This document shows positions 1 to 64,000 of a stretch of 64,000 bases of DNA, piece after piece (the stretch's first letter is position 1; every line of letters starts with the position of its first letter). This DNA is from a virus: positions 1-64,000 of IMG/VR virus record IMGVR_UViG_3300018083_000446; one strand, written 5' to 3'. The position numbers were made by a program, and so were the translations under genes. The notes under the pieces are model-generated. The model saw only the letters and a list, made by a program, of their open reading frames with translations, made no database searches and was not told the origin of the DNA.

Positions 1-2748
1 GTCTTGTATGCACCATTGATCCCATATGTTAGGATCATGGCTGGGGAATCCGGGCCCTTCGCTAGCATACACCTGCCACTCTACCACTCTACCATTAGCC
101 AGGTACTTACGCAATCGACCGGGCGTCGGACCGTGACCGGGACCACGATTGAATCGCAGAGTGTTTATCAAGTGCATACGCAGGTTCTGGTATTCAGTTC
201 GAGACGTCGCGCTACGACGTATCATCAACTGCATGACCTTGGGGCGCACCCAGATGTCCTTGACGGTTTCACCATGCTGGAAAGGCCCGCGTTGAGTGAC
301 GAACTCAAGGGGCGGCATTCCGAACCCGTCTTCCTGCATCACGTACCAAGGCGCTGACAGCATGAACTCAACGTCGTCCGGAGTGATGTAGACTAACCGT
401 TCTTGAACACCATACAGGACCTCACACGCAGCCACGCCTGGTACAGGCGGTGGTGTGGGTTCTGGTACAGGCTCTGGCGGCACCTCGGCTACCCCCTTGA
501 TGCCTGTTGTACGGCCTCTAGGTCCTAGGCGGCCTACAACAGTAGCAGTGCGGGTAGTCGTGATTTCAATAGCGTCGATCTTAGCGTTGTCAGTAGTGCT
601 GGTGAAACTGATCGTGATGGCTGCTGCAGCGACAACGACCTTGAAGTCCTTGTCCAGGGCTATGTTGGCGCCGCCAGCCTGTGAGAATATATCGAACGAA
701 GAAAGGACCGTCGTCCCGTTGATCGCTACGTTGAACACACGCTGGCCTGTGCCAGTCCAATGTAGTTCAGCGAATTTGAGGCGTACGTTGTACGTATCGT
801 TGGGTACGCCGAACGTGTAGGAGAACGTAGCTCCATAGCGTTCGCTTTGGTACAGCGTGGGGTCTGCGGTGTTGGCGATTGCATTACCACGTAGCAACGC
901 AGTCGAATCGCCAGACCACGATTGGTCGGACGCCCATGTTTGGCCAAGTGAATCTACGTACGGTCCGAACGATCCGGAGTCTATACGTATGGCGGTGAAT
1001 ACGCCTGGAGGCGCAACGGGCGAATCGTCGGTGGTGAGCCCCCACCATTTCTTGAGTGCTAGAACTTCACCCGCAGTGGCCGTAATGTCAGTGCCAACTT
1101 CAGTGACTGCGTTCCACGTAGCCAATGAAGTGTAGACTGATCCACCCCACAACCAGCTGTAGTTGGCAGCTGCGCTATACCATTTGTTGGCGTTCCACGA
1201 TACACCTTTACCTGGTATGAGGCTGTTACCCCATACGTGGTGCGGGTTGTTGGCGGTCGCTATCTTGTCGCTGACGTTGTCGTGTATCTGGTGTTGGCCT
1301 ACGCCGAATATGATATCACCACGCACGTCACTGTCGTCAGTGACCTGCCACACACGACCATAGCCTGAATCAGCCCCATTACCAGAGCCGACTACGAGGT
1401 TCCTAGCTGTTTCACAATCGTACGCACTGGACAGATGGATTGTTGGACCACCGTCTTCAGTGCCACCGTTATAGAAACAACTATCAAAGATGTCGATTGC
1501 GCGGCTTATTTCAGGCCATGCAGCCGTACCAGCGCAGTTGCCAATCTTATTCCAGTTGGCTACAGCCCTGTCGCAGTGAATGTCCCACCACAGGCCACCA
1601 CCACCGGTAGTCCCACGGCTGACGTTGTAGCGTACGATACCGTCAGTGCTAAGGACTACCTTATAGATGCCACCAGACTCACGCCATTCGTAGTACAGAT
1701 GGCCGTTGTTGACCCACGTATTGTTCTCGAAGCGATATCCTGCAGCGTTGAGCATGGTAAGGCCGTTGACACCATGCTCGCGTATCAAACACTTTTCTAC
1801 TACGCTACCTGTATTGGCGGCGTTGAATGTGGGCCAGCCGAAGCTGATACCTACACCATGCGTGAAGGCGATTTGACAGTTACGAAGTTCAAACCCAGCA
1901 CGATCATTATTGCCGATCGGGTTGCCAAACGGCCCTGACCCGGCATCCATGAACGTGATGCCCTCGAACTTCACGTTGTCAGCGTTCGTGAACCACCAGT
2001 CGGTTTGTTCACACACGTGGACACGATCGAAGCGAGTCGCTGGGTTAGTACCGCCTAGACGTATGCGTTTGTCGGCTCCACCTTCCCAACAGTATTCATC
2101 CGCCGCTAGAGTGGTAGTACCAGCTGCTTTGGCCTTGAACCGTGTAGGTACGCCGTTCTTCCAGCCCGTAACGTTGTTGAAGTTCTGTGCGGCGTTGGAA
2201 TCGACTTCGGTAAACCCAGACTCAGAGATATCAGGGGCTGTACGAGTCGACCGCCAATACGAACCTACAGACGTCCACGCAGCGTTGACGCCTGTGTCGT
2301 TGTAGTTCCTAGCACCTGAAATAATAACGTCACGATTCTGAGCGCGTATCGTTATGGCTTTGGAGTTGTTATTTAGTACTGCCCCGTTGAGGTAGTAGGT
2401 TCCAGGTGTAGGGTCGATAATGGAACCTGGAGGCGCCCCGTTGATGAGGTCCTGCAGGGCTGTAGCAGAGCCGTTAGTGGGGAATGTGAACCGTGGGAGG
2501 ATCGAAGCTTGGCCTGCGACAGCGAACTTCGATCCTACGATCTTACCACGATAGCGATAGTCGTAGAAGGCTGTTGGAACGAACCCCGTTTCAGGCGTGT
2601 CGATGAAGTACGGGTACGGCATCGTCTCGATGATGGTCCACGTACCAGCGCCTTGTGGTGAACGTTCGAGTTCGTACATGGTGGCACCAGCCACCAGGTC
2701 GCCTTGCGCTTCGACGTACCCTAGACCTGATTTGAGGGTTAGCGCCAT
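1..2748 (-). CDS. Distal tail (Dit-like) protein with large N-terminal beta-helix and malectin-like domains, partial at 3' end
   Basis: The frame is open from an ATG at 2748 to the left edge, 916 codons with no stop, so the C-terminus lies outside. After a short N-terminal region comes a stretch of about residues 85-560 rich in short beta-strand, Asn and Gly turns, reading like a right-handed parallel beta-helix. Residues about 585-730 look like a malectin (carbohydrate-binding) domain, with IRIDSG, DSLGQTW and LKFAELHW motifs. A GRLGPRG motif (about 742) and a Pro-rich linker (about 753-770) lead into a segment typical of actinophage distal tail proteins (GFGMPPLEF, RGPFQHGETVKD). The protein probably forms the baseplate hub and carries its own glycan-binding or glycan-cleaving appendage. 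It starts 2 bases past the tape measure stop, the usual place for Dit. Domain calls are from motif recognition only. Confidence 0.82.
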   Translation of the reverse strand, partial: MALTLKSGLGYVEAQGDLVAGATMYELERSPQGAGTWTIIETMPYPYFIDTPETGFVPTAFYDYRYRGKIVGSKFAVAGQASILPRFTFPTNGSATALQDLINGAPPGSIIDPTPGTYYLNGAVLNNNSKAITIRAQNRDVIISGARNYNDTGVNAAWTSVGSYWRSTRTAPDISESGFTEVDSNAAQNFNNVTGWKNGVPTRFKAKAAGTTTLAADEYCWEGGADKRIRLGGTNPATRFDRVHVCEQTDWWFTNADNVKFEGITFMDAGSGPFGNPIGNNDRAGFELRNCQIAFTHGVGISFGWPTFNAANTGSVVEKCLIREHGVNGLTMLNAAGYRFENNTWVNNGHLYYEWRESGGIYKVVLSTDGIVRYNVSRGTTGGGGLWWDIHCDRAVANWNKIGNCAGTAAWPEISRAIDIFDSCFYNGGTEDGGPTIHLSSAYDCETARNLVVGSGNGADSGYGRVWQVTDDSDVRGDIIFGVGQHQIHDNVSDKIATANNPHHVWGNSLIPGKGVSWNANKWYSAAANYSWLWGGSVYTSLATWNAVTEVGTDITATAGEVLALKKWWGLTTDDSPVAPPGVFTAIRIDSGSFGPYVDSLGQTWASDQSWSGDSTALLRGNAIANTADPTLYQSERYGATFSYTFGVPNDTYNVRLKFAELHWTGTGQRVFNVAINGTTVLSSFDIFSQAGGANIALDKDFKVVVAAAAITISFTSTTDNAKIDAIEITTTRTATVVGRLGPRGRTTGIKGVAEVPPEPVPEPTPPPVPGVAACEVLYGVQERLVYITPDDVEFMLSAPWYVMQEDGFGMPPLEFVTQRGPFQHGETVKDIWVRPKVMQLMIRRSATSRTEYQNLRMHLINTLRFNRGPGHGPTPGRLRKYLANGRVVEWQVYASEGPGFPSHDPNIWDQWCIQD

Positions 2749-2750
2749 GC

Positions 2751-5700
2751 CTAGCCTCTCGCCATAGCAATCATAGCACGCATATCCATTTCGACATCTG
2801 CTGGTGATTCATAGCTGGAGTAGCTAGCGTTGAGGTTCAGGTTGTACGTATCGCCTGGCATGGGTTGTTGGCGTGACATCTGGGCTAGCATCTTGGCAGC
2901 GCTAGTGTGCAAACCAGTGATGTATTCACCACCATGCACGACCGCTACCATTGGCTTACCCCACGGCCCAGGAACCATACCACCCTTCTGGAACTCAGGT
3001 AGGTCAGCACCCAACCCTCGAGTCGGGCTAGGCAACACAGGAGCCTCGTATTCAGCTCGTTCGCGCTCTTCGCGTAGTCGCTTCAAAGCACCGATGGCGT
3101 TGTTCACAGAGTCGGTGAATGCTTCGGCGGACCTACGCATAGCAGCGAAGTTGCCACTCAGGATTTCCTGAATGTTGTCCACCAACGGGCGCATTTGTTC
3201 GCCACCCTTCTTGAGGACGTCCGCGGCTTTCTGGGCGAACTCTTTCTCGAGGATGTCGATCTTGCGCATCGTGTTCTCGTGGAGGTCCTGGATTTCACGT
3301 TCGCCTTGTTCACGTATCTTACGCTGCTTTTCGTCCATCGCTTCGTTGATGGATTGGATACGCTTGTCGCGTTCCTTTTCAGCGCGCGCGATCGAACGCG
3401 CTAGACCTTCATCTTCGAGCTTGTCGTTGAAGTCCTGAGTCTCTTGTTCTAGTTGGCGCTCGAAATCGTTGTTCTCTTGCTCGAGCTGTCGTTCGAATGC
3501 AGCGTCTTCTGCTTGGCGCGCACGTCGAGCAGCGCGTTGATCGTTCTCTTCTTTGATCTTGGCTTCTAGAGCAGCTTTGTCCAGCTCGAAGTCACGTGCT
3601 ATGTCTTGCTGTTTGTTGACGAACTCGCGTTCGATATCAGCACGACGATCGTCGTAACGCTCTCGAGCAGCAGCGCGTTGCTTGTCGTCCGTCGCATCCG
3701 CCAGCGAGTCTTCGAGGTCGACCTTCGCTGCGTTGAGGTCGCGTGTACGTTTGAGTTCGTTATCGGACAGAGCCTTGGAATGATCTGCTTCCAGTTCGGC
3801 CTTGCTCTTGATAGCGTCTTTGGCTGCGTCTTCGTCTTCCTGTTGTTCCTTGCGACGACGCTTCTTTTCGTCTTGTGCATCTTTCTGTTGTTGGCGTCGT
3901 GCATCCTGGCTATCACTCAAGCCGCTACGCAACCCACGTTCCTCACGCGCACGCGCGAGGTTGTCGAGCATATCCTGGATACGTTCGTTCGTATCCTCGA
4001 TCACGTCAGCGATAGACTTAGCAGCTTCGATAATCGTTTCGTTTATCTTGCGGCCAACTTCTTCGCCTATGTCAGTCATCTTGGCCTGCATGTCCGAACC
4101 AAGCTGATCAACCTGGGCGATGATGCTATACATCTCACCGACGAGATCGTCAACAAGGCTGGCCGCGGTCCCACGTATCGGACGCTTTGCAGCTTCCAAT
4201 CGTGCAACGACTGCGTACTCGAGATCGGCTACGATATCGGTGGCGGCTTCGACTACATCGTAGGAATTCTCTTCTATGCCTTGTTCGAAGCCTGTGGTAA
4301 CGTCCTCGCCCAGGTCCTCGAACTTCTTGGACGGTGATCGAGCGTCCAACGCTGCCCTAGCGGAATTGAGAACACCTTGCGCTAGTGCGGTTGCTGCACG
4401 ACCTACTTCAGCGATGCCGTTCGTGATAGCCCCGGTCAAGCCTTGAACCACGGCTCGACCTGCTTCTGTACCAGCCACCAATAGCTGGCCGGCTAAGCCT
4501 TGAATGATGGCCACGACCTGACCGACCCACGTAGTTACAGCACCAACCGCGGTTGCCAGCGCTCCGCTAATGGCTGTGACAACGCCATTCCACGCGTCTG
4601 TTACGGTGGACAGGATCGTTGACAGAGCTCCCGAAATAGTGGACGTGATGGTATTCCAGCCGCTGGTTATCGAAGAGTCCAACGCGGTCATGGCTTCTTG
4701 GACTGCAGTACGCATAGCCAACCAAGTGCCTTGGGTCTTCGACAGTAGCATCTCCCAAGCTTGGCCGATCACCTGGCCCATTGCTACTATACCAGATTGG
4801 ACTATGCGTATTTCAGTACCCAGCTCGCTGAAGAACCCACCTATCCCAGCAACAGCTGCAGCAGTCTTACCTTGGATATCACCCCAGTTGTTTGACCACG
4901 CCGCTGTCAACAGCGCTACCACAGCTATGATTGCTATGATGGCGATAGTCAACGGACCGCCCAACACAGCTACAATAGCCGTAATAACGCCGATGGAGGT
5001 TACGATGATACCCGTCAAAGCAGTGAGCGCAGCCCCGATGCTAGTCAGGACTCCAGCGATAACCCCGGCCACTTGCCACAGAGCAAACGCAGCGATAACC
5101 GCCAATACGGCTTCTTTGTGTTCCCACAAGAACTTCGTTAGGCCAATCACGGCGTTTATCAAAGGGGTGATAATGGTCAACACGTGCTGACCGGCTTCCC
5201 CAAAGTGGCTTGTGGCTTTGGCGGCTGATTCGGCTGCGGCTGTGTAGTTGCCTTGCAGAATGAACTGCAACGATTCAACTATGCCGCTAACAGCTATCAA
5301 GGCCTGGGTTACTAGCTCACCCGCTACCCCAGCTTCAGCGGCCCATGGAGCCCATGCCTCTCCTAGTTCAGACAGCTTCTTCCCGATAGCATCTAGGATT
5401 TCACCGATAGTGGGAAGCTTGACACCCGCCTTATCGAGATGGTCTATGAGCTTCAGGATGCCAGTGGTTATCAACCCAACCGCCAACAAGAACCCGCCCA
5501 TGGACAATACAGCGCTGGCTATGGCCGCTACGATATTGCCAGCGATGATAGCCCCCAGACCTAGAGCAATATTCTTGAACAACTCCATGGCTGGTTCTGC
5601 CAGTCCGAACGCGTCAACGAACTCTCGGACCTGTTGTATGGCGTTGGCGAACGCGTCGAGCATGGACTTGCCGAAGTCTACGACTTGTTGGCTCAGCGCA

Positions 5701-6911
5701 GTGAAGTCAGCTTCCTTTAGGCCCTGCAAGAACGTCACTAGGTCATGCGCAGGCTGGGCTAGCGCATCGACGAACGTCTTACCAAACGCGTAGGCCAGCA
5801 CCTGGACGTTGTTCCAAGCGATACCCATCTGCGCGTTCAACGGCTTGAGGAGCTGGTCTACGAGTTGGGTGACCTGCAGACGCTCAAACGATCCGCGCAA
5901 TTCGTCGATCTGATCCTGGGTGGCATTCGCCAAAATGAGGAACGCAGCACCAGTACGTTGGAGGCCCAAGGTTGATATGGCTTGCAGGCGTTGTTCTTCA
6001 GTCAGTTTGCCAGCTGCTACGGCTTCATCGCTGAATGCGTTGTGCAGCTGTTGCATGACCTCGTCCATACCACGAGCATTGCCCGCGGAATCGAACAACG
6101 AAATGCCGTACTCGTCCATTACCTTTTGCGCGTCCTTGGATGGCCTGACCAAACGTTGAATCACACCACGCAAGGACGTCGCAGCCACGGAACCCGTGAC
6201 ACCGTTCTTACCTAGCAAAGCAGTAGCCAATGCCAGGTCTTCAATCGTGAACCCTGCAGCCTTGAATGCAGGCGCTGAATATTGTACAGCCGTGCCAAAG
6301 TCGGTGAATGTTAGAGCTGAGTTCTGTGCTACGACTGTAGCGGCTGTAGTAACGCGATCAATCTCTTCGACGCCGATACCAAAGGCGTTCATCGCAGTAG
6401 CGGTGAGTTTGGCAGCCGCTGCCAAACCAATCTCACCACCAGATGCAATGGTCAAGTCCTGGACAGCCTTTAGCGCACCACCCATGACGTCCGAAATGGG
6501 TACACCAGCACGAGCTAGTTCAGTAGCCGCCTTACTAAGGTCGGTCATACCTAACGTACCCACTCGAGCGAGGCTGGTGATAGACCCTTCGAGAGCGTCC
6601 ATCTGTTCATCAGTCGATCCGGTTAGAGCTTGGGTCAACGCCATGCTCTGTTCGAAGTCAGCTGCGAACTTTATGGAAGCAGCGCCGGCTAGCGCGACTG
6701 CACCGCCTACCACGACAGCAGCAGTCGTGACAGCACTGGCCATGCCAGTGAATGCGGATGCAGCCGCGCCAGCGGCCCCCCCGGACTCCGTCTCCATCCG
6801 GCGCGCGACACGCTGGATGGATAGGAGTCGACTTTCTACAACCGCAGCATCGCGGTTGAACACCGCCATGCCTGCGATAACTGCGGTTACACCAACTGGT
6901 GGGAACGTCAC
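2751..6911 (-). CDS. Tail tape measure protein
   Basis: 1386 residues, by far the longest gene in the window. The N-terminal quarter has the core of TP901-type tape measures (Ala/Gly-rich helices, then a long amphipathic region with the FADFEQSMALTQALTGS and GVTGSVAATSLRG motifs). The middle (about 450-700) holds several strongly hydrophobic helices, as expected for a protein that reaches the host membrane. Residues about 930-1250 are a highly charged Glu/Lys/Arg coiled coil. The protein sets tail length and is ejected ahead of the DNA. Its ATG overlaps the stop of the frameshifted tail chaperone (ATGA at 6911-6908), the standard arrangement. Confidence 0.95.
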   Translation of the reverse strand: MTFPPVGVTAVIAGMAVFNRDAAVVESRLLSIQRVARRMETESGGAAGAAASAFTGMASAVTTAAVVVGGAVALAGAASIKFAADFEQSMALTQALTGSTDEQMDALEGSITSLARVGTLGMTDLSKAATELARAGVPISDVMGGALKAVQDLTIASGGEIGLAAAAKLTATAMNAFGIGVEEIDRVTTAATVVAQNSALTFTDFGTAVQYSAPAFKAAGFTIEDLALATALLGKNGVTGSVAATSLRGVIQRLVRPSKDAQKVMDEYGISLFDSAGNARGMDEVMQQLHNAFSDEAVAAGKLTEEQRLQAISTLGLQRTGAAFLILANATQDQIDELRGSFERLQVTQLVDQLLKPLNAQMGIAWNNVQVLAYAFGKTFVDALAQPAHDLVTFLQGLKEADFTALSQQVVDFGKSMLDAFANAIQQVREFVDAFGLAEPAMELFKNIALGLGAIIAGNIVAAIASAVLSMGGFLLAVGLITTGILKLIDHLDKAGVKLPTIGEILDAIGKKLSELGEAWAPWAAEAGVAGELVTQALIAVSGIVESLQFILQGNYTAAAESAAKATSHFGEAGQHVLTIITPLINAVIGLTKFLWEHKEAVLAVIAAFALWQVAGVIAGVLTSIGAALTALTGIIVTSIGVITAIVAVLGGPLTIAIIAIIAVVALLTAAWSNNWGDIQGKTAAAVAGIGGFFSELGTEIRIVQSGIVAMGQVIGQAWEMLLSKTQGTWLAMRTAVQEAMTALDSSITSGWNTITSTISGALSTILSTVTDAWNGVVTAISGALATAVGAVTTWVGQVVAIIQGLAGQLLVAGTEAGRAVVQGLTGAITNGIAEVGRAATALAQGVLNSARAALDARSPSKKFEDLGEDVTTGFEQGIEENSYDVVEAATDIVADLEYAVVARLEAAKRPIRGTAASLVDDLVGEMYSIIAQVDQLGSDMQAKMTDIGEEVGRKINETIIEAAKSIADVIEDTNERIQDMLDNLARAREERGLRSGLSDSQDARRQQQKDAQDEKKRRRKEQQEDEDAAKDAIKSKAELEADHSKALSDNELKRTRDLNAAKVDLEDSLADATDDKQRAAARERYDDRRADIEREFVNKQQDIARDFELDKAALEAKIKEENDQRAARRARQAEDAAFERQLEQENNDFERQLEQETQDFNDKLEDEGLARSIARAEKERDKRIQSINEAMDEKQRKIREQGEREIQDLHENTMRKIDILEKEFAQKAADVLKKGGEQMRPLVDNIQEILSGNFAAMRRSAEAFTDSVNNAIGALKRLREERERAEYEAPVLPSPTRGLGADLPEFQKGGMVPGPWGKPMVAVVHGGEYITGLHTSAAKMLAQMSRQQPMPGDTYNLNLNASYSSYESPADVEMDMRAMIAMARG

Positions 6912-7724
6912 CCGCGCCTACCCTTCCGCTTGTTCGATTCGGATTTAGACTTCCTATCGACAGCGTCTGCCACGTGCGCCTCTATCGAAAGGTGAGTGCG
7001 GTAGTGCGCCACAGCGTTGGCGCGATCAAACCAGGTCAACTTCTCCGTCCAGTCCGTCCACGGGCAGTGCACGTACTGGGCTGCTTCCCTGGCTTCGAAC
7101 TCCGGCACCGTCTCCAGCACTCGTTCCATCGCCAAGCCTACGTTGAGCTTCGATGGAAGTTGGTACTCGTGGAGCGGTATCCCGTTCCTGGTTACCCCGA
7201 AAGGAAGCCTGGGCGGCCACTACGTCTACCTCCAGCGTACTGCCGGTGAAGCGTAGGATTTCGCTCAACAACCTTCCTTGGTCTTCCTCGGGTAGCGCGT
7301 ACAACTTTAGCCACTCCACGTAGCGTCGCACCCCTGTTGTAGGAATGTCGATGTCGTCGTAGACTGCTGTGATATCGTCAGACCACACAGTGGATTCGGG
7401 TGGTTCTAGGCCACGAGGGAGTTTGTGTACTGAAGTCCCCAGACCGTAGTACACCTTAGCGGCGAGCATTCCCCTATCGTAGTCGAAGTGCTGCAACTCG
7501 ATTACGTAGTTAGGATCGTTGGGGTTTTCCTCTTCACGGCCCTTCTCGTCGATGAAGACCTTAGGCGGGCGTGGCGGTACCAGCTTCCTATTGGCTTCAG
7601 CCAAGATCATAGCTGATACACGCTTCATTTTCAGTTCGAGGCCGTTTGCAGCCTTGAAGATTGATGGATCGGTCTGCGATCCCAGACCGTCTAGCACTTC
7701 GTTCGCGGCAGCGTCGTTGTTCAT
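6908..7724 (-). CDS. Tail assembly chaperone, +1 frameshifted long product (gpGT-like)
   Basis: Two overlapping minus-strand frames are both protein-like. Zero frame runs from ATG 7724. The +1 frame is closed by TAG codons until just before about 7215, then reads GVTRNGIPLHEYQLPSKL and continues with convincing protein to a stop at 6908, which overlaps the tape measure start. A +1 slip at the codon TTT (7202-7200) followed by C (7199) joins the frames at residue 175 and gives a product of about 271 residues. Tail chaperones directly upstream of tape measures are known to be made by programmed frameshifting, commonly -1; here the geometry requires +1 (or -2). The exact slip codon is inferred. 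Confidence 0.75.
7026..7724 (-). CDS. Tail assembly chaperone, unshifted product (gpG-like)
   Basis: Zero-frame product of 232 residues from ATG 7724. The first 175 residues are a mixed alpha/beta protein with a basic, Pro-rich segment (KLVPPRPPK). The last 57, after the proposed slip site, are low-complexity and Arg/Gly/Asp-rich, unlike a folded domain, which suggests that part is simply the unshifted tail. It lies between the tail tube gene block and the tape measure. A 16-bp palindrome (7790-7805) lies between it and the preceding gene. The role, keeping the tape measure soluble during tail assembly, is inferred from position. Confidence 0.7.
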   Translation of the reverse strand: MNNDAAANEVLDGLGSQTDPSIFKAANGLELKMKRVSAMILAEANRKLVPPRPPKVFIDEKGREEENPNDPNYVIELQHFDYDRGMLAAKVYYGLGTSVHKLPRGLEPPESTVWSDDITAVYDDIDIPTTGVRRYVEWLKLYALPEEDQGRLLSEILRFTGSTLEVDVVAAQASFRGNQERDTAPRVPTSIEAQRRLGDGTSAGDGAGVRSQGSSPVRALPVDGLDGEVDLV

Positions 7725-7789
7725 TTAGTCCTCTCTCTAAGCGGGGGGTGGTGGCCAGGGCCGGCTCACGAGTTCGCTACCTGGCCACC

Positions 7790-7805
7790 TTTTCCATTTG
7801 GAAAA
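7790..7805. repeat. Palindromic element, copy 1
   Basis: TTTTCCATTTGGAAAA, a 7-bp inverted repeat around a 2-bp centre. On the sense (minus) strand it begins 2 bases after the stop codon of the 7808-8029 gene and lies about 65 bases ahead of the tail chaperone. One of seven copies in the window. Confidence 0.9.
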
Positions 7806-7807
7806 GC

Positions 7808-8029
7808 TTACTTCTTCGCAGCATCCTCCTTTCCGGGTACGAATGGGATCAGGTCGGGAGACTCCCTTTGAAGTGAGAGCTCTTCGCGGTCAGCCTTGAC
7901 TTCGACGTTCTTGTAGCCGCGATCGACGAGCGCCTGCGCCATGCGCTGGGCGTTCTCAGCGAAGACAGCCTCTTCGCGTGCTTGGTCGTAGTTGTCTGGG
8001 TAATCAGCCTTGACAGTTGCTGTAGGCAT
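7808..8029 (-). CDS. Small protein between tail tube and tail chaperone genes
   Basis: 73 residues from ATG 8029, one base after the stop of the tail tube gene. Highly charged and mostly helical (AREEAVFAENAQRMAQALVD), ending in a Lys/Asp-rich tail. No domain recognised. Position suggests a tail or tail-tube accessory protein. Translation is probably coupled to the tube gene because there is almost no gap. Confidence 0.7.
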   Translation of the reverse strand: MPTATVKADYPDNYDQAREEAVFAENAQRMAQALVDRGYKNVEVKADREELSLQRESPDLIPFVPGKEDAAKK

Positions 8030-8030
8030 G

Positions 8031-9533
8031 TTACGACCCCTTGATGAGGATGCCGTCAGCGCCACCAGTCGCCAGACCAGCACCGTAGACGACGTTGACA
8101 TCGGCTGAGCTAGACGCCAGCGCGTTGATACGCACGTTGGCTGGAATGACACCAACCGACTCAGGCGCCACGTACCACGAGTTACCACCGGAAATGGAGC
8201 GTAGGATGCGACCACCACCTGTAGCACCATCGTGAGCCATGTAGCCTACCTGGCGTGCAGGGAACTGAATGTCACGAACAGCGCCCGTGCCATTCCCGGG
8301 GAACGCCTTCTCGAACCACGACGCACCCGAGTCACGCGTGTAGTACAAGCGCCCGCCAGCGGACCCGACCCACCACTCGGCAGGTCCCCTCATACAAACT
8401 GCGCTTAGTGACACACCGGGTGCAGGTCCGCCCGCAGGAGCCGCCGCCCATGTTCCGCCGCCGTTTGTGGTATACAGCACGATGTTACCATCGCCGACTG
8501 CTACCACGTTCTGAGCGTCAGAGCCGTGGATGGCGTTGAGGTTCTGGACGGTGAGCGAACCGGCTTCCTGGACGTTCACGCTGGAGGCGATGTCGGAGGT
8601 GAAGTAGATGTATCCACCTTCTCCAACGATCCAGTTTAGCGTGGAGCCCAAGCTGAACCCGTCACGCGGGCCCTTGGTTGCGACGAACCCGTTGGACATC
8701 TGCGTCCAGGTCCCGGTGCCAGCCAAAAGAGACGCCATCGACAGGTAGTGGATGGAATCGCTATCGTCTGACAGGACCACCAAGAACGTGCCTGAGCCCA
8801 TGATGCGTCGTGCGCCTTGCGTGGCACCCAACGACGCAATGGTGGACTCGATCCACGTCTGGCCACCATTGCGAGTGGCAACGATCTGAGCGTTCGCACC
8901 AGGTGAACCAGCTGCGTAGTTCTCCAGGACGAACACCTTGTTCGTGCCATCGGACGGAAGGCCGCACACGCCACAGTTGACCGCGTCAACGATGGCAACG
9001 TCCATGGCCTCGCGCGTGAGCTGTACGTCAGCTTGGCGAGCGAGGCCGATACGGAAGATCTCGTACGCTGCCTCACCGGTCATAGGCAAGGATTCGTTGA
9101 CGAGACCGCGCTCGTCAGCGTCCAGCGCGCCAAGGTCCTCGGTTGAGTAGCTGGTAGGACGTGCAGCCTCGAGCGCGAGAATCTTCGTCCAGCCGCCGTT
9201 GAAGTCCTTCGGGTCCTGGCAGTTACCGAAATGGACCTGTACGTCGTTGTCACAACCACGTAGGGCCAACTTGAGCATCAAGGACTTCTGGTCCAACAGG
9301 AACCGTGCAGTCATCTCGAGCTCAGGGTTACCTGGCGCACCGATGATCTTGCCAATGGGGACGAAGGAGTCGTACTGCCCGTCGGACGGGATACGCACGA
9401 CGGTAACGTCGCCCTGGTCGAACGTGAAGGCACCAGCCTTCCACAGGCCTTGGTATTGGGGTGGCGTCTCGGGCCCGGCTCGCTGCTCAAGCAAGAATAC
9501 CCGAGAATAACCAGTACGTACTGGTTCAGGCAT
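8031..9533 (-). CDS. Major tail tube protein fused to a C-terminal beta-propeller (BNR/Asp-box repeats)
   Basis: 500 residues. Residues 1-about 185 fit a siphovirus tail tube subunit (FDQGDVTVVRIPSDGQY, then EMTARFLLDQKSLML). From about 200 to the end the protein has repeated Asp-box-like turns: TRNGGQTW, TTNGGGTW, TRDSGASW and SISGGNSW, spaced as in sialidase-type or Ycf48-type propellers. Tube subunits carrying extra surface domains are known, usually Ig-like; a whole propeller is unusual. It would be displayed at high copy along the tail and could bind glycans. Position between connector genes and the tail chaperone supports the tube call. Tube assignment is moderately sure; the propeller repeats are plain in the sequence. 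Confidence 0.75.
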   Translation of the reverse strand: MPEPVRTGYSRVFLLEQRAGPETPPQYQGLWKAGAFTFDQGDVTVVRIPSDGQYDSFVPIGKIIGAPGNPELEMTARFLLDQKSLMLKLALRGCDNDVQVHFGNCQDPKDFNGGWTKILALEAARPTSYSTEDLGALDADERGLVNESLPMTGEAAYEIFRIGLARQADVQLTREAMDVAIVDAVNCGVCGLPSDGTNKVFVLENYAAGSPGANAQIVATRNGGQTWIESTIASLGATQGARRIMGSGTFLVVLSDDSDSIHYLSMASLLAGTGTWTQMSNGFVATKGPRDGFSLGSTLNWIVGEGGYIYFTSDIASSVNVQEAGSLTVQNLNAIHGSDAQNVVAVGDGNIVLYTTNGGGTWAAAPAGGPAPGVSLSAVCMRGPAEWWVGSAGGRLYYTRDSGASWFEKAFPGNGTGAVRDIQFPARQVGYMAHDGATGGGRILRSISGGNSWYVAPESVGVIPANVRINALASSSADVNVVYGAGLATGGADGILIKGS

Positions 9534-9822
9534 TGCCGTTCTCCTCGTATAGAGTGATGATCGTTTCAGCGTCTACGCGGAGCGCAGCCATAAGGGCAGC
9601 GTGAATTTCAGGCCGGCGGGCCCTGGCATCCCCACGTCGAATGATCCCTCGATTGAACAGTTCGTTCTGTAAGCGCGTAGTGACCTCCTCGCTCAACCCA
9701 AGGCTAGAGATGTCGGGAGGCCCTAGCAGGATACCCTGCCCCCAAGACTTTTCAGGTGCGCCGTCAGGGACGTGGACTAGGGACTTACGACCCACTCCAT
9801 CGACGTGCGTAACAGTCATCAT
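9526..9822 (-). CDS. Head-tail connector region protein, function unknown
   Basis: 98 residues. The start (ATGATG at 9822) overlaps the end of the 9819-11066 gene, and the end overlaps the tail tube start by 8 bases, so it is translationally coupled on both sides. The middle is helical (EEVTTRLQNELFNRG) with a basic RRGDARARR patch. Its place between a connector-like gene and the tube gene suggests a head completion or tail terminator role, but no family was recognised. Confidence 0.7.
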   Translation of the reverse strand: MMTVTHVDGVGRKSLVHVPDGAPEKSWGQGILLGPPDISSLGLSEEVTTRLQNELFNRGIIRRGDARARRPEIHAALMAALRVDAETIITLYEENGNA

Positions 9823-11066
9823 GCTCCTACGGAATCCCCCAATGCTTCGTTTCGTATCATTCGCCAGGCGTGCATTGCACCGCGTGTGGTGCCCAATGGA
9901 TTGTCTAACATCCTTTCAGTCACCCGATAGGATGTTCCGCCTGCTGCACTGGCGGAAGACTCCGACATATCCACACGCCAATAGTTCGAGATGTTCTCGA
10001 TGTTCCTGCAGCCACAGAATGGCCGTTCCAGGATCGACGCTGCGAACACAGCGATGGCACGCTCCCAACGAGGGTCCATCTCGTGTGATGGTCGCTTACG
10101 CGTCTGATCTCGATAGCCGGCTCGATACCAGAATCTACCGCGATCGGGTTGGCGCGCTTGAGCATACGACGTGTATTCATAGGAACCAGTCACCCCGTTC
10201 CACATAGCTGGTTGGCCGCTAATCAACCCCAGGCGATAGTCGCGTACGACTGAACACCCGAATTGAGCACCCAACCAGCACGTGGGGCACGCTTCAGTAC
10301 CGCACCCACACGAACCCCATTGGTTCTCCCACAAGAATTGTATCTGTTGACTGGGGTCGATGAACACTCGATACACGTCTACCGCGCTAACGAAGTTGGC
10401 GTTGTCAGAGCCGTCGATAGCACGTGTGGAATCCAAACGGTCCATCAAGGCTGGTATTACGAGCTGTTCACGGCGTGCTGTAATTGTAGCGAACCCGCTA
10501 GTGAACGTCACTGTTATCGGGCGGATTTCCCATTCGGGTTCACCGCCTTCGCCAGCGAAATATACACAGATTTCATCCGCATTTAGGAGTTGTGTTGCTA
10601 CGGTGATGGTAGCGGTTTCGGGGTATCCATCAGCGTCTTCGTCCGTGTACACCACAGGAGCACTGAGTGTTAGAACGGTCTTGCCTTCGATGCCGCCTGA
10701 CACCACATGGCCGTAGTCTAGTTTCACGGCCACTCCCAAACCATTGGGGGTGAACATACGTACACGGCTGAAATCCCGCGTTGAAGGACGAACGATGTTG
10801 TGTCGTTCGTCCTTCTCAAACGTGGGCAGTGGCTTGAACCCCAACCATTGCGTTATGCGTGTTTCGGCTTCCGCGATTGCAGCGGCAATAGACTCACGCG
10901 AAACACCGTCTGTCACTTGCCAATCGTGTTGCATCAACGGTTGGCCGCATGTCGTGGTAGGTGCGAGGGTTTCGTGGTAAACCCCGTTGAAGTGTAGCGG
11001 GTGCGCGCCCATGATGCGCGCAAACCGATCTAACGACAACAGGGTTCTAGCGTCGGCGCGGGCCAT
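9819..11066 (-). CDS. Probable head-tail connector/adaptor protein with a cysteine cluster
   Basis: 415 residues from ATG 11066 (MARADARTLL); that start overlaps the upstream gene by 20 bases. The protein is largely beta, with a region around residue 270-285 of closely spaced cysteines (SCGCGTEACPTCW) and a later CGC motif, suggesting a metal site. Helical C-terminal third (DPRWERAIAVFAASILERPF). Lies between a DUF1360-like membrane protein and the small 9526-9822 gene, where actinophages keep neck proteins. Family not recognised, so the role is from context. Confidence 0.65.
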   Translation of the reverse strand: MARADARTLLSLDRFARIMGAHPLHFNGVYHETLAPTTTCGQPLMQHDWQVTDGVSRESIAAAIAEAETRITQWLGFKPLPTFEKDERHNIVRPSTRDFSRVRMFTPNGLGVAVKLDYGHVVSGGIEGKTVLTLSAPVVYTDEDADGYPETATITVATQLLNADEICVYFAGEGGEPEWEIRPITVTFTSGFATITARREQLVIPALMDRLDSTRAIDGSDNANFVSAVDVYRVFIDPSQQIQFLWENQWGSCGCGTEACPTCWLGAQFGCSVVRDYRLGLISGQPAMWNGVTGSYEYTSYAQARQPDRGRFWYRAGYRDQTRKRPSHEMDPRWERAIAVFAASILERPFCGCRNIENISNYWRVDMSESSASAAGGTSYRVTERMLDNPLGTTRGAMHAWRMIRNEALGDSVGA

Positions 11067-11382
11067 TCTTGTATACCTTCTCAGACCATATGGCGAATGC
11101 GCTAGTAGCCAACCATGCAACCACAAGCCACACAGGTGTCAGCACCAACAGCAGGAGGATCAAGGCAGTCCAAATGCTCAAGCACAGAAAGCATTCAAAG
11201 ATGTTGCCATCCGGGTGTGCGATCGGTTGATCGTCTTCGTGTTTCACACCGGTCATCTCACGCAAGCGCACGATGATCTTGAAAGGGCCGGCTTCATACA
11301 TCAGGAGGTGTGTCAACCGCCATGTTGCTGCGGCTAACATCACTGCCATCAGCCAGTTGTCCGGCCTAGCGATTTCAATCAA
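11047..11382 (-). CDS. DUF1360-like membrane protein
   Basis: 111 residues with TTG as likely start (11382). Three hydrophobic stretches: about 9-28 (WLMAVMLAAATWRLTHLL), about 65-85, and about 85-102. The TWRLTHLLMYEAGPFKI motif and the FECFLCLSIW cysteine motif are those of the DUF1360 family found in sporulating bacteria and in many phages. Function unknown. A near-consensus promoter (11401-11429) lies immediately upstream, so this gene appears to lead a separate transcript of connector and tail genes. Confidence 0.75.
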   Translation of the reverse strand: MIEIARPDNWLMAVMLAAATWRLTHLLMYEAGPFKIIVRLREMTGVKHEDDQPIAHPDGNIFECFLCLSIWTALILLLLVLTPVWLVVAWLATSAFAIWSEKVYKNGPRRR

Positions 11383-11400
11383 ACCTCACCCGCCCAGCTC

Positions 11401-11429
11401 ATTATACCAGAGTCGGCCAATCGTGTCAA
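11401..11429 (-). promoter_or_regulatory. Sigma70-type promoter in the late operon
   Basis: On the minus strand: TTGACA (11429-11424), a 17-base spacer, TATAAT (11406-11401). Both hexamers match consensus exactly. The 10-mer CTTGACACGA that starts here also occurs at the promoters at 38109 and 47973. It lies in the 73-base gap between the glycosyltransferase block and the DUF1360-like gene and would start transcription of the connector-tail part of the operon. Confidence 0.75.
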
Positions 11430-11455
11430 GTGCCAACCTTTGGCTCGGCTCGCGC

Positions 11456-11773
11456 CTAGCGCGGAGGGCCCGCAGCCGCTAGCGCAGGTGATGCTTCTGT
11501 GCTGGCGTAGAGTCGAAACTCCTCTCGGTTCAGGAAGTGGTCAACATCGTCCTTGTACACCCAACGTACCTTGTGGTCAGGGTCTGACCCGAAACGATAG
11601 CGCGCACCGGTCTTCATACCAGTGTATGAAATGGGAGCGGCTGCGTCGCCAACGTATTCGATCAAAACAGCCCCGTCCTGCTGTGACGGAGTGGAAGGGT
11701 TCATCGCTTGAGCGTAGACATCGAATGAAGGTAGCGACGGAGCTCCACCACCACCAGAACAACCACAGGGCAT
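11456..11773 (-). CDS. C-terminal domain of the glycosyltransferase fusion with its own start signal
   Basis: In frame with the large glycosyltransferase gene, codon 772 is an ATG (11773-11771) preceded on the minus strand by GGGAGGAAAGA, an ideal ribosome binding site. The 105 residues that follow begin with a Cys/Gly motif (MPCGCSGGGG) and contain YTGMKTGARYRFG and a WVYKDDVDHFL segment, a compact small domain resembling stand-alone phage proteins encoded near head-tail genes. It may be made both as the tail of the fusion and as a separate protein, or the fusion may be a recent loss of a stop codon. Confidence 0.5.
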   Translation of the reverse strand: MPCGCSGGGGAPSLPSFDVYAQAMNPSTPSQQDGAVLIEYVGDAAAPISYTGMKTGARYRFGSDPDHKVRWVYKDDVDHFLNREEFRLYASTEASPALAAAGPPR

Positions 11774-14086
11774 TCTTTCCTCCCGAGTAATGTATTTCGA
11801 CCAGCGCTTGAAGATCTCTTCCTTTAGTGTCTCACGTTCCGAAAAGCCTTCTTCACGCCTTCGTCCCGTATCCATCCTGTAATGAAAGAGAGGCACAGCG
11901 AGTCTAGTGCCACAATAATCCGCCGCCACAACTTTGAGTGCGAAGTCCCAATCTTCCCACGCAGGAAGCTCTTCATCGAACCCTCCTACTTTTTCCCAGA
12001 CTGCACGCGGGTACATACAAGTGACAGGCCAAGGAAGTTGGCGGAGTACACTATCACATCCGTCCCACTCAGGGGCGTGATGGACTTCGCCGGTGTCGTG
12101 TCGGTACCAGTCGGTGTATACGAACCCGCCCACGCGATGTTGTTCGACATACATGAGCTCGAGAGCTTCGGGTTGGAAGTAGTCGTCCGCGTCAAGGAAA
12201 ACGAACGTTTCGCCTCTAGCAGCAGCCATCCCGAAGTTGCGAGCAGCACCAGCACCGATAGCGCCGGTAGTGTGGACAACATGTGCCCAAGCAGGAAGCC
12301 CAGGCAAAGGGCCACCAGTGTCGTTGACAACAATCGCTTCCCACCAGCGGAACGTTTGAGATCGTACTGAGTCGAGCGCGTCGAGTACATAGCGTTCATG
12401 GCCTGGTCCCACCGGTATGATAACCGAGACTAAACTGAATTCGTGCATCGGGATGATTGGGTCGGTTCGTTCGTCGTCCACAGGTGCTAGCCATGGAGTT
12501 AGATCGGTCTGCTTTCCCCACGGGTACCATTGGTGCCAACCCCAATCTTCCTGGGTGTTGGACATTGAGTCGGGGCGATTACGATACCTGAGGACGACTG
12601 CGTCTGTCACACGCTTCGCATTGGCTCCGAACGAGGTCGCTCGACACCAAAAGTCCGCGTCTTCCGCAGTCGGACACCGGCGGCGGTACCCACCAACTCT
12701 CTGCCATATGGAACGACGATACATCGACGTGGAACAGATCTGGTTCTGGTGTTTCATCTGGCGGCGATACTCGAACTCGGGTGGCCATGGTGACTTCCAT
12801 TCCTCTCCACTAGGCTCGATCACCGACATTGCACCGTACGCTATGTGGATAGAACGATCACGGTCCAACGCATTCGACAACACGTGCAGCACGTTGGACC
12901 CGAGCATGTTATCAGAGTCTAGTGGGACGATGTATTTGCCACGTGCGGCTGATATGCCAGCGTTCAAGGTCTCTGCTAGGTAGAGGTTCCCAGGGTTGGT
13001 GATGATGCGTACACGAGGGTTGTCTCCAGCAACCTCTCGAACGATCTGGATAGACCGGTCAGTAGATGCATCGTCAACAACGACGAGTTCCCAATCCGCT
13101 TGAGGCTGGTCCAACACCGATTTCACAGAGTCAGCGATGTACGCTTCCATGTTGTGGACAGGCATCACGACGCTGATCTTAGGGCCCGTGTGTGGTTCGA
13201 GTAGTGAACGATACAGATCGTGGTAACGACGTATCGCCACTTCCCACGTGAAGTTACGCAACACATGAGCGCGAGCCGCAGCCCCTAACCGCCTACGATG
13301 TTTGAAACAGTACTCGAGCCCCTCTACCAACGAAGCGTAGTCGTTAGCAGGCGCCAACCAGCCTGTCTCTTTGTGGATCACGATCTCGTTTTGACCGCCC
13401 CAAGCCCATCCTAGGATCGGCACGCCAGCTGCCATTGCTTCTAGCGTACCTATCCCAAACGTCTCCCGAGTGGTGCACAAGTACACACCAGCGTTCTGAA
13501 TGTAGGCCTTGTGCTCTCCGAGGCTGGACACACCAACAGCTTCGACGTTGTCAGCAGGTGGCATACCCCAGTGGACTGTCGAGATGAACTTACGATTGGG
13601 GGCCAACTTGGACAGTTCCCACAATGGAGTAGGATCACATATCGGGTCGACTCGAGTTTTGTTCCAGAGCACGTACCCTTTGTTGGCGACTGGCTCCCAC
13701 GCTGTGGGGTCTATGCCGTGGTACAACACTTGAGCGTTGATGTTAGTCCCTCGAGCGATGGCTTGCGCAACCCACTTGGACGGAGCTGTCACAACGTCGG
13801 CTGCACGCATAGCCTTGATAACGTCGCGGTTCATCTTGAGGGCCCATTTCGGCCACTCGAACCCGTACCAGTACAACCCGTGGCAATGCGACACCACAGG
13901 TATTGTAGCGTCTGCATCGGCTGCCACACCGGCGTGTGTGGCGACGAGGTCGGCTGCGCCCGGCTCATCCACGATCTCCCACCCCATTGTGGGCAACCAT
14001 TGGTTCTGAGCTTCGACGACTCGCCTTATACCACCGTCGCCACGATCCTCGCCAATGAACCGAGGGCCAATAAACAGTTTAGCCAT
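11456..14086 (-). CDS. Three-domain glycosyltransferase (GT4 + GT2 + GT2) with small C-terminal domain
   Basis: 876 residues. Residues 1-about 290 are a GT-B (GT4-like) transferase with the retaining-enzyme motif FGIGTLEAMAAGVPILG. Residues about 300-530 are a GT-A/GT2 domain (ISVVMPVHNMEAYI, VVVDDAST, and DSDNM as the DxD-type metal site). Residues about 555-770 are a second GT2 domain (VSVIIPVGPGHERY, LDADDYF). A small unrelated domain follows (residue 772 on). Such a protein could add several sugars in series. It sits last in a run of seven carbohydrate genes with 4-8 base overlaps, inside the virion gene operon, so the acceptor may be a phage structural protein; that is inference. Confidence 0.85.
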   Translation of the reverse strand: MAKLFIGPRFIGEDRGDGGIRRVVEAQNQWLPTMGWEIVDEPGAADLVATHAGVAADADATIPVVSHCHGLYWYGFEWPKWALKMNRDVIKAMRAADVVTAPSKWVAQAIARGTNINAQVLYHGIDPTAWEPVANKGYVLWNKTRVDPICDPTPLWELSKLAPNRKFISTVHWGMPPADNVEAVGVSSLGEHKAYIQNAGVYLCTTRETFGIGTLEAMAAGVPILGWAWGGQNEIVIHKETGWLAPANDYASLVEGLEYCFKHRRRLGAAARAHVLRNFTWEVAIRRYHDLYRSLLEPHTGPKISVVMPVHNMEAYIADSVKSVLDQPQADWELVVVDDASTDRSIQIVREVAGDNPRVRIITNPGNLYLAETLNAGISAARGKYIVPLDSDNMLGSNVLHVLSNALDRDRSIHIAYGAMSVIEPSGEEWKSPWPPEFEYRRQMKHQNQICSTSMYRRSIWQRVGGYRRRCPTAEDADFWCRATSFGANAKRVTDAVVLRYRNRPDSMSNTQEDWGWHQWYPWGKQTDLTPWLAPVDDERTDPIIPMHEFSLVSVIIPVGPGHERYVLDALDSVRSQTFRWWEAIVVNDTGGPLPGLPAWAHVVHTTGAIGAGAARNFGMAAARGETFVFLDADDYFQPEALELMYVEQHRVGGFVYTDWYRHDTGEVHHAPEWDGCDSVLRQLPWPVTCMYPRAVWEKVGGFDEELPAWEDWDFALKVVAADYCGTRLAVPLFHYRMDTGRRREEGFSERETLKEEIFKRWSKYITREERMPCGCSGGGGAPSLPSFDVYAQAMNPSTPSQQDGAVLIEYVGDAAAPISYTGMKTGARYRFGSDPDHKVRWVYKDDVDHFLNREEFRLYASTEASPALAAAGPPR

Positions 14087-14546
14087 TCACATACACCTGC
14101 ACGTATCCTGGCAACGACCCCGCGACATTGGTCCAAGACCTTTGCAGGTCATTGGTCTTGTCCTCATCGAAGCGGAGTTTGCCACACACTAGTTCACCTT
14201 TTCCAAATGGAAAAGCTCGCGCAACTACGTAGTGCCCTTCGAGCGCGACGTAAGGTGCCGCGTCCAACGGACTGTGGATAGACGTGACCAGATCGAACTG
14301 GCCTATAATTTCACCAATGATTAACCGTGCATACAGCCTCGCATCTCGTTTTACGTCTGGATCGAATGTTTGGCCAATGGAGGGTTTACAACCGAACATG
14401 CGTGCGGCTCGCACCATGTATCCGTTGTGGCATGCTAGGTCGAGGTACGAGCGTGGGATACCCAGGCATGCAAACATGGCATGCATGGCACGCTCACTAG
14501 CCTCGCGCACTTCAGTAGACGGGTCGATCACCGACTTCGTACTCAC
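14079..14546 (-). CDS. SAM-dependent methyltransferase-like protein
   Basis: 155 residues. Motif I-like YLDLACHNGYMVRAARMFG (about 38-56) followed by a DPDV segment and FDLVTS, an arrangement of class I methyltransferases, but shorter than most. The start overlaps the next glycosyltransferase by 35 bases. One copy of the 16-bp palindrome lies inside the coding sequence (14199-14214) and encodes AFPFGKGE in frame. Possible sugar O-methyltransferase given its neighbours; the catalytic assignment is tentative. Confidence 0.6.
   Translation of the reverse strand: MSTKSVIDPSTEVREASERAMHAMFACLGIPRSYLDLACHNGYMVRAARMFGCKPSIGQTFDPDVKRDARLYARLIIGEIIGQFDLVTSIHSPLDAAPYVALEGHYVVARAFPFGKGELVCGKLRFDEDKTNDLQRSWTNVAGSLPGYVQVYVNG
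14199..14214. repeat. Palindromic element, copy 2 (inside a coding region)
   Basis: TTTTCCAAATGGAAAA, here read through as part of the methyltransferase-like gene. This is the only copy that is clearly within a gene. Confidence 0.9.
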
Positions 14547-15183
14547 CTATGTGCTCCCAAGGCCCCACTAGATTCAACGCTGCAGCGCGTAGCCCATTGT
14601 GCATGTTGCAACGATCAGAGTAGTCGCGTTCACAGACGTACGCATCCACCCCTTCAAGGAACGGACCGACCTTTTCGTAGAACCGCTTCGACGCCAGGAA
14701 CGGACGCGTCCCGAATACGAACCCACTCCCGAACTCTAGGTGGAGCCACCACCCAGGTCCAACCGTGAACTTGGTGAAACACGGTAGGTTAGGGTGTATC
14801 GGTCCTAGACGTACGAAGTCGTATTCTTCTTCGCGTATCAACCAGATTGCTTTATCGAGATTGATTGAGCCTCGATCATACGAATCTTGGAGTTCCCAAT
14901 CGTCAGTAGTGTACAGCCAAAGTTCGTTGTGCGCCACTCTAGCCAACGCTCGATTGAGGGATGCCCCAATGCCACCGTGCGGCCCGGTTACGATTGAAAC
15001 GTCCTCGCCGGGGAAATGCGTGATGTTAGGCGTCACAGGCGATCCATCGTCCGCTATGATGTATCGAATGGTCTCCGTGCGACATTTGAGGTTCTCCACC
15101 AACGCATCTAGGCAAGTCTGGGCGTAGGCGTGGCGTGGAGCGCTGGGTTCGGGGTTGTACGTAGTCATGACCACCGCTACCAT
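14512..15183 (-). CDS. GT2-family glycosyltransferase
   Basis: 223 residues with VAVVMTTYNPEP at the N-terminus, a nucleotide-binding YIIADDGSP and LWLYTTDDWEL in place of a canonical DxD, all features of GT-A fold family 2 enzymes. Short for the family; lacks membrane segments, so it is cytoplasmic. Its start overlaps the end of the 15177-15878 gene. Third of four glycosyltransferase genes in a row (reading 5' to 3' on the minus strand). Donor and acceptor cannot be read from sequence. Confidence 0.8.
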   Translation of the reverse strand: MVAVVMTTYNPEPSAPRHAYAQTCLDALVENLKCRTETIRYIIADDGSPVTPNITHFPGEDVSIVTGPHGGIGASLNRALARVAHNELWLYTTDDWELQDSYDRGSINLDKAIWLIREEEYDFVRLGPIHPNLPCFTKFTVGPGWWLHLEFGSGFVFGTRPFLASKRFYEKVGPFLEGVDAYVCERDYSDRCNMHNGLRAAALNLVGPWEHIGEYEVGDRPVY

Positions 15184-15878
15184 GATCGTTCGGCTCCTAT
15201 GTGCACGAACAGATCACCGTAGGGTTTGACTTCTTGTACGGGCCAGATCACGCCTTGACGCGCTTCAGAAATGTGCGCCACGGCGAACTCGGTCTGGCCT
15301 GGTTCGAGCCCCTCAGGCCAAGGACCCACGCTTCTCTCCCAACCCACTGTCTCGATCCTGGGGTGGCCAGAAAAAACGTGAGGTTCAGCTGATGATGGAT
15401 CGAGTCGTAACCATAGACGACCGTGGCTGGAGGCGAATTCACCGCGGAGTGGCTGAGTGAAACCCAAGTATCCCAACCGCATGCAGCCAGCGCCGAGTTC
15501 GTTAAGCGCTCCGATGAAGAGGTCAAGGTCGAGCTCACGTGTCAACTCCCAATCATCTTCCAGAACCAGAACATGGCTGGCAAAGTTGTGTACTAGCTGT
15601 GTCGCCAAGTTGTAGTTCGCCCCATAGCCTGAACGACGTGAATTCGATGTGGTCACTAGCTCGAGCGGGATGGGCGACGTGTCGGTGATCTCGTGGAGCG
15701 TTTGAATGTACTCGTCCGTATCGCCGTCACTGGCAATGTGCACGGACAGCGCTCCGCTCGTGCGCACGTGTGCCAACGCAGACGTGAGCGTCGTTTTGGC
15801 ATACTCGAGGCGCCCGTACGTCAACAACATGATGCACACGTTACTCATTGGGGTCCTCTTGACGAGGCACCCATTCAC
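15177..15878 (-). CDS. GT2-like glycosyltransferase
   Basis: 233 residues. The N-terminus NVCIMLLTYGRLEYAKTTL and the motif VLVLEDDWELT (an acidic metal-binding motif) mark a GT-A fold. The preferred start is uncertain: an internal Met (MSNVCIM) some 10 codons in, close to the end of the preceding gene, may be the true one. Overlaps both neighbours, so it belongs to the same coupled set. Acceptor unknown. Confidence 0.75.
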   Translation of the reverse strand: MNGCLVKRTPMSNVCIMLLTYGRLEYAKTTLTSALAHVRTSGALSVHIASDGDTDEYIQTLHEITDTSPIPLELVTTSNSRRSGYGANYNLATQLVHNFASHVLVLEDDWELTRELDLDLFIGALNELGAGCMRLGYLGFTQPLRGEFASSHGRLWLRLDPSSAEPHVFSGHPRIETVGWERSVGPWPEGLEPGQTEFAVAHISEARQGVIWPVQEVKPYGDLFVHIGAERSW

Positions 15879-16533
15879 GTGTTACGAGATCACGTGTCTC
15901 CAGGATAACCCCTTGCCACGATGCCTTCGAGGCCGTATCGGCTTCAGCGTGACGACGGTAGTTGTAGAGTGGAGCGCCGTTGGCAACTGGCCAGTGACGA
16001 CCTGCACGAGGGTAATTCCCGATGATGATCGAAAGGAGTGCGGCATCCGGAGCACCCGACGCTGATTGAACTGGAAAACCACCCGTTCGTCGCCACAACG
16101 ACTTAGTAACCATTGCCGCATTACAGGCGAGCTCCTGGGTCTCACCGGTGTCCGAATAACGAACACCCACGTAGTAGTAACCGTACGGATCGCCTTGACG
16201 CGCTTGGTATTCCTTGACGCACTCTTCGATACAAGTAGGCTCGAGCCAATCATCCGACCCCAGCATAAAAACGAGTTCGCTCGGCGCAACCGCGACACCG
16301 ATGTTGAATGCATGTGCTACCCCCAGGTACCAAGGGCTCTTCCACACAGAGTACGCCAGGTCACTGGGGACCATGTGTAGGCTGACATCAGCCATGTCGT
16401 CTACGATCTGGAGATGGATACCCCCATGCGACAGATGGTTCCACGTTTGGTCGCTCACTGAACGGATGCACTCGTCCAACCACCTACGATTAGACGGGTT
16501 AGGGCCGACAGGGATCGTAACGGTCACCATCAT
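15841..16533 (-). CDS. GT2-family glycosyltransferase
   Basis: 230 residues starting MMVTVTIPVGPNPSN, then LQIVDDMAD and FMLGSDDWLEPTC, the classic GT2 donor-binding and DxD-type motifs. Start ATG overlaps the stop of the reductase gene by 4 bases. It would transfer a sugar from a nucleotide donor, perhaps the deoxy sugar made by the two upstream short-chain dehydrogenases. Confidence 0.82.
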   Translation of the reverse strand: MMVTVTIPVGPNPSNRRWLDECIRSVSDQTWNHLSHGGIHLQIVDDMADVSLHMVPSDLAYSVWKSPWYLGVAHAFNIGVAVAPSELVFMLGSDDWLEPTCIEECVKEYQARQGDPYGYYYVGVRYSDTGETQELACNAAMVTKSLWRRTGGFPVQSASGAPDAALLSIIIGNYPRAGRHWPVANGAPLYNYRRHAEADTASKASWQGVILETRDLVTREWVPRQEDPNE

Positions 16534-17336
16534 ACCGTAATTGGTTCTCGATCGTAGGCTTCGACCAACCGCGTGAGGTCGCGCAGCAGACTAACCGTCG
16601 GTTTGAGGCCTCGATACACTATAGGTTCGTCCACTGGAACGATGTTGATATCCTTGGCGAACGCATCCTTGAGGTCCAGTAGCAGTTGGTACTTCGTCGT
16701 GACGGGCGCTGCCACGTGGTACAGGCTAGGGCTCATGTGGAACATCTTGATGAGCATATCTGCCACATCGTAGACCGTACTACCCGCCCAATACGCCTGC
16801 GTGTAACCTTCGATGGTGGCACCGGCTGGTTGATCCAGGAACCACCGTAGCAACCCGTGCTGCAACCCGATGAACGACGTACGAACGATAACGGTATCAG
16901 GGACTTCACCCATCACTTTGCTACGCCCGTAGAGGTTGATCGGGTCTGTACGATCGAGTATGCTTCGCAACCCAGGTGCGTACCCGCTGAACACGCAGTC
17001 AGTAGATACCAGGATCACTTTAGAAGCGTGGAACACGTCCTTCACAACCCACGGCCCGAGCGCGTTGGCACGCACCATATCGGAAGGCATGTGCAACCCT
17101 GTCATGTGATGCGGCGTAAGGCCTGCGCAATTCACGACGACGTGAGGGTGGATAGCACCTTCTACCTTACGCATGGCGTCCCAGTCGGAGATATCATGCT
17201 CCGAACCTGTTACCCACGTCTGGTACTTGGCTAGGCGCGCCGCTGTCGCAACAGCACGCCCGAGCATACCACGCCCGCCTAACACCAACACTCGACCCTT
17301 GAAACCTTCGGGTTCTTTGAGTTCGACTTCAGACAC
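16530..17336 (-). CDS. NAD(P)-dependent nucleotide-sugar reductase (RmlD/CapF-like SDR)
   Basis: 268 residues. Rossmann motif LVLGGRGMLGRAVATAA (about 16-32), NCAGLTPHH, the STDCVFSG serine motif and the YGRSKVMGE Tyr-x3-Lys catalytic pair, in the order seen in dTDP-4-dehydrorhamnose reductases and related extended SDRs. It follows a 4,6-dehydratase-like gene with an 8-base overlap, so together they could convert a 4-keto-6-deoxy intermediate to a deoxy sugar nucleotide. Which sugar is made is not decided by sequence. Confidence 0.82.
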   Translation of the reverse strand: MSEVELKEPEGFKGRVLVLGGRGMLGRAVATAARLAKYQTWVTGSEHDISDWDAMRKVEGAIHPHVVVNCAGLTPHHMTGLHMPSDMVRANALGPWVVKDVFHASKVILVSTDCVFSGYAPGLRSILDRTDPINLYGRSKVMGEVPDTVIVRTSFIGLQHGLLRWFLDQPAGATIEGYTQAYWAGSTVYDVADMLIKMFHMSPSLYHVAAPVTTKYQLLLDLKDAFAKDINIVPVDEPIVYRGLKPTVSLLRDLTRLVEAYDREPITV

Positions 17337-18261
17337 CTTCGCTCTCCCTTATCATCTGGACTAGCTCTGTGCGGGAGAGCGGTTCGGCTAGATTGGAACT
17401 CATCGTAGGTAGTTCGCGTGTGTAGTCCTCGCTACCTGGCGGCATGATGGCGTAGAAGTTGTCGTACGCCTTGGTGCGATAGAGTTCGTAGTGGGTGATG
17501 AGGTCTTCGTGCTGCTTTTCACCAGGACGCTTCCCAACTACTTGGATTCGCCCAGCCTCGAACTCAGACCCACACACTTCCAACACAGCGTGCGCTATGT
17601 CGATCATACGTGCAGCGCGTGGGACAGGGACCGTGATCGAACCTCTAGGGGCGGCGAATGCCTTGACGATGGTATCCACAGCATCGTTGATGCTCATCCA
17701 GAACCTGGTCATGTCAGGGTCTGTTACACGAATGCAACCGTCTTCGCGGAATTGTTCACGCATGACAGGCACGACAGACCCAGTCGAACCAATGACGTTC
17801 CCGTAACGACACGCGTTGTACCCGTACTCAGATACCAGGCGTTCCATGAGCGCCTTGGTGATCCCATACGTGTTGACTGGCTGTGCAGCTTTGTCGGTGG
17901 ATATGGCTACCAAGCTTGCCATGTGTACGGTACGTGCGGCGTGCAACACGGTGCCTGATCCGACGACGTTCACCCTAGCGAACTCGTCTACGTTGAACTC
18001 ACCTTCGGGGATGAACTTCGCAGCTGCAGCGTGAATCACTGCATCGTGGCCTACCATCAGGTTCTGGACACGACCCAAGTCTGTGATATCCCCAAGCACG
18101 AATCGTGCATCGGGGAACTGTTGTGCACAACGGTATTGCTTTTCCTCGTCACGTGAGAGGATAGTGAACTTGGCGGGCCAACCGTCGCGCTGTGCACGAC
18201 GTAGAATCCCGCGACCCAAGTAACCAGTCCCCCCGGTGATCAAGATATTGCCTTTCAGCAT
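17329..18261 (-). CDS. Nucleotide-sugar 4,6-dehydratase (FlaA1/CapE-like SDR)
   Basis: 310 residues from ATG 18261, which overlaps the stop of the repeat-protein gene (TGATG). Motifs in order: ITGGTGYLGRGILRRA (NAD binding), HAAAAKFIPEGE, STDKAAQPVNTYGITKALME (S/T-D-K and YxxxK catalytic residues), RYGNVIGSTGSVVPVM, MTRFWM and GEKQHEDLI. This series is characteristic of UDP-GlcNAc 4,6-dehydratases. It is the first gene of the carbohydrate block, and its coupling to a virion protein gene suggests that glycan synthesis is timed with virion assembly. Confidence 0.87.
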   Translation of the reverse strand: MLKGNILITGGTGYLGRGILRRAQRDGWPAKFTILSRDEEKQYRCAQQFPDARFVLGDITDLGRVQNLMVGHDAVIHAAAAKFIPEGEFNVDEFARVNVVGSGTVLHAARTVHMASLVAISTDKAAQPVNTYGITKALMERLVSEYGYNACRYGNVIGSTGSVVPVMREQFREDGCIRVTDPDMTRFWMSINDAVDTIVKAFAAPRGSITVPVPRAARMIDIAHAVLEVCGSEFEAGRIQVVGKRPGEKQHEDLITHYELYRTKAYDNFYAIMPPGSEDYTRELPTMSSNLAEPLSRTELVQMIRESEGV

Positions 18262-20684
18262 CAAATCTCCCAGGGTTTGACCGCCTCTGCGGGCGGTTCG
18301 CAATTAGAGGGTTCGTACACCCAATCGTTATCACCGTAGTCTCGTGCTACTCCTACAGGCCAGACCACCTCCCTATCTAACGTATTGTCTTGTTCGCACG
18401 CTACGTAGTTCTCGAGCAACGGTGGTGCAATGTAGATCGCACCTAAGTTCTGAGCTCGTGGGCCTAGCGTGCCTCGCAGCGCTGTGGGTGGTGCAGCGAA
18501 TCGTATCTCGGCTCTAGCTCCGACACGACCTACCAATCCACCTTGGCGGAACAACAGACCAGCTACGCTTTGTGCATGCGTGCCTACGCGTGCTACCAAT
18601 ACCGTACGACGAATCGCTTGGTATGTGTTGGTGGCGCGTGGGCCGATTGTTATCGTAGCTGCAAACCCTCGCTGTGGGACCATTACAAAGTTGGGGCGAG
18701 CGCCCGCGCGCCCGACTGCAGGAGCGGATCGTACGCTAAGGATAACGAAGTCCACCCTAGCACCAGCGCGCCCCAACACACTGCCACTAGTAGTGCGCGT
18801 GGCTGCCGTTTGCGATTGAGTACCTACACTAGCCGTTCCAACTACAGTGATCCTCTTGACACCAGCGTTCTGCGCTCGAGAACCAGTGTGGCCAGCAGCA
18901 CTCCTCGACCCGCCAATAGCACCGACCAGCGTACCACGCGTGCCTGCGCTACCAACAGCAGCGCCGCTCGAGTTCTTCGCACCAACGTCCTGTGCGCGGG
19001 ACCCAACACTACCTTGCGCCGTACCAGTTAGGTTAGTGACGGTTTGTGCAGAGTTCTGAGCGTGGGTTCCTACTCGACCGCTAACGCTGGCGGTGGTTGA
19101 ATGCGCCCCAGCCGTGGTGGCTGTGGGGCCACTACGTGCAACGTCAGTCGCAGTGATTGATTTGACGCCTGCGTTCTGTGCACGTGAACCTGCATAGCCA
19201 GCTACGAACTTGGCTCCGCCTTGTGCACCCACCGTGGCAGCATGTGTGCCTACACGACCCACCACTGCAGACGTACGTTGTGCTACGTCTACATGTGTAG
19301 CTCGACTGCCAACGCTGGCGACTTGGGCGGTGGTGATGCGCTTGACGCCTGCATTGGTGGCGCGTGGACCTACACTACCTGCGACAGTCGCAGGAGCTGC
19401 TGCTGGTATAACAAACTGTGCCCACGAAACGAGTATGCGACGCTCGATGACTTCCGCGCCAACGTTGGTAGCACGTGGGCCAACGTGGCCCAAGGATGGT
19501 GGGCGTGTAGCAGCTGCTGGTATCTCTAGTTGTACCCACGATACCTGAGCACGCGCTGTTATACCTTGGCTACCAACGGTTTGAGCGTGCGCTCCCACAC
19601 GCCCCACCACCGTCGATGTGTTGGTACGTGCGACGGCCGTAGTGACCTTAGCGCCTACTGAAGCTACGTGGGGGTTGGCGATCTTCTTGACGCCAACCGC
19701 TACAGCCCTAAAGCCTGTCTTGCCAGCGATCGCACCGCTAACACCAGTGATCTGTGAACCAGCGGTTGTCGCGTGGGTGCCAACTTTAGCTGTGGCCGCT
19801 ACACTAGTGCTATGTACGCCTACGTCAGTCGCACGTGGGCCGACTCGAGCGGCGCCTGTAGCAGTCGCACTACGTACGCCTACATTCTGGGCACGTGGGC
19901 CAGCTGTTCCAACCAGTGGTATACCAGCTGCGGCGGTTGGTACTTGTAGTGATACGTAGGATACTACGGCACGCGGTTGTGGAATAAACCCTACGTTGGT
20001 AGCACGTGGACCAAGTTTGCCAACTATCGCACCCACGCTCTGTTGCATGAACGTGAGGTTAGCGCTGAACTCAACCCACGGGTTTAGGTCAGTAGTTAGC
20101 CCATCAGAATGTGCAAAGTCTGACGCGGCTGAATCACCAAAGCGAAGCGTCGTTGTGAACGAGGTAGACGTACCAGCTTTGCGAAAGCCAATCTCAATAA
20201 CGAGGTAGTCGCCAGCGCTGAACGTACGTGACGTTAGCGTGAGGGTTGTGGCTTCAGCGGCGTCCTGGAAACGCCGTGTCAGAGCAGAAGTGGTAAACTC
20301 AGGTGGGGCAGCAGCTGTGTTATCGCTAGCACTAACAGCTAGCAGGTCATTGATGTGTGTGCCCGCGCTGGAGACCTGGCGTATGTTGATCGCTACGGTC
20401 GAGTTGAGGTTAGCGTTCGACTCTAGACCACGAATGACGCCGGTGACCGTACCACTGATGGTCTGCGCCGCCATCGGTCCAACGATGTACTGGCGCATGA
20501 CCGTCGTCGCCGGGTTGGCGGCTGACGGGCTTGCACTAGCGTGGTTCGCAAGGGTTGTGTTTGCCTTAGTTGTCGAACCAATCTCGCGGTCGAAGCCCGT
20601 TGTAGCTGTGGCTGTCCAACCAGTTCCTACGGCTGGCGAAATCGCCGGCGTGGTGCCGTCTGGTAGGTAGATCCTCGTAGCCAC
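18261..20684 (-). CDS. Large virion protein made of about 24 Gly/Arg/Ala repeats
   Basis: 807 residues. The first about 215 resemble a jelly-roll-like virion domain. Then come about 24 repeats of 18-25 residues with the core G-x-x-G-(P/T/S/A)-(R/H)-A-(T/Q)-x-(V/A)-G. Three repeats carry an insert of the type VSWVQLEIPAAA. A 50-residue, Cys-containing, acidic C-terminus ends the protein. No known fold is recognised for the repeats; they could form a beta-solenoid or fibre shaft, and are rich in Ser and Thr. Single copies of the motif occur in the three other virion proteins at 1-2748, 20689-22674 and 22674-23810. It is directly upstream of the glycan block. Confidence 0.75.
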   Translation of the reverse strand: MATRIYLPDGTTPAISPAVGTGWTATATTGFDREIGSTTKANTTLANHASASPSAANPATTVMRQYIVGPMAAQTISGTVTGVIRGLESNANLNSTVAINIRQVSSAGTHINDLLAVSASDNTAAAPPEFTTSALTRRFQDAAEATTLTLTSRTFSAGDYLVIEIGFRKAGTSTSFTTTLRFGDSAASDFAHSDGLTTDLNPWVEFSANLTFMQQSVGAIVGKLGPRATNVGFIPQPRAVVSYVSLQVPTAAAGIPLVGTAGPRAQNVGVRSATATGAARVGPRATDVGVHSTSVAATAKVGTHATTAGSQITGVSGAIAGKTGFRAVAVGVKKIANPHVASVGAKVTTAVARTNTSTVVGRVGAHAQTVGSQGITARAQVSWVQLEIPAAATRPPSLGHVGPRATNVGAEVIERRILVSWAQFVIPAAAPATVAGSVGPRATNAGVKRITTAQVASVGSRATHVDVAQRTSAVVGRVGTHAATVGAQGGAKFVAGYAGSRAQNAGVKSITATDVARSGPTATTAGAHSTTASVSGRVGTHAQNSAQTVTNLTGTAQGSVGSRAQDVGAKNSSGAAVGSAGTRGTLVGAIGGSRSAAGHTGSRAQNAGVKRITVVGTASVGTQSQTAATRTTSGSVLGRAGARVDFVILSVRSAPAVGRAGARPNFVMVPQRGFAATITIGPRATNTYQAIRRTVLVARVGTHAQSVAGLLFRQGGLVGRVGARAEIRFAAPPTALRGTLGPRAQNLGAIYIAPPLLENYVACEQDNTLDREVVWPVGVARDYGDNDWVYEPSNCEPPAEAVKPWEI
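18438..20030 (-). repeat. Protein-level tandem repeats, about 60-bp period
   Basis: DNA encoding the repeats of the 807-residue protein. The unit is about 54-75 bp; Gly-Pro-Arg-Ala-Thr/Gln-Asn codons recur (for example the sense-strand word GGCCCACGTGC). Units are diverged rather than identical, so this is an old expansion. Confidence 0.8.
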
Positions 20685-20688
20685 GAGG

Positions 20689-22674
20689 TTAGCTCACCTG
20701 GTTAGCAGTGAAGCGCAAGCGCAACGCTGACCAATTAGTGATAGTGCCGCTGACTGTTTGGACCGCATCTTGCCAAGTGTATGGCACGTCAGTGTGCGTC
20801 CACGTTTGGACTACGCTCGCACCTTCCATGAGGTCCACTACCAAGTCGATCTGGTGGCCTGCCAAGTCCTTTTTGTAGCGATAGTAGAGGGTGCGTGTGC
20901 CAGCCACTGGTGCGCTTAGAACACCTAATGCTACTGTCGCAGCATCGTTCACAGGGCTAGCACTAGACTTAATGTAGTCGGCATCACTCGCTGGTAGCTC
21001 GTCTATCGAAGCGTACAGGTTGACGTTGCTATCTAGTTCGTTCGTCCAGCCACCGTCTGTTACATCAGCTACAGGTCGTACGGCTTGACCACCAGTGGTA
21101 ACACCAACGCACTGAGCCCTAGGGCCTACATGGCCAGCCACGGCTGTGCTGTCGCCATCACCCAACACCATCGCTGTACCGGTGTCGTGACGTACACTAA
21201 GTAGTGTGGTACCAGCGTCATACACCCAACCTTCCTGGGTGAGGTCACTACGCTGTGGTAATCGTACACCGTTGGACGTGACACGTGTAGGCGTGAAGGC
21301 TACACGCACACGCTCTATGCCAGGCTCGAACGTGGTATAGCTAACGCCTAGTGTGTTGTACTTGATAGCTTGCACTACTGCAGGTAGCCCACCCAACCCG
21401 CGCACTGAAACTATGTGCGTCTCGCTGGGTGGTGCCCATTCAGGTACGGCTGCGAAGCCGTCCATGTAGTGCTTGATCAGATCGCCGTAGCTATCGGACC
21501 ACCAGTAGTCGTCGGTCGCTGCCAACGCTGCTTTGATACGACCGCCAGTGTTATCTAGTCCGTACGTGACGAAGTTGAACGAACGATAAGCGTCCTCCTT
21601 GAAGGACGACGTACTGGTCTGGGCGTACCACAACGCGTTGATTGACGCCCACCGTGCTGTGTGGCTAGTCAGCCCTGGATCGCCGCAGCACACATCTTGT
21701 TCGTCGATTCGCTGCGCGGAGAAACTAGTACCGGCACTGAAGTTCGTGACCACCCACGTTAGCAACGCTGGCACATGCGTAGTGTAGTTCGGGTCTACAT
21801 CAGCTGGGTTATTACGATTCAGGATATACCGACACGTCTCCATCGGGACGAGTTGATTGTCGTTACCAGCTTCGTCTTGAGAACGATGGATGTCCTCGAA
21901 GTACGCCTGCCACTTGTTCGTGGTCATTGGCCCGTTGGCACCAAGCACCCAATTCCAAGCCGTGTTACGTGCCGTAGTGTAGGCGCTGGTATTGCCAATA
22001 CCCAGACGTATGAGCTCGTCGAAAAGCTCCACACCAGCCACAGCGTTGCAACCGTATTCCTGGTTGACAGCTCCTGTCGGGCCATACACACGGAACGGCC
22101 ACGGTGACTGTGTTGTGCTACCAGTACGTACGTGGGATTGCAATGCATCAGCGCAATCAATCGCAGCGTCACGATAGGTAGTGTCACCGGTCAGCTGCCA
22201 GAACTTGAGGTACGCGTGGCCTAGTTCACCTATCTTGTCTGGCTCGAGCCCGTCGGTATCATCGTCGTCAGCATCGCCATCACCAGTGTACGTGAACGCA
22301 CCAAACTCAGACGTGGCGAACGGAACGTTAGGCCAATCCCATGAACCAGACGTCGTGCCATTGGCGAGCATGTAGTCCAAGCAAGCCTTGACGTGTGATA
22401 TGAGACTGCTATCCCCGGAGAACGCAAGCCACGGTATCAACGAGTCCACGAAGCACGCGTAGGTCATGGCCGGGTTGTGCGACCCGAACTCCGTACCACC
22501 ACTGTCGAAACAACAGTACCTCAAGTACGGCTTGGTACCGCCTACAGTAGGTACGGTCTTGAAGTAGTTCCAAGCGTAGCCGATCAACTGCACGTAGGCA
22601 GTGTTCTGCGGGGTCAACCACGACAGTAGTTTACTGCTACCGTCGAGGACTTCCGTGTGTCCGTTGATCGCCAT
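20689..22674 (-). CDS. Virion protein with six-hairpin-glycosidase-like domain and shared C-terminal module
   Basis: 661 residues. Residues 1-about 430 are helical with repeated aromatic motifs (LGHAYLKFWQLTGDTTYRDAA, EYGCNAVAGVELFDEL, ARWASINALWYAQ) typical of (alpha/alpha)6-barrel glycoside hydrolases and lyases. An Asp-rich loop (DGDADDDDTDG) sits near residue 130. Residues about 510-661 begin with GHVGPRAQCVG and match the C-terminal region of the next gene (both contain DLVVDLMEGASVVQTWTHTD). It may cleave a host surface polysaccharide at adsorption. Its catalytic acid was not identified. Confidence 0.7.
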   Translation of the reverse strand: MAINGHTEVLDGSSKLLSWLTPQNTAYVQLIGYAWNYFKTVPTVGGTKPYLRYCCFDSGGTEFGSHNPAMTYACFVDSLIPWLAFSGDSSLISHVKACLDYMLANGTTSGSWDWPNVPFATSEFGAFTYTGDGDADDDDTDGLEPDKIGELGHAYLKFWQLTGDTTYRDAAIDCADALQSHVRTGSTTQSPWPFRVYGPTGAVNQEYGCNAVAGVELFDELIRLGIGNTSAYTTARNTAWNWVLGANGPMTTNKWQAYFEDIHRSQDEAGNDNQLVPMETCRYILNRNNPADVDPNYTTHVPALLTWVVTNFSAGTSFSAQRIDEQDVCCGDPGLTSHTARWASINALWYAQTSTSSFKEDAYRSFNFVTYGLDNTGGRIKAALAATDDYWWSDSYGDLIKHYMDGFAAVPEWAPPSETHIVSVRGLGGLPAVVQAIKYNTLGVSYTTFEPGIERVRVAFTPTRVTSNGVRLPQRSDLTQEGWVYDAGTTLLSVRHDTGTAMVLGDGDSTAVAGHVGPRAQCVGVTTGGQAVRPVADVTDGGWTNELDSNVNLYASIDELPASDADYIKSSASPVNDAATVALGVLSAPVAGTRTLYYRYKKDLAGHQIDLVVDLMEGASVVQTWTHTDVPYTWQDAVQTVSGTITNWSALRLRFTANQVS

Positions 22675-23810
22675 TAGACCTGGTTAGCTGTGAAGCGTAC
22701 GCGCAAGTTCGAATAGTCGCTGATGGCGTTGGTTATTGTTTGTTCAGCCAGTGTATGAGTCGTGGAAATATCGGTATGGGTCCACGTCTGCACGACGCTA
22801 GCGCCTTCCATCAAATCCACAACCAAGTCCACTTGCGCGCCGCTGATATCCTTCCAATAGCGATAGCGTAGCGTGCGCGTACCGCTAATCGGGGCTGACA
22901 ACGTACCCATCGCCAGAGTGACTGGTGATGAGTTAGGGTCTTGTTCGGAGCGAATGTAGTCAGCATCGTCCGCTATAACTTCATCCACCACTGCAAACAA
23001 GTTCGTGGTAGCGCCGGTCTGCGTAGTCCACGCACCAACGCTAATGTCCGATGTTGGCTGTACAACTTGCCCTTCAGCTTTTGTACCTGCACACTGAGCT
23101 CGAGCACCTACGCTACCTAGCGCCGCGCCTGAAAGGTTTGTGCCACTGGTGCCTTCGAACGCAGCGATAACCATCGCTGTATCGGCCGATATCGTGCCCC
23201 ATACGTGGCCCCGACTTTGTGCCGTCGTCACCGACTGGTTTACTATAGAACCAGCCATGTTGACGGCGCCATTCGTCTCGCGGCTAGCAGCGTTGAATTC
23301 AGCCCACGTACCCTCAGTGCCCGTTTGGTTCAGGTTGATTGTGACGGTGCCACCCAAGTCGATGGAAATGACCGCCATGTACAACGCGTTGACTTTGCCA
23401 GTGTTGTCAACGTTGAGCGAATCGTGCAGAGTTTGAGCAGTCGATGCGTTGTTGTTCGACCCGATCAACGAACTGGCTGTCAACGCATCTTGCACTTCAG
23501 CCAGGAACAACGTGACCCCACCGCTCGTACTAGCCCAAGTTACGTTGACTGAACCAGCCGACAAGTTCTCCTTATAGAACATGCCGGCATTGGCACCAGC
23601 ACCACCATGGCGTCGTGCAATGACCGTGTATGCACCGTGCACGTTGTCCGAGATGGTTAGGCCAGTTTCCTGGCCGCCAGACCCACCAAAGTTCGTTAGC
23701 CCAGCAACTGCCAAACGCCCGGCTGTGTAAGTGATAAAGCCGTTCAGCGTACCACCGGTACCGGTGTCTACAGCGTGCTTAACCGTTTGCGTGACAGTAG
23801 GGGCAGCCAT
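22674..23810 (-). CDS. Virion protein with beta-sandwich N-terminus and shared C-terminal module
   Basis: 378 residues. The N-terminal about 225 are Gly/Thr/Ser-rich beta structure without recognisable motif. From about residue 230 (GSVGARAQCAG) the protein is related to the C-terminus of the 20689-22674 product, including GTRTLRYRYWKD and the MEGASVVQTWTHTD block, so one module has been duplicated or swapped between neighbouring genes. Its start is separated by a single base step from the stop of the 20689 gene's neighbour, indicating coupled translation. Probable appendage or decoration protein. Confidence 0.7.
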   Translation of the reverse strand: MAAPTVTQTVKHAVDTGTGGTLNGFITYTAGRLAVAGLTNFGGSGGQETGLTISDNVHGAYTVIARRHGGAGANAGMFYKENLSAGSVNVTWASTSGGVTLFLAEVQDALTASSLIGSNNNASTAQTLHDSLNVDNTGKVNALYMAVISIDLGGTVTINLNQTGTEGTWAEFNAASRETNGAVNMAGSIVNQSVTTAQSRGHVWGTISADTAMVIAAFEGTSGTNLSGAALGSVGARAQCAGTKAEGQVVQPTSDISVGAWTTQTGATTNLFAVVDEVIADDADYIRSEQDPNSSPVTLAMGTLSAPISGTRTLRYRYWKDISGAQVDLVVDLMEGASVVQTWTHTDISTTHTLAEQTITNAISDYSNLRVRFTANQV

Positions 23811-24212
23811 TTACTCGAGTTCCCCAGAAATGTCTGATGCCTGTATGGTAACACCCAATCGAACCGTCACCCCTTCGGTTTCGACCCACACACGTGCCTG
23901 CATCGCTTGCATCTCCGCGAACGTAGCAGAATCATGTTTTACAGACGGCATAGAGCCGCGTGGGCCTAGTTCGCCAAAGACGATATTTTTAGTGGTGAAC
24001 CATTCTTGGAACGGGCCTGCACCTATACGTATATCGACTCCCCATTGAACGATACGCCCTTGGCCCGCAACTTGGCTCCATGAGTTCGGGTTGCTGGTGG
24101 TGAATACCACGTTGAAGCCGCGCAAGCCATCTGGAATGGCTTGCGCGGTGAACAAACGCCTCGCCCCGCTTGAAACAGGCGTCGGAGCGACCGTACGTGT
24201 GACGATCGCCAT
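23811..24212 (-). CDS. Small virion protein, function unknown
   Basis: 133 residues, mostly beta, with RGFNVVFTTSNPNSWSQVAGQGR and WVETEGVTVRLGVTIQASD. No cysteine. It abuts the 22674-23810 gene without a gap and follows the 24217-24939 gene after 4 bases. Likely a capsid or appendage component from position only. Confidence 0.65.
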   Translation of the reverse strand: MAIVTRTVAPTPVSSGARRLFTAQAIPDGLRGFNVVFTTSNPNSWSQVAGQGRIVQWGVDIRIGAGPFQEWFTTKNIVFGELGPRGSMPSVKHDSATFAEMQAMQARVWVETEGVTVRLGVTIQASDISGELE

Positions 24213-24216
24213 ATGT

Positions 24217-24939
24217 CTACGCGACGGCGCCTAGATCAACCGACCCCGACGACAGAGCGTAGGTGCCCTGACCTGCGAATGTCTCAGGCACACACTTCTG
24301 CGAATAGAACACGAACGGCTGCGTACCGGTCAGGTCTATCGCAGTACCGCCGCTGGTGGTGGCAACGCGGAACGAGTCCGTAGCCAGACCAGTAGCGATC
24401 ACGAAATAGATCGTACCTACGCTGAGGCCCGTAGGCAACGTACCCCAGAACACCACACGGTTGTCAGCGACTAGACCGTGGGCCTTGCTGAAGATATCGT
24501 TGTTGGTGATGTCGGTCGAAGTCTCAGCAGACGAGTACAGCAGAGCACCACCACCTGCGGGCATCATACCACTGAAGTTGCCCGTTGTGATGGCGTCCCA
24601 GAACCCGACCCACGCTACGGTTGTAGACGCTGGCACGTCCCACGTTGGAAGCGTAGCCGCCAACGCTTTTGCACCGCCCGAACTAGCTGCCCACGTGAGG
24701 GCCTTGCGTGCGTAGGCAGGTGAACCACCAGTGACTTCGTTGGTGCCAGTTGTAGAATACGCCGTGTGAAGCGAACCGTGTGTTGCTTCAGTGGCGAACC
24801 CATCTAGTGCGGCGTGCTTGCCATTGTTGGCCATGAAGAACGCCTCGTATGGCCGCAGCAACCGCGCCAAATCGCGCGCTATAGGCGCACGATGCACGAC
24901 ACCACACGGACACAACCGAGGCGCAGGCAAATGAATCAT
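24217..24939 (-). CDS. Probable capsid decoration/minor structural protein
   Basis: 240 residues from ATG 24939, chosen because CTGGAGGAGGAACGC, a very strong ribosome binding site, precedes it. A second possible start (ATG 24834, MANNGKHAAL) begins a region found as stand-alone phage structural proteins (GANEVTGGSPAYARKA-like segment, here GTNEVTGGSPAYARKAL). Residues about 160-215 have the AHGL..V.FWGTLPTGLSVGTIYFV pattern common in phage appendage proteins. The first 35 residues hold a CPCG motif. It lies directly after the major capsid gene and its hairpin. Confidence 0.7.
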   Translation of the reverse strand: MIHLPAPRLCPCGVVHRAPIARDLARLLRPYEAFFMANNGKHAALDGFATEATHGSLHTAYSTTGTNEVTGGSPAYARKALTWAASSGGAKALAATLPTWDVPASTTVAWVGFWDAITTGNFSGMMPAGGGALLYSSAETSTDITNNDIFSKAHGLVADNRVVFWGTLPTGLSVGTIYFVIATGLATDSFRVATTSGGTAIDLTGTQPFVFYSQKCVPETFAGQGTYALSSGSVDLGAVA

Positions 24940-24961
24940 GCGTTCCTCCTCCAGGAGTGAT

Positions 24962-24981
24962 GGGGGTCCCGAAGGACCCCC
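24962..24981 (-). terminator. Stem-loop with UUCG tetraloop after the major capsid gene
   Basis: On the minus strand GGGGGTCC-TTCG-GGACCCCC: an 8-bp perfect stem closed by C(UUCG)G, an exceptionally stable tetraloop. It lies 7 bases past the capsid stop codon and has no U-tract, so it is more likely an mRNA-stabilising 3' structure or a partial attenuator than a strong terminator. Confidence 0.8.
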
Positions 24982-24988
24982 TACACCG

Positions 24989-26461
24989 TTACCCCTTGTA
25001 ATCCGCGAAGAACGAGGGTGCAGTCGATCGCGAGGTGACACCACCGTTGATGAAGTACGGATCGTTCGGGAACGGATCACGCGTGTGCAGCATCGGGCTG
25101 TACTGAACGTTGAGGAGCCGACCAAACAGGTGAGGCACCGGAACGATCAATCGCGGCTCGATGTACGCCTGCCACTGCACGCATGTGTTGACTGGAGGCT
25201 TGAGGTGCCAGAAGTACTGACCACCATCAGTCCAGTAGAACGTGCCCATGCGGCCATCGTTGACGGCGTCCATTGTGCCGTTGCGATAGTCGAGGAATTC
25301 CCAGTAGATGCCCGCCATACCACCGAGGAAGGTGTTGCAGATGAAATAGATATCGGACGCGAATGACCCGGCGGTCACCTTGTTCGATGTCGTCTGCGAA
25401 TCTTCGTCGATAGCATCGTCGAACACGACTGGGAACTGAGCGCCATCAACGAGCAGATACTTGCCCTGGCGCATGGCGTCGCGCATCTGGATCTGGTCGT
25501 TGGCGTTCATGAGCAGCGTCTGCGTGCCGTCTGTAGCACGCATCTGACAGCCGAACGTCATGTACGAACACGGCCAGAACGCCGTGAGTTCGTAGAACAG
25601 GTTCTCGCGCATGGCAAGCGACCACGACGCCGGCATGAGCCCCATCTTCTCGGCGTTCGAGCGCAAGATGCGGATCATGTAGACGATGGTACGAACGATG
25701 TCGGCGCCAGACGAAGTGTCACCAACACGCTTGTAGCCGTAGTCCAACACCAGCGAGTTCAGCGAAGGGCACGACTGGCCTGTGATGGCGTCCTTCTTGT
25801 TCGTGCCAATCAGCAAGTCCAGCCCAGGGAATTCACGATAGCCACCGCCGCTAGTGTTGTTGGCGGGGTTACCCGAGTACACCTGGCGAAGCAGCTTGTT
25901 CTGGAACGACACACCCAGCTCGACGAAACGCATGAGCGCCTCACGTGCCAAGTTCTGCGCACCACCCGGGATGCTGGGCGTGATGATGCCGTTGGAGTTG
26001 ACGCCAGGCGCCAGCAACGGATCATTGACGATACGCAGGTCCATGAACTCAGAGCGGTTGATTTGCTGGCGTGCCAGTGTGGTCAGCTCGAGTTCACGAG
26101 TCTTGAATGCGTAGCGTCCGAACTGCGCCGTCTGGTAGCAGTTCTTCATTGGACCAGCTGTAGGCGGCTCGTCGCACAACCCCACCGGGTTCGCACCTGA
26201 ACCTGGCAAAAAGCCCGTCAGGTACGGGAACAGCGGGTCGGTCGAGTTGGTAGGGCGAGCTGGAATAGCGCCCGCCAGACCCACAGGTTGGACGCGAGTC
26301 GAGATGATGTCCCGCTCGAGGCCTGGGTATGACCACAACCCGTTGACCCCATGCAGGTATGGCGTGGTGTTCCCATACACGCCGGACGGTGCAGTGTGCC
26401 GCTGGCCGGCGACAACCTGCGAGCTCGAAAGCTCTCGAGCCAGATCCTGAAGCAGACCCAT
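24989..26461 (-). CDS. Major capsid protein
   Basis: 490 residues from ATG 26461 with an AAGGGGGG-type ribosome binding site. Follows the protease gene, is followed by a stable hairpin, and has the composition of an abundant virion protein (few Cys, Asn/Phe-rich beta segments such as YIEPRLIVPVPHLFGRLLNVQYSP). The N-terminal about 100 residues are flexible, Gly/Pro-rich, and may act as the delta or scaffold-like segment cleaved by the protease. Longer than a minimal HK97-fold protein, so an added domain is possible. Confidence 0.85.
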   Translation of the reverse strand: MGLLQDLARELSSSQVVAGQRHTAPSGVYGNTTPYLHGVNGLWSYPGLERDIISTRVQPVGLAGAIPARPTNSTDPLFPYLTGFLPGSGANPVGLCDEPPTAGPMKNCYQTAQFGRYAFKTRELELTTLARQQINRSEFMDLRIVNDPLLAPGVNSNGIITPSIPGGAQNLAREALMRFVELGVSFQNKLLRQVYSGNPANNTSGGGYREFPGLDLLIGTNKKDAITGQSCPSLNSLVLDYGYKRVGDTSSGADIVRTIVYMIRILRSNAEKMGLMPASWSLAMRENLFYELTAFWPCSYMTFGCQMRATDGTQTLLMNANDQIQMRDAMRQGKYLLVDGAQFPVVFDDAIDEDSQTTSNKVTAGSFASDIYFICNTFLGGMAGIYWEFLDYRNGTMDAVNDGRMGTFYWTDGGQYFWHLKPPVNTCVQWQAYIEPRLIVPVPHLFGRLLNVQYSPMLHTRDPFPNDPYFINGGVTSRSTAPSFFADYKG

Positions 26462-26470
26462 GGTCCCCCC

Positions 26471-27994
26471 TTATCCTCTCGTGCCAATGAGGGGACCAAG
26501 GATCGTACCCTCGAAGAAGTCCTTAGCAATGCCGGCCTCTGCACCTGTGCTGGCCACAACATTGTCGTCGGACTTGGACGCCGAAACGGGCGCCCCAACC
26601 TTCGGAGTCATAGCCTCAGCCACCACAGCGTCACCGCTCTTGATGTCCTTGGTTCGTTCGTCGATCGACTTGACCTGCGCGGCCAACGTGCTAACGAGCT
26701 CTTGGATGCTCATGAGCGTCTTGGTCGTTTCGATCCTGAAGTTGTTCTCCTGGACCTGCTCAGGTGTGGGCGGTGGCTCGACCTCAATACCGAGGTCAGC
26801 TGCCTTACTCTCCAGACCCTGGGTCTTCAGAGCTTCGGCCAGACCCTCAGTAGCGGTTTCCCACTGCTTGATCTGGTCTTCGGGGATGCCCATATCCACG
26901 AAGTACTTCCGCTTGTCGGGGGTGAAACCCATCTCGTTCGCCTTTCCTGCGTTCAAAAGATTGAAGCTAGTCGTCCAGACGGCAGCGTTCGTCACCGGTA
27001 GAACCGATATCTCGTACGAGCGGTACCATTCAATCAGGTTCTCTCTCTGCAGCCCGAAGAATCCATGCGATACGCCAGCGTCCTCCCGTGCAGCTTTCTC
27101 AGCGAGCGCTTCTTTTCCAGCGTCGATGAGGCCGCTGGCGTGGACGAAGCCATCTTCTGTCAGGTCGAGCCAGTCCACCTGGCCGAACTTGGAACCCATG
27201 GTGTGCCACAGCCACAACTCGGGATACTGGCTATGTTCACTAGCCCAATCCACGAATTCCTTGTGCGCGGCCTTGGTGAAAATTTCTCCCTCCCTGTCCA
27301 TGAAGTTGTTAGACCACACGGTGTAAAACCGCAGGCGACCGTCTTTCTGTCGTACCAGCCCGAACGCCGCCGACCCACCGTCGTGTTCGTCCGTGCCTGA
27401 CACAGGGGTGTGGGCGGAGCCCGAGTTGTTGAACCTTGTCACCAGTGACCGCAAACCTTCCAACAACCCAGGCTTCCCCGTCGGGCTGTTTGGTAGGGGT
27501 GGTTCGATAACAGGCAACGGATCGGGCTCCGCAAAATCTCGTTCCGCTACGACCGCGACAGTACCACTCGAGGAATCAGTCGTTGCTTTGGCACGCCATA
27601 GACTAGACACACCCTCAGGATCAACCGGCCCCTCCACCAAAGCGCATGAACCTTCACCGACGTACCAGTGACAAGTGGCGCAACTTCCAGCGTTGCTAGC
27701 TCTGATCGTACGGTAGCCGGCAACGTCCTTAGTAAGTTGTACCAACCCTGGAGGCGGGTCGTCATAGTCTCCGTTGTCATACTCCTTCGCCTCGAACAAC
27801 AGTTCAGCATCTTCGAGAGTCATAGTGGAAGGGTCCGCGTCTTTAGACGCCGCCACCCCATTCGCCATCTTGAAGCATTTCTCTTCTGGATGCCCGTCCG
27901 CCGCACAGCCGTTGAAGATGTGGAGCCACTGGCGTTGGCGGGTGGGCGGCAGCTTCTTGACGTGGGCAGGAGCATTAGCCGCGGTGTAAGGCAT
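26471..27994 (-). CDS. Prohead protease with ChaB-like and HiPIP-like N-terminal regions
   Basis: 507 residues. Residues 1-about 90 resemble ChaB-like or gpF-associated regions (PAHVKKLPPTRQRQWLHIFNGCAADG). Residues about 100-130 have a CATCHWYVGEGSC cysteine set like high-potential iron-sulfur proteins, a domain seen fused to some phage proteases. Residues about 210-370 look like an XkdF-type protease: SNNFMDREGEIFTKAAHKEFVDW and HTMGSKFGQVDWLD with a candidate catalytic His, then AGVSHGFFGL with a Ser. The C-terminal about 100 residues are a helical scaffold-like region. Expected to process the capsid between portal and shell assembly. Confidence 0.78.
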   Translation of the reverse strand: MPYTAANAPAHVKKLPPTRQRQWLHIFNGCAADGHPEEKCFKMANGVAASKDADPSTMTLEDAELLFEAKEYDNGDYDDPPPGLVQLTKDVAGYRTIRASNAGSCATCHWYVGEGSCALVEGPVDPEGVSSLWRAKATTDSSSGTVAVVAERDFAEPDPLPVIEPPLPNSPTGKPGLLEGLRSLVTRFNNSGSAHTPVSGTDEHDGGSAAFGLVRQKDGRLRFYTVWSNNFMDREGEIFTKAAHKEFVDWASEHSQYPELWLWHTMGSKFGQVDWLDLTEDGFVHASGLIDAGKEALAEKAAREDAGVSHGFFGLQRENLIEWYRSYEISVLPVTNAAVWTTSFNLLNAGKANEMGFTPDKRKYFVDMGIPEDQIKQWETATEGLAEALKTQGLESKAADLGIEVEPPPTPEQVQENNFRIETTKTLMSIQELVSTLAAQVKSIDERTKDIKSGDAVVAEAMTPKVGAPVSASKSDDNVVASTGAEAGIAKDFFEGTILGPLIGTRG

Positions 27995-28416
27995 TATTTA
28001 GATACCTCCGATATAACGAGCTGAGCTCCCTTTTTGAACTCTGGCCGGTCGATTTTATCACGAATGTTAGGCCAGCCCCAAGCTGCGTGGAAGCTAGCTT
28101 GGCCGCTAGGCCCGTGTACATAACCCGAGTAGTAGCGCCCCCAGCGATCTTGGACGGCGTTGTTGATCTGCCATTGAATGCCTACCCCACTCGAGACGTC
28201 CTTCAACCGCCAGTTCCGCAGTAGGCGATACGTGCGTTGGTACGCCTTGCCAGTGCCGGGGTTGGCGGGTTTGTCTGGCGGGGGCGGGTACACGAGCTCC
28301 ATGATGATGTTAGCGCAGTAGGATTGGGTGTACTCATGGAGTGCAGCGTACGTTTCAGGCCCGTGGATGATCCTGGAGTTGGCACGAATAGCGGAGAAGC
28401 GTACGCGTACTGACAT
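27994..28416 (-). CDS. Hypothetical protein between portal and protease
   Basis: 140 residues, basic, with YRTLRNWRLKDVSSGVGIQW-like beta segments and a conserved-looking YYSGYVHGPSGQASFH turn. It resembles small neck/tail-completion proteins of the HK97 gp10 type in length and pattern, but usually those lie after the capsid gene, so the assignment is weak. One base shared with the protease start (27994). Confidence 0.6.
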   Translation of the reverse strand: MSVRVRFSAIRANSRIIHGPETYAALHEYTQSYCANIIMELVYPPPPDKPANPGTGKAYQRTYRLLRNWRLKDVSSGVGIQWQINNAVQDRWGRYYSGYVHGPSGQASFHAAWGWPNIRDKIDRPEFKKGAQLVISEVSK

Positions 28417-28423
28417 AACGTAG

Positions 28424-29857
28424 TTACACCGTTACCGCCGGACGCTTGGTGGATTGGGTTGGAGGCGACTGTTCGAGGTTGTCGTTAGGTTGTGTCTTCG
28501 GCCCAGCCGGCCCTTTGGGACCGGGTTCACCGCGTGTGACTGGCGTCTCGGGCGGAGGTGGCAAGGAGGCTTCTAGTTCGACTTCGCCTGTCGCATCCGA
28601 TTCGCCCATCATCTTCAGGTAGCGCGGGTCCAGGTCACCTGTGTCAACCAGGATCTGTCGTGCGACTTCAGTGGTGATCGCCCCAGATTTAATAAGCAAG
28701 TCCAACCACACAGCACGCTCCTTGGACACTGCGACTTCGTCGAATTTCTGGGCCAGGTCTTGTTCCCCAAACTCGAACGTGACGGACGACGGCATCACGC
28801 CTCTGAAGTTGAAGACCTGGCCCAGAATCCCCATGAACGCTGCAGCACCTTTGCCTCGACTCTTGACGTGGGAGGTCTTGGCTTCTGTGCCAGAGCCGAT
28901 CCCACGCCCGGGGGCGGGTGCGAAGTCACCATAGTCCGTTCCAAACGCCAGCGCTAGATTGGTAACGTACCACTGCATCGCCAGGTCTTCGTTGAAGTTG
29001 TCTGGCAAAGACGCAAGGTCGATCTGGGCGTGAGACACTGTGGCGTTCGGGTCTAGCGTGCCGATAATGGCGGGCATTACGAACCGCATCTGGCCCATAC
29101 TGTCAGCAGTCTGGCGGTGCTTTTGGAGCGCATCTTCGATCATGCGCGTGGGCATGCCGCTAACTAGGTGGATAGCTTTCTCGAACCGGCCAGACACCTT
29201 CTCACGCTTGTAGATCAGGATGTCACGCATGATCTGGGATGCACGTAGTACGCGAGTTAGAGCGCAGTACTGCATCCCATTGTGTTCTTGTCTGGGGGAT
29301 GGGAACTCCGCTAGCGGTATCACCTGGAACCACTTCATCAAGTGGCCTCGACCACGACGGTCGTAGTAGATCACAGGTGTCTCTGGGATTCCCGTACGAA
29401 CACAATGAGCGCTATCGAGGTGGTTCAGACCAACCGGCGGGCTAGCAGGTTGGGGTCCGTTTCGTACCACCTCGATAAACGCACCATTGTCCTGCGTGAA
29501 CAGGTCTATCAATACCTTGGAGACGAAGGGAATCCACCCCTCACCAAATTCAGCGCTGTGGAGTAGACGCTGAACGGCTGCAGTGGTGAGGGGTGGCCCT
29601 TTCAACGTCCAACCGAAAGCTGCGTAGCGTGCAACGGTCGAGTAGAGCGCACTGGCGAACATCGGTTCCGTAGGCCAGAACGCTCTCAAAAACTGGTCCC
29701 TAAGGCCAGGTGTGTTACCCCACGGTGGTACCGTATCAGCTGCGTCAGCCATAGCTAACGTTATCGAATACGTCTCGCCAAAGAACCCACCTTCGTTGGG
29801 CCTCGTGGGGTGGTCTACTACTGAGCCGTTAGTGAGGTTGGTGGGGTCTATGGGCAT
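28424..29857 (-). CDS. Portal protein
   Basis: 477 residues following the large terminase. A central core with VLIDLFTQDNGAFIEVVR, YYDRRGRGHLMKWFQVIPLAEFPSP and the long helix RASQIMRDILIYKREKVSGRFEKA is typical of siphovirus portals (wing and stem). Ends with a disordered region containing a short collagen-like run (GEPGPKGPAGPK). It forms the dodecameric DNA channel. A copy of the palindrome lies in its leader at 29872-29887. Confidence 0.88.
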   Translation of the reverse strand: MPIDPTNLTNGSVVDHPTRPNEGGFFGETYSITLAMADAADTVPPWGNTPGLRDQFLRAFWPTEPMFASALYSTVARYAAFGWTLKGPPLTTAAVQRLLHSAEFGEGWIPFVSKVLIDLFTQDNGAFIEVVRNGPQPASPPVGLNHLDSAHCVRTGIPETPVIYYDRRGRGHLMKWFQVIPLAEFPSPRQEHNGMQYCALTRVLRASQIMRDILIYKREKVSGRFEKAIHLVSGMPTRMIEDALQKHRQTADSMGQMRFVMPAIIGTLDPNATVSHAQIDLASLPDNFNEDLAMQWYVTNLALAFGTDYGDFAPAPGRGIGSGTEAKTSHVKSRGKGAAAFMGILGQVFNFRGVMPSSVTFEFGEQDLAQKFDEVAVSKERAVWLDLLIKSGAITTEVARQILVDTGDLDPRYLKMMGESDATGEVELEASLPPPPETPVTRGEPGPKGPAGPKTQPNDNLEQSPPTQSTKRPAVTV

Positions 29858-29871
29858 GGGGGGTGGGGAGC

Positions 29872-29887
29872 TTTTCCATTTGGAAAA
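29872..29887. repeat. Palindromic element, copy 3
   Basis: TTTTCCATTTGGAAAA between the large terminase stop and the portal start. On the sense strand it lies 6 bases after the stop and 14 bases before the portal ATG. Confidence 0.9.
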
Positions 29888-29893
29888 GGTGGG

Positions 29894-31615
29894 CTAATCC
29901 AAGTTCAACCGTTTGCATTCGTGGACGGCCATTGATAGGGCGACCGCCAAGTCGATCTTAGAGCCGGCGCCTTTCTTTACCAGACGCATCTTGGTGTTCG
30001 AGTCCTTGGCGATCTTCGCCGCGGCGTGGGAGATGTGTTCACGTACATCAACGTCACCGAAGTGTAGGATCGTACGGTCACGGATGTATGTGTATAGCAA
30101 ATGGTCCGCTACCATACGATCACCACCTTGGCTGAACGAGTACGCCCACACCAGGCCTTCGTTGCGGAAGCGAGTCATCATGTCGTGCAACTGGTACATG
30201 TCATACGCCAGTTGGAGGACGTTGAGCTTGGCTTGGGGGATGCACGGGCCGAGCTGGTTAACGTAGTCGTGAGACGCGCAGGGCTGGTTGAGTGGGTGGA
30301 TATGGCCTGTCAACCACTGGCGCAGCGTTGGCTCGATCGTGAGGGAGTAGTTGATCGTGCCGCCAGGAGGCGGGGTCCATAACGCGGAGCGGCGCAGTAC
30401 GATCTTTTGTGGGTTAGTCGGGTGGCGCGATACGATGATAGCACCGCTACAGTCACCAGAAACTGAGGCGTCGGCCGCCACCACAACCGGAGTATCTGGA
30501 GTCAGGGTTTGAAGGGACGGGTCAAGCTCGTCCGGAGTCGCCCTGCAATGGTCCCACCATTCCGTTGGCAAAAAGGAGGAGACACTGGATACCCAGTTAT
30601 TGTTGTGGAGACGGTCGAACGCTTCAGGGCGCAGCGTCGTAGCTTGGCTCTGGTAGTAGGAGGGTACTTGCCAGGGCATTCTACGTGCTGCTTCGCCCGT
30701 ATCCCAATACGTGAACAATCGCGCTCGCGGGTTCACGTACAGCGGGAGGGCGTCGGTCTCTGGTCCTGGCCAGTCTGGTACGTCGTCTCGAGTAAGCTGG
30801 CGAGCGCCTCGCTCTGGCAGGGTACCGAGTTCGAACTGCTCGATAAGTAGAAGGCTTTCACCTTCAAATCCTGCATAAGTCTCAACCCACCTAATGGACT
30901 TAGGCCGCGTGGGAACGGGAGTTAGTTCGTCCCACAGACGTTGAGACCCCTCGAGAGTGTAGCCCCAAAGCTCAGACCAGAATGTGGCCGTGGGGTTCAT
31001 ACCAGCCTGGCCCTTGTAGTCACCGGAGAGAGGGCGTATGACTGAGCCGGATGGAACGTGCGTAGCGTCACGACGTATGATATCCCAGTACCCTGGGATT
31101 TCTTCTTTGTGTCGATCGTAACGCGGATCGAGCTCTAGGGACTTGAGAACTTTATCGTACAACAAACCTCGAGACTGGTCGAGGTCGTTAGCCACCATGT
31201 AGATTTCGTTAGCACCACCCCAACGCTCAGCCACCCAACGGGCGATCATCGAGGCGATCGTAGTCTTGCCAGACTTCTTCACGGTGGAGTAGATAAAGTT
31301 CTGGAACCCGTCCTCGACGCCCATACGGGCTGCGAAGTCGGGGGCGAATGCGCAGCGCAGAATTACGCGTTGGACGGGTTCCAGCTTGATAGGGCGACCA
31401 GTCTCTGGAACGAAGAAACTGGTGTGTGCAAAGTCGAACAGGTCTTCCGGGCTGAACCGCGGGTGTGTACGGCCTCTAGGGGCGTCTTCCAAGCTGGATT
31501 GGGGGAGCGCACGGATCTTAGCGCCTAGGTGGGTAGCGAGAACTCGTGCGGCTTCCAGCTGGGCTGGGCTCAGCGCGTCCGTCGGTGGGGGCACCGAAGC
31601 CGACGCGGTTGTCAC
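29894..31615 (-). CDS. terL: Terminase large subunit
   Basis: 573 residues; GTG start overlapping the small terminase stop (GTGA). Walker A-like STVKKSGKTT (residues 110-119), Walker B-type TATFWSELWGY with the Glu at 215, coupling motif region after it, and an RNase H-like nuclease with VVVAADASVSGDCSGA (about 384-400) and the C-terminal KIDLAVALSMAVHE Asp. This is the ATP-driven packaging motor and DNA-cutting enzyme. Length and motif order are normal. Confidence 0.93.
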   Translation of the reverse strand: MTTASASVPPPTDALSPAQLEAARVLATHLGAKIRALPQSSLEDAPRGRTHPRFSPEDLFDFAHTSFFVPETGRPIKLEPVQRVILRCAFAPDFAARMGVEDGFQNFIYSTVKKSGKTTIASMIARWVAERWGGANEIYMVANDLDQSRGLLYDKVLKSLELDPRYDRHKEEIPGYWDIIRRDATHVPSGSVIRPLSGDYKGQAGMNPTATFWSELWGYTLEGSQRLWDELTPVPTRPKSIRWVETYAGFEGESLLLIEQFELGTLPERGARQLTRDDVPDWPGPETDALPLYVNPRARLFTYWDTGEAARRMPWQVPSYYQSQATTLRPEAFDRLHNNNWVSSVSSFLPTEWWDHCRATPDELDPSLQTLTPDTPVVVAADASVSGDCSGAIIVSRHPTNPQKIVLRRSALWTPPPGGTINYSLTIEPTLRQWLTGHIHPLNQPCASHDYVNQLGPCIPQAKLNVLQLAYDMYQLHDMMTRFRNEGLVWAYSFSQGGDRMVADHLLYTYIRDRTILHFGDVDVREHISHAAAKIAKDSNTKMRLVKKGAGSKIDLAVALSMAVHECKRLNLD

Positions 31616-32157
31616 GCCGCGTCAACCTCGGTTTCTTCCGGGGAGGTTAGGGATTCATAACCACCCGAAAGTCTGGCGAGCGCATCGCCGTCTTCGCCGT
31701 CGGGGGCGAAGCCGGGGGCGTCGGGCTCTGAAATGAGCGTCACGAGCGCACGGCGCGCCGTAGGCGGTAGTGTGTTGAGCAACCGCTGAAGGGCATCCGC
31801 GGGATCGTTCTGGCGTGCATTGGGGGTTGTTAGGGTGGACATGTGCTTGAGGATGTCCCCGAACAGCCGACCGAACTCAGCCGGTTCCATGTCATGCATA
31901 ACGTTGGGCAGATAGAGCATGACCTGGTTGAGCGCGTCGAACGTTTTGAGCGTCGTAAGCGTACGGAGTTGGCCGTTGAGGTTCTCTTGGGCCATCGGGT
32001 CCTGCGCGATAGACGCCATGAGGTACGCTGTTGCGTTGGGCGTCGTGGGGCCGAAGAGCCTCTCGGCCGCGAGCGCCACGTTACCACCTGCGACCACCAA
32101 GGCCTCAACGCAGATTTCAGCTGGCAGTAGTGTTTGCTGGGATTCGTGGGGGTACAT
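31612..32157 (-). CDS. terS: Terminase small subunit
   Basis: 181 residues. The N-terminal helix-turn-helix-like segment (EICVEALVVAGGNVALAAERLFG) fits DNA-binding small terminases; a helical oligomerisation core and an acidic, disordered C-terminus follow. Immediately upstream of, and overlapping, the large subunit. Recognises the packaging site. The family match is from position and pattern rather than from a signature. Confidence 0.8.
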   Translation of the reverse strand: MYPHESQQTLLPAEICVEALVVAGGNVALAAERLFGPTTPNATAYLMASIAQDPMAQENLNGQLRTLTTLKTFDALNQVMLYLPNVMHDMEPAEFGRLFGDILKHMSTLTTPNARQNDPADALQRLLNTLPPTARRALVTLISEPDAPGFAPDGEDGDALARLSGGYESLTSPEETEVDAA

Positions 32158-32302
32158 AGTATTGGCGGAAGCACACGACGCACAACACGCCTTTAGGAGT
32201 GTAGAAGCGCGTGGTCGGGGTCGGGACGGTGAACGAGCGTATGCACAGCCGACAGTGAAGAGGTGGCAGGGTCGCGGTCTTACCGGAGGCTGCGTGTGGC
32301 AT
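32117..32302 (-). CDS. Zinc-ribbon micro-protein heading the late operon
   Basis: 61 residues from ATG 32302, with two CxxC pairs (CRLC about residue 14, CVVC about 40), the spacing of a zinc ribbon. It overlaps the small terminase start by 41 bases. The -10 box TATAAT ends 7 bases before this ATG, so the mRNA probably starts at or next to the start codon. An in-frame ATG 9 bases upstream lies within the -10 and is less likely. Similar zinc proteins beside small terminases are common; function unknown. Confidence 0.65.
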   Translation of the reverse strand: MPHAASGKTATLPPLHCRLCIRSFTVPTPTTRFYTPKGVLCVVCFRQYYVPPRIPANTTAS

Positions 32303-32309
32303 TTGAGTC

Positions 32310-32338
32310 ATTATAGCACATCGACGGGGGGGAGTCGA
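32310..32338 (-). promoter_or_regulatory. Putative late promoter (leaderless type)
   Basis: Minus strand TCGACT (32338-32333), 17-base spacer, TATAAT (32315-32310), then 7 bases to ATG 32302. The -10 is perfect, the -35 is 4 of 6 (in positions T, G, A, C). It is the only promoter-like site upstream of the terminase genes. Confidence 0.55.
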
Positions 32339-32391
32339 GTAGTCGCGTCTAGTTACTACTCGGGTAACTACTGGTCAACAGGACTCCCCCC
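32327..32391. promoter_or_regulatory. Nested inverted repeats in the divergent control region
   Basis: GGGGGGAGTC (32327-32336) pairs with GACTCCCCCC (32382-32391). Inside, CGAGTAGT pairs with ACTACTCG and TAGTTAC with GTAACTA. The outer left arm overlaps the -35 of the late promoter, so protein binding or DNA extrusion here could control late transcription. Confidence 0.55.
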
Positions 32392-32449
32392 GGCTGCTGG
32401 TGGGGTAACGCTCATGGGTGCGCGCAGGCGCACATGTTCGTATGGGGGG

Positions 32450-32510
32450 GCACATACTACCGGTTGTGTGTGGGGGGCACGTGGGCACGTCGCACATACT
32501 ACCGGTTGTG
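32450..32510 (+). repeat. Direct repeat pair GCACATACTACCGGTTGTG
   Basis: Two perfect 19-bp copies at 32450-32468 and 32492-32510, 42 bp apart (four helical turns), in the gap between the divergent late promoter and the 32549 gene. Spacing on the same helix face suits an operator. No gene is seen in 32316-32548 other than these elements. Confidence 0.8.
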
Positions 32511-32548
32511 GTCTGGACGGATGGGTGCCGACGTGCGACTATTTGGGC

Positions 32549-32992
32549 ATGCCGAACCCCCCCACCCCACCCACCACCCCCCACGCCAACGTCGCGTCGG
32601 GCGTGGACGTGGGCGCGTACGATGCGCGTCTGGCGCACGAGATCGCCCAACGCGATCTCGCGTACGCCACACGCCAACGCGAACGGGACGCACGCGAACG
32701 TGCGTACTTGGACGCGCTCTCGTGGGCGCCCGTCACAACCGCGCTGCGTGAACGCAGGAACGTCCCGCTCGCCTCCCAACGCGCCTTCATGCCCACGCCA
32801 CCTCGCCCACACCGGGACTGGGCTGACGCGCCCTGCCCCACGCACGGGCCAGGCTGCAAACGCTGCGCACGCCCCGCACGCGGGGCACCCATGCCCTCCG
32901 CCTGGGAGGCCAACGCGCCCCACGCTCGCACGCACATGGCGCCTGACCCGTCCTGCCATCACCCCCTGGTGAAGTGCTCGCACAAGTGGTAG
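32549..32992 (+). CDS. Hypothetical protein with C-terminal cysteine motifs
   Basis: 147 residues. Pro-rich N-terminus, a charged helix (ARLAHEIAQRDLAYATRQRERD), then CPTHGPGCKRC and a final CHHPLVKCSHKW, which together could bind zinc. Very GC-rich relative to the late genes, which also gives long spurious frames on the other strand. Weak ribosome binding site at this ATG. First plus-strand gene of the divergent pair. Confidence 0.55.
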   Translation: MPNPPTPPTTPHANVASGVDVGAYDARLAHEIAQRDLAYATRQRERDARERAYLDALSWAPVTTALRERRNVPLASQRAFMPTPPRPHRDWADAPCPTHGPGCKRCARPARGAPMPSAWEANAPHARTHMAPDPSCHHPLVKCSHKW

Positions 32993-32996
32993 CCTA

Positions 32997-33057
32997 GCGC
33001 CCTCACGTGGGGGCGCCTCCCCCTAGGAGGCACCCCCAGGTGCGTGCCCTAGCACGC
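32997..33057. terminator. Three tandem hairpins
   Basis: GCGCCC/GGGCGC (32997-33002 with 33011-33016), GCCTCC/GGAGGC (33015-33020 with 33026-33031, loop CCCTA), and GCGTGC/GCACGC (33042-33047 with 33052-33057, loop CCTA). The first two share bases and are mutually exclusive. They start 4 bases after the stop of the 32549 gene and end 24 bases before the next start. Confidence 0.6.
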
Positions 33058-33080
33058 AAGGACACATAGGAGGTCGCACC

Positions 33081-33284
33081 ATGCGACGTACCCTCATAGC
33101 GCTCGCCTTCGCCGCCACCGCCGCGGCCTCGCCCGCGCACGCCGCTCCCCAGCCAGTCTCGCCCGACGTAGCTTGGGTGGACCCCGAGGACGGCTGCGAG
33201 TGCGTCTACGTCCGCACGCCTGCGGGCGACGTGATCACGATCCACCTCGAGGAAGGGGACTGGGACGACGCTCCCGGCTCCTAG
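33081..33284 (+). CDS. Small secreted protein
   Basis: 67 residues with a clear signal peptide: MRRT, a hydrophobic core LIALAFAATAAA, and an AHA-AP cleavage site at about residue 21. The mature part is acidic with a CEC motif. Ribosome binding site AGGAGG 9 bases upstream. Acts outside the membrane; function unknown. Confidence 0.75.
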   Translation: MRRTLIALAFAATAAASPAHAAPQPVSPDVAWVDPEDGCECVYVRTPAGDVITIHLEEGDWDDAPGS

Positions 33285-33311
33285 CCTCGCTCGCGCCCCC
33301 GGAGGGGCGCC

Positions 33312-33608
33312 ATGCCCTGGGCTCACCACTGGCCTGATGGGTCTCCGCACCAGCCGTATCCTCACCACGCCCCAAACCCGGGGCCACTCCCCACGAGGCC
33401 GGCAAGGTGGCTGCACCCCGACGCACGTGAGCCCAGGACATGGCGCTACCTGCGCCTTAGGAGAGCACATGCACGAGCACCATTCGCCCGCCACGGTCGA
33501 GACCGTGGACGTAGTGGGCTGGTTCCCGCGTGCCGAATGGCGCGTTGGCCTGGCCGACGGCTGCCTGGTATGGCTGCCCATCACCGACCCGCGGCCCTTA
33601 GTGGGTGA
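33312..33608 (+). CDS. Doubtful small His/Pro/Arg-rich protein
   Basis: 98 codons from ATG 33312 with a good ribosome binding site (GGAGGGGCGCC). The first about 50 residues (WPDGSPHQPYPHHAPNPG) are plausible, but the rest is Arg-rich and lies antiphase to the better-supported 33469 gene. Either a true overlapping gene or a start followed by an accidental frame. Confidence 0.3.
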   Translation: MPWAHHWPDGSPHQPYPHHAPNPGPLPTRPARWLHPDAREPRTWRYLRLRRAHARAPFARHGRDRGRSGLVPACRMARWPGRRLPGMAAHHRPAALSG

Positions 33609-33630
33609 GGTCTACGACCCCACCGCGTGA
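33469..33630 (+). CDS. Small hypothetical protein
   Basis: 53 residues from ATG 33469, with AGGAG 6 bases upstream. Balanced composition (VDVVGWFPRAEWRVGLADGCLVWLPI) consistent with a small beta-rich fold. The frame is open further upstream, but the ribosome binding site decides this start. Confidence 0.6.
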   Translation: MHEHHSPATVETVDVVGWFPRAEWRVGLADGCLVWLPITDPRPLVGEVYDPTA

Positions 33631-33661
33631 CACACGCCTGATGGGCGCGGAGCCGTGCACC

Positions 33662-33690
33662 TTGCATGGCGAGTCTGCCCTTGCTACACT
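33662..33690 (+). promoter_or_regulatory. Putative sigma70-type promoter
   Basis: TTGCAT (33662-33667), 17-base spacer, TACACT (33685-33690). Precedes an AT-rich inverted-repeat region and the 33817 gene cluster. Confidence 0.5.
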
Positions 33691-33693
33691 AGA

Positions 33694-33793
33694 CTCATAC
33701 AATCCCACACTTTTCAAAAATTGAGATGAGTAATGTAACAATATAGTAACAAGTATAGTATATGGAAAGTGTTAGAAACTAGGATTGTATGAG
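33694..33793. other. AT-rich region bounded by a 12-bp inverted repeat
   Basis: CTCATACAATCC (33694-33705) is perfectly inverted as GGATTGTATGAG (33782-33793). A second, nested pair is ACACTTT (33707-33713) with AAAGTGT (33766-33772). The 50 bases between are far richer in A and T than anything nearby (for example TAATGTAACAATATAGTAAC). It holds no gene. Candidate replication origin, leader-RNA structure or recombination site. Confidence 0.7.
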
Positions 33794-33816
33794 GTTACCC
33801 CTCATGTGGAGACCGT

Positions 33817-33954
33817 ATGCCAGCCATGAACCGCGCCACACGTAGGGCCCTTCGCTACCGGCCCACCACCGTACCCCGCCCCATTCGAGAGGCGGCCGAC
33901 GCCGACCCACCCACTCCCCACCCCCACACGCCACGAAAGGCCCCGCCCAAATGA
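33817..33954 (+). CDS. Basic Pro/Arg-rich micro-protein
   Basis: 45 residues, strongly basic (NRATRRALRYRP) then Pro/His-rich, likely disordered and possibly nucleic-acid binding. Accepted because its TGA overlaps the ATG of the next gene (ATGA at 33951-33954). First gene after the AT-rich region. Confidence 0.5.
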   Translation: MPAMNRATRRALRYRPTTVPRPIREAADADPPTPHPHTPRKAPPK

Positions 33955-34247
33955 TCGACACCTTCCGCGCCGCGCTCACCGCCACGCCCACGCTCGAGGC
34001 CACGTTCCGCGAGGGCGATTCCGAGCTCAACGCACAGGTGATCGCCACCTTCCCCAACGGGTATGGTGCCTCGATCGTACGAGGCCCGTATACCTACGGT
34101 GGTAACGAAGGCCTGTTCGAGCTCGCCGTGCTAGACCGCCACGGGCACCTCACCTACGATACACCCATCACGTCCGACGTAGAAGGCTGGCTCACAGTCG
34201 AGGACGTCTTCAACCTCCTACTACGCATCCAAGCCCTACCCTCATAG
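33951..34247 (+). CDS. Small hypothetical protein
   Basis: 98 residues, mixed alpha/beta (ATFPNGYGASIVRGPYTYGG, then ELAVLDRHGHLTYDTPI). Ribosome binding site GAAAGG about 10 bases upstream and an ATGA overlap with the preceding gene. No family recognised. Followed by a strong hairpin. Confidence 0.7.
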   Translation: MIDTFRAALTATPTLEATFREGDSELNAQVIATFPNGYGASIVRGPYTYGGNEGLFELAVLDRHGHLTYDTPITSDVEGWLTVEDVFNLLLRIQALPS

Positions 34248-34256
34248 GCAGGCCGT

Positions 34257-34292
34257 GGAGGCCGTGACGGACCACCCACCCGTCAGGCCTCC
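34257..34292 (+). terminator. Intergenic hairpin
   Basis: GGAGGCC-g-TGACGG pairs with CCGTCA-GGCCTCC (34257-34270 with 34280-34292): 13 bp with one bulged base and a 9-base loop. No U-tract follows. One of a set of strong hairpins between the small genes of 33-36 kb. Confidence 0.65.
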
Positions 34293-34342
34293 AATGCCAT
34301 GCGTGAGCGCTGGCGCATCACAAATAGGGAGGTCACTCTACC

Positions 34343-34804
34343 GTGACTACCTCAACCACGCCCACCCCCGCGACCGAAGCGGATGAGGCCTCACCCGAGC
34401 GTCTGCCTTATGTGGTGATCCGCATGTCGGAAGCCATGAAGGCTGCTCTCGCTGCCTATTGCACCGAACACGGTGCGGTAGCTACGAAGCTCGCGCGGGA
34501 ACTCCTCGCCGCCCACATTGGGTGGGACCTCACTAAGGACCCGGATGCACCGGGTGGTGCAACGCGGACCAAGTACACCTCTGATGAGGCACGTGAGGAA
34601 GGCAAGCTCCGGAACAAGCTACACAATGGCCTGCTCCGCAAGGGTTTGTACCAGATGCACATGTCCCAACAGAAGAACCGCCCAGAGCTGGGCGCCGTAG
34701 CTATGGCCACGGTCTCAGCCCTATCGGCCACGCCGAAGCCCGGCGTCGAAGCCCTCAAGGCGCTCGACGCCACCCTAACGGCTGCTATGGAGGCAGGAAA
34801 GTAA
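34343..34804 (+). CDS. Probable DNA-binding protein, paralogue of the 40924-41382 gene
   Basis: 153 residues, GTG start with AGGGAGG upstream. Disordered acidic N-terminus (about 1-25), then YVVIRMSEAMKAALAAYC, ARELLAAHIG, and a charged TKYTSDEAREEGKLRNKLHN helix. The layout (a beta strand followed by two helices) suggests a ribbon-helix-helix fold. The lone minus-strand gene at 40924-41382 has the same order of segments (YIVVPMPANMKS, IRDLLAGQRG, RKYATDEEREAAQK). Confidence 0.65.
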   Translation: MTTSTTPTPATEADEASPERLPYVVIRMSEAMKAALAAYCTEHGAVATKLARELLAAHIGWDLTKDPDAPGGATRTKYTSDEAREEGKLRNKLHNGLLRKGLYQMHMSQQKNRPELGAVAMATVSALSATPKPGVEALKALDATLTAAMEAGK

Positions 34805-34880
34805 TCGCACCACACCCCATCGTATCCGCGCTGTCACTGCAGCCCTACGGGGCGCAACAGCTTGTACGGCCACCCGCCAC

Positions 34881-34903
34881 GGGCGGGGCTAACCACCCCG
34901 CCC
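34881..34903 (+). terminator. GC-rich hairpin
   Basis: GGGCGGGG-CTAACCA-CCCCGCCC, 8 perfect pairs with a 7-base loop, in the 148-base gap after the 34343-34804 gene and just before palindrome copy 4. Apart from these two elements the gap shows nothing. Confidence 0.6.
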
Positions 34904-34923
34904 CGCTACCCGTTAGGGTTAGC

Positions 34924-34939
34924 TTTTCCAAATGGAAAA
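34924..34939. repeat. Palindromic element, copy 4
   Basis: TTTTCCAAATGGAAAA, followed by GG, so that GGAAAAGG can act as the ribosome binding site for the ATG at 34953. Confidence 0.9.
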
Positions 34940-34952
34940 GGTCGCACCCCGT

Positions 34953-35267
34953 ATGCAACCCAAACGCCTCAAGCCAGGCCATATCGTCCAGGTCAGCACG
35001 CTCCCCACATGTGACTACTGCCTCATGTCGGGGTATCGACCACCACGTTCCGCTAGGTACGACTTCCGCAGCCGTGATGGCCGTTGGGCTAACGGGTGCG
35101 TGGAGCACTATCGCCTCATGCGTATGGTGCCTCGCCTAGGCGTAGGCGCAGGCCAGATGCTCGTTACCCCCGATGAGACCATCACCGACCCTTCGTCACC
35201 GTCCACCGGGTGTATCCCAGCCCTCACCATCGGTGCCGTACTCCTACACAAGGCCAGCCTCATGTAA
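34953..35267 (+). CDS. Small protein with CxxC motif
   Basis: 104 residues. A CDYC motif near residue 30 and a later Cys-His (GCVEHYRLM) could form one zinc site. Basic N-terminus (QPKRLKPGH). An ATG at 34932 is in frame but lies inside the palindrome; 34953 is preferred because the palindrome then supplies its ribosome binding site. Confidence 0.6.
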   Translation: MQPKRLKPGHIVQVSTLPTCDYCLMSGYRPPRSARYDFRSRDGRWANGCVEHYRLMRMVPRLGVGAGQMLVTPDETITDPSSPSTGCIPALTIGAVLLHKASLM

Positions 35268-35287
35268 CCCCACCCTCACTCGACATT

Positions 35288-35371
35288 GCGCCCTCCCCGG
35301 GCGCACCATACCAGCTCATCACCCGAGTAGGGCGCGCCCACTCGAGGCCCGGGTGGTGGGCTGATATGGTG
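35288..35371 (+). ncRNA. Strongly structured intergenic RNA element
   Basis: The 184-base gap (35268-35451) holds no gene but several hairpins. GCGCCC/GGGCGC (35288-35304) is followed by a 68-base stem-loop (35304-35371) whose 22-base arms pair with one mismatch and two G-U pairs, with an inner CGAGT-a-GGGCG/CGCCC-ACTCG stem. TCGAGG/CCTCGA and CCCAAC/GTTGGG hairpins come after it. Changes that keep pairing as G-U suggest selection for RNA structure. Could be a processed small RNA, RNase III site or attenuator. Confidence 0.5.
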
Positions 35372-35451
35372 CGGTCGAGGTCGATCCTCGATACCCAACG
35401 CCAGCCCAGTAAGGGGTTGGGACCGTACCTACCTCACATAAGGAGGCCTGC

Positions 35452-35715
35452 ATGGCCACGTTCACAAGCGGTGTCGAGGGCACCTTCACCTTCGCTGAGT
35501 TCGAGCACCTCATGCAACAGGTCCGCAACCTCCCCAAGAACTTCGACGAGGAGGCCGTGCGCAAGGAGGCTGGCTACGAACGATACGACTACAACGCCGG
35601 TCGCCTCATCGAAGCGACTCGACGGTTCAAGGGCAAGGTCACCATCTCCGTCGAGGAACTCCCGTTCCAGGGCATCCCGCATAAGGAACCCGACGCACCC
35701 GACCCCGATGCATAA
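35452..35715 (+). CDS. Small hypothetical protein
   Basis: 87 residues with a textbook AAGGAGG ribosome binding site 7 bases upstream. Helical N-terminal half (FAEFEHLMQQVRNLPKNF), then a beta segment (GKVTISVEELPF) and an acidic Pro/Asp tail. No family recognised. Overlaps the next gene by 8 bases. Confidence 0.72.
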   Translation: MATFTSGVEGTFTFAEFEHLMQQVRNLPKNFDEEAVRKEAGYERYDYNAGRLIEATRRFKGKVTISVEELPFQGIPHKEPDAPDPDA

Positions 35716-36025
35716 CCCACCTGCAGACGAGCACATCCGCATCGACGATCCCGCTCGACTCGAGTGTGACTCATCACACGAGATCGTGGGTGGTCCGGAG
35801 ACCCATCACCCCCAGCTGTACTTCACGCATGTACGTTGGGCTAAGGACCCCGACAAGTGCTGGGACTCAGTGATCTGCCAGCACCACCTAGCATGGGGAG
35901 CCATGTTCATGGCCGGTGAGGAGGCCCCCGCCTACTACTCGGACGTGTTCGTGGAATGGCGCATCGAGCTTATCCCCCAGTCCTTGGTCCGACGCCGCCC
36001 CGCCTACGACCCCCCTCTCGCCTAG
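35708..36025 (+). CDS. Small hypothetical protein
   Basis: 105 residues from ATG 35708. Contains His and Cys spaced in two groups (CDSSHE, CWDSVICQHH) that might coordinate a metal, then AYYSDVFVEWRIEL. Coupled to the previous gene by overlap; followed by a strong hairpin. Confidence 0.65.
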   Translation: MHNPPADEHIRIDDPARLECDSSHEIVGGPETHHPQLYFTHVRWAKDPDKCWDSVICQHHLAWGAMFMAGEEAPAYYSDVFVEWRIELIPQSLVRRRPAYDPPLA

Positions 36026-36034
36026 CAGCCCCAC

Positions 36035-36089
36035 CCTGCCCTCGATCCTCGACTCACCCACGCCGCCGAGTCGTACGATCGAGGGCAGG
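36035..36089 (+). terminator. Intergenic stem-loop, 13-bp perfect arms
   Basis: CCTGCCCTCGATC (36035-36047) pairs with GATCGAGGGCAGG (36077-36089), with an inner CGACTC/GAGTCG stem (36050-36055 with 36068-36073). It fills most of the 94-base gap before the 36120 gene; no U-run. Confidence 0.7.
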
Positions 36090-36119
36090 TATGGTGCAAC
36101 TAGCACCAAAGGAGATCTA

Positions 36120-36380
36120 ATGCCTGTCGCAACACAGGACCAGCGCATCGCCATGCTCTATGGCGACATGAGCCCCACGCCTGGCTCTCCCCTCAGCTTG
36201 GGGAAGCCCAACGCTGACTGGTGGGCTTCCGCAGCCGCTGATGGCTACGTCCAGGCCCTGCTAGAGAAATTCGAGGCCACCCATCCGGAGGCCGCTAAGG
36301 ACCTGGCGTTCATTGCCAACGAGGCCAAGTGGTCTCACGGCTGGAAGGCCTTTGGTCGCATGATCCTGGAGGTACTCTAA
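36120..36380 (+). CDS. Small hypothetical protein
   Basis: 86 residues, ATG 36120 behind AAAGGAGATCTA. Mostly helical (YVQALLEKFEATHPEAAKDLAFIANEAKW), Trp-rich. No family recognised. Starts a run of genes with gaps of a few bases or overlaps to 38112. Confidence 0.7.
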   Translation: MPVATQDQRIAMLYGDMSPTPGSPLSLGKPNADWWASAAADGYVQALLEKFEATHPEAAKDLAFIANEAKWSHGWKAFGRMILEVL

Positions 36381-36382
36381 CT

Positions 36383-36682
36383 ATGGCACGTGCCACGAAG
36401 TACGCTGAGTACGACGAGCCCGAGTTCGCACCCGTGCCCGCCCACCCTACCTACCCCTACAGCCCAGCCAGCGAGGGGCGCACTCGTTTGTTCGACATTG
36501 AGCTCAAGACCGTCATTGGCACGGTGTATGCCACCCCCGGTGGCGACATGAGCCCGAAGGCGGTTGCCTTCCTCACCATCTGCGACTACGGTAAGGATGG
36601 TGAGTTCACCTTCCCCAACGAGGACGGTTCCATCCTCCACGTTGGCATCTACACTGAGGAGGTACCGGGTAAGACCCTGTAA
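36383..36682 (+). CDS. Small hypothetical protein
   Basis: 99 residues from ATG 36383, two bases after the previous stop. Tyr/Pro-rich N-terminus, then a beta-rich part (VIGTVYATPGGDMSP, FLTICDYGKDGEFTFPNEDGS). No family recognised. Confidence 0.7.
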   Translation: MARATKYAEYDEPEFAPVPAHPTYPYSPASEGRTRLFDIELKTVIGTVYATPGGDMSPKAVAFLTICDYGKDGEFTFPNEDGSILHVGIYTEEVPGKTL

Positions 36683-36689
36683 CCAGACC

Positions 36690-36896
36690 GTGGACAATGA
36701 CACCATCACCGCCTCGCTCCAGGAGCTTGAGGCCATTGAACGCAACAGCAATGCCGAGCACCGGCCGCTGTTCGATCACCGCGAGGCCGTACGCATAGTA
36801 CATATGCGTATGGCCATCCGCGTTGGCCACGTCTATGATGAAGGCGTCCCCATCCTATACGGAGGACAAGCACAATGGCAGGCCATAGCCCAGTAA
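36690..36896 (+). CDS. Small hypothetical protein
   Basis: 68 residues with GTG 36690 as likely start. Helical, charged (ITASLQELEAIERNSNAEH) with REAVRIVHMRMAIRVGH. Overlaps the next gene by 22 bases. Function unknown. Confidence 0.5.
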   Translation: MDNDTITASLQELEAIERNSNAEHRPLFDHREAVRIVHMRMAIRVGHVYDEGVPILYGGQAQWQAIAQ

Positions 36897-37072
36897 TACG
36901 TTACGCGGAATGCCCATCCTGCCTTCGGCCCTACAGGAAGGGTGACCTCCTAACTCACGCCATCGACTCGGGCCACCTTGAGCTCACGCGCCACCTCAAC
37001 CGGCACCTCGACCCCCAACCGAGCTGCCATTGGTGCGCGATGGAGCCTCTAGAAGAAGAGGACACACCATGA
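36875..37072 (+). CDS. Zinc-finger-like micro-protein
   Basis: 65 residues with CPSC (about 13-16) and CHWC (about 51-54), and His-rich helix between (HLELTRHLNRHL). One or two zinc sites are likely. Acidic C-terminus. ATGA overlap with the next gene. Confidence 0.65.
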   Translation: MAGHSPVIRYAECPSCLRPYRKGDLLTHAIDSGHLELTRHLNRHLDPQPSCHWCAMEPLEEEDTP

Positions 37073-37245
37073 CCTTCCCACCCCAGCCCACTCGCATATG
37101 GGTCCAACCCGGTACCAGCCCTAGAATCAGCGGCCAGCTAGTGCAATACCAATGCACGCTGTGCGGCCAATGGCTTGGGTTCCGTACCTTCCCATCCCGC
37201 TTCAGCCCCAACTGGGTTGGGACCTGCTGCCTGTCCAATGGGTAA
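37069..37245 (+). CDS. Zinc-ribbon-like micro-protein
   Basis: 58 residues, with CTLC (about 29-32) and a CC pair (about 53-54). Fits a one-zinc ribbon. Starts by ATGA overlap and ends overlapping the next gene. Confidence 0.6.
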   Translation: MTFPPQPTRIWVQPGTSPRISGQLVQYQCTLCGQWLGFRTFPSRFSPNWVGTCCLSNG

Positions 37246-37390
37246 AAAGCCCCACACCGGCCCATCGAACTATTGCATGGCTTGCTCCAAACCGTACCAC
37301 CCTGGTAACTGGAAATGGAGCGTATGGCTGTGCAACCCGTGCGTGAAGAAGGGAGTCACCCCCGATGATATCGAGGCGTTACGTAGTTGA
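37238..37390 (+). CDS. Zinc-ribbon micro-protein
   Basis: 50 residues with two CxxC pairs (CMAC about 14, CNPC about 33) and lysines at both ends. Overlaps its neighbours on both sides, so accepted despite its size. Confidence 0.6.
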   Translation: MGKKPHTGPSNYCMACSKPYHPGNWKWSVWLCNPCVKKGVTPDDIEALRS

Positions 37391-37634
37391 GTCGGAAGGC
37401 AACTGGGCCTGCCGCATCCGGGATACCGACCAAGGTATCCACTACGTGGCTCGCATGCTGCCCCCACACATGGCACACGCCGCTGCTTGGGTATGGAACC
37501 ACCAAGAAGCCGGACGCATCCTAGTGTCCGTGGCCTCAAGGTTCCACATCCTGGCTCCAGTCTCTGGCTACGCCGTAGAGGCTGAGCCGTTGTTCTATGG
37601 TGGTGACTACCCACCAGGGATACCACGCCCGTGA
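37365..37634 (+). CDS. Small hypothetical protein
   Basis: 89 residues, ATG 37365. Alternating beta and helix (RRYVVESEGNWACRIRDTDQG, MAHAAAWVWNHQEAG). Overlaps the previous gene by 26 bases and the next by 4 (GTGA). Confidence 0.65.
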   Translation: MISRRYVVESEGNWACRIRDTDQGIHYVARMLPPHMAHAAAWVWNHQEAGRILVSVASRFHILAPVSGYAVEAEPLFYGGDYPPGIPRP

Positions 37635-37981
37635 CTAACCCCAGCCCTTACACCATCACTAACCAGATGGTGACCGACATACTCGTAGCTGCCTTTGAAG
37701 GTGGCATCAACTACTGGTGCACGCGAGTGGACGTAGTCGTGTGGCCTCCCGAGTGTGAGTTCGCATCCGACGTACCCACCCATGGTGGTACCGTCTACCT
37801 CATTGTGGAAGGCGACGAAACGGATCGACGCGCCCTCGACCTCCGCTCTATCAAGCGAGGCATCCGACGGGCCGCTGCCCACTTCAAGCACACACCCTTG
37901 TCCTTCTATGAGAACCATGACGCCTCATCCGCTGACTGTGCAGTGCAGTTCGCCTTGTTCAACGAGCTGGTGTACGGATGA
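37631..37981 (+). CDS. Small hypothetical protein
   Basis: 116 residues from GTG 37631 (GTGA overlap). Contains a hydrophobic beta segment VDVVVWPPECEF and a basic patch (LDLRSIKRGIRRAAAHFK) that could contact nucleic acid. No family recognised. Confidence 0.68.
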   Translation: MTNPSPYTITNQMVTDILVAAFEGGINYWCTRVDVVVWPPECEFASDVPTHGGTVYLIVEGDETDRRALDLRSIKRGIRRAAAHFKHTPLSFYENHDASSADCAVQFALFNELVYG

Positions 37982-38112
37982 ACTACAAGTGCAGATGCGG
38001 GGGCCACATGCAGCCCCATTCAGACAACCCCATCTACTTCCGTCGTAGGTGCGACCGTTGTGGGCGCATCAACAAACAGCACAAACGAAAACCCGCCTCG
38101 AAGAAGGCTTGA
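37978..38112 (+). CDS. Basic zinc-finger micro-protein
   Basis: 44 residues, ATGA overlap with the previous gene. Two cysteine pairs (CRC and CDRC) and a Lys/Arg-rich C-terminus (KQHKRKPASKKA), consistent with a nucleic-acid-binding zinc knuckle. Its last codons contain the -35 box of the next promoter. Confidence 0.6.
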   Translation: MNYKCRCGGHMQPHSDNPIYFRRRCDRCGRINKQHKRKPASKKA

Positions 38113-38137
38113 CACGACCCCCAAAAGGTGGTAGAGT
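38109..38137 (+). promoter_or_regulatory. Promoter of leaderless type
   Basis: TTGACA (38109-38114), 17-base spacer, TAGAGT (38132-38137), then 6 bases to the ATG at 38144. Shares the 10-mer CTTGACACGA with the promoters at 11429 (minus) and 47973. Confidence 0.65.
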
Positions 38138-38143
38138 TACTAC

Positions 38144-38812
38144 ATGGGTAGATACCTGCGCCCATCAGAAGCCCTAACGTACAAGCCTGACCAGTTCCTG
38201 TACAAGCGTGGGCTCAAGCGTCCCCAACTGGTGACCATCTACCTGACTGAGGGAGCGTGGAACCGCCACATGCACGACGCTATCCAGCTGCAGTACGTGA
38301 AAGCAAACGCTGCCAATGCTAAGGGTATCGTGCTATACTTCCAAGCCCTCACCACACCAGGCCAACGCTGGTCGGATGAGCGTCCCACCTACTTGCGTGA
38401 CCTCTCCGCCATGTTGCTTGACCCACAACACGATCCACGCAGGCGTAACACCACCGATGCTGAAGGCTTGGCTACGTACACCTTCAACGCTGGTCTCCCT
38501 ACCGCTCGACTCCCCCTCAACGCTGGCCCTCACCATCCTATATGGTGGGACCCTGAGACTGACTCGCCGGGCGGGCGTATGCGACGTGTGTTCAAGCTAG
38601 ACCAGTTCCCCCTAGAGTACTATGCCCAACTGGCACTCACCCACTCGATAGGTGACCCGTACCATCGTAACTTCCAACTCACTCGTACACTACTGGCCTC
38701 CAATGCGCTCGAGGCCATAGGTCGTAACACCCTACAGCCTGCCATAAAGCTTGGCAACCCGCACCCCATCACGACTCGCTTGCGCCGTCGCCCAAAGGAG
38801 ATAGAATGGTAG
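38144..38812 (+). CDS. Hypothetical protein
   Basis: 222 residues, no recognised domain. Basic at both ends, with FLYKRGLKRPQLVTIYLTEGAWNRHMHD and a central LPLNAGPHHPIWWDPETDSPGG. Its mRNA seems to begin at or very near the ATG. First gene of a transcript of small genes extending to 40750. Confidence 0.65.
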   Translation: MGRYLRPSEALTYKPDQFLYKRGLKRPQLVTIYLTEGAWNRHMHDAIQLQYVKANAANAKGIVLYFQALTTPGQRWSDERPTYLRDLSAMLLDPQHDPRRRNTTDAEGLATYTFNAGLPTARLPLNAGPHHPIWWDPETDSPGGRMRRVFKLDQFPLEYYAQLALTHSIGDPYHRNFQLTRTLLASNALEAIGRNTLQPAIKLGNPHPITTRLRRRPKEIEW

Positions 38813-39120
38813 ACGACTCGTCCCCACCTGGCCCGTTGATCCCGTTCAACCAACCGTCGGCCCCGCCCCCTTCGGGCGACGACCGGCCTAACGGCCCACC
38901 CAGGCCCGTACCATTCCAGCCCAGCCCGGACGCTATCAAGGCCGTGCTAACTGCTTTGGTGATAACCCAAGGTGAGCCATTGATCAACCCCCAGCGTGTA
39001 GTGTTGTCGATCGGACGCTCTACCGTAGAGGTGGGGCGTGGTCGAAGGCTGTTCTTCGAGTACATCGAGGACGAACTCAACCCGTTCGGCCGCCTCGACC
39101 TCATAGTGGTAGACCAATGA
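38806..39120 (+). CDS. Small hypothetical protein
   Basis: 104 residues. Pro-rich, disordered first 45, then a compact alpha/beta part (DAIKAVLTALVITQG, RVVLSIGRSTVEVGRG, LDLIVVDQ). Overlaps both neighbours. Confidence 0.65.
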   Translation: MVDDSSPPGPLIPFNQPSAPPPSGDDRPNGPPRPVPFQPSPDAIKAVLTALVITQGEPLINPQRVVLSIGRSTVEVGRGRRLFFEYIEDELNPFGRLDLIVVDQ

Positions 39121-39230
39121 ACGATCAAACCGGCGATCGCTTGTTTGTGCTGCTCGTTCTCCTGCTCCTCCTGGGTATGGCGCCTTGCGTTCTATACCTC
39201 TGGGTGTTCGTCCTTCGGGCCATCCAATGA
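39117..39230 (+). CDS. Single-span membrane micro-protein
   Basis: 37 residues: a charged start (NDQTGDR), then an almost continuous hydrophobic stretch (LFVLLVLLLLLGMAPCVLYL). ATGA overlaps on both sides. Inserts in the cytoplasmic membrane; role unknown. Confidence 0.6.
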   Translation: MNDQTGDRLFVLLVLLLLLGMAPCVLYLWVFVLRAIQ

Positions 39231-39388
39231 CCCCTGAAGAGCTAGAGCTACTGCTCCAGACCGCACGTCGTGTAACCCTCCTCGAGGAGGCCATGATACG
39301 GCACCTAGAGGTCTCCATCGCCTTTGAACGTGAGGCTCAAGCCTTCTGGAACAACCTAGCAGAAAGGATTCCAACCGTCCGACCATGA
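39227..39388 (+). CDS. Small helical protein
   Basis: 53 residues, one amphipathic helix with heptad-like pattern (EELELLLQTARRVTLLEEAMIR). ATGA overlaps with the membrane protein before it and the gene after it, so it may partner with the former. Confidence 0.6.
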   Translation: MTPEELELLLQTARRVTLLEEAMIRHLEVSIAFEREAQAFWNNLAERIPTVRP

Positions 39389-39636
39389 ACCGCGTAGTAA
39401 CCCGCACTTACAAGTCCGAGCGTGACTTCCAACGTGACGCTAACAAGCTGTGGAAACGAGGCTATACAGTCTCGTCCATCACCACCACGCCTGGCCGTAC
39501 CAAGTTGGGCCAGACCCTTACCAGATACCTGGTTTTTGGTCTGTTTGCTAGGCCTGCGCGACACCATGATACGGTGACTGCAGTATATACATTGCAGCCC
39601 ACCTCCACCCTAGCACCCTCGTTTGCGAGCCGGTAA
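39385..39636 (+). CDS. Small hypothetical protein
   Basis: 83 residues, basic (RTYKSERDFQRDANKLWKRGY). The pattern of a charged helix followed by beta strands (YTVSSITTTPGRTKLG) and a hydrophobic turn (YLVFGLFARPARHHDTVTAVY) resembles small phage and bacterial proteins with a single membrane-associated hairpin. Function unknown. Confidence 0.62.
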   Translation: MNRVVTRTYKSERDFQRDANKLWKRGYTVSSITTTPGRTKLGQTLTRYLVFGLFARPARHHDTVTAVYTLQPTSTLAPSFASR

Positions 39637-39684
39637 ACAACCGCGCTCCGCTGACAGGCCTGTGTGACCCGAAAGGATTTCCAC

Positions 39685-39855
39685 GTGTACGTACCACTCC
39701 AGTACACCGGTAAAGAGTGCACCGATCCACGCGCTCCCCTCTACAAAGCACAACGCGTAGAGTGGATGCAACACCAGTCAGTCACACCCCGTCTACTCGA
39801 ACTCGAAGCCCAAACCCGTGCCATGACTGAGGCTATGCTAGCCTCAGAGGTCTGA
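39685..39855 (+). CDS. Small hypothetical protein
   Basis: 56 residues. GTG 39685 is chosen over GTG 39664 because GAAAGG lies 9 bases upstream. C-terminal amphipathic helix (LLELEAQTRAMTEAMLASEV). Its stop overlaps the presumed CTG start of the muralytic gene. Confidence 0.55.
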   Translation: MYVPLQYTGKECTDPRAPLYKAQRVEWMQHQSVTPRLLELEAQTRAMTEAMLASEV

Positions 39856-40238
39856 TACGTGCACTCGCCATTGGGCTCCTGGCTTTCGCATTCCTATGCC
39901 TAGCTCATGGCGTTGGTCTCGCATCCGGCTCGCCGTCGGTCACCTACACTCCTGAACACACACTCGATGCTATCGAACAGGCTTCACGTGACTCAGGCAT
40001 ACCCTACCGTACGCTCTATCGCATCGTGGAGTGTGAGACCGGTGGTACGTTCGACCCCTATTCAGTCGGCGCTGCAGGAGAACTAGGCGCCGTGCAACTG
40101 CATCCCAAAGGAGCACTACGAGACTTCTACCGTGTCTACGACGACCCATTCAACCCGTATGAGGCCGTATACTTCCTAGCGGAAGCCCTGTCAGGTAACC
40201 GCCCACCCTTGGGAGCGTGGGCATGGAGCTGTAAATGA
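39852..40238 (+). CDS. Secreted lysozyme-like (SLT-type) protein with a non-canonical start
   Basis: 128 codons. After a basic residue the N-terminus is a signal peptide or membrane anchor (ALAIGLLAFAFLCLAHGVGLA). Then comes a transglycosylase-like core: YRIVECETGGTFDPYSVG with the catalytic-type Glu, followed by GAAGELGAVQLHP, matching the E-S...GA.G.MQ..P pattern. No ATG, GTG or TTG exists in frame between an in-frame stop at 39828 and GTG 40026, which would remove the signal and part of the active site. CTG 39852, overlapping the previous stop, is the best candidate start. It would cut peptidoglycan outside the membrane. Confidence 0.6.
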   Translation: MIRALAIGLLAFAFLCLAHGVGLASGSPSVTYTPEHTLDAIEQASRDSGIPYRTLYRIVECETGGTFDPYSVGAAGELGAVQLHPKGALRDFYRVYDDPFNPYEAVYFLAEALSGNRPPLGAWAWSCK

Positions 40239-40348
40239 CACCTGAAGAAACCAAGAAGGCCGCCCGTAAAAAGGGTATGGAAGAAAGAAAGGCCTTGGTC
40301 GCTAAGCTGCTACGCAAGTTCGCTCCGTTGAAACACAAGTACAAGTAG
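40235..40348 (+). CDS. Lys-rich micro-protein
   Basis: 37 residues, 13 of them Lys or Arg, all helical (KKAARKKGMEERKALVAKLLRK). ATGA overlap with the muralytic gene. The 18 bases around its start (GGAGCTGTAAATGACACC) recur at the start of the next gene. Confidence 0.55.
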   Translation: MTPEETKKAARKKGMEERKALVAKLLRKFAPLKHKYK

Positions 40349-40357
40349 GAGCTGTAA

Positions 40358-40750
40358 ATGACACCCGTTGCTTCTCAAACTATCTTCTGGGCCCCGGCTT
40401 CAACGCCGGGGTCCCGTTCGGTTACGAACGAACGTATCGAATGGTTGGTACGCTCCACATACGGTGGGTTCGAGCGCCTCAGCCGTAAGCGTAACCCACA
40501 CCTGAGTTGCTTCGACGCATGGCACGTCCACGACTTTCGACCCGCGCATGATCCTATCTTCAGTTCGTTGCTGCGATGCGCCCACTGCAACGCAGCCTCA
40601 TTTGAGGTTCTGCACCACCACAACTTCACCGGCGCGCACAACAGACCGACGTGCGCGTATCGTGAACTCGTTGAAGTGTACTACAACCCTACGTCTGCAG
40701 CGCTGTTCGCCATCGCTGACTGTGGTGTGATACACCTATGGATGGACTGA
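40358..40750 (+). CDS. Hypothetical protein with CxxC and His cluster
   Basis: 130 residues. CAHC near residue 78, followed by LHHHNFTGAHNRPTC, gives a likely zinc site of HNH-like flavour, but no nuclease signature is complete. Last gene before the convergent hairpin region. Confidence 0.6.
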   Translation: MTPVASQTIFWAPASTPGSRSVTNERIEWLVRSTYGGFERLSRKRNPHLSCFDAWHVHDFRPAHDPIFSSLLRCAHCNAASFEVLHHHNFTGAHNRPTCAYRELVEVYYNPTSAALFAIADCGVIHLWMD

Positions 40751-40755
40751 CTAAA

Positions 40756-40884
40756 ACCCTAGCACTGCGACCTCATTGGGGTCCGTGTGCTAGGGTCCAG
40801 CCAGACTGCATGACCTGCCTTTATAGTGAGGCGACGAGCGGAGGGTTGACTCTTCCCAACCCGTCACCCCACTATAAAGGCAGG
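40756..40884. terminator. Two strong inverted repeats between convergent genes
   Basis: ACCCTAGCAC/GTGCTAGGGT (40756-40765 with 40787-40796) and CCTGCCTTTATAGTG/CACTATAAAGGCAGG (40814-40828 with 40870-40884, 15 perfect pairs), the latter enclosing GGGTTG/CAACCC. They fill the 173-base gap between the plus gene ending at 40750 and the minus gene ending at 40924. Probably a bidirectional terminator; a structured small RNA is also possible. Confidence 0.65.
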
Positions 40885-40923
40885 CCGCTCGCTCCCCTTG
40901 GGCGAGCGACCCGCCGCCCCACC

Positions 40924-41382
40924 CTACGCGGCTGCGGGCACCGCCGTTTCAGGGACGGGCGTGCCGTCCGCCACGTTCGCAGCTGCCTGGGCAGTAGCCT
41001 GCTCAACCGAGAGGCCCTGCGCCTTGAGCGCATTGAACTGAGCGAACAGCGCCTTCATGGTGTTCGAGCGCGTCTCGCGACGGGTCTTCTGAGCCGCCTC
41101 GCGCTCCTCATCGGTCGCGTACTTGCGCCGAGGAGTGGACACGGACACTGGGATCTCGATACCACGCTGGCCAGCCAGCAAGTCACGAATGAACACACCA
41201 GCCGGCTTCTCAGCCTGTTGGGCTTCCGCCTCGAAGATTGACTTCATGTTGGCGGGCATCGGAACCACGATATACGAGCGCAGCTGTCGGCGCTGCTTGC
41301 GCTTCTCCTGCTCTTCCGGTGTCAGTTCCTTTTTCGCTGGGGCCTCGGCCGTCGCGCTATCCGTTCCATTACCTCGTGCCAT
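40924..41382 (-). CDS. Lone minus-strand probable DNA-binding protein
   Basis: 152 residues from ATG 41382, with GGAGG 9 bases upstream. Disordered start, KKELTPEEQEKRKQRRQ helix, YIVVPMPANMKSIFEA, IRDLLAGQRG, a basic STPRRKYATDEEREA segment, and a helical Ala-rich end. Related in layout to the 34343-34804 protein; may be a ribbon-helix-helix regulator. It has its own consensus-like promoter and is the only minus-strand gene between 33 and 60 kb, as phage regulators often are. Confidence 0.7.
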   Translation of the reverse strand: MARGNGTDSATAEAPAKKELTPEEQEKRKQRRQLRSYIVVPMPANMKSIFEAEAQQAEKPAGVFIRDLLAGQRGIEIPVSVSTPRRKYATDEEREAAQKTRRETRSNTMKALFAQFNALKAQGLSVEQATAQAAANVADGTPVPETAVPAAA

Positions 41383-41412
41383 CGGGGGCACCTCCACATT
41401 GGTTGATACCCT

Positions 41413-41442
41413 AGTATCGCACGCCACGTATGGGGGTGTCAA
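41413..41442 (-). promoter_or_regulatory. Promoter of the lone minus-strand gene
   Basis: Minus strand TTGACA (41442-41437), 18-base spacer, GATACT (41418-41413). Same hexamers and spacing as the plus-strand promoter at 47973-48002, suggesting common control. Confidence 0.65.
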
Positions 41443-41486
41443 GCCCCTTTTCAACCAATGTGTGACCAATTCCAAACACCGACCTA

Positions 41487-41540
41487 CCCCCACGCGACCA
41501 CCCCCTACCCCCACGCTACCCCCACCCCACGACCCCCACG
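41487..41540. repeat. C-rich iterated octamer CCCCCACG
   Basis: Perfect copies at 41487-41494, 41508-41515 and 41533-41540, plus a 7-of-8 copy at 41525-41531, in the gap between two divergent promoters (235 bases without a gene, 41383-41617). Could be operator or iteron sites. Confidence 0.6.
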
Positions 41541-41581
41541 CACGGTAGTCTGGGGTATACCCCCGTAGTTACCCGGTCTCC

Positions 41582-41610
41582 TTGACCAAACAAATCAATC
41601 ATGGTATAGT
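41582..41610 (+). promoter_or_regulatory. Promoter of leaderless type
   Basis: TTGACC (41582-41587), 17-base spacer, TATAGT (41605-41610), then 7 bases to ATG 41618. There is no room for a ribosome binding site in the transcript. Divergent from the 41413-41442 promoter. Confidence 0.7.
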
Positions 41611-41617
41611 GAGAGAA

Positions 41618-41875
41618 ATGCCCCACCAAATCCCTGACGCAGTCCAAGCTCGACGCTTTGTAGAGCTCAACAAGGACCACAACCCCTTCTTTCCGGAAGG
41701 CCTACTGTTCGACGGCAAGTGCCCGTCCCTTACCTCAAACGTGGAGTCGTACCATGTAATCATCACCCAACATGCTGCCAGTTGCACATGTCCAGCATGG
41801 GGATACAACCCTTACAAGGCGTGCAAGCACATAACGCTTATCCAACAGGCTATGCTCCACGCTGGTGGGGTATAG
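41618..41875 (+). CDS. SWIM zinc-finger protein
   Basis: 85 residues. CTCPAWGYNPYKACKHI gives CxC...CxH, the SWIM signature (predicted to bind DNA or protein). The N-terminus (QARRFVELNKDHNPFFPEG) and YHVIITQHAASC support a small stand-alone SWIM domain as found in many actinophages. ATG 41618 is decided by the promoter. Confidence 0.75.
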   Translation: MPHQIPDAVQARRFVELNKDHNPFFPEGLLFDGKCPSLTSNVESYHVIITQHAASCTCPAWGYNPYKACKHITLIQQAMLHAGGV

Positions 41876-41876
41876 C

Positions 41877-41892
41877 TTTTCCATTTGGAAAA
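41877..41892. repeat. Palindromic element, copy 5
   Basis: TTTTCCATTTGGAAAA starting one base after the stop of the SWIM gene. It is followed by GGTGAACC and the ATG at 41901, so AAAAGGTGA provides the ribosome binding site. Confidence 0.9.
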
Positions 41893-41900
41893 GGTGAACC

Positions 41901-42107
41901 ATGGAAGAAGAATCAGTAGCCCACTCGCCTGCGTTGACTAAGGATATCGCCGTCTCAATTCGAGACCTCTTGCGTGAAGACGACGAAGGCGAACTCGATC
42001 CGTACGATGCGATCATAAACGGCGTAGGCGGTGGTTCGACGTTCAAGCTCACCAACACTGAGACTGAGCTCCAGTACCTGGTGACCATCGCCCCCGTCGA
42101 GGACTAG
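41901..42107 (+). CDS. Small acidic protein
   Basis: 68 residues, acidic (EEESVAHSPALTKD, REDDEGELDPYD). Ribosome binding site from the adjoining palindrome. No family recognised. Confidence 0.65.
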   Translation: MEEESVAHSPALTKDIAVSIRDLLREDDEGELDPYDAIINGVGGGSTFKLTNTETELQYLVTIAPVED

Positions 42108-42108
42108 C

Positions 42109-42300
42109 GTGAAAACGCCTCGCATAGATCGGATTATTCAGGGGCTACTACTCTACCTGGTAGGTGTGGCGGTGCTGTTCCTTGTAATAGCACCATTTTA
42201 CGCTACGCCTTGGTGGGCTTGGGCTTTGGTGGCTTGGCCAACAGCAGGTATGGCAGTGCTCATAGTGTACGACGAAGTCCGTCGAAGGCGAGGCCACTAG
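42109..42300 (+). CDS. Two-span membrane protein
   Basis: 63 residues, GTG start. Two hydrophobic segments (IIQGLLLYLVGVAVLFLVIA and WWAWALVAWPTAGMAVLIV) and a basic end (VRRRRGH). Small phage membrane protein; role unknown. Confidence 0.65.
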   Translation: MKTPRIDRIIQGLLLYLVGVAVLFLVIAPFYATPWWAWALVAWPTAGMAVLIVYDEVRRRRGH

Positions 42301-42301
42301 C

Positions 42302-42898
42302 ATGAGTCGAGCCTCGCTCGTCGGAGCACCGTGTGAATCGGCTCGCTACGAAGGGCGAGGCCGATTCGGCGCTCGAGACCCTGTATATGGACCGTTGTGC
42401 GGTCGCCCGGCTCGTTTCGTATGGTTGGGCATCGACCCCAGCGTCCTCGGTTTGACCGTTGCACAGCGCAAGAAGTATATCCGCGCTAATGTCCTGATGT
42501 GTTGGGACTGTGCGCGTCGCATGTACGAGATGTTCTGTTGGCAGCTCAAGGATGGCAAGGCTAAGCTAGAAAGGCTCGACGTGGTAAAACTCAGGTTACA
42601 CTGTAAGGACTGTGGAGCCACAGTTTACGTGTCCTGGGATGGCGACGTTATTACCACCCACCCCGGTGAGATCAAGTGGTGCGTACGCTGTGGCAAGCGT
42701 GCGGCTATGGACCTGGACCACGAACGAGACTTCCTAGAGGTCATGGCCCAGGACCTGGCAGAGAACGGTGCTACCCCTGATGTACGCCTCATACAGATGC
42801 TGTACGAGGATTGGCCTCGAACGGATCGACGATTCGATGGCTTCTATGACTACTTCAAGTACGTCATGGCCCACCCAGAAGAGATTGGAGTCGGATGA
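42302..42898 (+). CDS. Hypothetical protein with several CxxC sites
   Basis: 198 residues with CWDC (about 67), CKDC (about 100) and CVRC (about 125) plus other cysteines, suggesting two zinc sites. A YVSWDGDVITTHPG beta hairpin lies between. Overlaps the helicase start (ATGA), so it may act with it. No family recognised. Confidence 0.65.
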   Translation: MSRASLVGAPCESARYEGRGRFGARDPVYGPLCGRPARFVWLGIDPSVLGLTVAQRKKYIRANVLMCWDCARRMYEMFCWQLKDGKAKLERLDVVKLRLHCKDCGATVYVSWDGDVITTHPGEIKWCVRCGKRAAMDLDHERDFLEVMAQDLAENGATPDVRLIQMLYEDWPRTDRRFDGFYDYFKYVMAHPEEIGVG

Positions 42899-44265
42899 AC
42901 ATCATACCACAAGGAGTGGCTGAATTCCTTGACCCACCACCCGAACCGCCCGTGCCCCTTAGGCTGCCTGCTTTGCTCGAGCCACGTGCCTATCAGCTGG
43001 AGGCAGCTGAATGGCTTTATCGTGGGAAGCGCCGTATCCTCGGTGATGACGCTGGTCTTGGTAAGACTCTGGAGGCGGCTATGGCGGCCGTCAAGCCAGT
43101 CCTCATCATATGCCCCACGTACCTTGTATGGCAATGGGCAGCCTTTATTGAAGAGAACTACCCAACAGACACTATCGCGGTGGCTGGTGTTGGCTCGCGA
43201 AAGCAAAGGCACCAAGCCCTCACAGGTTCGGACAACCTGGCGACCTTCGTAAAGGAAGCTCCCGCAGACTGGACCATCGTAAACACTGACATGGTGCGTA
43301 GCTACGCGATGCCCGAAGTGGAGACAGTGATCCTCGATGAGGCCCACCACTTCCGCAATCGTGAAGCCGAGCGCTCCAAGAACTGTGCCGCTTTGACGGC
43401 GCGTACCCCACGTGTGTACGAGCTGACCGCCACGCCGATCTATAAGGACGTGGGTAACCTGTACCACCTGTTGCACATGCTGGACCCCACCACCTACAAG
43501 TCCTACTACGACTGCATCGACCGATGGGCCGTTACATACGGTGATCGTTGGTCCACCAAGATCGTACGCCTGCGTAGCCCTAAGGCTCTAGAGCGTGAGC
43601 TCGAGCCGTGGCTCCTTCGGAGGACTTATAAGGACGTAGGCCTATTCCTGCCAGAGATCATCGAGAACCACGACGTGCTCCAACTCGAGCCGAAGTACAA
43701 GAAAATGTACGACGACTTGCGAGACTACTATCGGAAGCCCGATGGGGAGTACGCCAACAGCGCGGCTGAAATCCTGCACTTGCTGCGCCATTGCACTGTC
43801 GGTCCTAAGATCGACGCCATCCCTCAGATACTGGAGGACAACCCTGGTCCTTGTGTAGTGTTCACGTGGTATCGTGAATCAGCCGACATATGCGCTGACG
43901 TACTACAGAAACTGTACTCCCGCCCAACAGACCCCGTCGTAGTGAAAGGCGACGTTGACCCTGACACTCGCTCAGCCATTGCCAAAGAAGCCATCAACGC
44001 AGGCGGTATCGTCGTAGCTACGATGGCTTCTCTAGGTGAGGGCGTTGACCTAAGCGCCGCTAAGACCTGTATCTTCCTAGAGGAGGACTACGTACCTGGC
44101 CGTATGTATCAGACTGTCAAGCGCATCCAGCGGTGGACAACGGACGAACGTCCTGTGCTTGCGCATTACATTAGGTGCCGTGGTACTGTTGACACGGTTG
44201 TCCACCGTGCTGTAGTGGACCGCAAAGGCACCGCCGAATCCATCCTGAAGGACGCACTCGATTGA
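42895..44265 (+). CDS. SNF2-type (superfamily 2) helicase/ATPase
   Basis: 456 residues. Motif I GDDAGLGKT (50-58), motif Ia IICPTYLVWQW, motif II LDEAHHFRN (D148-H151), motif III ELTATPIYKD, a second RecA domain with VVFTWYRESADI, VKGDVD, VATMASLGEGVDLSAA and motif VI VKRIQRWTTDERP. The order and the DEAH-x-F-x-N form are those of Snf2-related enzymes. Uses ATP to move on or remodel DNA, probably in replication or recombination. Compact, without extra domains. Confidence 0.9.
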   Translation: MNIIPQGVAEFLDPPPEPPVPLRLPALLEPRAYQLEAAEWLYRGKRRILGDDAGLGKTLEAAMAAVKPVLIICPTYLVWQWAAFIEENYPTDTIAVAGVGSRKQRHQALTGSDNLATFVKEAPADWTIVNTDMVRSYAMPEVETVILDEAHHFRNREAERSKNCAALTARTPRVYELTATPIYKDVGNLYHLLHMLDPTTYKSYYDCIDRWAVTYGDRWSTKIVRLRSPKALERELEPWLLRRTYKDVGLFLPEIIENHDVLQLEPKYKKMYDDLRDYYRKPDGEYANSAAEILHLLRHCTVGPKIDAIPQILEDNPGPCVVFTWYRESADICADVLQKLYSRPTDPVVVKGDVDPDTRSAIAKEAINAGGIVVATMASLGEGVDLSAAKTCIFLEEDYVPGRMYQTVKRIQRWTTDERPVLAHYIRCRGTVDTVVHRAVVDRKGTAESILKDALD

Positions 44266-44474
44266 AGCCAGGTATACACAAACTACCAATTTTGACACGC
44301 AAGTTGTACACCGACAACGAGCTAGAAGTTTCCGGGCACACAGTCTTATACATTTGGGATGGTTTCGCTACCAAGATTGATTTTACAGGCGCTCGACACG
44401 AAGAACTAGCCACCGCGTACTACGAGTGGCTACGAAAAAAGAAGCCTATCTTTCCAAAGGTCCCACTCGATTGA
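44262..44474 (+). CDS. Small hypothetical protein
   Basis: 70 residues, TTG start overlapping the helicase stop (TTGA). Beta N-terminus (VSGHTVLYIWDGFATKIDF) and a charged helix at the end. The junction CTCGATTGA recurs at the next gene. Confidence 0.58.
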   Translation: MKPGIHKLPILTRKLYTDNELEVSGHTVLYIWDGFATKIDFTGARHEELATAYYEWLRKKKPIFPKVPLD

Positions 44475-44707
44475 CCACCATCTTTTGCGCCAACTACAAA
44501 GACGGCGATGCTTGCACCGACGGATGCCGTATGTTGTGGGATCGAGACATAGACACAGCTGAAGACGTCCTTCGAAGGAACCCCGAATGGTTTGGGGTTA
44601 CTAGCTGGTGTGCAGACCATGGCATACACGTACGTTGGTACTGCGCTATCACCTGTTTCACTCGCTACCATGAACGACACGACCACCAAGAAAGCACATT
44701 CGATTGA
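44471..44707 (+). CDS. Small Cys-rich protein
   Basis: 78 residues, TTG start in a TTGA overlap. Six cysteines (CANYKDGDACTDGC, then WCADHG, WYCAITC) suggest two metal sites. Function unknown. Confidence 0.58.
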   Translation: MTTIFCANYKDGDACTDGCRMLWDRDIDTAEDVLRRNPEWFGVTSWCADHGIHVRWYCAITCFTRYHERHDHQESTFD

Positions 44708-45075
44708 AGAAGTTCAATCTTCGATGCCGTAAATGCAATGGTTCTCGCATCTATATCACACACAAGCGTACGAACTATGGTGAGGACGGGCACGACGACA
44801 CCTACTACCTCACGTGCGCCACATGTGGCACAGGCGAAGAAATCACTGACTACCCTATGCAGCCCGAACCATCGTTGGACCCTGTTGCGATGACCGTGTA
44901 CGCTATGGAAGGCGTACAGAAGTACCTAGACAAGGTCAACACTGAATGCCGAACCGCTTATACCGCTAGAATGGAGCCCCCGCCTACTTCCACGCCAGTG
45001 AAAGGCCTCCTACGTATCGGAGGTAACTACGATTCCGGTGTGTGGTCGCTTACCCTAGTCCTGGAGGACTCATGA
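44704..45075 (+). CDS. Zinc-ribbon protein
   Basis: 123 residues, TTG start in a TTGA overlap. CRKC (about 8) and CATC (about 38) form a zinc ribbon at the N-terminus; a short helical region and a beta end (GLLRIGGNYDSGVWSLTLVL) follow. May bind nucleic acid. Confidence 0.65.
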   Translation: MKKFNLRCRKCNGSRIYITHKRTNYGEDGHDDTYYLTCATCGTGEEITDYPMQPEPSLDPVAMTVYAMEGVQKYLDKVNTECRTAYTARMEPPPTSTPVKGLLRIGGNYDSGVWSLTLVLEDS

Positions 45076-45269
45076 CCCTCAGTAAGCAACGCATCCTCGA
45101 AGTGGCGTTCGACGCCGTCGAGACGTACGTATCCAAGTACAACGACGACAACGAATCCCAGGTCTCCGTTAGCCTCGAACTCGAAGGCGACGCGTCCGAC
45201 AATGGCTGCATCAACATTGATGGTGGTCACGTGCACGGTGCGTGGGTACTACTGTTGGGGGAGTTGTAA
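45072..45269 (+). CDS. Small hypothetical protein
   Basis: 65 residues, ATGA overlap. Acidic, with a helix (KQRILEVAFDAVETYVSKY) and a beta hairpin (SVSLELEGD). Unknown. Confidence 0.6.
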   Translation: MTLSKQRILEVAFDAVETYVSKYNDDNESQVSVSLELEGDASDNGCINIDGGHVHGAWVLLLGEL

Positions 45270-45632
45270 ATGCCGTCCAACTTCCCACCTGAGATCCGCA
45301 AGGCCATGATCTGGGTAGCCAAGGACTGTTGGCAGATTGCTGACGACCACGGCTGGCACACATCAGACCGTTCCACCCTCGAGCGTGCCATGTTGGTAGT
45401 TACGGAGTTGAGCGAACTATGTGAGTCCGCTCGTTCCAACACGCTCGCAGACCCCAGCGACCACATTCCTCAGTACACCATGGCTGAAGAAGAATGGGCC
45501 GACGTGTTGGTGCGCGTGTTCGACCACTGCGTAGAGGACCATGTATCGCACGAACGACTCATCAGTGCCTTGTTTGCGAAGATGGAGTTCAACCGCTCAC
45601 GCCCATACCGCCACGGCAACAAGACGGCATGA
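45270..45632 (+). CDS. MazG-like nucleotide pyrophosphohydrolase
   Basis: 120 residues. VVTELSELCES (ExxE) and AEEEWADVLVRVFDHC (ExxD) are the metal-binding motifs of the MazG/all-alpha NTP pyrophosphatase fold. Hydrolyses NTPs or (d)NTPs to monophosphates; phage versions may adjust nucleotide pools or alarmones. Start directly after the previous stop, with GGGGAG upstream. Confidence 0.8.
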   Translation: MPSNFPPEIRKAMIWVAKDCWQIADDHGWHTSDRSTLERAMLVVTELSELCESARSNTLADPSDHIPQYTMAEEEWADVLVRVFDHCVEDHVSHERLISALFAKMEFNRSRPYRHGNKTA

Positions 45633-45802
45633 CCACGCCGTACCCAGGCTCTGAAGGCCAGACCTATCACATGCATATTGAGACTGAAGTAGCAAACGTG
45701 ACGCTCACTGCCAGCGTTTACTTCGACGCGAACATCGCTAAGTTCGACCCCGTGTGGGAGGAAATCACCGACTACATCGCTGCTAAAATGAACGCACTAT
45801 AA
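45629..45802 (+). CDS. Small hypothetical protein
   Basis: 57 residues, ATGA overlap with the MazG-like gene. Beta-rich with a C-terminal helix (VWEEITDYIAAKMNAL). Unknown. Confidence 0.58.
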   Translation: MTTPYPGSEGQTYHMHIETEVANVTLTASVYFDANIAKFDPVWEEITDYIAAKMNAL

Positions 45803-46056
45803 TGGTAGTTTCATTTGAGCCCGTCGAACAAGTCGACCGCATACGTGACGTGGTGTCCCGTATCTGTACGTTGAGCGTGGACGACCTCGAACTAGTGCTG
45901 CGAGAAACTACTAAGTTCGAATCGTTCGCCCCCTACGTGGACGCCACGCTGTACCTCGATCGCCGTGAAGACAATCTCATGTTCCAGGAGGTAGTGCGAG
46001 GCCTACTCGAATACCGTAAGTTCCTCACAGTCCATGAACACAACTACCGAAGATAG
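45802..46056 (+). CDS. Small acidic helical protein
   Basis: 84 residues, one-base overlap with the preceding stop. Helical (EQVDRIRDVVSRICTLSVDDLELVLRE) and acidic throughout. Unknown. Confidence 0.6.
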   Translation: MVVSFEPVEQVDRIRDVVSRICTLSVDDLELVLRETTKFESFAPYVDATLYLDRREDNLMFQEVVRGLLEYRKFLTVHEHNYRR

Positions 46057-46339
46057 TATGGCCGAAACCGCTAACATCACCGTGTTGTACGACGCTGGCC
46101 CTTCAACCAGGGCTGTGGTCTACATCAATGGTGAACTGCACGAAGCAGCCAACCACACCAACGAGGACGGATTCGTATGGTCCTTGCTCGACCAACTCCA
46201 AGGCAAGATCGTCGGAGAGATCGACACCACCGAATACCTCAAGGCTGACTACTACGACGTCAACGATCGTAACGACTCTTTCCCACCGTTGCTCCATGAC
46301 ATTCCTAAAGACGAATACGAGGACCCGGATAACCTATGA
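46034..46339 (+). CDS. Small acidic protein
   Basis: 101 residues from ATG 46034; ATG 46058, two bases after the previous stop, is an alternative start. Beta N-terminus (NITVLYDAGPSTRAVVYI) and Asp/Tyr-rich end. Unknown. Confidence 0.6.
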   Translation: MNTTTEDSMAETANITVLYDAGPSTRAVVYINGELHEAANHTNEDGFVWSLLDQLQGKIVGEIDTTEYLKADYYDVNDRNDSFPPLLHDIPKDEYEDPDNL

Positions 46340-47028
46340 GTACTCTACGACTCGAAGGTCTAGGGCTCGGGCGTCACGAAGACCCCGACCCTAAGGATGC
46401 GCTCTTCCCAGTACGCACGTTGCTGCAAGCGTTCCCATCAGCCCCTCCAGCCTACCGCATGTGGCCACACCCGTACCCTCACCCGTTAGACCAAGGTAAT
46501 ACTGGTACGTGCGTCGGTCATGGCTTCAAGCACCAACTCATGGCTGCCCCTGGCAAACGCTACGATTCAGACGAGGAACCTACAGCACTCACCATCTACC
46601 GGGAGGCCTGCCCCCTAGATCCGTGGCCTGAGAACGACGACGGTAACCTCCAACACGGTACGTCCGTGCGTGCTGGTGCCCAGGCCCTGATGGCTCGTAA
46701 CATCATCACCAGTTACTGGTGGGCTAACACCCTCCAGGATTGCATCGACCATCTGTTGCTACGTGGGCCGTTGGTATTGGGGTGGAACTGGTACGAGTCC
46801 ATGTTCTACCCTACCTCCAAAGGGTACATCACCCCTAGTGGTGGTGTGGCTGGTGGGCACTGCCTGCTTGCCATCGGTGTTATCCCTGAAGCTCGACGCA
46901 TCCGTTTACTCAACTCATGGGGTGGAGACTGGGGCCAGAACGGCCGCGTGTGGGTATCGTACGATACATTCGAGCGTCTCATGGACGAGGACGGTGAAGC
47001 ATGCACCACGGTAGAACCGAGGCCGTAG
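46336..47028 (+). CDS. Papain-like (C1A-type) cysteine peptidase
   Basis: 230 residues. Q53-GNTGTC59-VGHGF gives the oxyanion Gln and nucleophile Cys; GGH175CLLAIGV supplies the His; LLN193SWGGDWGQNG supplies the Asn and the conserved Trp. All residues needed for activity are present, with no signal peptide or propeptide, so it should act in the cytoplasm. A closely related layout is known in some phage and bacterial C1A proteins. Targets could be host proteins or phage assembly proteins. Followed after 4 bases by a glycosidase-like gene. Confidence 0.85.
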   Translation: MSTLRLEGLGLGRHEDPDPKDALFPVRTLLQAFPSAPPAYRMWPHPYPHPLDQGNTGTCVGHGFKHQLMAAPGKRYDSDEEPTALTIYREACPLDPWPENDDGNLQHGTSVRAGAQALMARNIITSYWWANTLQDCIDHLLLRGPLVLGWNWYESMFYPTSKGYITPSGGVAGGHCLLAIGVIPEARRIRLLNSWGGDWGQNGRVWVSYDTFERLMDEDGEACTTVEPRP

Positions 47029-47032
47029 GCCC

Positions 47033-47746
47033 ATGGCACTGAACGTAGACGTTGATCCGCGCTATAGTGGGGGGTACCCCGGTGTGGCTGAAGCTAAGCG
47101 CCACAACACCGAGATCGTCCGCATGCTGAGCCTACCACAGAACGAAGCGTATGCTGGTGCCATGATGCAGGAAGGTATCGAGGTGTTAGGCATCATCACC
47201 GGTGAGTCGTACGTAGGTGGTCGCCATTGGCGCGACGCAGACCCGTACGTGCTCCCTAGCTGTAGCGCGCTCCAGATCGGGAACGAGCCGATGATGGGCC
47301 ACGGTGCCTCCTTCCCTGAAGGCGGCGCGCCCAACATGATCCAGCTATGGGAGCGTGTACGTACCTACGTGCGCGTGCGCCAAGGTCGCACGGACCTACC
47401 TCTCGTAGGGCCTGGTATCTGGATGCAACGCCCCGAGTTGTGGGCTAGCGTGCGCCCAGACCTCAACGAGTGTGTAGCAGGCGCTGTGCACGTGTATGAA
47501 GGAGCGGGTGATTCGTTCGGTGAGATAGGTTGGCTCGATGGCCAATTAGCAGACTATGCGAGCATAGCACCTGATCTTCCGTTGTGGTGCACCGAGTTCA
47601 CCGCACGTTGGCCCGAATTGTACCCAGTCAAGCGGACCATCAATCGCTATTGTGACATAGCCATATGGGCTCACTACGGGCATGGTGTACCAGGCCACGG
47701 CTTGGTTGGCACCACTGAGTTCCAACTCCACGCGGTGTCCAAATGA
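47033..47746 (+). CDS. Glycoside hydrolase-like protein (clan GH-A pattern)
   Basis: 237 residues. QIGNEP (N84-E85-P86) matches the acid/base motif of clan GH-A TIM barrels, and WCTEFT (E188) about 103 residues later matches the nucleophile strand. Shorter than most members. No signal peptide, so its location is unclear: it might be released at lysis or act inside. Paired with the papain-like peptidase gene, 4 bases upstream. Confidence 0.72.
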   Translation: MALNVDVDPRYSGGYPGVAEAKRHNTEIVRMLSLPQNEAYAGAMMQEGIEVLGIITGESYVGGRHWRDADPYVLPSCSALQIGNEPMMGHGASFPEGGAPNMIQLWERVRTYVRVRQGRTDLPLVGPGIWMQRPELWASVRPDLNECVAGAVHVYEGAGDSFGEIGWLDGQLADYASIAPDLPLWCTEFTARWPELYPVKRTINRYCDIAIWAHYGHGVPGHGLVGTTEFQLHAVSK

Positions 47747-47976
47747 TCGTATACATCAAGGACAAGGGTAACGTCATAGAAATCCGAGAGGAGGAATCAC
47801 GCGTCAACGTGTGTGCGTATGCCGAAGCTGACTTCGAACGCACTCACATGGAGCGCGAAATCGACCTCAACAGCATGCACTACTTCTATTCGATTATGTC
47901 TAACGCACGCTCGATTGTAGCTGGTGTGGAAGGCCAGATAGAGCGCATGAAAAATTCGTCCGTCAAGCCCACTTGA
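47743..47976 (+). CDS. Small hypothetical protein
   Basis: 77 residues, ATGA overlap. IVYIKDKGNVIEIREEESRV then a helix (HYFYSIMSNARSIVAGVEGQIERMK). The last codons contain the next -35 box. Unknown. Confidence 0.6.
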   Translation: MIVYIKDKGNVIEIREEESRVNVCAYAEADFERTHMEREIDLNSMHYFYSIMSNARSIVAGVEGQIERMKNSSVKPT

Positions 47977-48002
47977 CACGATCCTAGCTAGTATGCGATA
48001 CT
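47973..48002 (+). promoter_or_regulatory. Promoter upstream of the replication gene group
   Basis: TTGACA (47973-47978), 18-base spacer, GATACT (47997-48002), followed 19 bases later by GTG 48022 with a GGGAGA ribosome binding site. Same hexamers and spacing as the 41413-41442 minus-strand promoter. Confidence 0.7.
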
Positions 48003-48021
48003 AGTAACTACGGGAGATAGT

Positions 48022-49047
48022 GTGCAATTTTCAGTGACCGAACGCCAGACTGCTAAACGATGCCCTCGCGCCCATCGTCTCAGCGCCAAGGGTGGGCAAC
48101 ACCTTGGGCTTATCGTACCACCTGTGTACTTGAGTGTGGGTTCATTGATCCACAAAGGCTCACAGATGTGGTTGCTAGACTCAGCTCGTACCACTTCGTA
48201 CGAGGGCCACGTCATGCAGGCTGGCTCGAACCTCATTGAGAGTTCCCGCGCACGCTACCTCCGAAACGTGGGTGCTACTATCAGCGATGAGGAAGAAGCA
48301 CCATTGTGGGAAGCGTACGAGTATGCACTCACGATGGCACGCAACTACGAGATTCGTTGGGGTACACCACTCCCTGAGGGCTATACGCTGATACGCCCTG
48401 AACAGCGCGTGGTAGTCCCAGTCCCAGGCACCGAGCACCCATGTGAAGCGTGCAATGGTGATGGGTGTGAATCGTGCGACGGCACTGGTGTGCAACTCCA
48501 CCACTTGGATGGACGGTTTGATGGGTTGATTGTGGATCGTGCAGGCCGCATCCACATACTCGAGCACAAGACATACAAGTCTCGCCCCAACATTGATGGC
48601 CTCAAGACCAACGACCAGTTCCTGGCGTACATGTGGCTCGCCATGCAGCTAGATATCGGTGATGTCGCTGGTGTGGCGTACGATGGACTGTGGAGGCGTG
48701 ATACTGTCCCACGTGGGAAGACATTCGAGGACCTGTTCTATCGTGTGACGATCACACGCTCGTTGGCTGAACTGCGTGAGTTCCAGGCCATGCTGCCCAA
48801 CGAACTCAACTTCATGTACAACCAGCTGCGCGCTCCCACAGACCCGTGGATCGACCGACGTTGGCAAGGGTGCTACGACTGTGCGTTCGCTTCCAAGACC
48901 TTGAAGAACGGCACCACGCGCACAGGCCTGTGTGACGCAATATCACGAGGGGAGGACACCAAGAGTGTCCGCGCGCTCTACTACGCCGAACGTGACGACG
49001 ATGTGGATGAGGCCGCTGAGTTGGACACCGAAGACGCTGCAGCCTAA
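48022..49047 (+). CDS. Cas4/RecB-like PD-(D/E)XK nuclease with Fe-S cluster cysteines
   Basis: 341 residues, GTG start. H44 (motif I), D167 in LDGRFDGLIVD, E181-H-K183 and Q199xxxY203 make up the PD-(D/E)XK active site. C14 with C284, C287 and C304 has the one-plus-three layout of the iron-sulfur cluster in Cas4 and AddB nucleases. Between them lies an extra CEACNGDGCESC unit (C141-C152) resembling the zinc module of DnaJ. Likely a DNA end-processing exonuclease for recombination-dependent replication, next to a Sak4-like ATPase. Confidence 0.86.
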   Translation: MQFSVTERQTAKRCPRAHRLSAKGGQHLGLIVPPVYLSVGSLIHKGSQMWLLDSARTTSYEGHVMQAGSNLIESSRARYLRNVGATISDEEEAPLWEAYEYALTMARNYEIRWGTPLPEGYTLIRPEQRVVVPVPGTEHPCEACNGDGCESCDGTGVQLHHLDGRFDGLIVDRAGRIHILEHKTYKSRPNIDGLKTNDQFLAYMWLAMQLDIGDVAGVAYDGLWRRDTVPRGKTFEDLFYRVTITRSLAELREFQAMLPNELNFMYNQLRAPTDPWIDRRWQGCYDCAFASKTLKNGTTRTGLCDAISRGEDTKSVRALYYAERDDDVDEAAELDTEDAAA

Positions 49048-49099
49048 GGCTGTACGTCGCATACGTGAAGTCGATGAATTCCGTACACCGGAGGAAATA

Positions 49100-49300
49100 G
49101 TGGCACGAACCTGTCGCGTTACCCTTACGACCCCATCTCGAATGGACGCCGGCCTAGTGGTATTCACCTGCAACATGCCGGAAGGTCACGAAGGTGACCA
49201 CACTGAGAAGGGTCGCGTGCGTGACCGTCGCCACCACGTCAAAGGCTATGTGATACGCTGGGCTGAGATTGAAGAAACTGAGGTATGGCGAACAGAATGA
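49100..49300 (+). CDS. Small basic protein
   Basis: 66 residues from GTG 49100, chosen for the GGAGGAAATA just upstream. CRVTLTTP, TCNMPEGHEGDH and RDRRHHVKG: a Cys/His set that may bind zinc. Overlaps the next gene by 16 bases. Confidence 0.6.
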   Translation: MARTCRVTLTTPSRMDAGLVVFTCNMPEGHEGDHTEKGRVRDRRHHVKGYVIRWAEIEETEVWRTE

Positions 49301-50130
49301 CTACACTAACACCCGCTAACGCTAAGGAGTTCATGCGTCGCTATGGCGGGATCGAAACACGCTCGGTAGCCGACGTGAAGTCGGGTATCAAGATCGGGTT
49401 CTTCGGGCCTGGTGGTGGAGGTAAGACCACACTGGTGGGTACGGCTGTGGATTCCGAGTTCGGGTCCCCGATGCTGTACATCAACGCACGTGGCAACCCC
49501 GAAGTCATACGGTCCAAGGGTGATCGTATCCAGGTAGTGGACGTGAAGTCGTACAAAGAGGTCGCTGCGATCCGGAAGGACCTGTATGCAGACACCGATT
49601 GCCCTTTCAAGTCTGTCGCCATCGACACCGTTAGCGAGCTCCTCGCGTTGGACCTCCGAGACCGATATGGTTCAGGTCCAGTTGAATGGCAAGCTCATTC
49701 CGCTAGCACAGCTGATATACTGGGAATGCTGCGCGACTGGGTCGATATGGCTGATTGGGGACCACGCCTCAACGTGTTCTTCGTCTTCTGGGATACCCCC
49801 GAATCACGTAAGATCAACGGAGAGGACGTAACACGGTTCGAACTCCAGCTGAACAAGGCCCTCCAGGCTCAGGCACCTGGGTTGGTGAACTGGTTGGGAC
49901 GTGTGTACGTAGCTGAAGGCGAACCGCGCTACACACGGTGCTTAGACTTCAGGCCTATCGAGAAGTTCCACGTTGCCAAGCACCAGATCGACCCTGAAGA
50001 TCCGTTCGCACGACAGATTCCCATGCAGATATTCAACCCCCACCTGGGGCACATTCTTGATACACTGAAAGGGGGGATCGACTTCCCAGTCAACCAACAT
50101 CTCCTACGCGCACCTCGTAAGGAGTCGTAG
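49285..50130 (+). CDS. Sak4-like RecA-type ATPase
   Basis: 281 residues. GFFGPGGGGKTT (39-49, Walker A) and FKSVAIDTVSEL (Walker B region) in a short RecA-core protein fit the phage AAA_24/Sak4 group of ssDNA-binding, strand-annealing ATPases. Together with the nuclease before it and the probable ssDNA-binding protein after it this forms a recombination unit. An alternative Met at codon 5 exists. Confidence 0.8.
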   Translation: MANRMTTLTPANAKEFMRRYGGIETRSVADVKSGIKIGFFGPGGGGKTTLVGTAVDSEFGSPMLYINARGNPEVIRSKGDRIQVVDVKSYKEVAAIRKDLYADTDCPFKSVAIDTVSELLALDLRDRYGSGPVEWQAHSASTADILGMLRDWVDMADWGPRLNVFFVFWDTPESRKINGEDVTRFELQLNKALQAQAPGLVNWLGRVYVAEGEPRYTRCLDFRPIEKFHVAKHQIDPEDPFARQIPMQIFNPHLGHILDTLKGGIDFPVNQHLLRAPRKES

Positions 50131-50134
50131 CCGT

Positions 50135-50704
50135 ATGGCTAAGCGTAAGTCACCCTTAGACCCGGGGTCTACAGTACGGGTTCCGCCAAACCAGATAGAT
50201 CCAACAAGGACAAGTACTAAGATGGGTAGAGTAGCTGATTTCAGTGGCGTTAGCGATTACAAGACGATTGCCGCAGGCCAGTACGAAGTCGAGGTCGTGT
50301 CGTTCGAGTGGAAGGACCCGAAGGGTACTCCTTCTCCCGACAAGGTCAACCCGGCGACTGGCAAGGCGTACCAATACGCTAACGTCAAACTGACCGTCAC
50401 CGACGAGACGGATGACGCTGGTGAGAAGGTCGCTGGCCATGTCCTGTTCGACAAGTTCTCAGAGAGCCCCAAATCGCTGTTCGTGTGGAAGCGTGCGGCG
50501 ATTGCGTTCGGCGAGGACCCCGAACTGTTCGACAACGCCGTTGACCTCGACGTGGTGATCGGCAACATGGTCGGTCGCCGCGCCATTGCTACCGTGGCTG
50601 TGGAAGAGTTCAAGCGCGATGATGGAACGGCCGGGAAGTCCAACAAGATTTCCACGTACGCTTCCGTCGAACAGCCCACGTCCACTTCGGCTTCGCGCCG
50701 CTAA
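50135..50704 (+). CDS. Probable ssDNA-binding protein (DUF669-like)
   Basis: 189 residues. A beta-barrel-like core (GQYEVEVVSFEWKD, YANVKLTVTDE, RRAIATVAVEEFK) with a disordered, Ser-rich C-terminus, and position just after the Sak4-like ATPase, fit the DUF669-type single-strand-binding partners. Four bases after the previous stop. Confidence 0.7.
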   Translation: MAKRKSPLDPGSTVRVPPNQIDPTRTSTKMGRVADFSGVSDYKTIAAGQYEVEVVSFEWKDPKGTPSPDKVNPATGKAYQYANVKLTVTDETDDAGEKVAGHVLFDKFSESPKSLFVWKRAAIAFGEDPELFDNAVDLDVVIGNMVGRRAIATVAVEEFKRDDGTAGKSNKISTYASVEQPTSTSASRR

Positions 50705-50722
50705 GCGTAGTCCGGACTACGC
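50705..50722. terminator. 18-bp perfect palindrome after the ssDNA-binding gene
   Basis: GCGTAGTCCGGACTACGC begins right after the stop codon at 50704. As RNA it gives a 7-bp stem with CCGG loop. The rest of the 91-base gap shows no gene of useful size. Confidence 0.65.
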
Positions 50723-50795
50723 GAATGGACATGAGGAAAACATAGTGTACAGGCAGGGTTTGAAGACCTGGGAGCCGAAGGAACTGTAAGACCGC

Positions 50796-51011
50796 ATGTC
50801 CACGTTGTTGCGCGAAGGTTTGGAGGCTCGTCTGGTCGCACTCGAGGACCTTCTAACTGAAGGCCTCGGGACGCCACCAGGCGAGTCTCCGCCTGAAGTG
50901 TGCGCGAGTTGCTACGAATTGATTGAACACTGCTACTGTATGGACCCTGTGCAGTGGCCTTTAGCTGCCGTCGTGTACAAATTGAGGGCAGAGCTATCTA
51001 TGGATACGTAA
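50796..51011 (+). CDS. Small protein with cysteine cluster
   Basis: 71 residues. Helical N-terminus (LEARLVALEDLLTEGLG), CASCYELIEHCYC in the middle (likely zinc), helical end. One-base overlap with the primase start, so it may assist replication. Confidence 0.62.
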   Translation: MSTLLREGLEARLVALEDLLTEGLGTPPGESPPEVCASCYELIEHCYCMDPVQWPLAAVVYKLRAELSMDT

Positions 51012-53434
51012 TGGAGCTCCCCGAGTTCCTAGACCTCGTCGTTACGGCACCCGAGGGCTTCTTTTGCTTCGCGCATGGCGGACCCACAGCCGGTGGCTGG
51101 TGGGAGCGATGGTATCGCTGGCCTCACCAACGCGATGAGATCATTGAAGCCGCGGAACGCGAGAGAGGTACGTCGAACGTTTACTTCTCTTCGTACCTGT
51201 TCCGACAAGCATCGAGCACTAAAACGAACGTCGTCCCAGGAACCCGCACAATCCAGGCCGACCTAGACGAGGCTAGCCTCGACGATATCCCAATAGAGCC
51301 TAGCGTACTGGTTCGCACGTCTCCACGACGCCATCAAGCGTTCTGGATTCTGAAGGACCCGTTGGACCTTGAAGCCCACGAGATTCTGTCACGCAAGCTC
51401 ACGTATGCCATCTCGAAGTGTGACCACTCAGGGTGGGCGTTGGGTCGCAAGGTCCGCCTACCTGAGACGTTCAACTTCAAGTACCTGGATGGGCCACACC
51501 CTGTAGAGGTGGTCCAAGTCTCGCGCAAGGTCTACACGGCCGCCGCGTTCGAGATGCTGCCAGATGCTGCACCGTCCACCGAAACGGTTGAGATAGACAA
51601 TTGGCTGGACCTCACCCCCACACTCACCCTAGACATAGGACCACAGGAACTCCTCGAGTCCATCAAGGACAAGGGGTTGCATCCCAAGGTCTACATGCAA
51701 TACAACGTCCAAGCGGCCGACCGTTCGGGTGCGATATACTCGTTGATGCAGTACGGCTTTCGTTGTGGGCTAGACCGTGATTCAGTATTCTGGTTAGCGA
51801 AGCACTCAAAGAACAACAAGTTCGCTGACCTACGCCACAACGGTGATCGTGAGCTAGGGAAGGATGTACTACGTGCTGAAGCTAGTGTGCGTCGGAGTGG
51901 CGCTGACCCACGTGAGGTCATAAACCAACTGCGCCGCTTGACGCCCACCATTGTACGCAAGCAGTCCATCTTCAAACAGATCGTACAGTTCATGCGCGAA
52001 CGTGGGCAGTTCCTGCACGCCGTAGACGACACGTTATGGTACGTGAGGCGTGACATAGGCCGACCCATTGTAGTGGGTGAGCATTCAGACTATCTGGATG
52101 CTTTGCTCGACATGGAATACGGCATGAACAAGACGGAGACCGAACACAACTACGCCGCAGCTGGGTTGGTGAATTACACGCGCAACCTCACCACCAATTC
52201 ATTCAAGACATCGTTGTCCTTCTTTGACCAGCCGTCCGACGCCTTGTTACTCCATACCGGTCGCAAAGACGTACTGCGTATCACGGCCGGTGCAGTTGAC
52301 AACGTTGTGGACGGTGCGCATGGTGTGGTTTTCCCTTGGCAGAACAACGTAGAACCGTTTGACATAGGGCCGCCAGAACCTGCGTGGGCTGAGATGCTGT
52401 TCGGCCACTCTGGTGGTCACGATGCGTTGCACAACGTGATCGGCATGGAGCGTGGCGCTGCGTTGGCGTTGCTAGAGGTGTGGTTGATGTTCCTGTTCTT
52501 CAGGAACATAGCGGTGTCACGCCCACTGTTGGCCACGTTCGGCCAGCCAGGCTCTGGCAAGTCCACGTTGTTCAAGAAGGTGTACGCCTTGATCTATGGG
52601 CGGCACAAAGCAATCGAGTCGATTACGAAAGAGGAAAACTTCGACCATGCGGTCGCATCAGATCCGCTTGTTGTACTTGACAACGTTGATTCCTGGAAGG
52701 AGTGGTTGCCTGATCGCTTGGCACTTTCCGCCGGAACATCTGACATCACCAAACGTAAACTCTACTCTGACGCTGATTCCTTTGTGCTCAAGCGCCAGGC
52801 GATGGTTGGAATCACGGCCCATAACCCTCGATTCGGTAGGGAGGATGTGGCCGATAGACTACTTCTGCTTTCATATGAAAGGCTCGAGCGATTTGCTCCT
52901 GAACAGGCTATCATCGACGTTATTGTCGCTAACCGAAGTAGACTATGGGGAGGTATTGTAGCGGACCTACAACGAGTTTTGGCTACGCCTATGCCAGACG
53001 AAGGCCCTCAGTTCCGCGTTGAGGACTTCGCTCGCATTGGGTTCTGGATAGCGCGTGCGTTGGGAATCGAGAACCAGTTCACAACGGCGATTTCGTCCAT
53101 ACGTGTGGGGCAGCGTGCCTTTACGCTAGACGAGGAACGAATGCTCGTTGACGCACTGAAGTGGGTAGCCGTAAAGAAGTACCCCATCCAAGACCGTACA
53201 CCAGGCCAACTGTGGTCGTGGATTGAGGGTGCTCCTAACGTAGACCCCGTAGCGTTCGCGCGAGCCTATCGTAATCCCATTGCGTTCGGCAAGAAACTGT
53301 TGGTCATGCAAGATTCATTGAAGTCGATGTTCGACATTACGTGGACAGTAGATGTAGAGGCAGGGAAGTTGTGGACAATCTTACCCAAGGGAGAACTATC
53401 CGTCAATGGCACGCAAAGAACTCAAGGTGGCTAG
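51011..53434 (+). CDS. Primase-helicase (AEP-like primase plus SF3-like ATPase)
   Basis: 807 residues from ATG 51011. TIQADLDEA (D84, D86) and SPRRHQAFW (H108) fit the RepB/archaeo-eukaryotic-primase catalytic motifs. Around residue 510, TFGQPGSGKSTLFKKVY is Walker A, followed by DPLVVLDNVDSWKEW (Walker B-like, with Asn in place of the usual acid) and AMVGITAHNPRFGREDVADRLLLL (sensor and Arg-finger-type segment). The two-domain order is that of phage and plasmid primase-helicases that load replication forks. The frame is open further upstream, but the overlap with the previous stop favours this start. Confidence 0.82.
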   Translation: MELPEFLDLVVTAPEGFFCFAHGGPTAGGWWERWYRWPHQRDEIIEAAERERGTSNVYFSSYLFRQASSTKTNVVPGTRTIQADLDEASLDDIPIEPSVLVRTSPRRHQAFWILKDPLDLEAHEILSRKLTYAISKCDHSGWALGRKVRLPETFNFKYLDGPHPVEVVQVSRKVYTAAAFEMLPDAAPSTETVEIDNWLDLTPTLTLDIGPQELLESIKDKGLHPKVYMQYNVQAADRSGAIYSLMQYGFRCGLDRDSVFWLAKHSKNNKFADLRHNGDRELGKDVLRAEASVRRSGADPREVINQLRRLTPTIVRKQSIFKQIVQFMRERGQFLHAVDDTLWYVRRDIGRPIVVGEHSDYLDALLDMEYGMNKTETEHNYAAAGLVNYTRNLTTNSFKTSLSFFDQPSDALLLHTGRKDVLRITAGAVDNVVDGAHGVVFPWQNNVEPFDIGPPEPAWAEMLFGHSGGHDALHNVIGMERGAALALLEVWLMFLFFRNIAVSRPLLATFGQPGSGKSTLFKKVYALIYGRHKAIESITKEENFDHAVASDPLVVLDNVDSWKEWLPDRLALSAGTSDITKRKLYSDADSFVLKRQAMVGITAHNPRFGREDVADRLLLLSYERLERFAPEQAIIDVIVANRSRLWGGIVADLQRVLATPMPDEGPQFRVEDFARIGFWIARALGIENQFTTAISSIRVGQRAFTLDEERMLVDALKWVAVKKYPIQDRTPGQLWSWIEGAPNVDPVAFARAYRNPIAFGKKLLVMQDSLKSMFDITWTVDVEAGKLWTILPKGELSVNGTQRTQGG

Positions 53435-53606
53435 CGTCATGGTACGCATGGAGCCTTCGTTGTATGACGCTGTGGTGCAGTACGTGAACTCGATAAACGA
53501 TTCGGGCTCCACATGGTTCCGCGAGTTGGCAATCCAGGAGCTGGAACGCCGCGGGATGTTAGGGCCTGATTTGAAGGACAAACTCGTTGGTGCTCGCTGG
53601 TCGTGA
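53406..53606 (+). CDS. Ribbon-helix-helix-like small protein
   Basis: 66 residues. A basic strand (KVASVMVRMEPSLYDAV) followed by helices (FRELAIQELERRG) looks like a MetJ/Arc-type DNA-binding fold. Overlaps the primase end by 29 bases. Possibly a small repressor. Confidence 0.6.
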   Translation: MARKELKVASVMVRMEPSLYDAVVQYVNSINDSGSTWFRELAIQELERRGMLGPDLKDKLVGARWS

Positions 53607-53608
53607 GC

Positions 53609-53624
53609 TTTTCCAAATGGAAAA
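53609..53624. repeat. Palindromic element, copy 6
   Basis: TTTTCCAAATGGAAAA starting 2 bases after the stop of the 53406-53606 gene, followed by GGTCACT. Confidence 0.9.
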
Positions 53625-53661
53625 GGTCACTTTCACCGGTCTGGCGCTTCGCTAGACGCTT

Positions 53662-53871
53662 GTGCCACACATCGTAACGTTTCCTAAGTGCCAGACGTGC
53701 GGGTCTGGCGAAGCACGCACGTGCCCTGTGTGTGCAGAATGGACTTGCTTTGAATGTTTGATTGTAGTAGACGAGCATGATGATTCAGACTGTGTCCACA
53801 TCCTCCCCCCACCACTCCCCCCAGGCGGGTGGTCCGATAGCGGGCCCGGAGTGTCACAGAGGGACCTGTAG
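53662..53871 (+). CDS. Zinc-finger small protein overlapping the polymerase start
   Basis: 69 residues, GTG start at about 53662. CQTC, CPVC and CFEC give three CxxC pairs (about 10, 20 and 30), a strong zinc-binding pattern, followed by an Asp/His and Pro-rich tail. It overlaps the polymerase gene by 95 bases. Confidence 0.6.
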   Translation: MPHIVTFPKCQTCGSGEARTCPVCAEWTCFECLIVVDEHDDSDCVHILPPPLPPGGWSDSGPGVSQRDL

Positions 53872-56242
53872 AGGGTATGGTGATCCCAGCTATGGGGTGG
53901 TACTGGTAGGGATTGCGCCTGGTGGACGTGAGGTCGATCTAGGTCGGCCGTTCGTGGGTGCATCAGGCCAGTTCATGGACTCTATGCTCCAGCTTTGTGA
54001 TTGGCCTCGAGCTAAAACTTACGCTACGAACCTGATATGCTGGTGGAAGAACGATCCGACTGATGAGGAGATTGCTCGATGCGCGACACGGTTCACGGAA
54101 GAGATCCGTTCTATCCAGCCTCGGCTGATAATCTCGTTGGGCCAGATCGTAACGTCACGACTTACGGGCCTGCCCAGGAAAACCAAGAATATCCTGGGAA
54201 GTGTACTATGGTCCGAAGAATTCAATTCCTACGTCCTGACGACGCGCCACCCAGCTGGCGTATTACGTGCCCAGAGCATGACCATGGCTCAGGACCTAAT
54301 ACGAGACTTCGACAAAATCCCTATGATACTGGAGTGGCCTCGTGACGGCTCGATCGCAACCTTCGACTACGAAGTGGTTACCGACCCTACACAAGCCCAA
54401 GCAATCCTTGACTCTCTCCCCCGTGACGGGCGAACGAACGTCGTCATCGACATCGAAACGAATTCGAAGACAACCGACGAGTCCGACACTGACGTTTTCA
54501 CAGAAGAGCTCCTGCGTGTGGGATTTCGATGGCGTGTGGATGGTGGAAGAGAGTACGTATACACGTTCCGACCCGGAGCTTGGGCCGACGGACTGCGTTT
54601 TCCTGACGGTGTACGATGGCAGTTCCAGTTCGGTGTATACGACACTATGGGGCTATGGCGACACCTTGGACAGCGCCTACCAATCGCTGAGGACCTCGGT
54701 CTCAAGTCATATTGCGTCGACGAACGAGCCGGGCACCACGGCCTTAAAACGCTGGCTCGAGAGTACCAAGGAGCAGGATGGTACGACGCCCCCCTAGAAA
54801 GCCATAAGAAGAATGGCTCAATGCACAAACTGCCGCCAGAGGTGGTCGACAGGTATAACTCAGCCGATGTTGTGTACACTGGACGAACCGACCCCATTCT
54901 CTCTGCGCGTATGGAGCGCGAAGGTACTACTAACCTCTACTACAACATCCTTATCCCAGCGTACAATGTGTATCGTGATGCCCAATATCGAGGCATCAAC
55001 ATTGACCATCGAAAGCTTATCCAGCTAGGCTGGGAAACGTGGATGCCTCGATGGATCGGTATGGAACGCGAGATGCAGGCGGAAGCCTCCGATCTGGGTT
55101 TCAAAGGCGAAATCAACTTAGGTAGCCCGTTGCAGCTGTCCACATTCTTCTTCGAGACGCTGGGCCTCGAACCAATCAAAATGACTCGAGGCGGTGTGCG
55201 AACCGCCCCACGTCCATCGACCGACAAGGAAGTGCTGGAACAGCTAGACCACCCGTTCGCGCGGAAGCTGCGCACGTTCCGCACGCTGGACGGTATGATG
55301 GACTTCGTGTTCCAAATCCAGAACGAGATCAAACTCGATGGGGCTATCCACCCTTCAGGCCAGTTCCACACCGCACGCACCGGCCGTAGGACCTACAAGC
55401 GTCCACCCATGCAAACCATCCCACAAGCGTACACCGTGGGGGCTGAGTACGCACAGATCGAGGAAATCTTCATACCCCACAACCCCGCTACACATGGGAT
55501 GCTCAAGGTAGACTACGAACAGATCGAGGCGTGGGTAGGCTGGTTCCTGTCTCAAGACCCAATCATGCTAGAGCACTTGCTGTCTGGCGATATCCATTCC
55601 GCCACGGCTGAACTAGCGTTCAAGATTGACCGAAACGATTACGGCCCGCAATACCGCAAGAACCCTGAATGGGACGTGAAGCGACAGGGTGCCAAGAAAC
55701 TACGATACACGCTGATGTATGGTGGTGGGCCTGACAAGGTAGGTGCACCCCCACCTGTAGGCTTGGGTATCCCGTACAACGAAGCGTCGTTATTGATACG
55801 CAACTTCTGGTCTGGGTATCCTACGTTCACCAGGTGGGCACGCATGATCGAAACGGCAGCACGCAACCAAGGTGAACTGTGGTCCGAGTTCGGGCGCAAG
55901 ATGCACTTTCCAGTGATCTTGGACACTGATTCCCTACGCCAGGCTATCAACTTCCCTATCCAGTCCAACGCATCGGACCACGTACTCGTAAGCGCTCTCG
56001 AGCTGGCTGAAAGCTTGAAGGCCTACAACTCGTTCTTCTTGTTGGACGTGCACGATGCGATCTGGATTGAGTACGATCTACGTTACGAACTCGAAGTCAC
56101 GCGCCTGGTACGTGAGGTAATGGAGCGTCCGAAGATGGCAGGCGGGCCTAACATCGCTGTTGAAATCAAGGTCGGCCCCAACATACACAACACTCATACC
56201 GTAGAACGTGAGTCGCCTTGGGTCTTCAATGCCGTACACTAA
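53777..56242 (+). CDS. DNA polymerase A with fused uracil-DNA-glycosylase-like domain
   Basis: 821 residues. Residues 40-190 are a UDG-superfamily domain: GIAPGGREVDLGRPFVG (45-61) and the TRHPAGVLRA motif (157-165). Residues about 220-370 are a 3'-5' exonuclease (D225-I-E227, D289, Y360-NSAD364). Residues about 390-821 are the polymerase: VDYEQIEAW (motif A, D579), KRQGAKKLRYTLMYGG (motif B, about 635-650) and DVHDAIWIE (motif C, D760 followed by Ala instead of the usual Glu). Replicative polymerase of the phage. UDG-like domains fused to phage polymerases are known (SPO1 type). The start is uncertain because of overlap with the zinc-finger gene. Confidence 0.93.
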   Translation: MMIQTVSTSSPHHSPQAGGPIAGPECHRGTCRGYGDPSYGVVLVGIAPGGREVDLGRPFVGASGQFMDSMLQLCDWPRAKTYATNLICWWKNDPTDEEIARCATRFTEEIRSIQPRLIISLGQIVTSRLTGLPRKTKNILGSVLWSEEFNSYVLTTRHPAGVLRAQSMTMAQDLIRDFDKIPMILEWPRDGSIATFDYEVVTDPTQAQAILDSLPRDGRTNVVIDIETNSKTTDESDTDVFTEELLRVGFRWRVDGGREYVYTFRPGAWADGLRFPDGVRWQFQFGVYDTMGLWRHLGQRLPIAEDLGLKSYCVDERAGHHGLKTLAREYQGAGWYDAPLESHKKNGSMHKLPPEVVDRYNSADVVYTGRTDPILSARMEREGTTNLYYNILIPAYNVYRDAQYRGINIDHRKLIQLGWETWMPRWIGMEREMQAEASDLGFKGEINLGSPLQLSTFFFETLGLEPIKMTRGGVRTAPRPSTDKEVLEQLDHPFARKLRTFRTLDGMMDFVFQIQNEIKLDGAIHPSGQFHTARTGRRTYKRPPMQTIPQAYTVGAEYAQIEEIFIPHNPATHGMLKVDYEQIEAWVGWFLSQDPIMLEHLLSGDIHSATAELAFKIDRNDYGPQYRKNPEWDVKRQGAKKLRYTLMYGGGPDKVGAPPPVGLGIPYNEASLLIRNFWSGYPTFTRWARMIETAARNQGELWSEFGRKMHFPVILDTDSLRQAINFPIQSNASDHVLVSALELAESLKAYNSFFLLDVHDAIWIEYDLRYELEVTRLVREVMERPKMAGGPNIAVEIKVGPNIHNTHTVERESPWVFNAVH

Positions 56243-56777
56243 GACCTCCATCCCACGTAAGCCCACGCCTGCGGCACGCCCTCGCGTGCGCGAGCCTATG
56301 GACGCTAGAAAGCCGACACTGAAGAATGAATCTCTTATCGAACGCGTTACGCAGCGCGCTGCTCCTACACCTGTCCCAGGAAGAACTGTCCTTGCGATTG
56401 ACCCTGGCGGCGCTTCAGGCGTCGCCGCTAGATTCCCCGACGGACGATGGCTCACCAACACCCTCACAGATCCCGCAGACCTCTGGGACCTCTTCACCCC
56501 ACCCAACACTCCCGACCTTTGCGTGTTCGAAATATTTAGTACCGGAGGACGAGTTGACAAGTACATGATCTATACGATAGAATTGGTGGGTGGGATCAAG
56601 GCGGTGTGCTATGCAATGGGAGTGCGAGCGTTCGCACACAGCCCCAAAAAACGGTACCCATGGCTCCAACTAGCTGAAAGTATGCTCAAGGGCCAAGGCC
56701 ACACTCGCCACGAAGTCGATGCGCTGGCTCACCTACTGTGCTTCGAGGAACTGAGGCCAGATGCCAGAGCAACGTGA
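56229..56777 (+). CDS. RuvC-like Holliday junction resolvase
   Basis: 182 residues from ATG 56229; GTG 56208 is an alternative. Basic, Pro-rich first 50 residues, then an RNase H fold: LAIDPGGASGVA (D58), CVFEIF (E101) and HEVDALAHLL (D164). These are the RuvC catalytic acids. Would cut branched DNA before packaging. Overlaps the polymerase end. Confidence 0.8.
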   Translation: MPYTKTSIPRKPTPAARPRVREPMDARKPTLKNESLIERVTQRAAPTPVPGRTVLAIDPGGASGVAARFPDGRWLTNTLTDPADLWDLFTPPNTPDLCVFEIFSTGGRVDKYMIYTIELVGGIKAVCYAMGVRAFAHSPKKRYPWLQLAESMLKGQGHTRHEVDALAHLLCFEELRPDARAT

Positions 56778-56958
56778 AACCATAGTCGAACTACTGATAG
56801 ACGACTATTGGAAAAAGGAGGCCGATGCCGTCATAGACAGAGCCCTGGCTGTGGGGTTCAACCTCGATACTGTCGCAGCCATCATAGTGCAGAACGGCAC
56901 TGACATGCTTATCCTACTGACATTCTGGAAGCCCATACTGGAGCAAGAACATGCCTGA
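56761..56958 (+). CDS. Small helical protein
   Basis: 65 residues. Two helices (IVELLIDDYWKKEADAVIDRAL, VAAIIVQNGTDMLILLTFWKPIL), the second hydrophobic enough to touch the membrane. Overlaps both neighbours. Unknown. Confidence 0.6.
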   Translation: MPEQRETIVELLIDDYWKKEADAVIDRALAVGFNLDTVAAIIVQNGTDMLILLTFWKPILEQEHA

Positions 56959-57655
56959 TACATCGACGACCGCTCCGTATCAGTTGATGCCACCACTCAG
57001 CGACGATGAGTACAACGCGCTGAAGTCTGACATCAAGGAACGCGGCGTCGCTGTTGCCATCGAGTTTGATGGCGACGGTAATCTGTTAGACGGTCACCAT
57101 CGACTGCGTGCATACGAGGAACTCATCGACGAAGGGTTCGACGTACCGATGTATGACCAAAAGGTCATGCACTTCGAGAACGAAGAAGCCAAACGCGACT
57201 ACGTCCTCGCGCTCAACCTCAAGCGTCGCCACCTAACGGGTGAGCAGAAGGCCTTGTTGTACGCTCGACTGCGCCAGCCCCCCTTCAACATGACGCTCCA
57301 AGCCATCGCTCGAGTGGCTAATGTAGGCGTGGGTACTGTGTGGCGCAAGCTCGAAGAGGTCCCTGCTGACGTACGTGAAACGCTCGACCAGCTCGAGACC
57401 ATTGGGCGTGATGGGAAGACCTACCCAGCCGTATATGGTGGGGCCGTTGAGCGTACCATCATCCCAGCTGAGAAGGCGCTACGTGACCACACGTCGAAGG
57501 GCTACACTAGTGGCGACCAATCCAGCGAGATCGCCCCGAAGTTCCTGATCGTGATCACATGCCCTGACGAGGACACTCAATCCAACATACTCGAAGGGCT
57601 CCCAGCCCAAGACTGGGCCGACGACGGCGTCTCCATCAAAGCGATCATCTCATGA
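56951..57655 (+). CDS. ParB-like protein
   Basis: 234 residues. LLDGHHRLRAYEEL (about 46-58) is the ParB/sulfiredoxin-fold signature, and NLKRRHLTGEQKALLYARLR plus TLQAIARVANVGVGTVWRKL looks like a helix-turn-helix DNA-binding part. Residues about 195-234 add an unrelated C-terminal domain. ParB-fold proteins bind or hydrolyse CTP or cut DNA. The start of the ABC-GNAT gene overlaps its stop by 4 bases (ATGA), so the two are made together. Confidence 0.82.
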   Translation: MPDTSTTAPYQLMPPLSDDEYNALKSDIKERGVAVAIEFDGDGNLLDGHHRLRAYEELIDEGFDVPMYDQKVMHFENEEAKRDYVLALNLKRRHLTGEQKALLYARLRQPPFNMTLQAIARVANVGVGTVWRKLEEVPADVRETLDQLETIGRDGKTYPAVYGGAVERTIIPAEKALRDHTSKGYTSGDQSSEIAPKFLIVITCPDEDTQSNILEGLPAQDWADDGVSIKAIIS

Positions 57656-58803
57656 AGGTGACCGTCGAATCAAACGTGGCACGCACTGCGCGTGTCATGC
57701 AGATGGAAGGCATCTTCGACGTGCCTGCATCTAAACGTACCCGCCTCGAGTGGGACGTAAACCTACCTCTCTCGGAAAGGAGTTGGGACATTGGACTCAT
57801 CGTTGGGCCGTCCGGCTCCGGGAAGACCACTGTGGCACGCCATCTCTGGCCTACACACCTTGGAACCACATACGAGTGGGACCTCGCTAGATCGGTCCTT
57901 GACTCGTTCCCAGATGGTATGCCTGTGCGAAAGATCGTTGAAATCCTCAACTCGGTCGGGTTCTCCTCTCCGCCTGCATGGGTGCGTCCATATCATGTTC
58001 TTAGTACTGGAGAACAATTCCGAGTAACCGTAGCTCGTGCGCTGGCTGAGGCGTTACACAGGCCTGAGGGGGCAGAGCCCGGCACGCGAAAATTAGTGGT
58101 GTTGGACGAATTCACTTCTGTCGTCGATCGTACTGTCGCGCAGATCGGTTCGTGTGCGATTGGACAGGCCGTGCGAGCATACAACGAACGGGTGCAATTC
58201 GTTGCAGTGACTTGCCACTATGACGTGGAAGATTGGCTCCAACCAGACTGGGTGTACACCCCAGTCACCAATGAGTTCACTTGGAGGTCGGTTCGACCCC
58301 GCCCCCAAATCGAACTTGAAGTCTTCCGCGTTCATCATTCGGCATGGCAGCTATTCAAGCACCATCACTATTTGAGCACGGAGCTCAATCATGCCGCTTT
58401 TTGCTTTGTCGCCATGTGGCGAGGAATCCCCGTCGCTTTCGACGCGTGGCTCCCCCAGCCTCATGGCCAGATTCACAATCTTCGAAGGGAGCACCGCGTC
58501 GTCGCTCTGCCTGACTATCAAGGGGTTGGTATCGGGAACGCTCTCTCCCGGCATATTGCTTCCATGTGGAAATCACTCGGTTTTCGTGCAATGTCTACGG
58601 CCGCCCACCCAGGGCTGGTACGCTCGCGTGCGCGCTCTTCACTATGGAGAATGCATCGTCCCCCTGGTCGTACCGCTGGAGGTGGTATGATGTCTCGTGA
58701 CAAACAGTTCGGCTCTAAGATCGCCATCGACCGACTCAGCGCCGGGTTCGAGTACATCGGCCCAGAGATGGACCGTGACATGGCAAGGAAACTTTTAGGG
58801 TGA
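57652..58803 (+). CDS. ABC-type ATPase fused to a GNAT acetyltransferase-like domain
   Basis: 383 residues. ABC ATPase: Walker A GPSGSGKTT (52-60), signature LSTGEQFRVTVARA (117-130), Walker B KLVVLDEFTSV (147-157, catalytic-type E153), and H189 of the switch. No membrane segments, so not a transporter. Residues about 225-345 have a GNAT fold with an acyl-CoA loop (Q290-GVGIG) and a Cys-Phe-Val core strand. The C-terminal about 35 residues are basic. A similar GNAT fold is used by the Mu Mom DNA-modification protein; this link is inference. Coupled to the ParB-like gene. Confidence 0.85.
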   Translation: MKVTVESNVARTARVMQMEGIFDVPASKRTRLEWDVNLPLSERSWDIGLIVGPSGSGKTTVARHLWPTHLGTTYEWDLARSVLDSFPDGMPVRKIVEILNSVGFSSPPAWVRPYHVLSTGEQFRVTVARALAEALHRPEGAEPGTRKLVVLDEFTSVVDRTVAQIGSCAIGQAVRAYNERVQFVAVTCHYDVEDWLQPDWVYTPVTNEFTWRSVRPRPQIELEVFRVHHSAWQLFKHHHYLSTELNHAAFCFVAMWRGIPVAFDAWLPQPHGQIHNLRREHRVVALPDYQGVGIGNALSRHIASMWKSLGFRAMSTAAHPGLVRSRARSSLWRMHRPPGRTAGGGMMSRDKQFGSKIAIDRLSAGFEYIGPEMDRDMARKLLG

Positions 58804-58805
58804 GC

Positions 58806-58821
58806 ATTTCCATTTGGAAAA
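58806..58821. repeat. Palindromic element, copy 7 (one mismatch)
   Basis: ATTTCCATTTGGAAAA, the same element with one changed base, starting 2 bases after the stop of the ABC-GNAT gene and 29 bases before the 58851 start. Confidence 0.85.
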
Positions 58822-58850
58822 GCTCAACCATAGCTGGAGGCTAGACCTGG

Positions 58851-59012
58851 ATGGACAAGTGCGAGAATTGCGGTGAAGAATTCAAACTACCAGCGCTCCG
58901 CTACACAACCGTGCCACCCGAATGGGCGCTCAAGTATCGAGCGGAAGGCCACGTGGACGGGCGCGCTTATTTGTGCGGGTCCTGCCGTAAGCTAATAAAG
59001 GCGCTTAGGTGA
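58851..59012 (+). CDS. Zinc-ribbon micro-protein
   Basis: 53 residues. Two CxxC pairs (CENC near the start, CGSC near the end) about 38 residues apart. Its stop overlaps the GTG of the tail protein gene (GTGA at 59009-59012). A basic C-terminus suggests nucleic-acid binding. Confidence 0.6.
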   Translation: MDKCENCGEEFKLPALRYTTVPPEWALKYRAEGHVDGRAYLCGSCRKLIKALR

Positions 59013-60154
59013 GCCACGCATACCAGGTGCGGTTGTACGATCGTGCCACAGGAGCGCTTACAGCGATCTTCGACGATTGGAACTCGTTGTACTACTATCG
59101 TCGACTGAACGACTACGGGTACCACACGTTCTCGATTGATGGTGACGACCCCAAACGAGAGCTGTTCCAGCTAGATACCCTAGTCCAGGTCCTGCGTCGT
59201 GATGAGGCCGCGGGCATCCCTTGGACTGAAGACTATATTGCATTCCACCGCACTGGAGTGCAACAAGTCACAGACCGTGGGCGCGTACTGTTCTCGTCGT
59301 ATGGGCGTTCGTTGGAGGAACTACTCAAACGAAGGCACATACTGTGGCGCCCGGGAGACATCGCCATCGCACGCGGCCAGGAAGGGGAGTACCTGGCTGG
59401 CGCTGCTGACGACGTGATGAAACAGTACGTGCGCGAGAACATTGGCAACAGCGCAGCCCTTTCTAACGGGCGTATGGCTGAAGGGAAGCTCGACGCGTTC
59501 ACCGTGGACGCCAGCTTCACGTTGGCCCCGTCGTGGGAAGGGCGACGTGCGTACAAGAACCTGTTGGCAGTCGTACAGGAGGTTGGGGCTGCACGTTCGG
59601 TCGACTTCGATGTAACGTGGTCAGCACCTAGTGGAGCGCTGTTGTTCCAGTTCCACACGTACTACCCACGCAAAGGCCAGGATCGTACTGGTGCTGGGAC
59701 TGCGGCTCCGGTCGTGTTTAGCTTGGAACATGCCAACATGTCGGCCCCTTACTTGACTGAATCACGCATGAATGAGATCACAGCTGTGTACGTGTTGGGC
59801 CAAGGCGAGGGTGTAGCACGAACGTTCGTCGAGCGTACCAACGTGTTCGGGCTAGATGCGTCACCGTGGAATCGAGTGGAATACACTCACGACGCACGTA
59901 CTGAAGCTGGGTTGGGAGGGTTGCAAGCCTTGGGTGACGCTCACCTATTGGAGCACGGCCCAGACAACCACATGTCCTTCCAAGTCATTGCCAGCCCTGG
60001 CAGCGTATATGGCCGCGAGTACTTCATAGGCGATCTGATCTTGGGGAAGTTCCTAGGGGCTGAACAACCGCGCAAAATCATTGGCGTCGAAGTCACCGTG
60101 GCAGACGGCGATGAGAACATCCGAATCCACTTCGAGGGTGAGGAGCAGAACTAA
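59009..60154 (+). CDS. Tail protein, ReqiPepy6 gp37-like
   Basis: 381 residues, GTG start. YQVRLYDRATGALTAIF, the YGYHTFSIDGDD segment, DTLVQVLRRD, FSSYGRSLEELLKRR, and the C-terminal GREYFIGDLILGKF are the pattern of the siphovirus ReqiPepy6 gp37-like baseplate/hub proteins that normally follow Dit. Here it is on the plus strand at the end of the replication block, about 59 kb of window away from the minus-strand Dit gene, which is unusual. Confidence 0.82.
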   Translation: MSHAYQVRLYDRATGALTAIFDDWNSLYYYRRLNDYGYHTFSIDGDDPKRELFQLDTLVQVLRRDEAAGIPWTEDYIAFHRTGVQQVTDRGRVLFSSYGRSLEELLKRRHILWRPGDIAIARGQEGEYLAGAADDVMKQYVRENIGNSAALSNGRMAEGKLDAFTVDASFTLAPSWEGRRAYKNLLAVVQEVGAARSVDFDVTWSAPSGALLFQFHTYYPRKGQDRTGAGTAAPVVFSLEHANMSAPYLTESRMNEITAVYVLGQGEGVARTFVERTNVFGLDASPWNRVEYTHDARTEAGLGGLQALGDAHLLEHGPDNHMSFQVIASPGSVYGREYFIGDLILGKFLGAEQPRKIIGVEVTVADGDENIRIHFEGEEQN

Positions 60155-60573
60155 TGTCGCAGTACGTTGAAGTCTCGGACCTAGACAAAATCGTACGCGG
60201 ATTAGTGGATCGCATCCATGCGCTCGAAACGCGTGAATCCAGGCCGTTAGTGTGGACCGTGGTTACAGCGTTCGCCAACGGGTGGGGCAACTACGGGTCT
60301 GGGTTCGCTGAAGCTGCCTACGCTAAGGACGCCAGCGGTCGAGTGTTCTTGCGGGGGCTGATCCAGGGTGGAACGCTAGGGACGGGGGCGTTTACTCTAC
60401 CGGTCGGGTACCGATACAAGCCGTTGCCCCCGTCCTTCCAATACATTCACATGCCCACGATAGCTAACAACGTCTTGGGCGGGGTGCTGGTTCTACCGAG
60501 TGGGGAAGTAGTACCGTACCTCGGGTCCAACGCATGGATGGACCTTTCGCCAGTCCACTTCCCGGCTGCGTAG
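60154..60573 (+). CDS. Probable small tail fibre or baseplate protein
   Basis: 139 residues. A short helical N-terminus (VSDLDKIVRGLVDRIHALE) followed by a beta-rich domain (WTVVTAFANGWGNYGSGF, GRVFLRGLIQGGTLGTGAF), similar in pattern to actinophage minor tail and fibre-tip proteins. One-base overlap with the gp37-like gene. Last plus-strand gene; converges on the lysis block 7 bases away. Confidence 0.68.
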   Translation: MSQYVEVSDLDKIVRGLVDRIHALETRESRPLVWTVVTAFANGWGNYGSGFAEAAYAKDASGRVFLRGLIQGGTLGTGAFTLPVGYRYKPLPPSFQYIHMPTIANNVLGGVLVLPSGEVVPYLGSNAWMDLSPVHFPAA

Positions 60574-60580
60574 CGCCAGG

Positions 60581-60826
60581 TTACCCCGGGCCTGTGGGCG
60601 GGCGACCGCGGGATACAGGTGTTCCCGCTATGGGCTGGGCTGTAATCAATCGCAACCCTGCGTTGATTACAGCCACTACGATGGTCAACACGGTTACTTG
60701 TTGCGTGGTGAAGTTGAACACGTTAGCCGCGTCCAACACCAAACCTACAGCCACAAGCACCAGCGAGCCGATGTTGACCCACAGAGTTCGGCTCGTCCAC
60801 CACTTCTTGGCTCGCGATGCTGTCAT
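60581..60826 (-). CDS. Holin-like membrane protein
   Basis: 81 residues from ATG 60826. Basic start (TASRAKKWW), then two hydrophobic segments (VNIGSLVLVAVGLVLDAAN and VTVLTIVVAVINAGLRLI), a typical small phage holin or phage membrane protein. ATGA overlap with the preceding gene. The lysis role is inferred from context. Confidence 0.65.
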   Translation of the reverse strand: MTASRAKKWWTSRTLWVNIGSLVLVAVGLVLDAANVFNFTTQQVTVLTIVVAVINAGLRLITAQPIAGTPVSRGRPPTGPG

Positions 60827-60963
60827 GGCAATGGCACGTCCAGGTGTGCTACGCTGAGTAGGGCCAAGCCTAGTGCTGTGAGGTTCACCTTGACAGGTGC
60901 GGTGACGAATGCAGCAATCAAGAACACGACGATCGCTGCGACGACGCAAAGCAGTTTCAACAT
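60823..60963 (-). CDS. Small membrane protein
   Basis: 46 residues, two hydrophobic segments (LLCVVAAIVVFLIAAFV and LTALGLALLSVAHL). Resembles a common type of actinophage small membrane protein. Its ATG overlaps the previous stop, and its stop overlaps the next start. Confidence 0.65.
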   Translation of the reverse strand: MLKLLCVVAAIVVFLIAAFVTAPVKVNLTALGLALLSVAHLDVPLP

Positions 60964-61880
60964 TAGATAGCTCCGTACTGTTGGGCTACACGTGTGACCT
61001 CAGCTGAGGCCGCACTCACGGCGGGGTCAGGGTGGTTGGCGAGCGGCCCTGTTACATCGTTGGCTAGGTATGCCAGCGCCTGAAGCACGTCGTCCAACTC
61101 AGGTGGTGTAACGGGGTCGGGCGGTGGTTCTACGATAGGCCAGTTGTGCGCTATGGCAGCTCCCACGGTCCATATTTGGATACCGTAGGTGGGGTGGGTG
61201 AACTGGGCTGCCAAGGTAGGTAGGTCACCGTGTTCCAGCATGTTGACGACTGGGAACTCAGGGAACCCTGCTTGCTCGAGTTCACGGCCCATGCGTATAC
61301 GACCCATAGCAGGGTCCAGACCAGGATCACCCGGCAGGTACGTTTCGATGGCGACGTACTCAGAGCCGCCCACCCACGCAGCAGTCTCCTGTGGGGTAGC
61401 AGCGCCTAGCATCGCTGTGTTGGGTACGAACGTGATCCCAGTCAGTTGGTTGGGATCAACTACCGAATTCCAATACCCTTCAAGGAATTGGTTCACAGGG
61501 GCTGCACCCTCGCGTGCCCAGAAGTCTTGCCAACCCTCCTCCCAGTTGAGATTGAAATGATCGAACACGTTGGCGAATGATCCGTGAATGGCTCCTTCAG
61601 AACCTGCGTTACCAGTTCCGCGTGGGACGGACCATCCCCCGCATTCCAGCCCCAAGTCACGGAATTGTTGGCGTAGGCCTGCGGCTGAGTCTGGGTTGGA
61701 AACCTTGAGGCCTTCGCCCAGGTTGTTACGCAGCCAATATTGAGGGGTGTCGTCGTACACTGTCGGGATCAGGACTTCAGTCGTATGACCCGGCAGGTGT
61801 ACGTTGGCGAGCGCTTCGGCGATCTGTTCGGGGCTGTCGTAGTGTTCCCACGGTGACAGCCACACTGTTAGTCGCGTCAT
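60963..61880 (-). CDS. Glycosidase-like TIM-barrel protein, possible endolysin
   Basis: 305 residues. RLTVWLSPWEHYDSPEQIAE, EVLIPTVYDDTPQYW, ECGGWSVPRG, EYVAIETYLPGDPG and IQIWTVGAAIAHNW follow the beta/alpha alternation of a TIM barrel, with several conserved-looking Glu/Asp at strand ends. A Pro-rich linker (PPPDPVTPPELDD) leads to a small helical C-terminal domain. Located next to holin-like genes, so it may degrade the wall; no classical endolysin motif was found. No signal peptide. Confidence 0.55.
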   Translation of the reverse strand: MTRLTVWLSPWEHYDSPEQIAEALANVHLPGHTTEVLIPTVYDDTPQYWLRNNLGEGLKVSNPDSAAGLRQQFRDLGLECGGWSVPRGTGNAGSEGAIHGSFANVFDHFNLNWEEGWQDFWAREGAAPVNQFLEGYWNSVVDPNQLTGITFVPNTAMLGAATPQETAAWVGGSEYVAIETYLPGDPGLDPAMGRIRMGRELEQAGFPEFPVVNMLEHGDLPTLAAQFTHPTYGIQIWTVGAAIAHNWPIVEPPPDPVTPPELDDVLQALAYLANDVTGPLANHPDPAVSAASAEVTRVAQQYGAI

Positions 61881-62416
61881 TTGCCCTCCGTGTGCGCTTT
61901 CATTTCAGACTGGATGGTCTCGATTTCGATGGTGACTGCGGCAGCTTTTTCTCGTAGCGCCTTGATACGCTCATCGGTTATGAAGGGGCAACCTTCGAAC
62001 GTCGTCTCTGTGCAGTTCGTCCGCATTTGGAACATAGCGTGATCGAGGCGCCGCAGGTTCACCCACGCGACCAACCCAGCGAACAAAGCCACCAAGGACA
62101 CCGTCATGAGGATGGCTATCAACGCCCACGCCAACACACCCACAGGAGCGCGCACGCCTGGTGCGATAGGTGAAGTCATTAAGGCTATTATGAAGATCAC
62201 ACCAACGCCCATAGACGCCAACGTCACAACCAGCCAGAATACACTCGACGTGAGTGCGTCGTTGGCCATGATATGCTCTGGTGAATTTGGCGGGCGATTG
62301 GCGACTATAGCGCGAGCTTTGGCTGCGTGTCGTACCAGGTAGGCATGTACCGCGATTGACGCCACCGGGGTAAGCGCCATAAAGAGGCCTAGTAAAAAGA
62401 ACTCCTCACGTGTCAT
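61877..62416 (-). CDS. Membrane protein
   Basis: 179 residues with hydrophobic segments at about 6-28, 58-80 and 93-115, then a Cys-containing loop (NCTETTFEGCPF) and a C-terminal helix (DERIKALREKAAAVTIEIETIQSE). Adjacent to holin-like and coiled-coil genes. Unknown. Confidence 0.6.
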   Translation of the reverse strand: MTREEFFLLGLFMALTPVASIAVHAYLVRHAAKARAIVANRPPNSPEHIMANDALTSSVFWLVVTLASMGVGVIFIIALMTSPIAPGVRAPVGVLAWALIAILMTVSLVALFAGLVAWVNLRRLDHAMFQMRTNCTETTFEGCPFITDERIKALREKAAAVTIEIETIQSEMKAHTEGK

Positions 62417-62648
62417 GGCGACCTGTCTTGATACGGGCCAGTATACGTAGCCTCTCTAGTTGTACCTCCTGCTCTTGCTTTCTTTTTTCTAGCATGTTAC
62501 GTTCCTCCCCACTGGCTGGTCGCGTGCCCTTCGGTTGCGGGTCGATGGACGGCAACTCAATCTCCGATACTGGGGTAAGCTCTAGCGGTCGCTCTGGACG
62601 GCCGACGGCTACCCGTGCAACGCGTTTGAACCACTCCATGAGTGTCAC
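62406..62648 (-). CDS. Small basic helical protein
   Basis: 80 residues from GTG 62648, chosen because it overlaps the preceding stop (GTGA); ATG 62639 is the alternative. WFKRVARVAVGRPERP, a Pro-rich middle, then a charged helix (EERNMLEKRKQEQEVQLERLRI). Unknown. Confidence 0.55.
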   Translation of the reverse strand: MTLMEWFKRVARVAVGRPERPLELTPVSEIELPSIDPQPKGTRPASGEERNMLEKRKQEQEVQLERLRILARIKTGRHDT

Positions 62649-62977
62649 AACTGCGGTATTTTTTCCTTCGCCAAGGCGATGCCTTCTTCGGCGTGCTTTG
62701 CGAACGATAAGGCGATACTGCGGAAATAGTCTGACGACTCTTGCGCTCCTCGATATCGTGCTTCCCAAACGGCCTGCATCTCCTCGTATCTTTCGCGCCA
62801 CTGCGCTATTTGTGCTTCGTGAGCTTTGTCGCGCGCTTCTAGTGCAGATTGGAGTTCCTTTTCTGCTTGTTGGCCGTTGACGATGCGGCCTGCGTACAAC
62901 CCAACAGCCGCCAGGAACATGACGAAGCCAATACCGGCAGCGCCAATCGCATCCCAAGCGTCTACTAAGCCTTGCAC
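62645..62977 (-). CDS. Membrane-anchored coiled-coil protein
   Basis: 110 residues, GTG start. One hydrophobic N-terminal segment (IGAAGIGFVMFLAAVGLYAG) and a long coiled coil (AEKELQSALEARDKAHEAQIAQW, then YEEMQAVWEARYRGAQ). Resembles small lysis or virion accessory membrane proteins. The best ribosome binding site nearby serves an out-of-frame ATG at 62997. Confidence 0.6.
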   Translation of the reverse strand: MQGLVDAWDAIGAAGIGFVMFLAAVGLYAGRIVNGQQAEKELQSALEARDKAHEAQIAQWRERYEEMQAVWEARYRGAQESSDYFRSIALSFAKHAEEGIALAKEKIPQL

Positions 62978-63056
62978 CAGCGAGTACCTGTGTTCATGTC
63001 ACAACCTCCGATCCACCGAGGCGGGTAGGGGGCTGCGGGGGCGCCCGAGGCTAGGG

Positions 63057-63767
63057 TTAGGTATTACCCACAGTGAGAGCAAATGAACCATCATTGTTTG
63101 CGTCAGCGTTGTTGTCGCCAGTGAGCTCCACTGTCACGACTTGTCCGCTGGTAATTGCTCCAGTCCAATGAACGGCTGCGGTACCCAATGCACCACCACC
63201 GTCTGTGCCTGATGCGTTACCAGTGGCGACTACGCCACCTGCGACTTTGATACGTGCCGTTGAAGTAGTGTTGCCACTACCTGAATGGCCAACGCGATAC
63301 ATAGCGCTGGCGTGCGCTTGCCCACTACGTGGAGCAGCCAACGAGCCGACCTGAGTCCACACGGCGTTGTTGTCCATGTCGACTGGGAAAGCTTGTTGTG
63401 CTTGGCTGGCGCTGGTGGTGGTCTTTGCGTTGGTAACTACGACTTGCTGGTCATAGCGCGTGTGCCAATGCGTACCAGTTCCCCACGTGCCTGAATCGTA
63501 GGCTGTGTTGGCGTTGGTGATCCAGGTGTTACGCTGGTTCACCATGTCGTTGTAGGCGTTGAGGTTGCCTAGTGAGTTCTGTTCCCATTGGCTGGCCGTG
63601 AGGGACCACAGTTGCCCGCTAGACCAACCAGGTGTAGCACGGCCGTTGACCGTGCCTGCCAGGTCCCGCGCGGCTGCACGCCACAGACCAGCTGTGTCAC
63701 GCCAGTTGCGTACGGCTCCGTCCAGGTACGATTCGGTTTGGTTGCCAGGGTCTTTGATGAAGGTCAC
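63057..63767 (-). CDS. Probable virion/tail protein
   Basis: 236 residues, GTG 63767 (GTGA overlap with the preceding gene). A helical N-terminal part (ESYLDGAVRNWRDTAGLWRAA, WQNSLGNLNAYNDMV-like) and a beta-rich Ala/Gly/Thr C-terminus (HASAMYRVGHSGSGNTTSTARIKVAGG). Probable minor tail or appendage protein near the lysis block. Confidence 0.6.
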   Translation of the reverse strand: MTFIKDPGNQTESYLDGAVRNWRDTAGLWRAAARDLAGTVNGRATPGWSSGQLWSLTASQWEQNSLGNLNAYNDMVNQRNTWITNANTAYDSGTWGTGTHWHTRYDQQVVVTNAKTTTSASQAQQAFPVDMDNNAVWTQVGSLAAPRSGQAHASAMYRVGHSGSGNTTSTARIKVAGGVVATGNASGTDGGGALGTAAVHWTGAITSGQVVTVELTGDNNADANNDGSFALTVGNT

Positions 63768-64000
63768 TGGCACACCCACAGAGTACCGTCGTTGAACCAG
63801 TCAGTCGATTCACCATTAGGCATCGTGTACGAAGTCGCTACAGCGGTACCGCCCGGTGGGATGATCGAGTTCGTAGGGCCTGTGACAACCAACGACCCAC
63901 CGTACGCCTTGAAGTATCGCCATTGGCCTATGGTAGTACCAACGGACGGTAGGGTTTGCGGGCTAACACCACGATAGAACACTGTGGCGGTCGAGCTGAG
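63764..64000 (-). CDS. Probable tail/appendage protein, 5' end outside the window
   Basis: 79 codons visible, frame open to the right edge, so its start lies beyond 64000. Beta-rich (FYRGVSPQTLPSVGTTIGQW, GSLVVTGPTNSIIPPGG), ending near WFNDGTLWVCQ. Stop overlaps the next GTG. Probably part of a virion protein. Confidence 0.6.
   Translation of the reverse strand, partial: LSSTATVFYRGVSPQTLPSVGTTIGQWRYFKAYGGSLVVTGPTNSIIPPGGTAVATSYTMPNGESTDWFNDGTLWVCQ

Follow-up and report, generated by a model that had tools for sequence, protein, structure and literature searches.

A pair of overlapping genes in a virus genome probably encodes a module that acylates DNA bases in the manner of Mom of phage Mu, using a different enzyme that stands outside the Mom family. 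The pair lies in a stretch of 64,000 nucleotides (hereafter the window) that covers positions 1-64,000 of IMG/VR record IMGVR_UViG_3300018083_000446, a virus record of 64,973 bases in all, and it codes for a ParB-like protein and for a fusion of an ABC ATPase with a GNAT domain (ABC-GNAT). DNA modification had been proposed for the pair in the preliminary description, and this reading is strengthened by two independent exchanges with DNA-modifying enzymes, one in the Com slot of Mu-like phages and the other in the ParB slot of Arthrobacter phages. The decisive synteny was found in relatives and not in the window itself.

The gene pair and its two proteins

Both genes lie on the + strand, the ParB-like gene (234 aa) at 56951..57655 and the ABC-GNAT gene (383 aa) at 57652..58803, and an ATGA common to the two ORFs forms the 4-bp overlap that had been described for them. 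Compared with the closest relative, locus L002 (protein 88% identical), most differences are at the third position of a codon (83 of 122 for the ParB-like gene, 105 of 162 for the ABC-GNAT gene) and synonymous codon changes outnumber non-synonymous ones (69 vs 31 and 89 vs 42, respectively), so that, judged by this codon comparison, both ORFs are real genes under purifying selection. Directly after the ABC-GNAT gene stands a 53-aa zinc-ribbon-like ORF (58851-59012, +) that has no match to Com; L002 and L003 carry another small ORF at this position.

The fusion protein matches PHROG 11143 (function unknown) over essentially its full length (1.7e-97, residues 1-374 of 383); searched by itself against Pfam, the window protein gives weak matches (ABC_tran 6.7e-5, Acetyltransf_7 9e-4). 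An AlphaFold2 model built on 55 sequences reached a pLDDT of 91.7 and a pTM of 0.87. Its ABC nucleotide-binding domain (residues 1-212, 57652..58287) resembles ABC ATPases, 7w7c and MJ0796 among them, with Z ~14, and the complete set of ABC motifs noted earlier is indeed present and invariant in 55 relatives: Walker A GPSGSGKT (residues 52-59, 57805..57828; G52, S54, G55, G57 and K58), the signature LSTGEQ (residues 117-122, 58000..58017; L117, S118 and G120), Walker B (residues 147-153, 58090..58110, ending in D152-E153) and the switch histidine H189 (58216..58218). Fold searches with the whole fusion were filled by ABC transporters and listed no Mom structure, which is uninformative; a PDB sequence search returned short matches only, the best of them ABC ATPases. 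The model is compact and free of any evident membrane span, as seen by inspection and not with a dedicated membrane predictor, and no transporter gene was seen adjoining ABC-GNAT. PADLOC matches to mad3 (3.2e-10) and mad8 were set aside as generic ABC similarity, the former covering the stretch from signature to Walker B and the latter Walker A.

The GNAT fold is present as well and extends over residues 220-371 (58309..58764), slightly wider than the 225-345 given in the preliminary description. Its best solved counterparts include 1y9k (Z 14.7, rmsd 3.9, 138 residues), RimI (2cnm, Z 13.7) and the IAA and glyphosate acetyltransferases. The acyl-CoA loop noted in the preliminary description is QGVGIG at residues 290-295 (58519..58536), where Q290 and G291 are invariant and G293 nearly so; the other GNAT residues invariant in 55 relatives are H239, Y240, R282, V284 and P287, the first two of which belong to an HHYL motif (residues 238-241, 58363..58374).

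The ParB-like protein was modelled with a pLDDT of 79.8 and matches KorB (8qa9) with Z 10.0 and an rmsd of 3.8 over 129 residues, which gives it a ParB N-terminal fold with a helix-turn-helix (HTH). Sequence searches agree, with a PDB match to Noc (0.0018) and ParB-like matches in PHROGs. Residues 7-92 (56969..57226) form a nucleotide-binding-like domain that aligns with CTP/CDP-bound ParB structures (Z ~9) and carries a GHHRLRA motif, read by eye, and residues 93-149 (57227..57397) form a Noc/KorB-type HTH resembling the DNA-binding domains of Spo0J (4umk, Z 6.9) and ParB (6s6h, Z 5.6). Among the fetched loci the HTH segment was matched only in the window, L002, L003 and L058, and the window protein is therefore an HTH-bearing variant. 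The last residues, 195-234 (57533..57652), form a C-terminal tail common to the ParB partners of ABC-GNAT (tail profile match, E 2.9e-14), for which the model of ParB alone shows no confident fold. In fold and HTH the protein is like ParB, KorB and Noc; unlike them, it bears this tail, and the genes around it show no sign of a partition system.

The partnership is a general feature of the family. Of the 198 fetched loci with room for one, 173 have a ParB-like homologue as the gene immediately upstream of ABC-GNAT, the two genes often overlapping by 4 or 22 bp; in most of the other 25 loci a ParB match occurs at a somewhat greater distance or in the reading frame of ABC-GNAT. These ParB partners finish with a conserved tail of ~40 residues, and in L012 (603 aa) and L197 (611 aa) ParB, tail and ABC-GNAT are naturally fused in a single protein. 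A small number of phages, PX29, pT24 and P12024S among them, clearly depart from this rule and have ABC-GNAT but no detectable ParB, so the ParB partner is not always needed.

Homologues of ABC-GNAT were found in 53 phage records, with hosts that include Gordonia, Aeromonas, Streptococcus, Leptospira and Porphyromonas, and in many viral contigs; bacterial genomes also carry them, many belonging to Planctomycetota and Nonomuraea. The window protein matches that of Tenacibaculum phage pT24 at 2e-56 (33.5% identity, covering 97% of its length) and is ~35% identical to that of Pseudomonas phage Komp_PAO1_1. Several phages of Firmicutes have ABC and GNAT as two adjoining genes. A terminase-like cluster often follows closely on the ParB/ABC-GNAT pair (73 loci, within L002-L217), but not on the window copy. 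A tblastn search of 50,697 phage records with the terminase-like large ORF of the window (29894-31615, -) found nothing at E up to 1e-5, so this phage belongs to a poorly sampled lineage.

Several other genes of the window deserve mention. A uracil-DNA glycosylase domain is fused ahead of a family A DNA polymerase at 53777-56242 (+), where residues 33-170 match Pfam UDG at 2.8e-23 and residues 433-802 match DNA_pol_A at 1.3e-51. By eye, a run of ORFs at 11456-18303 (-), among structural genes, resembles glycosyltransferases and NAD-dependent sugar epimerases/reductases, an 807-aa ORF at 18261-20684 (-) consists of many VGxRAxxVGA-type repeats, and an ORF at 46336-47028 (+) is papain-like (GNTGTCVGHG ... 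GGHCLLAIG ... LLNSWGGDWG).

Genomic slots shared with Mom and DNA methyltransferases

The first exchange is seen between the Arthrobacter phages EastWest and Sonny, whose flanking genes correspond (EW73/Sonny68 64%, EW78/Sonny72 80% and the clamp 45% identity) and whose ParB domains are 55% identical. Between these same flanking genes EastWest carries ABC-GNAT and Sonny a Mom-like protein, with one extra small gene between ParB and Mom in the latter. The C-terminus of ParB changes as well, being the tail in EastWest with ABC-GNAT and a zinc ribbon in Sonny with Mom. The Mom-linked ParB of Microbacterium phage Antuna has a zinc ribbon too, and the tail is absent from both Mom-linked ParB proteins tested. 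Since the ParB C-terminus switches together with the enzyme, the sequences point to the tail as a putative partner-specific coupling piece.

The second exchange concerns Mu-like phages, where Com is the translational activator of mom, as stated in PMC6483171 and in the phage Mu record. A scan of viral contigs that took as its query the formyltransferase-like gene adjoining ABC-GNAT in Komp_PAO1_1 yielded 25 loci, and in 25/25 of them this gene overlaps the end of the ABC-GNAT gene. All 25, like Komp_PAO1_1, have the order com, tail mini-protein, ABC-GNAT and formyltransferase-like gene, mostly overlapping. A full ParB was not found in these 25 loci, where the tail occurs alone as the mini-protein; such stand-alone tail ORFs of Mu-like phages measure ~42-66 aa. 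The Com homologues that were scanned proved to be PF10122 (up to 9.1e-21, the value for Komp_PAO1_1), with L243 just below the cut-off, and Com was absent from all ParB-type loci examined. Because a Com homologue precedes it, the module occupies the position of mom in Mu-like phages.

When viral sequences were scanned separately with an alignment of Com, 80 loci were retained, of which 4 were at contig ends and 76 could be assessed. The gene after Com was a DNA methyltransferase in 71 (61 recognised by motifs and 10 by inspection), ABC-GNAT in 3, esterase-like in 1 and without assignment in 1; these loci are mutually related, and the numbers are not counts of independent events. Pfam searches on 68 Com-slot proteins gave D12 methyltransferase for 48, N6_N4 for 21, C5 for 3 and ABC/GNAT for 3, with overlapping counts. 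As 74/76 slots hold a methyltransferase or ABC-GNAT, the Com slot can be regarded as a slot for DNA modification. In one Mu-like locus (L334:2959-4635), com, ParB-like and methyltransferase-like genes stand in a row, which unites the Com slot with the ParB partnership.

Mom and ABC-GNAT thus fill the same slots, after com and after ParB, and both belong to the GNAT superfamily; in contrast, Mom has no ABC domain, and the C-terminus of its linked ParB proteins is a zinc ribbon, in place of the tail seen in the partners of ABC-GNAT. Membership of the Mom family (PF25680) was rejected. The window protein had no Pfam match to it at E up to 0.1, it was not among the 25 most frequent of the 31 families matched by 55 relatives, and a Mom profile search of the window found no match. 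Comparing the GNAT part with Mom and with other GNAT families also went against kinship, with an hhalign probability of 7.8% over 42 columns only for Mom and the best scores for generic acetyltransferase families. That alignment places HHYL of ABC-GNAT on KHYS of Mom, a weak register match, and the shared HY motif was kept as a lead. A tblastn search with a short made-up Mom-like peptide had no match, a result that carries no weight given the query, and Com had no match within the window. The parallel with Mom drawn in the preliminary description therefore survives for the mode of working, as seen in position and partner, and falls for family membership. Aeromonas phage PX29 has an ABC-GNAT gene and, in addition, a Mom-like one (loci L043 and L252).

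Proposed mechanism and competing explanations

On the reading that we favour, the ParB-like protein would bind DNA, here with an extra KorB/Noc-type HTH, and its C-terminal tail would bring the ABC-GNAT enzyme to the DNA. The ABC part would bind and hydrolyse ATP as a dimer and probably gates or remodels the DNA to make a base accessible, upon which the GNAT part could transfer an acyl group from acyl-CoA to the exocyclic amino group of that base, most simply N6 of adenine. Virion DNA modified in this way would withstand host nucleases. The parts of this scheme differ in their grounds. The evidence that DNA is the target is indirect and strong, because the slots are exchanged with Mom and DNA methyltransferases. 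The GNAT fold, its loop and the donor genes of relatives suggest acyl chemistry with CoA; ATP use is predicted because the ABC motifs are invariant, the fold of ParB and its linkage to ABC-GNAT suggest guidance, and analogy with Mom predicts protection against host nucleases. Biochemistry for any ABC-GNAT member was not found in the literature searched.

The GNAT domain could instead acylate proteins of the host or the phage, such as RNA polymerase or one of the defence proteins, with ParB and the ABC part guiding it to DNA-bound targets. The RimI match shows that protein N-acetyltransferases are among the best solved folds, and Rac, a GNAT of phiKMV-like phages, acts on RNA polymerase according to a passage of PMC7824862. 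However, a protein-modifying enzyme would leave the exchange with Mom and DNA methyltransferases in the same slots hard to explain, and the conserved partner is of a DNA-binding, ParB type, so we hold a protein target to be rather unlikely; the host protein named as an alternative target in the preliminary description is retained as such and has become less likely given the slot exchanges.

A small molecule is harder still to accept as the substrate. The resemblance of the GNAT part to IAA and glyphosate acetyltransferases, and the donor-making neighbours of some relatives, which could feed metabolism, would suit acylation of a nucleotide or metabolite rather than polymer DNA, but the DNA-binding partner and the DNA-modification slots would then go unexplained, and we give this reading next to no weight. 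It is also highly unlikely that the ParB-like protein acts alone, in partition, as a nuclease or as a regulator, beside an ABC-GNAT neighbour of unrelated role. ParB-like proteins are widespread in phages and the best fold match, KorB, is a plasmid regulator, yet the two genes are linked across ~200 loci and fused in two, and the tail occurs beside ABC-GNAT, is missing from both ParB proteins tested that go with Mom, and persists as a mini-protein in Mu-like phages.

Possible acyl donors and significance

DNA acylation, as favoured here, requires a donor, and some relatives carry candidate genes for making one. PanD (PF02261) and a short CoA-transferase of family III (PF02515) lie downstream of ABC-GNAT in phage Jace and in L185, L187, L213, L219 and L221-L223, and L025 has the CoA-transferase without an adjacent PanD; several of the loci with both genes are unrelated to one another. 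In the PanD copies the Gly-Ser site of self-cleavage is kept wherever the read extends over it, L185 being a partial read. Scans with PanD and CoA-transferase queries were narrow and gave 2 and 4 loci, all beside ABC-GNAT. PanD yields beta-alanine, and the known reactions of the two enzymes suggest beta-alanyl-CoA as a possible donor in the phages that have both genes.

The formyltransferase-like neighbour in Mu-like phages is a different case. Catalytic roles are assigned to the Asn and His of the N-x-H motif and to an Asp of formyltransferases. In 27/27 copies read, this Asn is Gly or Ala, and His and Asp are kept; the activity of the protein is uncertain because of the replacement. Homologues of PanD, the CoA-transferase and the formyltransferase, like those of Com, were not found in the window, and its phage would accordingly draw on host acyl-CoA. 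A wider picture, possible though doubtful, is that the family comprises DNA acylation systems which depend on ATP, are targeted by ParB and can replace one another, and that some phages also make the donor. PanD would make beta-alanine, CoA-transferase III would turn it into beta-alanyl-CoA and GNAT would place the aminoacyl group on a base; elsewhere a formyltransferase-like protein might act on the adduct, and the window member would be the variant that uses host acyl-CoA.

The core of this idea is already published as a prediction, since Iyer et al. (2013) predicted that a GNAT-ABC system, exemplified by pT24, acylates DNA, as restated in a passage of PMC7824862. That system has the same architecture and predicted function as the window pair, and its pT24 member is homologous; the window ParB differs by its extra HTH. 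A further likeness is to the ParB-linked DNA methyltransferases of phages (PHROG 498, and the com-ParB-methyltransferase row of L334), in which a ParB-like domain is likewise coupled to a DNA-modifying enzyme, with a methyltransferase where the window has an acyltransferase. What is added here is the partnership through the ParB tail, the placement in the Com slot, the exchange with Mom and the donor-gene neighbours. The slot exchanges, the tail and the donor-gene link were not found in the titles and abstracts searched, and Iyer et al. (2013) may contain part of them.

The function of ABC-GNAT has stood as a prediction since 2013, and the slot exchanges make the idea of a DNA target directly testable in named culturable phages, such as EastWest against Sonny, Jace, BiggityBass (which carries the formyltransferase-like gene) and Komp_PAO1_1. 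By analogy, the module probably hides phage DNA from bacterial defences. If the aminoacyl scheme is true, aminoacylated bases would count as a novel type of DNA modification; if the donor reading is right, phages would build their own acyl-CoA for decorating DNA, thereby adding to the chemistry known for DNA and opening new anti-restriction routes.
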